Shown here one piece after another: positions 1-36,081 of a DNA stretch of 36,081 nt. Position numbers and translations under genes: made by a program. The stretch is taken from assembly GCA_018818165.1 (NCBI GenBank), contig JAHISP010000028.1, positions 1-36,081 on the forward strand, in the 5' to 3' direction. Within the stretch, counting starts at the first letter, position 1; each line of letters opens with the position of its first letter. The notes below the pieces were generated by a model. That model ran no database searches. It was not told where the DNA came from and saw nothing but the letters and a program-made list of their open reading frames with translations. The stretch comes from Bacteroidota bacterium (lineage in GTDB: Bacteria; Bacteroidota; Ignavibacteria; Ignavibacteriales; Melioribacteraceae).

Positions 1-363
1 GAGCCATATTTGGTAGCACTAACTCCCGAAGAACGTAGAGATATGGTAAAAATGAGTGACAAAACATTTCCTTTTGTAGAAAAAACACTAAACTATGCAG
101 AAACAACACCAAAATTTGCACCGCCTTATATGAATGTTGCGGAATTAAAAGTTGATTTTACAGCAGTAAAAGATTTATCAGCAATATTAAATCCACTACT
201 TGGCGTAACTTCAAATTTAGAAGATTCAAAAATGGTATCTGGTGGTGAGGCATATGTTTCGGCTTTGTCTTATTACAACTCGGTTAAACTTGCTGCAAAA
301 ATGGATATACCAGATGCAAAGCCAATTTATGATGATTTGAAACAACGCTTTGTAAAAAAGTAA
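1..363 (+). CDS. Hypothetical protein, C-terminal part (gene starts before the window)
   Basis: The reading frame is open from the first base (E-P-Y-L-V-A-L-T...) to a TAA at 361-363, so the start lies upstream and only the last 120 residues are visible. The protein is soluble and mostly helical in appearance, with a TPEERR segment early and a GGEAYVSALSYYNSVK segment late. It has no signal peptide or membrane segment in the visible part. It resembles a small conserved protein of unknown function that recurs in Ignavibacteria and Bacteroidota; that likeness is from memory, and no function can be given. Two terminator-like hairpins follow directly, so it is probably the last gene of its transcript. 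Confidence 0.75.
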   Translation, partial: EPYLVALTPEERRDMVKMSDKTFPFVEKTLNYAETTPKFAPPYMNVAELKVDFTAVKDLSAILNPLLGVTSNLEDSKMVSGGEAYVSALSYYNSVKLAAKMDIPDAKPIYDDLKQRFVKK

Positions 364-374
364 CTCACCCTAAA

Positions 375-400
375 TCCCTCTCTTCAAAGAGAGGGACTTT
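375..400 (+). terminator. Perfect 10-bp hairpin, probable terminator
   Basis: TCCCTCTCTT (375-384) pairs perfectly with AAGAGAGGGA (387-396) around a 2-base loop and is followed by CTTTTC. It lies 12 bases after the upstream stop codon. The surrounding text (CTCACCCTAAATCCCTC) is of a kind often repeated between genes in Bacteroidota genomes, so it may also be a dispersed repeat. Confidence 0.6.
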
Positions 401-450
401 TCAATATCCAAAATTGGATTGATTAAATTTTTTATAACAGAATCTAAAAG

Positions 451-473
451 CCCCTCCATTTTTAAGGGAGGGG
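451..473. terminator. Second GC-rich hairpin (CCCCTCC/GGAGGGG)
   Basis: CCCCTCC (451-457) pairs with GGAGGGG (467-473) across a 9-base loop. With the hairpin at 375 it forms a pair of G/C-rich stems in otherwise AT-rich DNA. It is followed by GGTTGGGGTGGG rather than a T-run, so it is more a dispersed repeat or transcript-stabilising hairpin than a clear terminator. Confidence 0.4.
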
Positions 474-504
474 TTGGGGTGGGTTCCGTCAATTTGTCAC
501 AAAA

Positions 505-785
505 AGAGTCAAGCTTGATGCTCGGAGGTTCAAGTGCGAGGCAGAAAGGTTCAACATCGAGGCTCTGAGGTCAGAATTCGAGGCAAAAAGGTTCAACGTC
601 GAGGCTCAGAGGTTCGAGCTCGGAGCAAAAAGGTTCAACGTCGAGGCTCAGAGGTTCGAGCTCGGAGCAAAAAGGTTCAACGTCGAAGCTCAGAGGTTCA
701 AGTTCGAAGCAAAAAGGTTCGGCGTCTAGGCTAGGAGGTTTGAACTGGAAGCAAAAAGGTTCAATGTCGAGGTTCAAAGATTCAA
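505..785. repeat. Tandem array, 21-bp units alternating in two types (42-bp higher-order period)
   Basis: Units start at 505, 526, 547, 568, 589, 610, 631, 652, 673, 694, 715, 736 and 757, exactly 21 bases apart, with a decayed unit at 778. Two types alternate: A, close to AGGTTCGAGCTCGGAGCAAAA, and B, close to AGGTTCAACGTCGAGGCTCA. The central units (589-693) are nearly identical pair by pair and the flanking units are progressively diverged. Frames through the array are open for 14-residue repeats on both strands only because 42 is a multiple of 3. I see no start site or family resemblance and treat it as non-coding. It fills most of the gene-free stretch 364-878. Confidence 0.85.
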
Positions 786-844
786 AAGAGTTAGTTCTAA
801 GTATTGTAAATTCAATCCAAATTATGTTTAGTAACCAAATTGAG

Positions 845-852
845 TATATTTG
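845..852 (+). promoter_or_regulatory. Bacteroidota-type -7 box (TATATTTG)
   Basis: TATATTTG matches the TAnnTTTG -7 consensus of Bacteroidota sigma factors exactly. It lies 27 bases before the ATG at 879, giving a short leader. The -33 element is weak (GTTTA near 826-830). The site probably drives the methyltransferase gene. Confidence 0.5.
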
Positions 853-878
853 TACCTCAAAAAAACAAGATTTATAAA

Positions 879-1604
879 ATGGAAAACAAAATAAATATAT
901 TCCTGCCAGGATTGGATAACCAAATACGTTTTGTGCGTCGCAAATTGGATTTGGAAGGAAAAACCACATTAACATTGGGTTCAACTAGCGAAGAAATTGT
1001 TAAAATCTTTGCAAAAGAAACAAATCAAAAAGCTGAGTTAATAGTTGAGGATTACAATTCCTTATTAAATTCAAGGCTATTGCTAGGGAATGACAAAAGA
1101 TTTAATGTTCGCTTAATGGATTATGAATTTACGGACTTTAAAGATAATTCATTCGATTTGGTTTATACACAAGGTGGCATTTCAAATCCCCGCAGAAGTA
1201 AAATAGTTAAAGAGATAAAACGAATTCTTAAGCCAGAAGGAATTTTATGTGTTGGTGAAGTTGTTAGTTTAAGAGAAGACATTCCACCATTTGTTCAAGA
1301 TATTTACGACTCCTCAGAACTAGAGCCACTTCAAGCAACCCAAATTGAAAAATATTATATAGAAAGAAATTTTGAAGTACTAGATCAAAAAGATTTATCA
1401 TTTACTCTTGAGGAATATTATACAAAAAATCTTTTTGAGCTTAAAAAAACGGTTAAAGAATTAGCAGAAAATGAAAAATCTTATTATAAAAAACTTATTA
1501 ATATGATTAGTCATGAAGCAAAAGCCTTTTTAAAGGAAGGTGCTAGTGATTTTATAGGATTTTATTCGCTAATATTAAAGAAAAAGATTGAAGTTGCTGA
1601 ATAG
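879..1604 (+). CDS. Class I SAM-dependent methyltransferase-like protein
   Basis: 241 residues from ATG 879; a TTG at 840 would add 13 residues but overlaps the promoter box, so I prefer 879. The order of elements fits a Rossmann-fold methyltransferase: a glycine-poor motif I (LTLGSTSEEIV), an acidic strand end, the motif IV-like segment FDLVYTQGGISNPRR, then a helix and ILKPEGILCVGEV, typical of the strand before motif V/VI. Motif I lacks the usual GxGxG, so SAM binding is plausible but not proven. The substrate is unknown. It sits 49 bases before rlmD on the same strand and could be co-transcribed. Alternatively it is a methyltransferase-fold protein with lost activity. Confidence 0.75.
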   Translation: MENKINIFLPGLDNQIRFVRRKLDLEGKTTLTLGSTSEEIVKIFAKETNQKAELIVEDYNSLLNSRLLLGNDKRFNVRLMDYEFTDFKDNSFDLVYTQGGISNPRRSKIVKEIKRILKPEGILCVGEVVSLREDIPPFVQDIYDSSELEPLQATQIEKYYIERNFEVLDQKDLSFTLEEYYTKNLFELKKTVKELAENEKSYYKKLINMISHEAKAFLKEGASDFIGFYSLILKKKIEVAE

Positions 1605-1653
1605 TAGTAATTAAGCGGTTATTTATAAAGGTTTGATAAAGGATTAGAAGTAT

Positions 1654-3078
1654 ATGAAAAAAGGTGATTTTTTAGATTTAAATATTGAAAGCTACGCATT
1701 TGAAGGAAAAGGTCTTGCAAGAGTTCCCGGTGAAGATGGACAAAATTTTGTTGTTTTTGTTAATGGTTCATATCCAGGTGATAAAGTAAAAGTACAAATA
1801 AGAAAAAAGAAACGTTCTTATGCCGAAGCAAAGATTGAAAAAATATTGGTACCATCTAAAGATAGAATTGATGCAAAATGTTCCTATTTTGGAACTTGTG
1901 GTGGTTGTAAACAACAAGATTTAAAATATTCTGTTCAAGTAAAATATAAAGAGGAACAAGTACGTGATGTTTTTGAGAGGCTTGGTGGTTTTGAAAATTT
2001 TGAAATAGAGCCAATAGTTGCCTCAGAAAAGACTTTCTTTTACCGCAATAAAATGGAGTTTTCATTTGCTGATAAACGCTGGTTAACAAAAGATGAAATT
2101 GGTACAAATGGTGAAATTCCAAATAGTAGCTTTGCGCTTGGTATGCATATACCTCGAATTTTTGACAAAGTTTTAGATATTAAAGAGTGTTTTCTTCAAT
2201 CGGATGAAAGTAATAAAATTGTAAATTTTACACGAGAGTTTTTTAAATCAAAAAATGCTTCAATTTATTCAACAAAAATTCATGAAGGTTATCTACGATA
2301 TTTGGTAATTAAACAAGCATCACACACCGATAATTTAATGATAAACCTTGTTACTTCTTCGCAAAATGATGAATGGATGAATGAATATTCGGCAAAATTA
2401 GTTGAACTTGTTCCAACCATTACCACAATTGTAAACAATATTAATACTAAAAAAGCAGCAACAGCTTTTGGCGAGTTTGAAATAAATTATTTTGGGGATG
2501 GATATATTTACGATAATATTGGCGACTATAAATTTAGAATTAGTGCAAACTCGTTTTTTCAAACAAACACAACTCAAGCAGTAAATTTGTACCAAGTGGC
2601 ATTAAATTATGCAGAGCTAAAAGGCAATGAAATAGTTTATGATTTATACTCGGGTGCTGGAACAATATCAATTTTTGTATCTAAAAAAGCCAAACATGTT
2701 TATGCCTTTGAAACGGTTGAAAGTGCAGTTAAAGATGCTAAAAATAACAATAAATTAAATAGCATCAACAACGTAACGCATCTTCAAGCAGATTTAGATA
2801 AATCATTTCTTCCAATAGTTGAACATAAGTCTATTCCAAAACCAGATTTTATTTTACTCGATCCACCAAGAGCTGGAATGAATCCTAAAACAATAAAAGA
2901 TTTGATAGAACTTTCTGCACCCAAAATAGTATATGTTAGCTGCAATCCAGCAACACAAGCTCGCGATATAAAACTACTTGCAGAAGCTGGATATAAATTA
3001 GTAAAAATTACTCCAGTTGATATGTTTCCTCATACATTTCATATCGAAAATGTAGCTTTGCTAATCAAGGGAAAATAA
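1654..3078 (+). CDS. rlmD: 23S rRNA (uracil-C5) methyltransferase, RlmD/RumA type
   Basis: 474 residues. An N-terminal TRAM RNA-binding domain (about 1-60) is followed by the iron-sulfur cluster cysteines C76, C82 and C85 (KCSYFGTCGGCKQQD), with C179 a likely fourth ligand. The C-terminal methyltransferase domain has motif I YDLYSGAGTIS near 330, DPPRAG at 403-408 and the catalytic SCNPAT with C430. This is the RumA/RlmCD/TrmA family, which methylates U1939 or U747 of 23S rRNA; RlmD is the best fit by the cluster and TRAM domain, but the exact uridine cannot be read from sequence. The last codons (ALLIKGK) come from the inserted element: the element joins within a 27-bp core at 3034-3060 and the presumed original end (ALLVK) survives at 10133-10172. 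The enzyme is therefore likely intact. Confidence 0.92.
   Translation: MKKGDFLDLNIESYAFEGKGLARVPGEDGQNFVVFVNGSYPGDKVKVQIRKKKRSYAEAKIEKILVPSKDRIDAKCSYFGTCGGCKQQDLKYSVQVKYKEEQVRDVFERLGGFENFEIEPIVASEKTFFYRNKMEFSFADKRWLTKDEIGTNGEIPNSSFALGMHIPRIFDKVLDIKECFLQSDESNKIVNFTREFFKSKNASIYSTKIHEGYLRYLVIKQASHTDNLMINLVTSSQNDEWMNEYSAKLVELVPTITTIVNNINTKKAATAFGEFEINYFGDGYIYDNIGDYKFRISANSFFQTNTTQAVNLYQVALNYAELKGNEIVYDLYSGAGTISIFVSKKAKHVYAFETVESAVKDAKNNNKLNSINNVTHLQADLDKSFLPIVEHKSIPKPDFILLDPPRAGMNPKTIKDLIELSAPKIVYVSCNPATQARDIKLLAEAGYKLVKITPVDMFPHTFHIENVALLIKGK
3034..3060. other. attL core (left 27-bp repeat)
   Basis: Identical over 27 bases to 10133-10159. Its first 20 bases, ACATTTCATATCGAAAATGT, are a 6-bp inverted repeat (ACATTT/AAATGT) around an 8-bp centre, the usual layout of a tyrosine recombinase crossover site. 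It overlaps the codons for TFHIENVAL of rlmD. Confidence 0.85.
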
Positions 3079-3162
3079 GGGTATATAAAACCAATAAAAC
3101 AAACCAAAATCAAACTATTTATTTTTTCTTGTTTTCACTAAGTTGCTATTATTTGATGTATT

Positions 3163-3181
3163 CTTGTTACCTATTTGTTAC
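3163..3181. promoter_or_regulatory. 19-bp direct repeat near the left end (possible integrase arm site)
   Basis: CTTGTTACCTATTTGTTAC occurs here and identically at 10056-10074, just inside each end of the element. An inverted GGTAACAA lies at 3229-3236 directly before the integrase start, and TTGTTACC recurs at 6630-6637 before the rep gene. The positions suggest arm-type binding sites for the integrase or excisionase, or an operator of the element. Confidence 0.55.
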
Positions 3182-3236
3182 TCGGTTAAATTTTACTTAT
3201 GTTTGGTATAAGTAACAGAAAAGAAAAGGTAACAAA

Positions 3237-4286
3237 GTGCAAATATATTTGAGAAAGAAAAAATTATCAGATGGTAGAGAATCTTTATACTTAGATATAA
3301 ATTCTGATGGTATTAGAAAATATGAATTTTTGAAACTTTATATCAAGAGAGGCAATTCAGAGAATAAAGAGATTTTAATGTTAGCTGAAAAGATAAAATC
3401 TCAAAGATTGATAGACCTATCAAACAAAGAACATAACCAAGTAAGCACTCAAAAGAAAAACACATCATTCCTTAAATACTTTGAAAACTATGTTAATACT
3501 AAAAAGAAATGGTCTAACTATTTTGGTGCATTAAAGCATTTCAAGTTGTTCCTAAATGGTAAGGATATAACTTTCAAACACATTGATAAAGCCTTTTTGG
3601 AAAACTTTGCAGACTATTTGAGTAAGGAAGCAAACTTAAAACAAAGTACAGCATTTCTTTATTTAAGAAAAATAAAAGAGGTTTTATATAAAGCAAGTAA
3701 TGAAAATTTCATAATGGTTGAAACTGTAAGGAGAGCAAAAAGTTTACCAAAGGGTAAAACTGAAAGAGGTTATTTGGAGTTATTTGAAATTGAAAAATTA
3801 GTAAGTGTTGATTATAAAAATTCAGAAATAAAAAGGGCTTTTCTGTTTAGTTGTTTTACAGGGTTAAGGCAATCAGATGTAAGGAATTTGAAATGGTCAG
3901 ATATTAAAAACAATACAATCAGAATAAAGATGCAAAAGGTAAGCAAACCAATTGAAATTCCATTAAGTAAAACAGCCTTAGAGCTTATTAAAACAAACAA
4001 TATTCACCATTTACCGGATGTAAGAGTTTTTGATTTACCTACAGATAGAACTACAATAAATAGACATTTGACAAGATGGTTTAAGTTGGCATGTGTTGAT
4101 AAGAAAGCATTTTATCACTTATCCAGACATACATTTGCAACTTTGAATATTACAAGTGGAAACGACCTTTACACAGTTTCAAAATTGTTAGGGCATAGCA
4201 ATATCAAAACAACAGAAATTTACTCAAAAGTTATTGATGAAAAGAAAAAACAAGCTATTGATAATTTACCAGCGATAAGTCTATGA
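3237..4286 (+). CDS. Tyrosine recombinase / integrase
   Basis: 349 residues from a GTG preceded by AAAAGGTAAC. The N-terminal half holds an arm-binding-type segment and a SAM-like core-binding domain (about 70-165). The catalytic domain shows R211 (TGLRQSD), H294 and R297 (HLSRH), H320 (LLGHSNIKTTEIY) and the nucleophile Y329, i.e. the full R-HxxR-H-Y set. This is the phage-type integrase arrangement common in Bacteroidota elements. It lies just inside attL and should catalyse insertion into and excision from rlmD. Its stop overlaps the next start (ATGA), so the two are translationally coupled. GGTAACAA directly before the start may allow autoregulation. Confidence 0.93.
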   Translation: MQIYLRKKKLSDGRESLYLDINSDGIRKYEFLKLYIKRGNSENKEILMLAEKIKSQRLIDLSNKEHNQVSTQKKNTSFLKYFENYVNTKKKWSNYFGALKHFKLFLNGKDITFKHIDKAFLENFADYLSKEANLKQSTAFLYLRKIKEVLYKASNENFIMVETVRRAKSLPKGKTERGYLELFEIEKLVSVDYKNSEIKRAFLFSCFTGLRQSDVRNLKWSDIKNNTIRIKMQKVSKPIEIPLSKTALELIKTNNIHHLPDVRVFDLPTDRTTINRHLTRWFKLACVDKKAFYHLSRHTFATLNITSGNDLYTVSKLLGHSNIKTTEIYSKVIDEKKKQAIDNLPAISL

Positions 4287-4555
4287 ATGGAACTATAGAT
4301 AATAATTATATTTTGAATGAATCAGGGTTCACCATTGGCGAATTAAAAATTAGCCATACAAGGAATGTAAACATCACAAATAAATATACAAGTGGAAATG
4401 AAAACACAAATGAAATTTTAGTTTTGAAACGAGTAATTGAATTATTGGAATCAACTATCGAGGATAAAAATAAAATTATAGCTGGATATGAAAGATTAAT
4501 GATAGGAAGAAATAGGGGGGAAATGATTAAAGCTAGAGGCTTAAATGGAATTTAA
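4283..4555 (+). CDS. Hypothetical 90-aa protein, coupled to the integrase
   Basis: Starts in the ATGA overlap with the integrase stop. Residues about 1-45 are polar with no clear fold. Residues about 50-75 (VIELLESTIEDKNKIIAGYE) form a likely coiled coil like the C-terminal dimerisation helix of some small phage repressors, and the tail is basic. No DNA-binding helix-turn-helix is obvious. Context suggests a role in the element's integration control, but this is a guess. The next gene starts inside its last four codons. Confidence 0.65.
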   Translation: MNGTIDNNYILNESGFTIGELKISHTRNVNITNKYTSGNENTNEILVLKRVIELLESTIEDKNKIIAGYERLMIGRNRGEMIKARGLNGI

Positions 4556-5354
4556 ATATAATAGCATTGAAAGATATAGGGATATACTTTCAGATTTTGA
4601 TTTGGGAAAAGCATGCAAAGCGGTAACAGTAGTTTTTGATGGTAGTTCGTTGGAAAATGTTGTGTTTACTGAAAATGAATTTTGGGGTTTTATTGAATTA
4701 GTATTAAATATAAAAAGAAAGAAAAAAGGCTATATAAAAAAAATCAAAAATGAAGATTACCTATTATTCCAAAAAGTAATGACTGTTGTTTTTGAGCCTC
4801 AGTATGATAAAGTATTTACAACCAAAGTAAAATTAGTTATAACGAGTTGTTATTTTGATTCGCCATCTTGGTTTCTGGAAAATATCAAATTAAGTTATTT
4901 CCAAATAAAAACTATTAATCTGGAATTGCATAAATATTTTCATTTAGGGTTTTTTATATCAATTTTATCCAACTTTAAAAATCACATGGATGCACAAACA
5001 TTAAAAAAAATATTAAAAGAATTAACCAATAACTTAAGTTATGTTGTAGAAAAACACTTTTTTGATTATCATGAATTAGTAAAGAGTGGGGTACTAATTA
5101 GGGCAAAAGATTTAACTACTATTTATGGAGATGATCATAAATTTTGGCATGCGGTTTCACATCTAAGAACAGATAAAGTTTCTGGTAATAGAAAATATAC
5201 CAATGAAATGTTTGAGCATACAGATACTATACGAAATGATTTTTCAAAGATTACAGATGCATATATGGAAACATTAGTTAAGTTTGATAAAGACCCATTA
5301 GATTTTGATTCATATCGTAAAGGATATAACAGTAGATTCAAAAAAAAGAAATAG
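4545..5354 (+). CDS. Hypothetical 269-aa protein (element-encoded)
   Basis: Begins at ATG 4545, overlapping the previous gene by 11 bases, so int-90aa-269aa look like one transcript. It is a soluble protein with aromatic-rich stretches (FWGFIELVLNIK, YFDSPSWFLENI) and a C-terminal basic tail (RFKKKK). A histidine-containing segment (DDHKFWHAVSHLRTDK) is near 205. I recognise no family. Its place between the integrase and the excisionase-like gene is where small elements often keep cargo or superinfection/defence genes, but the sequence itself gives no function. Confidence 0.65.
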   Translation: MEFKYNSIERYRDILSDFDLGKACKAVTVVFDGSSLENVVFTENEFWGFIELVLNIKRKKKGYIKKIKNEDYLLFQKVMTVVFEPQYDKVFTTKVKLVITSCYFDSPSWFLENIKLSYFQIKTINLELHKYFHLGFFISILSNFKNHMDAQTLKKILKELTNNLSYVVEKHFFDYHELVKSGVLIRAKDLTTIYGDDHKFWHAVSHLRTDKVSGNRKYTNEMFEHTDTIRNDFSKITDAYMETLVKFDKDPLDFDSYRKGYNSRFKKKK

Positions 5355-5473
5355 CCATACTTAAACTCATTCCACTCTCATAAACAAATTTTTGGAAACA
5401 ACTTTCCAGTTTATCTTATTGTTATTTGTTCTATTTGCCTTAGTAATTTCAATAACAAACTAAGGTGAACAAA

Positions 5474-5752
5474 ATGACAGACCAAACAATCATTAACAAA
5501 ATCAATTCTATTGTAGAACAAGATTCAAGACCTTTAACTTTTCAAGAAGCATCAAAGTATCTTGATATTTCAGCATCATATCTTTACAAATTAACATCTA
5601 CTGCAAAAATTTGTCACTTTAAGCCTTCTGGCAAGAAAATTTATTTCAAAAAATCAGATTTACAGGCTTTCTTATTAAGAAACAGAGTAGCATCTCAATC
5701 AGAGCTTGAGCAAAAAGCTATTGATTATGTTAATCTTGGAAAAGGGGTTTAA
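5474..5752 (+). CDS. Excisionase-like helix-turn-helix protein
   Basis: 92 residues from ATG 5474, chosen over a GTG at 5465 because AAGGTG (5462-5467) then sits at normal spacing. Residues about 17-65 (LTFQEASKYLDISASYLYKL ... GKKIYFKKSDLQAFL) match the winged-helix HTH_17/excisionase family: a helix-turn-helix that selects a DNA site, then a wing and a closing helix. Such proteins in Bacteroidota elements act as recombination directionality factors or as regulators of the replication genes. It heads the second cluster of the element. The next gene starts 2 bases after its stop. Confidence 0.85.
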   Translation: MTDQTIINKINSIVEQDSRPLTFQEASKYLDISASYLYKLTSTAKICHFKPSGKKIYFKKSDLQAFLLRNRVASQSELEQKAIDYVNLGKGV

Positions 5753-5753
5753 T

Positions 5754-6047
5754 ATGACAAAAGAGCTTAATCAAGAATTTGATGGCATTGGTGAAGTTAG
5801 AGGCTATTTATTCAAACAGATTCTAAAAAAACCAAAAGCCTATTTGTATGAAGTAACAAACCAAGAAACAGACCAAAAACATTATGAGATATTCAAAAGA
5901 ACTATTTCAAAATTATATGATTTTGGTGCAAAGGAAAGAATTGAGGAAAAAGCAGTTGTTTATCCAAAATCAAAATCATTTGGAATTTGGGCTTGGACTT
6001 CAAAAGATTTTATAAAAGCTGTAGATATTTATGAGTCTCTAACATAG
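5754..6047 (+). CDS. Hypothetical 97-aa protein in the HTH-rep cluster
   Basis: ATG 5754 follows GGGG (5744-5747) at good spacing; an in-frame upstream extension to 5706 would overlap the HTH gene and is less likely. The sequence is compact and basic, with a strand-rich middle (KKPKAYLYEVTNQETDQKHY) and an aromatic end (FGIWAWTSKDFIKA). By position between the HTH and Rep genes it could be a single-stranded DNA-binding or accessory replication protein like gene V of filamentous phages, but I see no diagnostic residues. The function is unknown. Confidence 0.65.
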   Translation: MTKELNQEFDGIGEVRGYLFKQILKKPKAYLYEVTNQETDQKHYEIFKRTISKLYDFGAKERIEEKAVVYPKSKSFGIWAWTSKDFIKAVDIYESLT

Positions 6048-6069
6048 TGATAGAATCAATTATTTATGT

Positions 6070-6096
6070 AAGTGTTTCACCATAGAGGCACTTTTA
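6070..6096 (+). terminator. Short hairpin with T-run
   Basis: AAGTG (6070-6074) pairs with CACTT (6089-6093), followed by TT. A near copy (AAGTGT/ACACTT) lies at 6607-6628. Both follow a stop codon, so they may be weak attenuating terminators that set the expression of each gene separately. Confidence 0.35.
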
Positions 6097-6135
6097 ATGT
6101 AATTAGGTATAAAACCATTGGATAGGAAAAACACA

Positions 6136-6591
6136 ATGAAAATAGATGCTTATTTCAGATTTGAAAGAATAAAATTAGAATCAAAAACAAGATATGATTT
6201 AACATTTAATCAAGGAAGTTATTCCCCATTACAAGAAATAAACAAAAATGGTGAATGTTGGATATATTTTAGCAAAAGTTTATACATACAATTTAAGAGT
6301 AATAGAAAAACAGATTCAGCAATTTCAACTAGAGAAAGACATATTACAAGTGTATTTATTCCAGAGATTGAAAAGCCAAATTTTGGATTTGGTGATTTCG
6401 ATAATGATGCTTTTTTAATAGTTGTAAATGGGACTATTGAAATATTAGTTTTCAAAGGGAAAAAACATATTCAATCAATATTAAATAATTTGTTTTTAGA
6501 TGGTGAATTTGATGAAGCATTAGAGGAATTTAGAACACTTTCCACATTATCAAAAAAGACTCAATTAAATTTGGTGAAAAATGTTGTTTAA
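6136..6591 (+). CDS. Hypothetical 151-aa protein of the element
   Basis: ATG 6136 is preceded by ATAGGAAA; a TTG at 6118 is an unlikely alternative. The protein looks like a mixed alpha/beta domain with many short strands (YDLTFNQGSYSPLQEI, NGECWIYFSKSLYIQFK) and a helical C-terminus. It has no membrane segment and no recognised motif. It is immediately upstream of the Rep-like gene, separated by a small hairpin. The function is unknown. Confidence 0.65.
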   Translation: MKIDAYFRFERIKLESKTRYDLTFNQGSYSPLQEINKNGECWIYFSKSLYIQFKSNRKTDSAISTRERHITSVFIPEIEKPNFGFGDFDNDAFLIVVNGTIEILVFKGKKHIQSILNNLFLDGEFDEALEEFRTLSTLSKKTQLNLVKNVV

Positions 6592-6606
6592 GAGTATCTC
6601 TCTATT

Positions 6607-6637
6607 AAGTGTGTTTGAAGTAACACTTTTTGTTACC
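6607..6637 (+). promoter_or_regulatory. Hairpin plus TTGTTACC motif ahead of rep
   Basis: AAGTGT (6607-6612) pairs with ACACTT (6623-6628) followed by a T-run, and GTAAC (6620-6624) is inverted at GTTAC (6632-6636). TTGTTACC (6630-6637) matches the core of the 19-bp repeats at both ends of the element. The site is 12 bases before the rep start and could be a terminator for the upstream gene, an operator for rep, or both. Confidence 0.45.
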
Positions 6638-6648
6638 AAAGGATAATT

Positions 6649-7560
6649 ATGTTTGATACAATAGGAACATATTATCATACAGAAAATGCTCTAAATACTC
6701 TTAGATATATTTCAGTTAATAATGAAAATATTGATAGACATACAGGAGAAATTGCAACATTTGGGACTCATAAGAATTTAAGAATAAAAGTTATGGGTAA
6801 TTCTGTTTCTATAAATGGAAGTTTGCCAAAATATCTATTTGGTGATAATGTACAAGAACTAACCAGAAAGCACACTCAAGAGGCTATAGAGAGCCTATCA
6901 GATGAATTACATTTACAACTTGATGAATCAAAGCCTTATAGAATTGATGTTGCATCAAATTTCATAATGAAAGAGCCATTGGTTAAATATTATTCAGCAC
7001 TTGAATCATTAGCAAGGTATGAAAAAAAAACCTATAGAGATGGATTCTTATTTACTACAAATAAAATAGCATTAGAATTTTATGACAAAAACAAAGAATT
7101 GCAAAAGAAAAAGCAGCTTATTCCAGAGATATTCCAGAATAGGAATGTTTTGAGGTATGAGATCCATTTGCAAAAGAGGTTACCTGAAATATTCAAGCAA
7201 GATATTTTAGCAAAAGATTTATATGATGCAGATTTTTATATTAAAGCTGTAGATATTTGGAAAGAAAGATATTTTAGTATCAAGAAAAATAGAGTTTTGA
7301 CATTAAATTCAAAGGTAATTAGCATTATGGACTCAAAAACAATATTCAATCAACTTGCATTATTGGGATTGGAACAAGTTGGTCAAGAGAAACTATTAAA
7401 AATGTTGGAATATGAAAGAACAAGCCTTTCAAAGATGCAATTCAAAAGAATCAAGGAGAAAATAAACTCCATTAGTGAGCTTCCAGTACTAACAGAACAA
7501 AGTAACTTTATTCAAGAGCTTGATTCAAAGATAATTCAGAGAGCAAGATATTACAGGTAA
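6649..7560 (+). CDS. Putative replication initiator, filamentous-phage gene II/X (Phage_CRI / Rep_trans) type
   Basis: 303 residues. The opening MFDTI, a central YRIDVASNFIM followed by a helix, then IALEFYDKNKEL and NVLRYEIHLQKRLPEIF follow the order of conserved blocks in phage/plasmid replication proteins of the gene II/X (Phage_CRI) and Rep_trans families, which nick one strand and start rolling-circle replication. The paired tyrosines in KYYSALESLARY (about 107-118) are candidate nicking residues. The assignment is by pattern, not by a search. A hairpin-rich non-coding stretch follows at 7979-8363 and is a natural place for the origin. Together with the integrase it suggests an element with a circular replicating form. 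Confidence 0.6.
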   Translation: MFDTIGTYYHTENALNTLRYISVNNENIDRHTGEIATFGTHKNLRIKVMGNSVSINGSLPKYLFGDNVQELTRKHTQEAIESLSDELHLQLDESKPYRIDVASNFIMKEPLVKYYSALESLARYEKKTYRDGFLFTTNKIALEFYDKNKELQKKKQLIPEIFQNRNVLRYEIHLQKRLPEIFKQDILAKDLYDADFYIKAVDIWKERYFSIKKNRVLTLNSKVISIMDSKTIFNQLALLGLEQVGQEKLLKMLEYERTSLSKMQFKRIKEKINSISELPVLTEQSNFIQELDSKIIQRARYYR

Positions 7561-7674
7561 TTGTTATTATGGGACTTTGGGAAATAAAACAAGAAAAAGA
7601 AGAATAAGTTAAATATATTTAAGCCAAGATTACCAAAATTAAGCAAACAGAAAATAAGTTTAGAGAGGTATTTA

Positions 7675-7833
7675 ATGCATCCTAAAGTAGAGGAATGGAA
7701 CAAGAGACTTGATGACCATGAAGCGAAGTTGAAAGCGATAAGAAGAGTACTTGAGGCAAGAGAAGAACTGCTAAGAAAAAAAAAGAACTTGGCAAAGAAT
7801 GAAAACATGGAAAAACATGAGAAAAAAGATTAA
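7675..7833 (+). CDS. Small highly charged 52-aa protein
   Basis: ATG 7675 follows GAGAGG at about 7-base spacing. The product is almost entirely lysine, glutamate and arginine with heptad-like spacing (EEWNKRLDDHEAKLKAIRRV), a likely single coiled coil. It overlaps the next tiny ORF by 17 bases. It could be a small regulator or an accessory DNA-binding protein of the element. The function is unknown. Confidence 0.45.
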   Translation: MHPKVEEWNKRLDDHEAKLKAIRRVLEAREELLRKKKNLAKNENMEKHEKKD

Positions 7834-7978
7834 ATATAAGATTCAGAAGAGCAAGGTATTTATTCTATTACCGGTAGCTGTTCCTTATGGTAATGAATCT
7901 CAAAGGGATGCAGATAAACGATTAAGAAAATCAATTCATATAATTAGTGGTCAAGTTGATAAAACTAACTATTTTTAG
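7817..7978 (+). CDS. Possible 53-aa basic protein overlapping the previous gene
   Basis: ATG 7817 to TAG 7978 in the +1 frame relative to the previous ORF. The N-terminus is very basic (MRKKIKYKIQKSK), followed by a short hydrophobic run (VFILLPVAVPYGN) and a charged tail. The size and a single hydrophobic stretch recall small phage structural or membrane proteins, but the stretch is short for a membrane helix and the ribosome site is weak. It is a tentative gene. Confidence 0.3.
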   Translation: MRKKIKYKIQKSKVFILLPVAVPYGNESQRDADKRLRKSIHIISGQVDKTNYF

Positions 7979-8048
7979 CTTCTGGTTGCTAAATGCATTA
8001 AAAACGATTAAAATGGCAACAATCACAACCAAAACGGGTTATTGGACA

Positions 8049-8066
8049 GTTAGCTAAAAAGCTAAC
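8049..8066. repeat. Perfect 7-bp hairpin (GTTAGCT-AAAA-AGCTAAC)
   Basis: GTTAGCT (8049-8055), a 4-base A loop and AGCTAAC (8060-8066). It lies in the non-coding stretch after the Rep-like gene. Compact hairpins of this type often present the nick site of rolling-circle replicons; there is no T-run that would make it an ordinary terminator. Confidence 0.6.
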
Positions 8067-8122
8067 AAAAGGAAACATTAAAAGGAAATTATTTAGTAAG
8101 AAATTCTATAAAATAACAGAAA

Positions 8123-8183
8123 AGCCAATATTGGTTTAGTACCACATGGCTACAATTGCCCAAAGGGGAAACCAACTTTGGCT
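8123..8183. repeat. Large imperfect hairpin, candidate replication origin structure
   Basis: AGCCAATATTGGTTT (8123-8137) and AAACCAACTTTGGCT (8169-8183) are inverted copies matching at 13 of 15 positions around a 31-base loop. The loop itself contains CCCAAAGGG. With the hairpin at 8049 it accounts for most of the visible structure in the 7979-8363 gene-free stretch. In filamentous phages and rolling-circle plasmids such hairpins form the origin or packaging signal; that use here is inferred. Confidence 0.5.
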
Positions 8184-8363
8184 ATAAACTCAATATAAAA
8201 CTGAAATGGATTTTACCAAATTGTCACTAAATGCTAACAAAATATAATTCTAAGAAGATTTACAAACCGTCCTACAAAACAAACATTGCCATAATAAGAG
8301 AGAGATTAAGGATTATATTGTGAGTTGCTTTGTAATTATTTCTAAGGCTATAAAGTTTTTTTA

Positions 8364-9920
8364 CTAGCGGTTTCTATACGCATTAAGAACTTCTTGTGCC
8401 TCTTTTGAACCAAGCCGAATTGATTTTTTAATGCACCTTATTGCTTCATCAAAATCACCTTCCGAACCATAAACTAAACCCATATCCAAATAAGCACTTG
8501 CATTATTTGGGTCTAGTTCTATAACTTTTTTAAAGCACATAATTGCTTCATCAAAATCACCTTCCGTCCCATAAGCCAATCCCATATACAAATAAGCATC
8601 AGTGTAATTTGGTGCTATTTCTATAACTTTTTGATAGCATTCAATTGCTTTATCGGCATTATCATTTTTTCCATAAGCATTTCCCATATTGTAATAAGCA
8701 TCTACATAATTTGGGTTTAACTCAATCGCTTTTTGATAGTAAAGAATTGCGTTGTCTAATTCACCCAATTCTTGTGCATTATAACCTTTTTGAAACCAAT
8801 CCGTAGACGTTAACTTATCTGTTCTTTTAGCATAAATTTCCTGCAATTTATCATAGGCAATAGCATTATTTGGATCCAATTCTATAACTTTTTGATAACA
8901 TTCAATTGATTTATCATAATTCCCTTTAAAACTATAAGATAAACCCAAGCTGAGATAAGCAATAATATTGTTTGTGTCCAACTTAATTGCTCTTTGATAA
9001 CATTCAATTGCTTTATCATAATTCCCTTTAATGCTATAAGCTAATCCCATCAAGATATAAGCACTTGCTTCATTTGGGTCTAAATCAATAGTTCTTTGAT
9101 AACATTCAATTGCTTTATCAACATTACCGCTGTTAAAATAAGCATACCCCATATTGTTATAAGCACTTGCATCATTTGGGTCTAAATCTATCGCTTTTTG
9201 ATAACATTCAATTGCTTTATCATACTTCTCTTTGGCACTATAAGCAATTCCCATATTGTAATTAGCAGTTGCATTATTTGGGTCTAAATCTATCGCTTTT
9301 TGATAATAAAGAATGGTATTATCATATTCTTTCATCTCATAAGCATTATATGCTTTCTGAAACCAATCTGAAGCCGACAATTCATCTGAAGTTTTTGCAT
9401 ACTCTAATTGTAAAGCTAGTTTCTCTTTTTCGGTAATTGTCTTGTTAAGCTGTTCTCTAATTCTGGATAATTCGTCACTAGCTAAATTTGCTCTGTTATT
9501 TGCTTCTTCAAGTTGCTTAGTTTTATCTCTATCTTTTGCAATCTCTCCCAACTTATTTTTCACACTATCAATATCAAGAGTAATTTCAGCTTTTATGTAA
9601 AATTTACTTCCATCCCATATTTCATCTAATATTTTTGTTTCGGTTATACCAGCAGTAATACTAATAATTTGGTTATTTGTAAGTTCCTTTATCTCTTTGT
9701 TAGTTTCTGTAGTTTCCATTTCAAAAGTTGATTCAATATAAACTCCAATTTCCTCAAGCAGTATTTTTTTTACTTGATTCAATGCAATTGCTCTTGATGT
9801 AATCTTGCTATCAGCATCACCAACAGTGTGTGTGTATTCCCGAATAAAAGTTTTTTCTTGAGCTAATGAAAAACTTGAAATTAAAAATAACAGAAAAGTG
9901 ATGATAGTTTTTTTAAACAT
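8364..9920 (-). CDS. Secreted TPR-repeat protein with FlgT/LPP20-like N-terminal domain
   Basis: 518 residues, start ATG 9920 behind AGAGGTT. A signal peptide (MFKKTIITFLLFLISSFSLAQ) is followed by a domain (about 22-120) whose pattern, ARA-like helix then EIGVYIES and a strand ending KAEITLD, fits the FlgT N-terminal/LPP20 group of outer-envelope proteins. A coiled coil (about 128-180) leads to nine 34-residue tetratricopeptide repeats plus one partial repeat, many with DLDPNN or ELDPNN ends. Two non-consensus units (ASDWFQKAYNA and STDWFQKGYNA) start two blocks, suggesting a block duplication. It should act as a periplasmic protein-binding scaffold. It lies inside the element but on the opposite strand, as cargo usually does. 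Confidence 0.85.
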   Translation of the reverse strand: MFKKTIITFLLFLISSFSLAQEKTFIREYTHTVGDADSKITSRAIALNQVKKILLEEIGVYIESTFEMETTETNKEIKELTNNQIISITAGITETKILDEIWDGSKFYIKAEITLDIDSVKNKLGEIAKDRDKTKQLEEANNRANLASDELSRIREQLNKTITEKEKLALQLEYAKTSDELSASDWFQKAYNAYEMKEYDNTILYYQKAIDLDPNNATANYNMGIAYSAKEKYDKAIECYQKAIDLDPNDASAYNNMGYAYFNSGNVDKAIECYQRTIDLDPNEASAYILMGLAYSIKGNYDKAIECYQRAIKLDTNNIIAYLSLGLSYSFKGNYDKSIECYQKVIELDPNNAIAYDKLQEIYAKRTDKLTSTDWFQKGYNAQELGELDNAILYYQKAIELNPNYVDAYYNMGNAYGKNDNADKAIECYQKVIEIAPNYTDAYLYMGLAYGTEGDFDEAIMCFKKVIELDPNNASAYLDMGLVYGSEGDFDEAIRCIKKSIRLGSKEAQEVLNAYRNR

Positions 9921-10055
9921 AAATAACCTCTATTTATTACTTTAAATTACAAATAATTTGTTAAAAATAAACTTATTATATTGCCATGTTCTGAAAAAGT
10001 TATTGTCAATAAAAAACAACTTTAAAGGGGTAAGAAAAGGGTAAGATTTTGCAAA

Positions 10056-10074
10056 CTTGTTACCTATTTGTTAC
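10056..10074. promoter_or_regulatory. 19-bp direct repeat near the right end (possible integrase arm site)
   Basis: Exact copy of 3163-3181 in the same orientation, 58 bases inside the attR core. Two GGGTAAG/GGGGTAAG words lie 20-30 bases to its left. No gene is seen between 9921 and 10285; that stretch holds this repeat, the attR core and a short tail. Confidence 0.55.
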
Positions 10075-10132
10075 TTTTAAAACTCACCTACCTTGTAACT
10101 ATATATAATTAGGGTAGTTATATAATATTAAC

Positions 10133-10159
10133 ACATTTCATATCGAAAATGTAGCTTTG
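10133..10159. other. attR core (right 27-bp repeat) with the relic rlmD 3' end
   Basis: Perfect copy of 3034-3060. In the rlmD frame the sequence from here reads TFHIENVALLVK and then TAG at 10170-10172, i.e. a complete RlmD C-terminus. This is the expected remnant when an element enters the 3' end of a gene and supplies a replacement tail. Confidence 0.85.
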
Positions 10160-10285
10160 TTGGTTAAGTAGTTAAAAAACCTAAAATAAAACGACAAGTT
10201 GCGGTTTCTGAGCTCATTCTTAGATCCAGCTCTTTTGCGGGGACACAGGTTTCTGTCTCGGTAAACTACAACATCAATCCTTATA

Positions 10286-11137
10286 TTATTGGATAGCATT
10301 CTCTATTTTCTTTACTATATAACCCTTTTTCTCTAGTTGCTCTATTATATTATCGTTACCAATGATATGACCAGCTCCTACAACAATAAATATTTTTCTC
10401 CCTTCTTCCAACATTGTTACTATTTTATCAGTTATAATTCTATTTCGCTTATATAATAGAGTATCCTTTTGTTTGGGAGAATCACTTGTAAACAATTCTA
10501 TTTTTTCTAGCAACCCCGTTTCATTTCCAAACTTCCAATATTCTACTAATTGTTTTGTTTCTTTCGCAATCACCTTTCTATTATTTAAATAATATACTAA
10601 TCTTTTTTCTGTCTCAATTGAATCAAGTTTTTGAACTTTTTCCATAATTTTTGAATACTCTTCAAAACCATCAATTTTAATGTTTCTCTTTCTAGCCAAA
10701 TAATGAAAATATGCTTCAATACCTTGGCTGTTTTTGAACCCAATTTTATTTAACTCATTTTTTTCAACTTCTTGAATGATTTCAGCTGGTTGTAATTGCA
10801 GTAAGACATTTGAAGGGATTAACAAATCATCTGCAACATTTTTCACTAACTGCAATGTCTCTTCTGAGACATGATTTTTCAATTCAAACGTATCATCCTG
10901 CTTTTGTTTGCTAATGTTTCCTGGTTTCAGCTCCATGAAGAATTCTTCCGAGTCATTAAATTTCTCAATAATATAATTTGGCAAAGGATATATTGACTCA
11001 TCTAAACTATGAAAAGAACCTAAAATATAAACTTCACCGTTTTCACTTTGCACTTCATAAAAAATTGGTGAAATCTCTTTTTCTGAATTACATGAAAAAA
11101 AAACTAGAAATATGATTGTTATTAAAATTGTTCTCAT
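10286..11137 (-). CDS. TraB/GumN-family lipoprotein
   Basis: 283 residues behind an AGGAG site. A lipobox (LVFFSC, C16) marks a lipoprotein. The family's N-terminal motif appears as YILGSFHSLDESIYPLP with H43, an acidic helix FFMELKPGN follows, and the C-terminal IFIVVGAGHIIGNDNIIEQL carries the second conserved GxxH. TraB/GumN/Tiki proteins are proposed metal-dependent proteases or regulators; the bacterial members have no settled role. Upstream on the same strand, 71 bases away, is another lipoprotein gene, so the pair may be one transcript. Confidence 0.85.
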   Translation of the reverse strand: MRTILITIIFLVFFSCNSEKEISPIFYEVQSENGEVYILGSFHSLDESIYPLPNYIIEKFNDSEEFFMELKPGNISKQKQDDTFELKNHVSEETLQLVKNVADDLLIPSNVLLQLQPAEIIQEVEKNELNKIGFKNSQGIEAYFHYLARKRNIKIDGFEEYSKIMEKVQKLDSIETEKRLVYYLNNRKVIAKETKQLVEYWKFGNETGLLEKIELFTSDSPKQKDTLLYKRNRIITDKIVTMLEEGRKIFIVVGAGHIIGNDNIIEQLEKKGYIVKKIENAIQ

Positions 11138-11208
11138 CTTTTTACTCCTAACATTTAAAGAATTCTATTCACCATAAAAACTAGTTGATAGGTCAACTTC
11201 CAATTGCT

Positions 11209-11808
11209 CTAATTACCGAGTAAATTATTTGCAATTTCTCTTATATCTTTATATGGGTCTCCGTTAAAGATAGGAAGATTTGATAAAATTATTAATATTT
11301 CTTTTTCCTTTTTAACTGCAGAATTGTCCAAAAGATTATAAGCAATATGAGTGCTTATATAATTATTCAACAAATTGGCAATCTTTGATAGTACATAAAT
11401 TGGCGTATCTTCATCAGAAGCTAGCAATGGTAAAAATTTGGAATAATAAATCCATTCGTCTTTATTTTTTAACAGTTCCCAAAAGTTATCACTAAATAAA
11501 TATGTATCGTTTTCATCAATATTATATGATTTAATGGCAGCAATTTTATTCTTATTCTTTAAACCGTAAATATAATCGTAAAAACAACCAGATGGACAAT
11601 CTTGTGGAGGTCCATATGGAACACTAAAAACATAGACATCTTCATTGCTTACATTCATAATTACTTTAATTTTTTGAGGATCTTCTAAATTAAGATTATT
11701 AACAAAATTTTGAATGTCATTTGGGATAATTGGCTCAACAATATTATCACAACTTACAATTACGAATAATATAATTGCTGACAAAAATATTTTAATTATT
11801 AAATTCAT
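11209..11808 (-). CDS. Hypothetical lipoprotein, 199 aa
   Basis: A signal peptide ends in VIVSC (C20 lipid-modified). The start has a good GAGGTT site. The mature part is acidic and looks like a mixed fold, with a pair of cysteines in PQDCPSGCFYDY that could form a disulfide or bind metal. The C-terminal half resembles a helical repeat domain. No family is recognised. It lies directly downstream (minus strand) of an attC-like end at 11831-11839, so it and the TraB-like gene may form one cassette. Confidence 0.7.
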   Translation of the reverse strand: MNLIIKIFLSAIILFVIVSCDNIVEPIIPNDIQNFVNNLNLEDPQKIKVIMNVSNEDVYVFSVPYGPPQDCPSGCFYDYIYGLKNKNKIAAIKSYNIDENDTYLFSDNFWELLKNKDEWIYYSKFLPLLASDEDTPIYVLSKIANLLNNYISTHIAYNLLDNSAVKKEKEILIILSNLPIFNGDPYKDIREIANNLLGN

Positions 11809-11830
11809 TAAACAACCTCATTTGTTTTTT

Positions 11831-11995
11831 GCACATAACCCGCCACCATAACAACAATTCTACAAAATAGCGAATGATAAAATTACCAAGAACATTTTTT
11901 AATAGTAGGGCATCACAACGCTCCATTTGTAAAATGTTTATAGCCAATTTATTATTGCCTTTAACAGGAATAGCTGTTTAGGTGCATTTAAAATA
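11831..11995 (-). repeat. attC-like recombination site (tentative)
   Basis: Read on the minus strand, the segment between the cupin stop and the lipoprotein start begins GCACCTAAAC (11985-11976 region) and ends GTTATGTGC (11839-11831). These are imperfect inverted ends of the form seen in integron attC sites (RYYYAAC...GTTRRRY). The inner arms pair only weakly. I rate it as a possible degenerate cassette boundary. Confidence 0.3.
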
Positions 11996-12029
11996 ATATT
12001 ATTTTAATCAATTATTTTTCTAATGTTTT

Positions 12030-12616
12030 TTAGTCGATCTTTAATGGTGGACCAACAACTTTCATTTCGTGTTCTTCAAAAACTTTTATAACTTCTTCAT
12101 TTGTTGGCGGTGAAATCCAAGAATCTGTTATCTTAAAAAATTCCTCCATCTTTCCAGCGGGTAAATAGGATACTATAATTTTAGCTTTTTCGGTTAATTG
12201 AACAAATGCGTGCTGAACATTTCTTGGAAGAAAAATAGTGTCACCTATTTTCAAAGTATGTTTGTCTTCACCGACTTGAAAAAAATACTCTCCTTCAACA
12301 ACATAAAACCATTCATCTTGATTAGGGTGAATGTGTAGAGGCGGGCCACCTTTAGGTGTATATCCAGTTTGTTCAAACACTGCTACATCTCCATCAGTGT
12401 CATTTCCACTAATTTTTTATCTAGGTTGTTTAAAGTAACTCCCTTCATTTTGTAGCGTTTGCCATATCTAGCATCACCAGAATTTACTTTGAAACCAGTT
12501 TTAGTTCTCATTCGGGTTCCTTTTTCAATAAACATAGATAAATTATTATTTATTTTTGCTAAAAGATTTATTGGATAAAGTAATAATGCAGTTAATATTA
12601 GTTTTCTTCTGTTCAT
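12030..12616 (-). pseudogene. Cupin-domain protein, frameshifted in an A-run
   Basis: Two frames join to one protein of about 195 residues. 12616-12383 gives a signal peptide (MNRRKLILTALLLYPINLLA) and the domain start (GDARYGKRYKMKGVTLNNLD); 12380-12030 gives FEQTGYTPKGGPPLHIHP, QDEWFYVVEGEYFFQVG and FLPRNVQHAFVQL. These supply the two cupin motifs with the metal-binding histidines and the glutamate. Adding one A to the A6 run (T6 at 12413-12418) restores an unbroken frame through SGNDTDGDVAVFEQTG. The family is the small quercetinase-like cupins. It is either a true one-base deletion or a sequencing error. The downstream part has no good ribosome site of its own. Confidence 0.8.
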
Positions 12617-12651
12617 AATTTTACATTCTTCAATAATTATTTATAACTTAA

Positions 12652-12688
12652 GCATCTAACGGTTTGTTTAACTAAGCCGCAAAGCGGC
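12652..12688 (-). repeat. attC-like right half (GTTAGATGC with GCCGC stem)
   Basis: On the minus strand this reads GCCGC-TTT-GCGGC, TTAGTTAAACAAACC, GTTAGATGC. The last nine bases equal the classic integron core end GTTRRRY followed by GC, and the stem-loop and spacing resemble an L'-R' half. The opposite R'' end is not found within 150 bases, so the site is incomplete or degenerate. It lies 36 bases upstream of the cupin start. Confidence 0.4.
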
Positions 12689-12928
12689 AGCACTTACTCC
12701 ACAATAATGCCAACTTAAAAATCAACACTTTCCTTTGCGTCAACATAAATATTTCCACTAATTATAACAACAGCAAATATCAATAATTACGGAGGTATAA
12801 AATGTACACATTCATACTCATTTGCATGGAAAAAGATTTGCAGCTACTTGGTTTATCGGAAAAAGCAAACCATATAATCCACCACATATAAACCTAATAG
12901 CAAATTACAAGTACTTGTACTGAGTTCA
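12664..12928. repeat. 265-bp dispersed repeat, copy 1
   Basis: Closely similar to 14125-14392, same orientation. Shared stretches include CTAAGCCGCAAA, CTCCACAATAATGCCAACTT, the ACGGAGGT segment and AAGTACTTGT. Small indels distinguish the copies. Each copy sits just upstream of a minus-strand single gene (cupin here) and holds a micro-ORF on the plus strand. Confidence 0.8.
12802..12891 (+). CDS. Micro-ORF (29 aa) with perfect Shine-Dalgarno, copy 1
   Basis: ATG 12802 is preceded by ACGGAGGT at ideal spacing, the strongest ribosome site in the window. The peptide starts MYTFILICMEKDLQLLGLSE. The paralog at 14264 starts MYTFILNRMEEDIQMHGLAE and is 35 residues long. The start, the site and the first 20 residues are kept while indels have changed the tail here. 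A small regulatory or toxic peptide is possible; equally it may be a leftover of a longer gene. Confidence 0.4.
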   Translation: MYTFILICMEKDLQLLGLSEKANHIIHHI

Positions 12929-13217
12929 TCGAAGTCGCGGTTGTGGCTGAGCTCTCATGTTTTCCGCACAATATTAAAAAAAGGCTGAAATTAGTTTAAT
13001 TTGAAAAGATATTTCAAAAATGAGTGTAACTAGTTGTTTTGTAAGTGCATTTATAATAAAGGAAAAATATATATTGAAAGTATTTCAGTATGGATTATCT
13101 CAAAATAATATGGCAAATATAAAATCCAAGACAATTGGGTTTTTGATTAAAAACACAAGATAGATTCGTAATATTAATTTTTGTAGTGTTAATAGCAAAC
13201 TTGTAAATGGCAAAGCT

Positions 13218-13263
13218 CTCGAATCGGCGATTCGAGCAACAATGTAGTGTGATTCGCCGAATC
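13218..13263. repeat. Paired palindromes in the gene-free stretch
   Basis: CTCGAATCG-G-CGATTCGAG (13218-13236) is a perfect 9-bp palindrome, followed by GATTCG-C-CGAATC (13251-13263), a 6-bp palindrome built from the same words. CAAAGCT borders both. Apart from these, the 265-bp repeat and a 10-bp palindrome ATAACGTTAT at 13447-13456, I see no gene in 12929-13481. Confidence 0.6.
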
Positions 13264-13481
13264 GCAAAGCTGATACTGACAAACTTGGAAAACTGTATTA
13301 GAAATAGGCTAAATTACAACAATGCTCTTAAAAAGTTGAGGTGTACCAATACTGAAAAAAGGACAAGTAGCGGTTGCCGATCTCTCACAAAGTGATATAC
13401 TTCAGAGTTTACTCCATTCTTTTTGTAGGGTTCGGTATCAATCATTATAACGTTATATGTCATTTAGCATATTGAATAATT

Positions 13482-14099
13482 CTATTTATATTTTGCAATC
13501 ATTACTGAAAACAGCATATCATAATTTAATTTATCAGCTCCTTTCATCAACAATCTCTGCTCTTTCAACAGCCTCATTTCATTATTCTCTAATAATCCCT
13601 TGATATAATCAGGTGAATGTTTGAAGATAGGAACGCCCCAAGCTGTCATTTGCTGACTATATTCATTTGCATAATTGTCTGGTGCTATTGCAAAGCCGAA
13701 TATTCCTCCTTTTTGTAACACTCTTGCCACATCTGAAAACACATTTTTCAAATCACTAAGGAAATGGAATACACCGCAACAAATTATATGGTTAAAAGAA
13801 TTGTCATTATATGGTATGTTGTCGTCTGATAATTTATGAAGCTTTAACTCTTCTGTGAATGCTTTATTTCTGCAAAGGTTTAACATATCCTCTGCAATAT
13901 CCAAACCGTAAACTTTCAATCCAATCTTAGAAAATTTAATTGATGCCAAGCCAGTTCCTATTCCAAGATCAAGTATTTTCTCATTTGGTTTAACATATTC
14001 ATAACACATTCCAAATATCACATCGTGCCCATAACTATCATATTCTTTTACTTGTTCATCATATTGACTTGCTATTTCTTTATAATCATATTCATTCAT
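13482..14099 (-). CDS. SAM-dependent methyltransferase (Methyltransf_11/25 type)
   Basis: 205 residues from ATG 14099 behind GGAG; a TTG at 14114 would lie on the ribosome site and is not used. Motif I is ILDLGIGTGLAS, motif II ends with the acidic GLDIAEDML, motif IV is NHIICCGVFHFLSD, and VLQKGGIFGFAI follows. All SAM-binding elements look intact. The family methylates small molecules; the substrate is not readable from sequence. It stands alone as a single-gene unit, preceded by copy 2 of the 265-bp repeat, which fits a cassette-like origin. Confidence 0.88.
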   Translation of the reverse strand: MNEYDYKEIASQYDEQVKEYDSYGHDVIFGMCYEYVKPNEKILDLGIGTGLASIKFSKIGLKVYGLDIAEDMLNLCRNKAFTEELKLHKLSDDNIPYNDNSFNHIICCGVFHFLSDLKNVFSDVARVLQKGGIFGFAIAPDNYANEYSQQMTAWGVPIFKHSPDYIKGLLENNEMRLLKEQRLLMKGADKLNYDMLFSVMIAKYK

Positions 14100-14124
14100 A
14101 TTACAATTCTCCAATTTAAGTCGC

Positions 14125-14392
14125 TGGTTAAACTAAGCCGCAAAACGATAAAACTTGCTCCACAATAATGCCAACTTAAAAAATCAGCATTTTCCTTTGC
14201 ATCAACATAAATATTTCCACTAATTATAACAACAGCAAATATCAATAATTACGGAGGTTTCAAATGTACACATTCATACTCAATCGCATGGAAGAAGATA
14301 TACAGATGCATGGTTTAGCGGAAATGATGAAACAAATAATCCTACCACTTAAAAACCTATTAGCAAATTAAAAGTACTTGTGCTGAGTTCTC
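14125..14392. repeat. 265-bp dispersed repeat, copy 2
   Basis: Direct copy of 12664-12928, offset about 1461 bases. At its left end the minus strand reads GCGGCTTAGTTTAACC-AGCGAC, where copy 1 has GCGGCTTAGTTAAACAAACC-GTTAGATGC. The attC-like core is therefore altered in this copy. Confidence 0.8.
14264..14371 (+). CDS. Micro-ORF (35 aa) with perfect Shine-Dalgarno, copy 2
   Basis: ATG 14264 follows ACGGAGGT. The peptide begins MYTFILNRMEEDIQMHGLAE and ends ILPLKNLLAN; it is amphipathic rather than a membrane helix. It is paralogous to the micro-ORF at 12802. Its reality as a gene rests only on the conserved start and ribosome site. Confidence 0.4.
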   Translation: MYTFILNRMEEDIQMHGLAEMMKQIILPLKNLLAN

Positions 14393-14419
14393 ACAAAGTG
14401 ATATGAGAGTTTCTGAGTC

Positions 14420-14503
14420 GTCCGCGTGAATTCGGAAGTGGTCCGCATGAATTGGGAAGTGATCCGGGAAGATTTAGGAATCATTCGGAAATATTTTCCG
14501 GGG
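14420..14503. repeat. Second 21-bp-period array, four units
   Basis: Units start at 14420, 14441, 14462 and 14483. The first two are nearly identical (GTCCGCGTGAATTCGGAAGT and GTCCGCATGAATTGGGAAGT); the last two are decayed but keep TCCGG/TTCGGAA words in phase. The sequence is unrelated to the array at 505-785, yet the period is the same. The rest of 14504-14775 is AT-rich with no gene seen. Confidence 0.7.
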
Positions 14504-14775
14504 GATCCGACGGACTTTTCATCTATGAAATTTCATCTATTTACATTAAAAAAGAAATGTTTTAATCTATTTTGTATTAGCAGATAAAAAAATTGCTTAA
14601 GTTAACGATGTTAAAATATTTGGAATATTAAAATCGGATTTAATAAGAATAAGTATAAAAGATCTTAATCATCATGCATAAAAATTAAAAAAACGAGTAA
14701 TGGTGCCGATATTATGTAAAACAAATAACCTCACCCCTGCTTGAAATTTATTATCTAAACTAAAAGGGAAATAAA

Positions 14776-15642
14776 ATGAAATATGGAGTTGTTACTTTGG
14801 TACTCTTTTGGGCGGGGATATCAACTTTAACACAGGCGCAAAACTTAGCTAACCCCGGGTTTGAAGAAGGCCCCGGCACAGGCTGGCTTATTTATTCTTC
14901 AAACGGGGCAGGGTTAATTGGCACCGCCGATTTTTTTAGTTCGGCATCAATAACACCTGCGGTTACTCCTCGTACGGGACAGTATATGGCGCGCTTAGGC
15001 GGCTTTGGCTATGCAGAAAATGCAATTGCACAAACTATAACACTGCCTTCAACTTCCAATGTATATTTACATGTTTATTATCAAGACAGAGCACCTTCAA
15101 ATTCGGAGTGTTCGGGTGTATATGTTGGCGCAAGAATAAGAGTAAGTATTGCAAACCAGATTTTGTTAGATACTTATTTGTGCGACTATAATGTTGTAAC
15201 AAATTGGACGCATATTTATTTTGATTTATCGGCGGTTTCGGGACAAACTGTAGATGTAGTATTCCGTGCGGATGCGGCTAATTCGGTTTGGTCGTATCTA
15301 TATCTTGATGATTTTGTTGTAAACTCCTCTATCACCAATGTTGAAGATGCAGAAGCTTTGCCTGTTGATTTTAGTTTATCTCAAAATTATCCCAATCCTT
15401 TTAATCCCTCTACAACTATTAAATATGAGCTGCCTTTTTCGTCAAAAATAAAACTTGAAGTTTTTAATGTAAGCGGACAATTAGAGGCAACCATTGTTAA
15501 TGCAACGCAGAAAAGAGGAACATACTCGGTAGAGTTTAATGCTTCAGAAAAGCCAAGCGGTGTTTATTTTTACAGATTAACCGCCGTTGATGAATCGGGT
15601 AATGTAACAGTTCGTAATTTAAAAATGCTTTTATTAAAGTGA
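14776..15642 (+). CDS. Secreted protein with type IX secretion sorting domain
   Basis: 288 residues behind AAAAGGGAAATAAA. A signal peptide (MKYGVVTLVLFWAGISTLTQ, cleavage after AQA) is followed by a galactose-binding-like beta-sandwich (NPGFEEGPGTGWLIYSSN ... YLYLDDFVV), often a carbohydrate- or cell-surface-binding module. A linker leads to the T9SS type A C-terminal domain: QNYPNPFNPSTTIKYELP, then a beta-domain with PSGVYFYRL and a final LLLK. Such proteins pass the Sec system and then the T9SS to the cell surface. The gene looks richer in G and C than its neighbours. A convergent hairpin follows at 15679. Confidence 0.88.
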   Translation: MKYGVVTLVLFWAGISTLTQAQNLANPGFEEGPGTGWLIYSSNGAGLIGTADFFSSASITPAVTPRTGQYMARLGGFGYAENAIAQTITLPSTSNVYLHVYYQDRAPSNSECSGVYVGARIRVSIANQILLDTYLCDYNVVTNWTHIYFDLSAVSGQTVDVVFRADAANSVWSYLYLDDFVVNSSITNVEDAEALPVDFSLSQNYPNPFNPSTTIKYELPFSSKIKLEVFNVSGQLEATIVNATQKRGTYSVEFNASEKPSGVYFYRLTAVDESGNVTVRNLKMLLLK

Positions 15643-15678
15643 TGATGAGCCTGTAAAATTTTTATAGAGGCCAAGCAA

Positions 15679-15714
15679 TTGTTCCATTTTTTGCAATCCC
15701 ACCAAATGGAACAA
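15679..15714. terminator. 11-bp inverted repeat between convergent genes
   Basis: TTGTTCCATTT (15679-15689) pairs perfectly with AAATGGAACAA (15704-15714) around 14 bases. It ends 3 bases before the stop of the minus-strand nucleotidyltransferase fragment and 37 bases after the T9SS gene, so it can serve as a bidirectional terminator. It may also be the end of an inserted segment that truncated the fragment. Confidence 0.6.
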
Positions 15715-15717
15715 TAT

Positions 15718-16014
15718 CTATTGAAATCCATTTTTAAATACAAACCGATGCTCTCGCTTACTGTCCTTTGTAAAATCGTTACTTATAAGACTGCTTACAA
15801 CATCTGTATAATTATCCCAGTTTAGCATTGATACTCCAAAATCTATATCTTCCGTTACCAAACCAGTTTCATCAATTTCATACACTTGCTTTAACAGAAT
15901 ATCTCTAGCCATTGCGCCAATTATAAAGTATTCTACTTTATGAGATTGCAGAATCTGGTCCAATACTTCAACAGCGTTAAGGATTCCTTTTTCCAACTTA
16001 ATTTTGCCATTCAT
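15718..16014 (-). pseudogene. Truncated nucleotidyltransferase (AbiEii-type toxin, N-terminal third)
   Basis: 98 residues remain. They contain the start of the fold: YFIIGAMARDILL (the glycine-rich loop and helix) and TEDIDFGVSM (the metal-binding D-x-D). Full AbiEii-like nucleotidyltransferases are around 250-300 residues, so the C-terminal two thirds are missing. The ATG lies 17 bases inside the upstream antitoxin-type gene, the usual overlap of AbiEi/AbiEii operons. The family blocks growth by nucleotide transfer, classically onto tRNA ends. In this state it is very probably inactive. Confidence 0.75.
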
Positions 16015-17010
16015 TTATAATCTCCTTAAATATAAAACCAGCAACCTCGTAATTTCTAGGATCGTTGTTTTCTAACAAATCAACATAAACGAGTATTGGA
16101 TGAAAAACTTTGTCTGTTGTTTCATCATCTCGGAATTTCCAGAAGCGTTCTATCAGTTCAACGTTTCCATTATCATCCTCTGTTAATCTAGCATCCAGTT
16201 TTATTCTATTAATATTAATAGTGTTTTTATCAATATAAACCGTGCAATTTATCGGGCTTACTAAATGTGATGTTTTTATTGCCGCTACTTCTCCACTCCA
16301 TTGAGCATTATATTTATTGATATCAACATGCTTCCACCAATCTGTAAGTTTTGAATTATAGCGACCAATTATTTTCTTAGATTTTAGTTTCATAGTATAG
16401 AATGCTGACCAATTCTCGAATAGCTTTTGTTTATCCGTGAATTTATATTTACCGTTACCGTCGCTAACAATTAAGCTATGGTTTTTAAGATTATTCACAA
16501 CAATAGCTACTGTTCCATTAACGCTTTTAGTTGTAGCAGCTATTTCACGATATGGCTTGTTGATTAAGCCATCAATTGTTAAGAGTGAATATAATACTTG
16601 TAATCCAGAAGCTGTATAAAGTCTTTCTTTCGGCCTGCTGAATTTCCTTTTCTCACCTTTAATATCAATAAGAATTGGAGCTTTATTTAAATAGATATTC
16701 CCACAAGTATCAACATAGAAAACACCAATACTTTTTAATCTTCTTGCGATATTAGGATTAATATAATCAGTTACTACAATGAACTGGTTGTTCTTGAGTT
16801 TACTTATCTCATGAAATATATCTATGTGGACTGGTGATATGATGTTTTTAACAATAACGGAAGTTTTGTTTTCTTGTTTTCCCACTCGTATTCCAGTTCG
16901 CCATCAAATAAGCTGTTATTGGCTGGGTTCGGAACTATCTCAGCTTTAATGTGAGTAAGCTTATTTAGCTCGTTAATTGCTCTGGTTAGTATTTCTTTCT
17001 CTTTTTGCAT
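15998..17010 (-). pseudogene. AbiEi-type winged-helix antitoxin/regulator, frameshifted
   Basis: An N-terminal frame (17010-16822, MQKEKEILTRAINELNKLTH...) and a long frame (16885-15998, 295 aa) overlap. One extra A in the AAAAC/AAAAC run around 16864-16880 joins them as ENKKTKTSVIVKNI, giving about 337 residues. The long part has a winged-helix segment (IDGLINKPYREIAATTKSVN) and the partner-binding C-terminus seen in transcriptional regulators paired with AbiEii nucleotidyltransferases. The start has an excellent AAAGGTGAAG site. TTCACC (17013-17018) and GGTGAA (17041-17046) form a possible operator. Frameshift or read error cannot be separated here. Confidence 0.75.
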
Positions 17011-17117
17011 TCTTCACCTTTGTACACACATAGTGAACATGGTGAATAAGCATATAATTGTCAAATATTATTAATGTTGAATATTAAATTCTCATATTCC
17101 ACAGCAAAAATACCATT

Positions 17118-17555
17118 TTCAAATTGTAACATATTAACTTGGTCAGAAACAACTATTTAACAATTGTAATATTCAACAAGGAATCTTTGTTACTTTACAA
17201 AATGTATTTACCAAAATAGATTTAGTTTATCCTTGTAGAAACAGTACTTCAAGGAATTTGAGGTAGTCAATTAGATGTTTTAGAAGATTTTCCTTCATTA
17301 AATCGCAGCGATATGATGAATATATTTCCAACTCCTCGAAATCCCACAATGCACTTTAAATCCATTTTTATTAATCAACCAAAAACACTATATTTCTATC
17401 TAAATTTTTGCAAGCGGCACTTTTAACTTGGGATGTTATGGCAAAGGAAGCAAAAGCACGTATTAAAATTAATAAGCTGTTGGAATCTGCTGGTTGGAGA
17501 TTTTTCGACAATGAAGTGGGTAAAGCAAATATACTTCTTGAATCCAATACAACAA
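17118..17555. repeat. 438-bp direct repeat, copy A (type I restriction remnant)
   Basis: Matches 19386-19823 with scattered differences and about one indel. It includes a non-coding lead (no gene seen in 17047-17437) and the first 39 codons or so of the hsdR-like ORF. The two copies flank the AlbA_2 gene. Confidence 0.85.
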
Positions 17556-17737
17556 TACAACAATATCAACTTGATATATTAGGTGATAACTTCCAGAATG
17601 CAAGGAAGGGTTTTATAGATTTCTTACTACTGGACGATAGAAGTTTGCCACTTATTTTACTTGAAGCTAAACGCGAAGGTAAAAATCCGCTTGATGGCAA
17701 AGAGCAAGTTCGTGAATATGAAGAAACACTTTGCTGA
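17438..17737 (+). pseudogene. HsdR N-terminal fragment (type I restriction endonuclease)
   Basis: 99 residues from MAKEAKARIKINKLLESAGW. The segments GFIDFLLLDDRSLPLILLEAKREGKNPLDGKEQ are the PD-(D/E)xK nuclease motifs of the type I R subunit, with the D and the ExK (EAKR) both present. A full HsdR is about 800-1100 residues with helicase domains, so only the start of the nuclease survives. After codon 99 a TGA appears; the +1 frame then reads KKHFADYINTLIKGNNS to a TAA at 17799, perhaps a piece of another gene. It is non-functional as restriction enzyme. Confidence 0.8.
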
Positions 17738-17802
17738 TTATATAAATACTCTTATTAAAGGAAACAATTCCACAAAAGTTAGATTTGTTTTGGAATAAAT
17801 AA

Positions 17803-19320
17803 ATGAAAAGATATACTAATACCGAACTTGAAAATTTGCTTAATGATATTGAATCTGATATAGCAGAAAGAAAAGAATCCTTTAAAGGAGATGTACCTAA
17901 AAAGGCACGACAAGCTGTTTGTGCTTTTGCTAATGATATTTCAAACCGAAATAAAGCCGGTGTTCTATTTATTGGAGCAAAAGATGATGGAACTCCATCT
18001 AATGAACCAATAACGGATCAACTGCTTCTTTCATTAGCCAATATTAAAACTGATGGTAATATTCTTCCTCTTCCGGTTTTATCGGTTGAAAAAATAAGAC
18101 TTAAAAATGCAGATATGGCAGTTGTAACCGTTATGCCTTCTGATATGCCCCCTGTAAAATATGATGGTAGAATTTGGGTTAGAACTGGTCCAAGACGTTC
18201 AATTGCAAATGAACAAGAAGAGCGTCTTTTAATAGAAAGGAGAAGGTTTAAAACTTTACCTTATGATCTTAACCCTGTTCCATCAGCTAAATTAAGTGAT
18301 TTAAGCAAAGTATTTTTTGAAGAAGAATATATATCAAACTCCTTTTCACAAGATGTTATTGAATCAAAAGACCGAAGTTATGAAGAACTCCTTGCTAGTA
18401 GCAGAATGATAGTTTCACCCGATGAACCCACACCAACAGTTGTTGGCATTTTAACATTAGGTAAAAATCCTCAAACGTTTATTCCAGGTGCGGCTATTCA
18501 GTTTTTAAGAATTAAAGGAACTAAGTGGGGAGACCCAATAATTGATGAAGAAAAAATTAACGGTAATCTAAAAAAGCAAATTGAAAAGCTGGATCAAAAA
18601 CTTGTTGCTCATAATCGTGTTACTGTTGAATTTTCATCTTCACCGACAGAAATTAGAAGGTTTTCTTATCCAATATCTGCATTACAACAACTTACACGTA
18701 ATGCGGTTATGCACCGTAGTTACGAAGGCACAAATGCTCCAATTATGGTTTATTGGTTTGATGATAGAATTGAAATTAGTAATGCCGGTGGTGCTTTTGG
18801 AAGAGTTACGCCTGAAACTTTTGGGAAACCAGGATATGCCGATTACAGAAACCCCAATATTGCAGTTAGTATGAAAATTCTTCGTTTTGTTCAGCAGTTT
18901 GGATTTGGTATTCAATTGGCTCAAAGGGAATTAGTTGAAAATGGAAATCCACTTGCAGAATTTAAGGTGGAAACAACATCCGTTCTTTGTACTATAAAAG
19001 AAAGCATATTTACTAAAAAATTAGAACATGAGCCCGAGTCACGGCCCGAGTCACGGCCCGAGTCACGGCCCGAGTCACAAATTGAATCAAGTATGGCTCA
19101 GAAAGTAATTTTATTATTACAAAAAGAGCAAATGAGTAAATTAGAGTTAGCACATGGACTTGGTCATAAAGGTGTTTCGGGTGAGCTAAAAAAACAGATT
19201 AAGTCACTTGTTGTTGGCGAGTTTATTGAATTTACTATTCCCGAAAAGCCAAACAGCCGTTTGCAAAAATACCGTCTTACTGAAAAAGGGGAAAAAATAT
19301 TAAAAAATATACGTAAATAG
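17803..19320 (+). CDS. AlbA_2-domain ATP-binding protein with C-terminal winged helix
   Basis: 505 residues. Residues about 1-130 form an AlbA_2 (Schlafen-like) domain: ERKESFKGDVPKKARQAVCA, NRNKAGVLFIGAKDDG, GRIWVRTGPRRSIA. A GHKL-type ATPase-like region follows (about 280-390) with LTRNAVMHRSYEG, IEISNAGGAFG and a glycine-rich end. A linker with PESR repeated three times plus PESQ precedes a winged helix (about 425-505). The family is common beside type I restriction genes and in defence islands, where it is thought to be regulatory. It is intact and stands between two copies of a restriction-gene remnant. Confidence 0.85.
   Translation: MKRYTNTELENLLNDIESDIAERKESFKGDVPKKARQAVCAFANDISNRNKAGVLFIGAKDDGTPSNEPITDQLLLSLANIKTDGNILPLPVLSVEKIRLKNADMAVVTVMPSDMPPVKYDGRIWVRTGPRRSIANEQEERLLIERRRFKTLPYDLNPVPSAKLSDLSKVFFEEEYISNSFSQDVIESKDRSYEELLASSRMIVSPDEPTPTVVGILTLGKNPQTFIPGAAIQFLRIKGTKWGDPIIDEEKINGNLKKQIEKLDQKLVAHNRVTVEFSSSPTEIRRFSYPISALQQLTRNAVMHRSYEGTNAPIMVYWFDDRIEISNAGGAFGRVTPETFGKPGYADYRNPNIAVSMKILRFVQQFGFGIQLAQRELVENGNPLAEFKVETTSVLCTIKESIFTKKLEHEPESRPESRPESRPESQIESSMAQKVILLLQKEQMSKLELAHGLGHKGVSGELKKQIKSLVVGEFIEFTIPEKPNSRLQKYRLTEKGEKILKNIRK
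19033..19080 (+). repeat. 12-bp tandem repeat, four units (PESR linker)
   Basis: CCCGAGTCACGG occurs three times in a row and once as CCCGAGTCACAA, in frame, encoding PESR-PESR-PESR-PESQ. A gain or loss of whole units would change linker length without breaking the frame. The GC content contrasts sharply with the surrounding gene. Confidence 0.9.
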
Positions 19321-19385
19321 ACTTTATTTGAGCCAATAATTGATTATCCCATTTGCTAATTAAAGCTCTAAATTATTATTAAAAA

Positions 19386-19823
19386 TTCAAATTGCTACAT
19401 ATTTACTTGGTCAAAAATAACCATTTAACATTTGTGATATTAGACAAGTAATCTTTGTTGCTGCACACTACGTATTACCAAAATAGATTTAGTTTATCCT
19501 TGTAGAAACAGTAATTCAAGGAATTTGAGGGAGTCAATTAGATGTTTTAGAAGATTTTCCTTCATTAAATCGCAGCGATATTACGAATATATTTCCAACT
19601 CCTCGAAATCCCACAATGCACTTTAAATCCATTTTTATTAATCAACCAAAAACACTATATTTCTATCTCAATTTTTGCAAGCGGCACTTTTAACTTGGGA
19701 TGTTATGGCAAAGGAAGCAAAAGCACGTATTAAAATTAATAAGCTGTTAGAATCTGCTGGTTGGAGATTTTTCGACAATGAAGTGGGTAAAGCAAATATA
19801 CTTCTTAAATTCAATACAACATT
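19386..19823. repeat. 438-bp direct repeat, copy B
   Basis: Second copy of 17118-17555. It covers the gene-free stretch 19321-19704; I see no other feature there. The match ends inside the chimeric ORF at 19705-20004. Confidence 0.85.
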
Positions 19824-20004
19824 CCAACTAATAAATGACGAGAACCCTCCAATCATTAAAAAATCACTACCCTCATTAGATATACAGAAAATCATTTCAG
19901 AGAAAATTGATAAAGAGCAACAACTAGTAAATGCTAACAAGGAGCTAATAACAATATTTGAGCAAAAGATAAAAGATAGAATAGCACGGGTTTGGGGAGA
20001 GTAA
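19705..20004 (+). pseudogene. Chimera of HsdR N-terminus and HsdS C-terminus
   Basis: 99 residues. The first 35-40 (MAKEAKARIKINKLLESAGW ... ANILL) equal the HsdR fragment at 17438. The rest (SLPSLDIQKIISEKIDKEQQ ... FEQKIKDRIARVWGE) is the typical C-terminal helix and tail of type I specificity or methylase-specificity proteins. The junction lies near 19810-19830. It records a deletion or recombination that removed the body of both genes. No activity is expected. Confidence 0.75.
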
Positions 20005-20008
20005 TGGA

Positions 20009-20902
20009 ATGAAAATTTTGAATTACTTTAAATCTTCCAATCTTGAACCTTCTCTAAAAGCATCGTGGTTAATTGGTTTAATCATTTCTATAGTTTCTTA
20101 TGTCTTTATTTTAATTTCCGATGGCATTATGAGAACTCCTTTGTTGAATTCATCTGGATTAAATGAATTCTTGAATCTTTATCAATTTCCCATAAAAACA
20201 TTAACTGCAACAGTAGTTTTATTTGGTCTATGGTTGACAATTGAGAGAATGAAACAAACGGAGGAGCAAACAAATGCGGTTACTGATAATAATAGATTCA
20301 ATAATTTCTATAAGCACAGAGATGATTTTATCGCTTTTTATAAAAACTCAGCATTCTACAAAAACTCAGCGTCAGAAAATAAAGATGTTAAAGTTGAGGA
20401 TGATAGCAATTCACTTTTCTACCCTATTTACTCACATTATTTTTACTCCTCTTATTATAATTTTAAGCCTACAAGAAATGACCATATAAAGGAGAATGAA
20501 ACTCTTTTTTTTAATGGACTAAAAACTTCATTATTAAACATTAGTACTTTTGATTTATTAGAAGTTGACATAAGCGAGTTAAAGGAATTATTTAAACTTA
20601 CTTGTTTTATTTCAAATATTAGCCAAAACAATCCCCTAATTATTAGTGAAATTAAAACATTTGAATCGGAATACAATAATGACACTGAAGAAAGCACCAT
20701 TCACAAAATACTTGAGCATCTAATCCCAACATATTGGCGTTTAATTTTTCTAAAAGAATTAATCGCCTTTGATGGTGAATGCTACAAAGAAGAGAAAAGC
20801 AATAATTTTGAATCTAATTATGAACTGCTGTGTTCAAAACATGGCTTGCTAACTTCTTCTGGAATCAGAACCCAAATAATACGCGCAGGCATTGATGAAT
20901 AA
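20009..20902 (+). CDS. Two-TM membrane protein of a defence-associated type
   Basis: 297 residues. Two membrane segments (about 19-38 and 62-80) are followed by ERMKQTEEQTNAVTDNNRFN and NFYKHRDDFIAFY, a pattern I associate with two-TM effector proteins in phage-defence loci such as those beside some retrons. That link is from general knowledge and weak. The remaining 200 residues are a cytoplasmic helical domain. It starts 4 bases after the chimeric restriction fragment, so it may be read from the same transcript. No reverse transcriptase is nearby. Confidence 0.6.
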   Translation: MKILNYFKSSNLEPSLKASWLIGLIISIVSYVFILISDGIMRTPLLNSSGLNEFLNLYQFPIKTLTATVVLFGLWLTIERMKQTEEQTNAVTDNNRFNNFYKHRDDFIAFYKNSAFYKNSASENKDVKVEDDSNSLFYPIYSHYFYSSYYNFKPTRNDHIKENETLFFNGLKTSLLNISTFDLLEVDISELKELFKLTCFISNISQNNPLIISEIKTFESEYNNDTEESTIHKILEHLIPTYWRLIFLKELIAFDGECYKEEKSNNFESNYELLCSKHGLLTSSGIRTQIIRAGIDE

Positions 20903-20986
20903 TCAAATAGTTCGTCAAATATGCAATGTCGAGGCAAAAGAGCATGATAATAGCAAAGATGGAAGATTAAAATAAATGAGGGAATT

Positions 20987-23900
20987 ATGGAAAATATGAT
21001 AGCAACTCAATTAGAAAACAGTCGCAAAGATTTGCTTGATTTAGGTTTACGAAATACTCTTCTAAATTTCAGAACAAAGAAAAACAAAGTTGAAGTTGTT
21101 GATGAAATATCTAAAGAAATATATCAGATTTTAGTTCAACAAAATAAAAAGATGAGATTCAAACCTATTCCAAAAGAAATTCTTGAGAATAAAGAATAAA
21201 GTATTAATGGCATTCTTGATGTAGCTGAAAATGACTGGTCTGCAATATTTGCTCAAGAAGAGGAAAGCACAAACGGCAATGGAGCTTCAACACGTCATAC
21301 TGACTCATATTTACAAACCAAACTGGATGCCAGCAACCTTCATGCAAGACTTCTAACCATGCATAATAATGCCCGAACAATGATTCAAGAGCAAGGTGTA
21401 AATATTCTGTATTTAGCTCTTGGCTTTATGCATTGGTATGATTCTGATACATCTGATACTGCAAGAAAAGCGCCTTTAATTCTAATTCCAGTGACTTTGG
21501 AAAGACTCAGCGCCAAAGAAAGGTTTAGTGTAAATTACTCTGGTGAAGATGTGGGAACAAATTTGTCATTAGAGGAAAAGTTGAAGGCACAGTATAGCAT
21601 TAAACTACCAGAAATTGAGAGTTTTGAAGACTTAGATATAGAAGAATATTTTAGGAAAGTTCAAAAGAAGATTGGTGGACAAACAAATTGGGTAGTTAAA
21701 AATGATGAAATAGTGCTAGGATTCTTCTCATTTGGTAAGTTTTTGATGTACAAAGATTTAGATAGAAACATTTGGTCTGAAGATAATCTACCAGAGAATC
21801 ATGATATTCTACAAGCATTATTAGGTGACGGATTCAAAAATATAACTTCCATATTAGCAGATGATACAAAGATAGACGAAATAATTGAACCTGATAAAAC
21901 CAACCAGATAGTTGATGCTGATAGCACACAAATATTAGCCATTTTGGACGTAAATGCTGGACATAATTTAGTTATTCAAGGGCCTCCTGGAACTGGCAAA
22001 TCACAAACCATTACTAATATTATCTCAGAAGCACTTGGGCAAGGGAAGAAAGTATTATTTGTAGCAGAAAAAATGGCTGCATTAGAGGTAGTTAAAAGAA
22101 GGTTGGATAATACTGGATTGGGCGACGCTGTTTTAGAACTGCATAGCCATAAAGTAAATAAACGAATTGTAATTGATGAATTAGCTAGAACTTTAGAATT
22201 AGGTGCGCCAAATCATTTAGATAACACAGCAGAAATGGAAACACTTGTTGAATACAGAAATGCGCTGAACAATTATAGTCAAATTATAAATTCTCCAATT
22301 ATGAAATCGGGTATTACATTTATTAAAGCGATCGGAAAGATGCAATTTATTGGTGATGTATATCTCAGTTGGCCTAAAATTGATTTTTCTAAGATGCGAG
22401 ATTGGGAAAAACATGATTTTATATCGATTAGAAACAGAGTCGCAGATTTAGAAAAAAGATTGCATACTATCGGTATTCCTGAAGAAAACTCATTTTGGGG
22501 ATCTGATAAAAAAATATTATTCCAAGATGAAAAGGAGAAAATAAAGAATAGTATTAATGAAAATTTGACCAATACAAATAGTCTTAAAGAACGTATAGAA
22601 AAACTAATTCAAGGTCTAAGTTTAGATTTGCCTCTAAATAATAAAGAAGCAATAGTACTTTGTAATACTTGTGAGAGTATGATAAGCGCCCCTGTATTAA
22701 GAGATATTGATGTGAGTAATCCATATTGGAAAGATAATGCCCAAGAGATTGCTATGGCTGTTGAATCTGGAAAGATAATAACTAATCTATTAAGCAAATA
22801 TAACCAGTACTTACTTGACCACGCTTGGGATGCTGATATTCTCTACGAAAGACAACAAATATTACAATATAGATCTAAATGGTGGCGAATTCTATCAAAG
22901 AAATATCGAACTTCAAGAAGTACAATAAAATCACTTTGTAAAACAAATACTTCAGTTGAACCTCATTTTCAATTGGAATTAGCCGATTCAATTATAAGTT
23001 ATAAAAAGCATTTTAAAGTTTATTCTGAGCACGAAAAAATTGGGCACTCTATTCTAAAATCTTATTGGAAAGGATTAAGAACAGATTGGGATAAGATTAA
23101 TTATATAATTAAGTTGATTCATGAGCTTTATAATGAAATTGCTTCTGGAAATATTCAAGAAAAAGTATTAGAGAACTTAACTGACTCCAAAAGTAATCTT
23201 AATATCAATGATGTCAACGATTTAAAGCATTTTATTAATGCACAAATGCAAGATTTAATTCAGCTTGAGAATGAACTCGAAATATCTGGGAATAATTCTG
23301 ATGAATATAAATCAATAAATAAGCTAGACTACAAGGATCAAATAGATAGATTGACTGAATGGTTTGATAACTTTAGTGATTTTGAAAATTTGGTTCATTA
23401 TAATACTCTGAGAGAAGAGTTTAAATATCTTAATCTTAAATTTATTCTCGAAGTATCGGATTCATGGAAGGAAGCATCAATAAATCTTGTAAATTGTTTT
23501 GACGCTTCATGGTACAACGGTTTGCTCCAAGAAGCTTACAAGACGAATAAAGAACTCTACCAGTTTAATAGGGATTCACATGAATTGAAGATTAAAAGAT
23601 TCAGAGAACTTGATACTTTATTATTCAAATACAACCAAGTGAAAATTATATCTAAACACTGGGATGAACTGCCTAATTTATCTCAAAGTGGAGGAGAATT
23701 AACTATACTCAAAAAAGAGATAAACAAAAAGAGGGGACTTAAACCGATAAGGCAATTGATGAGTGAAGCTGGCAATGTGATTCAAGCCATAAAACCAGTA
23801 TTTATGATGGGACCACTTTCTATAGCAAACTTTATTTCGCCACAAAGTGTAAAATTTGATCTTATTATATTTGATGAGGCTAGTCAGGTTAAACCAATAG

Positions 23901-25729
23901 ATGCATTTGGAGCTATACTTAGAGGAAAGCAGGTAGTAGTTGTTGGCGATAGCAAGCAATTACCACCAACTAGTTTTTTTGAATCCATGGCAACAGATAA
24001 TAGTGACTTTGACGAAGATTCAGCAATTACGTCTGATATGGAAAGTATCCTTGGATTATTTAAGGCACAAAATGCTCCTGATAGAATGTTGAGATGGCAC
24101 TATAGAAGTAGACATCATTCTTTAATAGCAGTATCAAACAATGAATTTTATGAAAACAAATTAGTTGTATTCCCAAGTCCAGGGAATAACAGTGAAGCAA
24201 AAGGATTAAGATTTAAATATTTCCCAGATACATTTTATGAGAGAGGAACTTCACGAACTAATCCTGGTGAAGCAAAGGAAGTTGCAATTGCTATAATGGA
24301 ACATGCAAAAAACAAAAAGAACTTAACTTTAGGTGTCGTTGCATTCAGTACCGCTCAGCGAGATGCTATTGAATATAGTTTGGAAATATTGAGGAGACAG
24401 GATTCTTCATGTGAAGATTACTATGGCATGCACCAAGAGGAACCATTTTTTATTAAAAACCTCGAAAACGTTCAAGGTGATGAGAGAGATGTTATTATTA
24501 TAAGTATTGGTTATGGTAAAACGAAAGATGGTTACTTGAGTATGGGTTTTGGACCATTAAATAGAGATGGTGGGGAAAGAAGATTAAATGTATTGATATC
24601 TAGAGCTAAACGAAGTTGCTATGTTTTTACAAACTTTTTTGGAGAGGATATTGATTTGAATAAAACCTCAGCAAAAGGAGTTGTCTCGCTAAGAAATTTC
24701 TTAATCTATGCAAAGACTCGAGTATTGGAAATTCCTTTTTCAACATATCAAGATACTGATTCACCATTTGAAGATGAGGTAATTAAAGCGATATCTAAAC
24801 ATGGATATAAACTTGAGCCTCAAGTGGGCAGTGCAGGATTTAGAATTGATATTGGTGTGGTTGATAACGAATATGCTGGTCGTTATTTGTTGGGTATTGA
24901 ATGTGATGGTGCAACATACCATTCAGCTCAATCTGCTAGGGATCGCGATAGATTGAGACAGCAAGTCCTTGAAAATTTAGGCTGGAGAATATATCGAATA
25001 TGGAGTACAGATTGGTTTAGGGATTCAGAAAAAGAAACTCGACGTGCAATTGAAGCAATTGAAAGAGCCAAAGTTTATTGGAGTGGCAAAAGTGCTGAAG
25101 AAAAAAGAGAAAATACATTAAAAAATCCAACAAATAATAACTTGCTTGCAAGAACCGAAATCAAAAAAATAGAAACTCAAACACATATTTACGAAGAAGC
25201 CAAGGTAAATATCACTTTACGCCACAAGATATTACAAGAATGCACACCATTTGAATTAAAAGATATTATTATTGAAATTGTGAACCAGGAAGGCCCAATT
25301 TCAGAAAAGTTAGTGGTTAAAAGGGTCGTTAATGGGTCTGGTGCTTCACGAACTGGTAGTATTTTGACTAGAGTAATAGAAAATGCAATTGCATATGTTG
25401 TGAGAGAAAAAACCGTCAGAAAATCAAAAGAATTTTTGTATCCTATTGATTATCACCCTGTCGTTAGAGATAGAGCAAATGCTGATTCAATTGTTAAATC
25501 AATAGAAAACCTGCCTAGTGAAGAAGTTGAGTTTGCAATTATCTCGGCAATAAAAACCTCATATTCTATTGAAACAGATGAATTAATTAGAAATGTTAGC
25601 GATACTCTGGGAATAAAAAGAGTGACAGAACAATTTAATGCTTTTATGAAGACGATAATCAAAACAATGGTTCAAACTGGACAACTTAGTAATGAAGGCA
25701 ACTTTTTAAGAATTAAAGAGCTTAACTAA
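20987..25729 (+). pseudogene. DUF4011-type helicase-nuclease with one in-frame stop
   Basis: One frame runs through 1581 codons with a single TAA at 21197-21199 (codon 71). The part before it (LENSRKDLLDLGLRNTLLNF) is the DUF4011 start, and the 53 codons after it still read as good protein (e.g. HTDSYLQTKLDASNLHARLL), so one gene was broken by one stop. Superfamily I helicase motifs follow: Walker A GPPGTGKS at 332-339, DEAS at 963-966, VGDSKQLPP, VQGDERDV and RRLNVLISRAK. Near the C-terminus lies a Vsr/DUF559-like PD-(D/E)xK nuclease (D1288, E1305, GIECDGATYH), then a DUF3320-like end. An ATG at 21359 could give a shortened product with helicase and nuclease. Large proteins of this make-up occur in defence islands. 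Confidence 0.88.
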
Positions 25730-25750
25730 ATCAATAAGATTTGTTTCATA

Positions 25751-25978
25751 CTATCGATTATTTTGTGAAATAGCTTCTAACAATAAAAGAGAAGTTAAAA
25801 CTGCTGTTTTTAGTTCATTAAGTTCAAGACCATCGAGGTAATCGTTAAAAGGAAATGAAATTCTCGTTAATTGATTTACAATCATCTCAACACGAGTATG
25901 ATTTGCCTTTGTAATTTCAAGATATTCTTCATAATTATCGTTGTTGGACAGAGAATAGAATTCTTTATTTAATTACTT
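25751..25978 (-). pseudogene. C-terminal gene remnant, about 75 codons
   Basis: The minus frame is open from about 25978 to a TAG at 25751 and reads like protein (EFYSLSNNDNYEEYLEITKA ... LNELKTAVLTSLLLLEAI) but has a stop just before it and no good start. It is likely the 3' end of a lost gene. No family is recognised. The rest of 25979-26221 is AT-rich with no feature seen. Confidence 0.4.
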
Positions 25979-26221
25979 CTTATTTAATATACCAATTTAT
26001 TGAATATAATTTGTCACGCAATAGGATAGTGTGTCATTTTATGCGCTTACACTTTCATGGAAATAAAATTGCAGATATTTCACTTTTCTAGAGATAAATA
26101 AACCCATAACCAAAATACCCAGCACAAATATAATTTTTGCACAAAATTTCAAGGCGTCCTTTTAACGGCTAAATCCAGTTTTTAAAACGGCTTAATTATT
26201 TTAATATTTACTGATACCTTT

Positions 26222-26854
26222 TTGATGAATATTAACACATCACAAAACTGGATAACCTTTTTAAGAAATCATTCCAAAGAAATTATCTCAATAGACTTCT
26301 TCACCGTTCCAACAATTAACTTCAAGTTATTACACGTATTAGTAATGATTGAAAATCACAGAAGAAGAATTATTCATTTCAATGTCACAGAAAATCCAAC
26401 TTCCATTTAGTCTGCACAACAGATGAGAAATGCTCTTTATAATGATAACTCTTACAAGTATGTAATTAGAGATAGAGACTGTAAATTCGGCAAGTATTTT
26501 GGAGAGAAAATAAATGATGTTGGAATTAAAGAAATTGTAACAGCATATAGATCACCTTGGCAAAACGGGTATGTTGAGAGAGTAATTGGGACAATTAGAA
26601 GAGAATGCCTAGATCATTTTATTGTTTTCAACGAGACACATCTTAGAGAAATACTCAAAGAATATTTTTATTACTACAATAAATTCCGAACACATTTAGG
26701 GCTGGATAAAGATACTCCAGAAAATGGACCAATTGAACCATATGGTGAAATAAAGAGTATTCCAGTTCTTAATGGTCTGCATAATATTTATTTCAGAGAA
26801 TCAATAGAAATTCATACCTCATTTATTACGACTCAATCAATTATTTCAAATTAA
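26222..26854 (+). pseudogene. Decayed DDE transposase (IS481-like, rve core), internal amber stop
   Basis: The catalytic core is visible: IISIDFFTVPTI (first D), YVIRDRDCKFG (second D), SPWQNGYVERVIGTIRREC (E). A TAG at 26408-26410 stands where relatives have a tryptophan codon (ENPTSI-stop-SAQQ), so TGG to TAG explains it. The N-terminal HTH part is absent. The last codons overlap the 3' end of the WG-repeat gene by 14 bases. An N-terminal piece of the same transposase type lies at 34917. Confidence 0.82.
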
Positions 26855-28709
26855 GATTTATCTTTTCCATACTTTGAACATAAAAAAATCTTCCTGAGCC
26901 CATCACATCTACATGCGTGAAACTAAAGTGAGTATATTCCAAATCAGGAGTTGACAAACCTGACTTCTTTAAGAAATCAATTATTTTTTCTTTCGGATGA
27001 GTATTAAGTATCTTCACTAACCTATCCCCTATTTCTGATGCGAGCAGTTCATCTTTGGATGGTCGATACTCTTTTGGCTGTGCACCAAGAATCATATTGC
27101 CTTCTTCCCATTGCCCCGGATTAGCTTTAGAATTTAGTTGATATAATTTCAACAACTGAAGAAGAGAAGAATAATTTTCAAGTTTGGTATCAGGAAGAAT
27201 TTTTAACTCATCATTAAGAGCGGGCATATAATCAAGAACTGTATCTGGAGTGCGTTTTGGTTGATAATCTTCAAAGATTTTTTCTTTTGGTTGATTAGCC
27301 CAAGTTGCTTCTTCAATAAATAACCACCGGCTTAATCTTGTTTCGTATTTGTCGTAAAGGAAATTTACATAGGTGTTGGCAGCTGAAAACAATGCGCGCA
27401 TTTTATGTTTTGAATTCTCAAATATTTCTTTTCTTCTCGCAGGCGAGTTATTCGCCTCAGTTAAAGCTTCGCTGAAATATTTCAAAAGATTTTCTTCAAC
27501 GGAAGTGTAATACGTATCGGTAGGCAGGTCTGCTGTTTTAATCCAGCGTTTTTTTATTTCAGTAATATCCGGGATCAACTGTAAATAGATCATTTTCCCT
27601 TTGCAGAGATTCACCCATGCCGAATCATTGGGAAGAATTGTTCCCGGTAGCGCAATTTGTAAATCAAGAAAATATCGATAAATATTTTTTGATATGAACT
27701 GAACATTTTCCGGTAAGGCTAATTCGATATTCTGCGGCTGATGATTCAAGTCTCTTTGTGTTGCTTTTGCAAATAACTTGTTAAACTCTTCAATTAATTT
27801 TATATCATTTTTTTTATTTTCTCTAAGCTTAAAAGTTGAATAAATTACTGCGTAATCTGTAACCGTGCTAACTTCCTCCAGAGAAATTAAAAAATCACTC
27901 CCTGGTTTAATGGAGAAATTCTGCCATGGAATAATGTTGTATTCAAGCACTTCAAAGTTTTCATGGTTTATAATTACTATGCGAAGATATTCCCAATAAT
28001 CTTTAGCACCGAAAACAAATTTATTGTTGTCGTGCCATGATAACTCAACTTTTAGCTTGTCTCCAAAAAATGTTTTTGCTAAAAGCTTTGTTGCGGATCC
28101 AAGTAATTCAATCCACTCAGTGAATTTCATGTTTCCCATTTTTACTTGCACTCCTGATTTATTTATTAATATAACGGCACCCGCATATTCCACTTTTGCA
28201 ATTCCTTTATCGAATTGATCGACAACCTGATCATATTTCGGCGGAATAACAATTTTCCCTGTGTGATTTATAAATCCCCAAGTTCCTCCTTTCCATGTTT
28301 TATGTTCGAATTCGGAGACTTCAGCACACCCTTCACAAATAGCTGCCAGTCCGTTTTGGAAAGGCAAAGCTGCTGTGAATTGCGGTTCAATTGCAACATT
28401 CCCCATCTCATCTGCAAAACCGATTTTTTCATTCTTAATAATTCTAAACAAACCTTCTGATGGATAATCGGGACCATTATCAAACGGAAATATTTCGAAC
28501 AACTCATTTCCACTTTTACCAATTGCAATAAATCCTTTCCCTTCTTTATAAACCACTTCTTTTATCTTTGATGAATCGGGATACATAAAACTATTTTCCT
28601 CCTTCGCTCTTTCATTTTCTGAACTATTCGGGAATGAACCGAACAGAATATCTGTAAAAATAAATAGAGCGATTATAACCGCTACGGATAGAGATGTTTT
28701 GATTTTCAT
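26841..28709 (-). CDS. Secreted WG-repeat protein with a C-terminal MGSGRFFYV motif
   Basis: 622 residues. A signal peptide (about 1-25) is followed by WG/KWG-type beta repeats (about 75-200): KIGFADEMGNVAIEPQF and TWGFINHTGKIVIPPKYDQV are typical units. The middle is a long unrecognised region rich in charged helices. The C-terminus has LGAQPKEYRPSKDELLASEI and THVDVMGSGRFFYV. The last 90 residues are paralogous to the fragment at 32634-32937. The gene follows the zinc-ribbon gene by 26 bases on the same strand, and the same pairing occurs in the second copy, so the two probably work together. The function is unknown; WG repeats usually mediate protein contacts in the envelope. Confidence 0.8.
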   Translation of the reverse strand: MKIKTSLSVAVIIALFIFTDILFGSFPNSSENERAKEENSFMYPDSSKIKEVVYKEGKGFIAIGKSGNELFEIFPFDNGPDYPSEGLFRIIKNEKIGFADEMGNVAIEPQFTAALPFQNGLAAICEGCAEVSEFEHKTWKGGTWGFINHTGKIVIPPKYDQVVDQFDKGIAKVEYAGAVILINKSGVQVKMGNMKFTEWIELLGSATKLLAKTFFGDKLKVELSWHDNNKFVFGAKDYWEYLRIVIINHENFEVLEYNIIPWQNFSIKPGSDFLISLEEVSTVTDYAVIYSTFKLRENKKNDIKLIEEFNKLFAKATQRDLNHQPQNIELALPENVQFISKNIYRYFLDLQIALPGTILPNDSAWVNLCKGKMIYLQLIPDITEIKKRWIKTADLPTDTYYTSVEENLLKYFSEALTEANNSPARRKEIFENSKHKMRALFSAANTYVNFLYDKYETRLSRWLFIEEATWANQPKEKIFEDYQPKRTPDTVLDYMPALNDELKILPDTKLENYSSLLQLLKLYQLNSKANPGQWEEGNMILGAQPKEYRPSKDELLASEIGDRLVKILNTHPKEKIIDFLKKSGLSTPDLEYTHFSFTHVDVMGSGRFFYVQSMEKINLNLK

Positions 28710-28735
28710 TTATTTACTCTTTTTGCAAAAAAAAA

Positions 28736-29047
28736 CTATTCTTCAACTAATGTTATATTGCTGGTGTAATCTGTGTATTTAAATTTTGAAATTAATGATG
28801 ATTTACAGTTTGGACAAGTTAATTTAAAATCACAGTTAACAGATGAAAATTTATCGAAAATTAATCTTATCGGTTCAAAACAAAATGGACAGTCCTCCTG
28901 TTTGACACCAATATGTCCCGGAACATCAATACTCTTATCTATCCTTCTCCTGTTTTCTTCTTGTGATGCAAGATCGGCAAACTCCTGCATATTGTCGGGT
29001 GATTGAATAAGAAAAATTATTCTTTCATTAAATTCTACTCCGTTCAT
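28736..29047 (-). CDS. Small zinc-ribbon protein, 103 aa (module copy 1)
   Basis: Good GAAAGGA ribosome site. An N-terminal helical part (NMQEFADLASQEENRR) leads to CPFC and CPNC, two CxxC knuckles about 25 residues apart, the usual zinc ribbon. No signal peptide is seen, so it is cytoplasmic. The 103-aa paralog at 32926-33237 keeps NMQEFANLAS, both knuckles (CPYC, CPFC), the IRLIxDKFS segment between them and the YTS near the end. The partner gene downstream encodes the secreted WG-repeat protein. The role is unknown. Confidence 0.8.
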   Translation of the reverse strand: MNGVEFNERIIFLIQSPDNMQEFADLASQEENRRRIDKSIDVPGHIGVKQEDCPFCFEPIRLIFDKFSSVNCDFKLTCPNCKSSLISKFKYTDYTSNITLVEE

Positions 29048-29101
29048 CGTATTCCTTTCTATTAAAATTCATGCAACAAAAAGTTGTGTAACCCTTTTGC
29101 A

Positions 29102-30565
29102 TTATTTTAGTAAAATCATTTTTTTTGCTGCGAAATATTGACCATAAGATAATCTGTAAAAGTAAATTCCACTTGGTAAATCAGAATTGTGAAACTCTAT
29201 TTCGTGATTTCCCGGTGTTAATTCTTTTTCAATTAGTGTTGCAATTTCTCTTCCTAAAATATCATAAACCAATAGTTGAGTTTTTTCTTGTGATAAAATG
29301 GTGTTATCGTTAAACGGAATAGTAAATCTAATTTTAGTTGTTGGATTAAACGGATTTGGGTAATTCTGAAATAATTCAAAATTTGGATGAAAAACTTCTT
29401 CTGTTGTTATATCAGTCGTGGATTTAACAGAAAAACTATGAGAGTATTCAATCTGATTAAATTTCACATAAAACTGCCATTCACCCAAAGGCGCATATAA
29501 AGGAAGAATAAACCACCAACCCCAATATGATGCGCTTAAATGTTTCTCGTTTATTGAGTGTGTCCACTCTGCCCATACAAAATTGTCAGGTGATGTGATT
29601 TGGTATTTACTGATTTGACCTTCCAGTTGATCCTGGTAATACGTAATCAAATACACAGTATCTCCTTGTTCAAACTCGTCTTTTATGTTAAGGATTTCCT
29701 GTTGCGGACAATCTGGGAACACCGGCCAAGCTGAATGAGTTGCAACTTTGTTTACTTGAGAGTCATAATAAGGTTTTTGATTTGCCCACCATGATGTATC
29801 TATGCTCGGATTAAATTGTCCTCGCCATGGATCAATTAAGTTTGATTCTGAATCATAAATCTCCAAATGTAAATGGGGTCCGAAAGATGATCCGGAACTA
29901 CCAATTATTCCAAGATACTCTCCTGTTTTTACTGTGTCACCTATAGTTTTATTTGTAAGCGATCCGTTTTTTAGATGACCATACCAGGCAGTTATACCGT
30001 CATTATGCAAAAGATAAACAGCATTCCATGTCTCATCCACCCAACCACAACTTCTATCGTAATGCCCATTCTCTTTGCCAATGATAACGCCGTCAGCCAT
30101 TGCTACTATATCAACCAAATCATTGTCCATAATATACCAGGCAAAAGGCCAAGTGAAAATGTCAGTTCCTTGATGGTTGTATCCGGTTTCCAGATCATAA
30201 CTGCGTGTTCCTCCAGAATAATCCAAAAGCTGGTTGGGATACAGCGGATTATGATCTACAAAATTTGCAATTCCGTAATAACTATAGTTATTTAGTTTGG
30301 TTGAAACTTTAAGAGGCCATTCAAAATTTGGCAGACTAAATCTGTTATTTGCCTTACTTTTTTTGTTAGCAGATTGTAGTGATGAAATTACTTTTTTGTT
30401 GTCAGTAAGAATTTTTTGACGAAGATTCTCAGAGAGACTCGGGATATTTTTACTCAGAGAAAAGTTCCCTCCAAATGGTGTATCAGATAATTTTTGCGCC
30501 TGGATTGTAAAATAGAACAGAAACACCACACTCCCGACCATAATAAGCATTTTGTCATTTTTCAT
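29102..30565 (-). CDS. M23-family metallopeptidase with T9SS sorting domain
   Basis: 487 residues. Signal peptide, a linker to about 80, then the LytM/M23 domain: NHQGTDIF with zinc ligands H131 and D135, YGHLKN (H197) and GPHLHLEI (H231, H233), the full H-x3-D / HxH set. Such enzymes cut peptidoglycan cross-links or glycine-rich peptides. A beta-domain (about 290-385) precedes the T9SS type A tail, QNYPNPFNPTTKIRFTIP and PSGIYFYRL, ending LLK. It should be exported to the surface. It is separated from the zinc-ribbon gene by 54 bases but is probably its own unit. Confidence 0.9.
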   Translation of the reverse strand: MKNDKMLIMVGSVVFLFYFTIQAQKLSDTPFGGNFSLSKNIPSLSENLRQKILTDNKKVISSLQSANKKSKANNRFSLPNFEWPLKVSTKLNNYSYYGIANFVDHNPLYPNQLLDYSGGTRSYDLETGYNHQGTDIFTWPFAWYIMDNDLVDIVAMADGVIIGKENGHYDRSCGWVDETWNAVYLLHNDGITAWYGHLKNGSLTNKTIGDTVKTGEYLGIIGSSGSSFGPHLHLEIYDSESNLIDPWRGQFNPSIDTSWWANQKPYYDSQVNKVATHSAWPVFPDCPQQEILNIKDEFEQGDTVYLITYYQDQLEGQISKYQITSPDNFVWAEWTHSINEKHLSASYWGWWFILPLYAPLGEWQFYVKFNQIEYSHSFSVKSTTDITTEEVFHPNFELFQNYPNPFNPTTKIRFTIPFNDNTILSQEKTQLLVYDILGREIATLIEKELTPGNHEIEFHNSDLPSGIYFYRLSYGQYFAAKKMILLK

Positions 30566-30641
30566 TTTCTGATCCAGTATTAAAATATATGATCAAATAA
30601 TTTTTTACTTCACACTTGTTTTTTAGGTTATATGCCATTCT

Positions 30642-31295
30642 CTAATTAATTGCATATAAAATCTCTGGCTCCTTCTTCCCTTTAATCATAATCTCTTCAA
30701 CCGGGATAAAAGATATTTCTTCCGTGGTAAGCACTTTAGTAGTTTGGGAGACTAAGATTTGTGTGTTAAACTTTGTGTTTGCATCAACTACTTTGTGCAG
30801 AAAATTGACAATCTCACCAGAGAGCGAATACATCAAACGATGATCTGAGCCGAAATTTCCTAAAAGAACATTTCCGGTAACGATGCCAATTTTTGACTTG
30901 ATATTAGAGATGCCATATTGATTCCATTTTTCATTCATTTGTTCTGCGATTTTGATCGCATCTAAAGCGCATTTACAAGCATCAGTAGCATGGAATTTCT
31001 TTTCAGTCTCCCAAAACGTTAGAATAAAATCACGTTCATAGTGCTCAATATATCCACTGTGATTCCTAATATTGTTTGTTAGAAGATTCATGTAATCATA
31101 TTTAAACTGCATCAGCTCATCAAGAGAAACGACCTCACCATTTACGTACATCGATTTTAAATCTTGCCCATACAGAGTAAGCAGATGCTTTTCGTAGAAT
31201 GGATCAAGCGCCTTTTCTCCGAGTTTATGTAAACGGTCAAGCACCTTTTCACCGGCATATAATTGAAGGGCTTTTTCTAATAATTCTTTTTTCAT
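30642..31295 (-). CDS. Degenerate class III nucleotide cyclase-like domain protein
   Basis: 217 residues from ATG 31295; a start at 31340 adds a short hydrophobic run. From about 45 the sequence follows the class III catalytic fold: SLDELMQFKYDYMNLLTNNI, IEHYERDFILTFWE, then KSKIGIVTGNVLLGNFGSDH, LMYSLSGEIVNFLHKVVDA and MIKGKKEPEILYAI. Key positions differ: the first metal Asp block is weak, the usual GDAVN is GEIVN and the catalytic R of NxxxR is K. It is more likely a regulatory or inactive homologue than a working cyclase. No receiver or membrane domain remains. Confidence 0.75.
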   Translation of the reverse strand: MKKELLEKALQLYAGEKVLDRLHKLGEKALDPFYEKHLLTLYGQDLKSMYVNGEVVSLDELMQFKYDYMNLLTNNIRNHSGYIEHYERDFILTFWETEKKFHATDACKCALDAIKIAEQMNEKWNQYGISNIKSKIGIVTGNVLLGNFGSDHRLMYSLSGEIVNFLHKVVDANTKFNTQILVSQTTKVLTTEEISFIPVEEIMIKGKKEPEILYAIN

Positions 31296-31571
31296 AAGAA
31301 GTAATAAAATTATTGGAAATGACTTTTCGATGATTAGCACTATAGGAATAAAATAGGGAAGAAGATAACGGATTGTGTCCCCTATTTGGCAGTGTTTTGC
31401 TATAGAAGATTAAGTAAGAAAAAAGCCATCTCATCTCTTAATTATTGTACGAATGAACTTAAAGATGTTTTCAGAGTTTCGCAAGTAAAATTAACATTGG
31501 ATAAAAATTACTTGTCACCAAAATGGTTCAAATATCTCGTAAGATGTTTTTGGGATATTCAATTTAATTCC

Positions 31572-31680
31572 CTCATCCGCAAATAAAAAACTACCGAATT
31601 TAAGCTTTTCTGCAATGCTACTAGAAATACACTTTTCAATTTTAAAGTAAGAAATTAAACAAAAATCTACGCGGATGGAG
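31572..31680. repeat. Short element with CATCCGC inverted ends, copy 1
   Basis: CTCATCCGC at 31572-31580 and GCGGATGGAG at 31671-31680 enclose about 109 bp. The left end and its context (ATTTAATTCCCTCATCCGCA, then AAAAAACTACCGAATT) recur at 33332. Nothing else is seen in the gene-free stretch 31296-31799 apart from short chance frames. Confidence 0.6.
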
Positions 31681-31799
31681 TTTTGGATAGCCACAAATCT
31701 CTTTTTTATCTTTTTATTAAATAGATTTTCAACTAAGAATGAATATATACCAAGAGTATGAATAATCATATATACAGCTTAATCATATTCTCCAACTTC

Positions 31800-32390
31800 T
31801 CAGGGAAAACGCTTCATAAATTCAGTTTTTATCTCAGTAAGTAATTCGAAGGGATTTTCCGATTTGAAATAAAGTTTTTCATCTCCACCCAAATCCATTT
31901 CAATCTTGCAACAGTATTCAATTCCGATTTCTTCAGAAAATAACTCATATAATTCCGGAGGATATTTTATGGGAGCTCTGTTTTCTCCATAATTCCACTC
32001 AATTTTAGCAAGAAAAATTTCTATATATTTCATTATTTCTTCTTTAACCTTATCCCAATCCTCTTTAGTGCATTCAGTTGGTTCACTTTCTGATTTCTCG
32101 AATATTTCCTCCTCTTTAATAATTACTTTTTCACTGGTAATGAATATTCTTTTTTTGTGATTGTATTCATAAGGAGGATTATCAGGTTCGTATGTGAACT
32201 CTGTCTCAACAAAGGTTGAGTAATTGTAATCTATTTGTAGATTATTGTCGGGCATTTCTTTAGAGCTAAAATCCATCAATTTATAACTCACGTAACTAAG
32301 GTGCCCACTACCGGCGGTTTGTTCTCCGAGCTTTTCGTCACTCTCGATTTTAGCTTTTACAAGTTCTTCAATTTCTTCTTTTGTAAACAT
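31800..32390 (-). CDS. Hypothetical acidic protein, 196 aa
   Basis: Starts behind GAGGTAAAC. It is very acidic and tyrosine-rich with no signal peptide or membrane segment. It has a segment AGSGHLSYVSYKLMDF near 26 and a C-terminal domain with EYCCKIEMDLGGDEKLYF. No known family is recognised. It begins 7 bases after the two-TM protein's stop, so the two are probably co-expressed, last in the run vWA / zinc ribbon / WG fragment / two-TM / this gene. Confidence 0.7.
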   Translation of the reverse strand: MFTKEEIEELVKAKIESDEKLGEQTAGSGHLSYVSYKLMDFSSKEMPDNNLQIDYNYSTFVETEFTYEPDNPPYEYNHKKRIFITSEKVIIKEEEIFEKSESEPTECTKEDWDKVKEEIMKYIEIFLAKIEWNYGENRAPIKYPPELYELFSEEIGIEYCCKIEMDLGGDEKLYFKSENPFELLTEIKTEFMKRFP

Positions 32391-32397
32391 GTTTACC

Positions 32398-32622
32398 TCA
32401 TAGATAATCTTTCCCCGGTAGTGGGAAATAACTTTTTCTTATCACATAAATAATTTTCGATAGGACATATGAAACCACTCCCACACCTATCATGAGCAAC
32501 CAGTGAATCCAGTCATCAAGATTTGTAATTAGTCGGGTCAGAGAATAAATCACCCACGCAAGCGAAAGTATAGTCAGCGATTTATTTATTATATATAGTA
32601 TCCATTTGAAAGTATAACTCAT
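32398..32622 (-). CDS. Small membrane protein, two TM segments, 74 aa
   Basis: Start ATG 32622 with GGAG upstream. Two hydrophobic segments (about 8-30 and 39-62) are separated by LITNLDDW, and a short basic tail (IRKSYFPLPGKDYL) follows. It resembles no family I know. It sits between the WG-protein fragment and the 196-aa gene and could be a membrane anchor or immunity-like partner of the latter; that is only a suggestion from position. Confidence 0.6.
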   Translation of the reverse strand: MSYTFKWILYIINKSLTILSLAWVIYSLTRLITNLDDWIHWLLMIGVGVVSYVLSKIIYVIRKSYFPLPGKDYL

Positions 32623-32633
32623 AGCAGCTCCAG

Positions 32634-32937
32634 CTATATTTCATTAATATTCTCAACATAAAAAAAACGCCCTGATCCCATTACATCACAATGGATGAAA
32701 GTGAAAGTTTTATACTTAAGGGTTGAGGAATCAATTTTCATGGAGTCAATAATAATTTTTATCTCTTCATGAGAATTATTCTCAATAATATTACTGAGTA
32801 ACTTGCCGGTTTCAGATAGCAACAATTCTTCACACGAAGGTCTATATTCTTTTTCATTAGCGCCAAGTAATTTTCTCCTTTTGTTACTGAAACAATAAAT
32901 TACAGATTGAACAATGTTATAAATACTATTTTCTTTT
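32634..32937 (-). pseudogene. C-terminal fragment paralogous to the WG-repeat protein
   Basis: The frame is open from a TGA near 32940 to the stop at 32634, with an internal ATG at 32825. From KLLGANEKEYRPSCEELLLS onward it aligns with the end of the 622-aa protein (LGAQPKEYRPSKDELLASEI), finishing FIHCDVMGSGRFFYVENI. The signal peptide, WG repeats and middle are gone, and the frame starts inside the end of the zinc-ribbon gene. A deletion therefore seems to have fused the surroundings. Translation could start only at the internal ATG. Confidence 0.7.
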
Positions 32938-33237
32938 CAGATATATTCCACTGGTGTAACCTTCGAATTCAATTTTGCATTTTATGGTCTCTTTGCAAAA
33001 AGGACAAGTAAGGGGGAGTTCGTAATTTGTTGTGGAAAACTTATCATGAATTAGGCGGATTGTTTCATAACAGTATGGACATTTCTCCTCCGCAAAACCT
33101 ACGTCGCTCGGGAGATTAAGATTTTTATCTATAAGTTTCCAGTTTTTGTGGGGGCTAGCAAGATTGGCAAATTCCTGCATGTTTTCGTATGATTCAATAA
33201 GGTTGCTTATTTTCGCGTTTAGTTCTTCTGCTTTCAC
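32926..33237 (-). CDS. Small zinc-ribbon protein, 103 aa (module copy 2)
   Basis: GTG start behind TAGGAG. Same length as its paralog at 28736-29047 and the same plan: helical N-terminus with ENMQEFANLAS, then CPYC and CPFC knuckles, IRLIHDKFSTTN between them, and a YTS-containing end. The two copies are clearly diverged (roughly half the residues differ), so the duplication is not recent. The gene appears intact although its partner is reduced to a fragment. Confidence 0.8.
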   Translation of the reverse strand: MKAEELNAKISNLIESYENMQEFANLASPHKNWKLIDKNLNLPSDVGFAEEKCPYCYETIRLIHDKFSTTNYELPLTCPFCKETIKCKIEFEGYTSGIYLKRK

Positions 33238-33331
33238 GTTAAACTCCTATTTGAATAATTCTGTTTGTTCCGGTTGCCCTTTATGCTTTTCTATCATTTT
33301 GTCTCTATGCGTTCCTGTCCATATTCATTTC

Positions 33332-33437
33332 CTCATCCGCACAAAAAATACCGAATTATAATTGTTTTTGCAATCAACTTGAATAATGCTTTCAAGTTTG
33401 AGTCTAAGAAATTTTGTGAAATCCTATACGGATGAAC
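33332..33437. repeat. Short element with CATCCG inverted ends, copy 2, plus partial copies
   Basis: CTCATCCGCACAAAAAATACCGAATT at the left and TACGGATGAA (to 33436) at the right bound about 105 bp. The right part of the element differs from copy 1 but keeps the length and ends. A left-end variant lies at 33468-33492 (GTGCCTATTAATTTCCTCAACTGC) and another at 34812-34834 (CTATTCATTTGCTCATCCGG). They fill the gene-free 33238-33546. Confidence 0.55.
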
Positions 33438-33546
33438 TCTTCATTCATTTAAGGGGTACTGTGCACCTGTGCCTATTAATTTCCTCAACTGCACCTAAAA
33501 AACCACTAGATCAATCTTGTTTTCTAAGCTTCAGGAATGTGCTTTT

Positions 33547-34662
33547 TTATTTAAATATGAAATTTTTTGCTTCTGCTTGCTCCTTTATTGCTTTTACCAT
33601 AACTACATCAAGAGTAATATCATCCATTTTTAACGTTTTTTCAGCCACATATTTTCTTCTGGCTTCATTCAATTCTGTTATTTCTTTCTGAATTAACCCT
33701 CTCTTTTCAACTTTTTCAGCCACATATTTTTTTTTCTCTTCCATTGTCATCTTTTGCATCTCTAATGGTAATTCATTTTCAGAAAGATTTTCAATATCAA
33801 CTTCCCCTTCTGTTGTTGCATCAACAAGATCCCATGAACTGTTCCTATATTGGCCAGAACCTTTTGCAACTGATCTTTGAACCATAACTTCACTATCAAT
33901 TAGCATAGCATTTTCATCTTGAACCTCTTGCATTGTTTTTTTCGCTTTACCCATTGAACCATAACCGATATAAGTGGAATTTAATTCTGTCCCTAATTCA
34001 ATTAATTTTTTATCCTGTGGTGCATCAATATGAACAATTTTCTGGTTGTGATCAATATTCATATATCTTCCATCTGCTAAATCTGCACCATCTTTCCATT
34101 TTGTAGATATACCTTCATGATAGTCTCCACAAAAAATTGTATTTACAATAATGCCTTTTGAACTTGCCTTATTGCAAGAGGTTTTATAATTAATTTCGCC
34201 TTGAGTAAACGGTTCATTCCCGGCAATAAAAATAATTTTCAAATTTTCATTATCAGCACTCCATTTTAAGTTTTTTACTGCTGAGCGAATTACTTCACCA
34301 CAATATTCATCACCACCATTTGTTCGTAGTTTAAATAATTCATCAGATATTTTATCAAGGTCAGTAGTGAATGATGAAATCATTCTTAAATATCCCTCAT
34401 CTTCAGGAATAGAATCTTTCCCATATTCGAAAAGTGCTACCTCTAAATTAATGCCTTTTCCACTTTTGCTAGCTCTTGCTAGTTCATTCACCATTTTCCA
34501 AAGTTGCGTTTTAGCTTGTTCTATTAATCCCTCCATGCTACCACTTGTATCAAGTAAAATGGCTAATTGAACTCTATTTGGCCTTTCTGCGCCTACGGAG
34601 TGTTGGTTGGATGAGAATAAAAATAGTAGTGAGATCAATGAAACTAAAAAAATCTTTTTCAT
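33547..34662 (-). CDS. Secreted von Willebrand factor A domain protein
   Basis: 371 residues behind AGGAG. Signal peptide (about 1-25, VGA), then a vWA domain (about 28-215) with the MIDAS metal site DTSGS at 38-42, LRTNGGDEYCGEVI at the second loop and IIFIAGNEPF at the third. The C-terminal 130 residues are a charged coiled coil with a repeated KKYVAEK/RKYVAEK motif. The protein should act in the periplasm or at the surface, binding a partner through the metal site. The lysine/glutamate-rich coiled tail is typical of this bacterial group, but no specific pathway can be named. Confidence 0.88.
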   Translation of the reverse strand: MKKIFLVSLISLLFLFSSNQHSVGAERPNRVQLAILLDTSGSMEGLIEQAKTQLWKMVNELARASKSGKGINLEVALFEYGKDSIPEDEGYLRMISSFTTDLDKISDELFKLRTNGGDEYCGEVIRSAVKNLKWSADNENLKIIFIAGNEPFTQGEINYKTSCNKASSKGIIVNTIFCGDYHEGISTKWKDGADLADGRYMNIDHNQKIVHIDAPQDKKLIELGTELNSTYIGYGSMGKAKKTMQEVQDENAMLIDSEVMVQRSVAKGSGQYRNSSWDLVDATTEGEVDIENLSENELPLEMQKMTMEEKKKYVAEKVEKRGLIQKEITELNEARRKYVAEKTLKMDDITLDVVMVKAIKEQAEAKNFIFK

Positions 34663-34916
34663 GACATTTTCTCCTTTTGATAAGAATTAGATTGTTAACA
34701 TCATATAATTACAATTAGTTCCAAATCAAATATAATCAATTGAATTTTTTGTTTTTAATCACAAACACTATAAAAATTTATATGTTAACGGTTAGTTTAG
34801 AGTTGTAGTTGTGCCTATTCATTTGCTCATCCGGATATAAAACTAGCAAATTCCATTTATTGCTACATTTAGATTTCATAATTTAACACTATCCTGAAAC
34901 AAACTATTGCACAAAA

Positions 34917-35136
34917 ATGATCAAATCACTTATCGTCTTTATTCTCAACCTATTCAAATCAAGAACTCAAATACAATTGGAGAACCTTTTTCTCAGAAAA
35001 CAACTTGAGATATATAATTGATCTAACAAGCGAGTTAAAATCAAAAAAAGTGACAGAGTTTTCTTTTGCATTGCAAAGGGACTAATCAATAATTGGAAGG
35101 ATAATCTTGTAATTGCAAAACCAGAGACTGTTATTA
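34917..35136 (+). pseudogene. N-terminal fragment of an IS481-like transposase, cut by IS630
   Basis: Reads MIKSLIVFILNLFKSRTQ, LENLFLRKQLEIYN, stop (TGA, where relatives have R), SNKRVKIKKSDRVFF and LINNWKDNLVIAKPETVI. These are the standard first 75 residues of the transposase type whose core lies at 26222. The match ends at GTTATTA (35130-35136), exactly where the IS630 element begins. Nothing else is seen in 34663-34916 but a left-end repeat variant. Confidence 0.75.
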
Positions 35137-36081
35137 ACCCATTGGAAATATACCGTAATATATAATATATTTTTCGTATATTTGACAATGGAAAAACAAG
35201 ATTTTAGAAAACTAAGCAGTCAAGAACGTTTTGTAATGCGTAAACGAGCCATCATCCTAATAAAGGACGGCACAAAGCAAAAAGAAGTAGCCAAAATATT
35301 TGGAGTTAGAATTAGCACAGTAAATGCTTGGGTAAAAAACTTCAAATCCGATAGTATAAATGGACTAAAGGATGAAAAGCGAGGCGTTAAACCAGAAGGT
35401 AAAAAACTATTAAGTTCAGAACAAGAAAAAGCAATTCAGAAAATGATAATAGATAAAATGCCAGACCAATTAAAACTATCGTTTTCTTTATGGACACGCA
35501 AAGCAGTAAAAGAACTAATAGAAAGAGAATTCGGCGTTGTTTTAGCAGTTACAACCACTGGGGATTATTTGCGTTCATGGGGTTTTACACCACAAAAGCC
35601 AAAGAAAAAAGCATATGAGCAAAACCCTCAAGCTGTAGAGAGGTGGCTTAAAGATGAATATCCTAAAATAACAAAGAAAGCCAAAAGCGAGAATGCAGAA
35701 ATCCATTGGGGAGATGAAACCGGAGTTAAAAACAGTTCACAACACGGAAGATCATATGCACCTAAAGGGAAAACTCCAGTAAGGCGTATGATGGGGAAAA
35801 GACTTTCAACTAATATGATATCTTCAATAACCAATCAAGGGAAAGTGGAATTTATGATTTATTCTGGAACTATGAATGCAGATAGATTTCTTAAGTTTTT
35901 GCGTCAACTAGTTAAAAATAAAGAACGAAAAATATATCTCATCATAGATAATCTAAAAGTTCACCATAGTAAAATTGTGAAAACGTGGGTATATAAAAAC
36001 CAAAGGACGATAGAATTATTTTTTCTTTCATCATATTCTCCAGAGAAAAATCCCGATGAATATCTTAATTGTGATCTAAAA
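35137..36081 (+). mobile_element. IS630-family insertion sequence (right end outside the window)
   Basis: The left end is placed at about 35137 (ACCCATTGGAAATATACCG), just after a TA (35135-35136), the target dinucleotide of this family. The transposase gene follows. The insertion interrupts an older transposase fragment. Confidence 0.7.
35188..36081 (+). CDS. IS630-family transposase (partial, runs off the window)
   Basis: 298 codons are visible with no stop. An N-terminal helix-turn-helix (about 12-60, GTKQKEVAKIFGVRISTVNA) and a second HTH-like region (about 90-140) bind the ends. The DDE core has D176 (HWGDETGV), D254 (LIIDNLKVHHS) and E291 (SPEKNPDEYLN), with the 36-residue D-E gap of the family. 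All catalytic residues are present, so the element may be active. A TATATTTG box lies 4 bases before the ATG. Only the last few tens of residues should be missing. Confidence 0.92.
   Translation, partial: MEKQDFRKLSSQERFVMRKRAIILIKDGTKQKEVAKIFGVRISTVNAWVKNFKSDSINGLKDEKRGVKPEGKKLLSSEQEKAIQKMIIDKMPDQLKLSFSLWTRKAVKELIEREFGVVLAVTTTGDYLRSWGFTPQKPKKKAYEQNPQAVERWLKDEYPKITKKAKSENAEIHWGDETGVKNSSQHGRSYAPKGKTPVRRMMGKRLSTNMISSITNQGKVEFMIYSGTMNADRFLKFLRQLVKNKERKIYLIIDNLKVHHSKIVKTWVYKNQRTIELFFLSSYSPEKNPDEYLNCDLK

Follow-up and report, generated by a model that had tools for sequence, protein, structure and literature searches.

A site-specific element at the 3' end of rlmD in a Bacteroidota bacterium and its possible relation to phage satellites

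The DNA analysed here (the window, a stretch of 36,081 nucleotides from a Bacteroidota bacterium) raises the question of what has entered the 3' end of rlmD, how this gene keeps its reading frame, and by which means the inserted DNA might travel. A preliminary description had claimed a 7.1-kb element at this place with both junctions readable, and our re-reading of the repeat and of the frame bears this out; the start-to-start spacing of the bracketing repeats sets the excised circle at 7,099 bp. According to our analysis, it is well supported that this is a site-specific integrative element whose integrase (Int) recombines an element-borne 3' end of rlmD with the chromosomal copy. The whole reading, a 7.1-kb integrative element that replicates by the rolling-circle mode and resembles phage satellites, has in our estimate a probability of about 0.55.

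Junctions of the element and the end of rlmD

The host gene and the features of both junctions are given below in window positions.

1654-3078, + strand: rlmD, 23S rRNA U1939 methyltransferase, the host gene (TIGR00479 rumA/RlmD, E 4.7e-111; frame read)
3034-3060, + strand: left attachment core, 27 bp, with the imperfect inverted repeat ACATTT..AAATGT (direct reading, repeat searches)
3061-3078, + strand: element-borne replacement end of rlmD, LIKGK-stop (17/18 nt identical in the G493 element)
3163-3182, + strand: left inner direct repeat, possibly an arm-type site of the integrase (repeat search, genome-wide count)
10056-10075, + strand: right inner direct repeat, possibly an arm-type site of the integrase (repeat search, genome-wide count)
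10133-10159, + strand: right attachment core, 27 bp (direct reading, repeat searches)
10160-10171, + strand: displaced native rlmD end, LVK-stop (matches the rlmD end of G004)

The repeat ACATTTCATATCGAAAATGTAGCTTTG is perfect over 27 bp, as had been described, and falls within the final codons of rlmD and again at the far end of the element. Its left copy reads in frame as ...HIENVALLIKGK-stop and the right one as ...HIENVALLVK-stop, and rlmD now terminates in the element-supplied codons CTAATCAAGGGAAAATAA; because the reading frame is intact, we infer that RlmD probably remains functional. Across 50 surrogates of the window made with an order-2 Markov model, maximal exact direct repeats did not exceed 18 bp (mean 15.9). 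The window itself has longer exact repeats of different types: those that code for TPRs within the cargo gene, tandem arrays (at about 520-785 and at 19032-19078) and two duplicated blocks (17208-17539/19475-19806 and 12697-12820/14158-14282). What sets the 27-bp repeat apart is thus where it lies and what surrounds it, and not its rank in length. An imperfect inverted repeat is an expected feature of tyrosine-recombinase core sites, and recombination by the integrase would be expected within CATATCGAAAATGTAGC.

Just within both ends of the element there is a 20-bp direct repeat, CTTGTTACCTATTTGTTACT, whose 16-bp core, with at most one mismatch, is found only in these two places of the 4.9-Mb genome; the repeat is also present in L053 and, in a 3-mismatch form, in G493. 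A tRNA gene was rejected as the integration target, since a tRNA search found none in the window. The same genome holds no second copy of the element, its other six integrase matches being 26-36% identical, and no second copy of the protein encoded in the flank at 10286-11137.

That the element is site-specific and moved by a tyrosine integrase, as had been claimed, agrees with a start of the integrase gene 177 bp beyond the left repeat and with its relatives: the same type of integrase, 67-69% identical, sits at the same position of rlmD in two other genera of the order (G041 and G493). All three integrases at least 67% identical to the query, that of the window included, are at rlmD; 11 more distant matches are 34-45% identical, and rlmD was in the fetched DNA of none of the seven fetched (all but G031, G457, G044 and G051). 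When contigs of the named genomes were scanned for the integrase, the matches were the G041 element (L092) and two integrases of distant relation. The G493 element is complete, with both junctions readable, its own 17-bp repeat and the ALLIKGK ending of the window; the right junction of the G041 element falls past the contig end.

The left ending, ALLIKGK-stop, had been taken as new and the right one, ALLVK-stop, as original, and the frames are indeed such. In G004, a genome of the same genus without this integrase, rlmD ends with ALLVK-stop and has 20 nt identical to the right junction of the window (GCTTTGTTGGTTAAGTAGTT), which supports ALLVK as the native and ALLIKGK as the element-supplied ending. 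Only one other rlmD seen has the ALLIKGK end, that of G493, which carries the element. ALLIK alone is not diagnostic, because native ALLIKE ends occur in L012 and L026, where the adjacent 1.5 kb has no integrase of this type. A comparison of related genomes, which the preliminary description had proposed, hence gave the expected ALLVK end and the same integrase type at rlmD elsewhere, but none of the relatives examined showed a genuine empty site followed by the right flank of the window. Neither was there among them an element-free ALLIKGK relative with the same downstream DNA, or an rlmD missing the right repeat. The search found no rlmD in another genome of the genus, G002. A DNA pattern of the RlmD end, too strict for counting other insertions, matches in 27/164 genomes of the order and twice only in the genome of the window; additional fragments of the rlmD 3' end, seen in G048 and in G037, are, as far as read, not this element.

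A gene of rRNA methyltransferase had been regarded as an uncommon target, which is correct, yet it is not unprecedented, because rlmD/rumA is published as an integration site in Firmicutes (excerpts of PMC4701971, PMC5704250 and PMC12785378), and the site alone is not new. Known occupants of the same gene are streptococcal rumA ICEs and IMEs (PMC4701971) and rlmD-flanked Erysipelothrix prophages (PMC12785378). The streptococcal elements, as the available part of PMC4701971 presents them, have serine integrases and change the C-terminus and frame of RumA, whereas here we see a tyrosine integrase and an in-frame replacement tail. A serine-integrase rumA element was rejected for the window: the recombinase is of tyrosine type and the core lies outside int.

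Gene content and mode of replication

Between the junctions the following genes and sites were recognised.

3237-4286, + strand: tyrosine integrase, 349 aa, GTG start (PF00589 E 1.5e-22, PF13102, PF17293)
4283-4555, + strand: small ORF, 90 aa (profile searches, no family above cut-off)
4545-5354, + strand: ORF of 269 aa between int and the HTH gene (distant relative in the G013 element)
5474-5752, + strand: excisionase-type HTH protein (HTH_17, PF12728 E 1.1e-11; TIGR01764 excise E 2.5e-9)
5754-6047, + strand: ORF of 97 aa (profile searches, no family assigned)
6136-6591, + strand: 151-aa protein, orf157 (counterparts 5' of rep in six further members of the alignment)
6649-7560, + strand: Rep, rolling-circle initiator of Phage_CRI/Rep_trans type (PF05144 E 1.8e-12; predicted fold; residues)
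7834-8340, no strand: stretch without ORFs of at least 60 aa, candidate replication origin, with a 15-nt imperfect inverted repeat (8123-8137/8169-8183)
8364-9920, - strand: cargo TPR protein, 518 aa, signal-peptide-like start judged by eye (PF00515 E 1.4e-89 and other TPR families)

The tyrosine recombinase gene is complete and adjoins one end of the element; SAM-like and arm-binding domains are present, as are R211, H294/R297, H320 and Y329, which we take to be the catalytic residues. The HTH protein may act as an excisionase or regulator. The model of orf157 is beta-rich (pLDDT 68.5), with no known fold recognised (best match E 0.42). The cargo protein has only weak matches in PADLOC, which fall in the TPR repeats, that to PrimPol included, and profile searches of the element ORFs gave no match to a primase.

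Rep matches the Rep_trans profile at E 1.2e-4, below the profile's cut-off, and its model is closest to RepDE (4cwe/4cwc) and RepSTK1 (4cij), with Z of 12.4/12.1/10.9 and the next chain at 6.8; by sequence there was no relative in PDB (best E 1.1), and RepDE was found by fold comparison only. Residues D3, R98/D100, Y145/K147/E150 and R169/E171 fit the motifs of RepD/RepSTK1-type initiators as listed in the consulted portion of PMC5714925, and by this mapping, which is our own, the catalytic tyrosine and three metal-binding acids are present. From the family, the fold and the active-site residues it would be reasonable to suggest that Rep is a rolling-circle initiator copying the excised circle. 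Promoter-like sites were no commoner than in shuffles.

Satellite, mobilisable element or remnant

It is well supported that Int swaps the two tails, which leaves the rlmD frame intact with an element-derived end and moves the native tail to the far end. The excised circle would be copied by Rep via rolling-circle replication, and the copies may be packaged in particles of a helper phage, guided by a small terminase in those members that encode one. As the terminase searches recognised no such gene in the copy of the window, we infer its packaging by the helper's terminase, as in PICMIs, which replicate by the rolling-circle mode and are packaged as concatemers (PMC10803314, in the part available). 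A possible helper is the tailed-phage head region on contig C101 of the same genome, with TerS, TerL, portal, protease and major head protein, its link to the element being co-occurrence in one genome; the terminase family PF03237 has two matches in this genome and PF03354 none.

An integrative mobilisable element (IME), in which Rep would nick an oriT as a MobT-like relaxase and a conjugative system would act in trans, appears to us rather unlikely. In its favour is the Rep_trans/Phage_CRI fold itself: proteins of Rep_trans type also act as relaxases and occur, together with tyrosine integrases at the ends of conserved genes, in streptococcal IMEs (PMC5704250, partial text), and Rep therefore cannot separate a satellite from an IME. 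Members such as G049, which stop soon past rep with no terminase gene seen, would suit an IME as well. Against this stand the phage small terminases in four family members and the lack of a detected mobilisation partner (the coupling protein PF02534 has no match in the genome, one family tried on a draft assembly); no oriT came to notice, and the Bacteroidetes IMEs dealt with in the same partial text use canonical relaxases, e.g. MobP. The streptococcal IMEs also belong to a different phylum.

A defective element, integrated and immobile, which lost its packaging gene and gained the TPR cargo, we consider improbable. The post-rep HTH gene (134-154 aa) of G041 and G493 is indeed missing from the window, and the motif-II tyrosine of Rep, near-invariant (Y in 9/10 aligned sequences), is F135 in the window. 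This phenylalanine, though, is shared with other members, e.g. G013, none of the frames of Int, HTH, orf157 and Rep is interrupted, Rep keeps its catalytic tyrosine and its metal-binding acids, and the cores and inner repeats are perfect, all of which speaks against decay. An integrated filamentous (inovirus-like) phage, suggested by PF05144 as a family of phage G2P replication proteins, is very improbable, given that none of the element ORFs tested matches a family for morphogenesis, such as assembly ATPases or coat proteins, and that a search of phage records at E 0.01 gave nothing related to Rep.

Relatives in Bacteroidota and known satellites

Returning to the satellite-like reading, we would tentatively suggest, at slightly less than even odds, that the element belongs to an undescribed, Bacteroidota-wide group of minimal phage satellites of about 4-8 kb, built of an integrase, an AlpA/Xis-like HTH protein and a RepD-like initiator, with small terminases that can be exchanged and with one branch specialised to rlmD with a replacement end conserved between genera. 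A literature search found no description of such a Bacteroidota Int-HTH-Rep family. The gene order recurs in the phylum at mnmE, nqrF, three tRNA genes and tmRNA, and the Rep profile (E 1e-6) is present in 7/160 genomes of the order and 17/395 of the phylum. Of 20 element loci examined, 8 are bracketed by exact repeats of 16 bp or longer, 4.0-8.1 kb apart, and G041, L118, L123 and L125 end at or near contig ends that could have hidden a repeat; the eight sites are rlmD (2), nqrF, tRNA-Met, tRNA-Arg, tRNA-Ser, tmRNA and one unassigned.

A small terminase gene was recognised in 4/12 members scanned, and 8/12 had no convincing TerS match, which weighs against the satellite reading; the count covers at least one post-rep ORF per member (just one in some) and leaves out at least six members (G049, G160, G498, G090, L118 and L178). 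It lies immediately 3' of rep in G205 (phrog_309, 3.2e-13), G234 (phrog_6299, 4.5e-16) and G101 (phrog_6299, 6.3e-19), and is the fourth gene past rep in L097/L179 (phrog_309, 3.5e-27), which also carries a tape-measure-like gene and so may be what is left of a prophage and not a satellite. The G205 element is complete at 4.4 kb, with Int, HTH, Rep, TerS and one ORF without a phage match, and its TerS is similar to the annotated TerS adjoining TerL of Flavobacterium phage 1/32. MT839454.1, a virome record of 4.3 kb whose TerS is similar, was not counted as a member, because it is absent among the phage-record matches of Rep and has a terminase-like ORF (by eye). The post-rep HTH protein is marginally TerS-like in G041 (phrog_4102, E 0.095), with no match in G493; no relatives of the two were found in IMG/VR, nor a match of the G041 protein in phage records.

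Both the window element and the complete G205 one have int, an AlpA/Xis-type regulator and their own replication gene, with no head or tail genes. In being small and integrated at specific att sites, with such a gene set and sometimes terS, these elements are like PICIs (available text of PMC6092414). They differ by a Rep_trans/Phage_CRI rolling-circle initiator in place of the primase/Rep module, and by the host phylum, the text of PMC6092414 at hand having neither 'Bacteroides' nor 'Bacteroidetes'; the window copy is without a recognisable terS, which only some PICIs have. The Vibrionaceae PICMI, by the portion of PMC10803314 at hand, is similar in its reduced gene content with no terS found, but is defined by int, alpA and primase next to fis, unlike an element at rlmD with a Rep_trans initiator. 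Charybdis elements were set aside as different, no replication gene having been recognised by their authors in the accessible part of PMC12324425.

If the suggested family is real, its significance would be threefold. Phage satellites are described mainly in Proteobacteria and Firmicutes, and their range would grow to take in a phylum that is dominant in the environment and the gut, with another type of replication machinery. Int-HTH-Rep elements with terminases would use conserved gene ends (rlmD, mnmE, nqrF) besides tRNA and tmRNA genes. The rlmD branch would make a clean case of a mobile element bringing a replacement for the gene end that it displaces, and a new integrase/attB pair.

As to the occurrence of Rep in other collections, neither the window Rep nor that of L118 had a match in phage records, a point against the satellite reading, and a single-protein query with the window Rep returned nothing from IMG/VR. 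A search of plasmids gave one weak Parabacteroides match, an alignment query of IMG/VR found four loci, and the integrase scan gave further Rep-bearing contigs.

Insertion into the 3' end of rlmD

The preliminary description had claimed that a perfect 27-bp direct repeat brackets the element, and direct reading together with repeat searches confirmed the repeat, its perfect match and its position. It occupies the last codons of rlmD (gene identity from TIGR00479, E 4.7e-111), and the frames also read as claimed, the left copy leading into LIKGK-stop and the right copy into LVK-stop. The features concerned are:

1654-3078, + strand: rlmD
3034-10159: the element, 7.1 kb
3163-3182 and 10056-10075: inner 20-bp direct repeat, inside both element ends
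3237-4286, + strand: integrase (Int)
5474-5752, + strand: HTH protein
6136-6591, + strand: orf157
6649-7560, + strand: Rep
8364-9920, - strand: TPR cargo

Start-to-start spacing of the two 27-bp copies gives a circle of 7,099 bp. In 50 order-2 surrogates of the window exact direct repeats reached at most 18 bp, against the real 27 bp; the window does contain longer exact repeats of other kinds, within the TPR gene, as tandem arrays and, outside the element, as two duplicated blocks, so that place and context of the 27-bp repeat count besides its length. The 16-bp core of the inner repeat is absent from the rest of the 4.9-Mb genome, even with one mismatch allowed.

The native ALLVK end proposed for rlmD is matched in a genome of the same genus, G004, whose gene end shares 20 identical nucleotides with the right junction (GCTTTGTTGGTTAAGTAGTT, stop included). 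Two further genomes of the genus end in ALLVKV (G003) and ALLVRE (G001), and in a fourth, G002, rlmD was looked for and not found. A match to rlmD was present in 51 of 58 genomes, the window's own included; among the best 30 loci, which were compared over a downstream stretch of at most 1.5 kb (three, with less than 600 nt, could hardly show an integrase), an integrase of this type follows the gene in two, the window and G041, a member of another genus. Two loci (L012, L026) end in ALLIKE without such an integrase, so the amino-acid ending by itself does not identify an insertion. The preliminary description had suggested looking for an empty site; none bearing the window's own right flank was found, and past the rlmD end this flank had no DNA similarity in three same-genus loci, of which two were short, at 1.8 and 3.0 kb. 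The sequence itself establishes that the element has integrated into rlmD and replaced the gene end in frame.

Two observations concern rlmD in other genomes. In G004, about 40 nt past the stop of an rlmD without this integrase, 45 bp (positions 1563-1607 of the fetched locus) are 93% identical, in inverted orientation, to the right element end at 10030-10074, and may be a scar that an earlier insertion left at this site. Downstream of rlmD in G048 lie two extra diverged copies of the gene's 3' end (about 12850-13018 and 13749-13892 of the fetched locus), one of them 83% identical over 105 nt to that genome's own rlmD, with small genes and no integrase recognised by eye between them; the site may be a hotspot that takes insertions repeatedly.

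The integrase at rlmD in three genera, and its wider family

A search for the same element elsewhere, also suggested at the outset, was successful. At E 1e-40 the integrase was matched in 13 of 160 genomes of the order, and at 67% identity or more in three only, namely the window, G041 (69%) and G493 (67%, a third genus), all with rlmD directly upstream; seven of the 11 more distant matches (34-45% identity) were fetched, with no rlmD in the fetched DNA. The G493 element is complete: its rlmD ends in ALLIKGK-stop, the 17-bp repeat CATATAGAAAATGTAGC occurs again after 6.3 kb, there leading into ALLSLQK-stop, and the inner repeats exist in degenerate form. The element-borne tails are nearly identical (window, CTAATCAAGGGAAAATAA; G493, CTAATCAAAGGAAAATAA), and the displaced native tails differ. 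The G041 element is cut off by the contig end, its DNA being identical to the public contig JACZTL010000006.1 (Bacteroidetes MAG). Sequence comparison shows that integrase type and site are common to three genera.

A profile of Rep (E 1e-6) traces a wider family in the order (7 of 160 genomes) and in the phylum (17 of 395), the weakest matches being distant and some without the full recurring gene order of Int, (ORF), HTH, (orf157), Rep. Exact flanking repeats of at least 16 bp, 4.0-8.1 kb apart, were present at eight of the 20 element loci examined, at rlmD (twice), nqrF, tRNA-Met, tRNA-Arg, tRNA-Ser, tmRNA and one site not assigned to a gene. In four more loci of the Int-HTH-Rep type (L063, L064, L068, L123) Int directly follows the 3' end of mnmE; mnmE and nqrF were identified by curated models.

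RumA/RlmD is a documented integration site of streptococcal ICEs and integrative mobilisable elements with serine integrases (PMC4701971, PMC5704250) and of prophages in Erysipelothrix and other Gram-positives (PMC12785378). In the open-licence papers searched we found no description of a tyrosine integrase of this kind that targets rlmD, nor of a Rep_trans-based satellite family in Bacteroidota, an absence that is weak evidence.

Element proteins and a proposed satellite way of life

The reading frames of Int, HTH and Rep are all open in the window. Domain profiles recognise arm-binding, SAM-like and catalytic parts in Int, and the HTH protein (92 aa) fits both HTH_17 and the excisionase model TIGR01764. 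For Rep the match is to PF05144 (1.8e-12), with PF02486 staying below its cut-off; the AlphaFold2 model of Rep (pLDDT 81.5) is closest to RepDE (4cwe, Z 12.4; 4cwc, Z 12.1) and RepSTK1 (4cij, Z 10.9), followed by TBP chains (6.8). Of the motifs listed for these rolling-circle initiators in a review (PMC5714925), N' (D3), I (R98xD100), III (Y145xK147xxE150) and IV (R169xE171) could be mapped; motif II deviates, as nine of ten aligned relatives carry Y at the position of F135, and motif I is lost in the relatives L097 and L178 (alignment/sequence). In six other aligned members a relative of orf157 (22-45% identity) stands just upstream of rep, and for orf157 comparison of its structure model with known structures gave no recognisable fold. 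Defence-model matches of the cargo are weak and confined to its TPR repeats.

Scans of one or more ORFs after rep in each of 12 members found a phage small terminase in four. It directly follows rep in G205 (phrog_309), G234 and G101 (both phrog_6299), and is the fourth gene after rep in L097/L179 (phrog_309), where a tape-measure-like gene is also present. The G205 element is complete at 4.4 kb, and none of its ORFs is a head or tail gene. No convincing terminase match was obtained in the other eight (window, G041, G493, L123, L125, G320, G108, G013), the match in G041 being phrog_4102 at E 0.095; L123 and L125 carry a different ORF instead, which in L123 matches Bacteroides phage proteins, one annotated DUF5681.

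Phage-inducible chromosomal islands combine att sites, int, a regulator, replication genes and sometimes terS (PMC6092414), and the Vibrionaceae satellite PICMI, with int, alpA and a primase, relies on rolling-circle copying and concatemer packaging and has no recognisable terS (PMC10803314). From the terminases of the relatives and the PICMI precedent we infer that the element is probably a phage satellite. The HTH protein would assist excision, the excised circle would be copied by rolling circle, and transfer would take place in helper phage particles. In the window's genome there are two related tailed-phage head regions (fetched loci L217/L218), both with portal and major head protein; the one on contig C101 includes TerS, TerL and protease besides, and the one on contig C7 has an interrupted terminase gene. 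These regions could possibly serve as helpers.

Other features of the window

The right flank contains near-perfect duplicated blocks (17208-17539/19475-19806 and 12697-12820/14158-14282) with exact pieces of up to 84 and 57 bp, which possibly mark other insertions or duplications. A tandem array of 21/42/84-bp units lies at 520-785, upstream of the methyltransferase gene. A protein of 1456 aa (21359-25729) matches the candidate defence family PDC-S37 (PADLOC, 1795 bits), and a 143-aa fragment (26423-26854) matches IS481/IS3-type transposase models in their C-terminal part.
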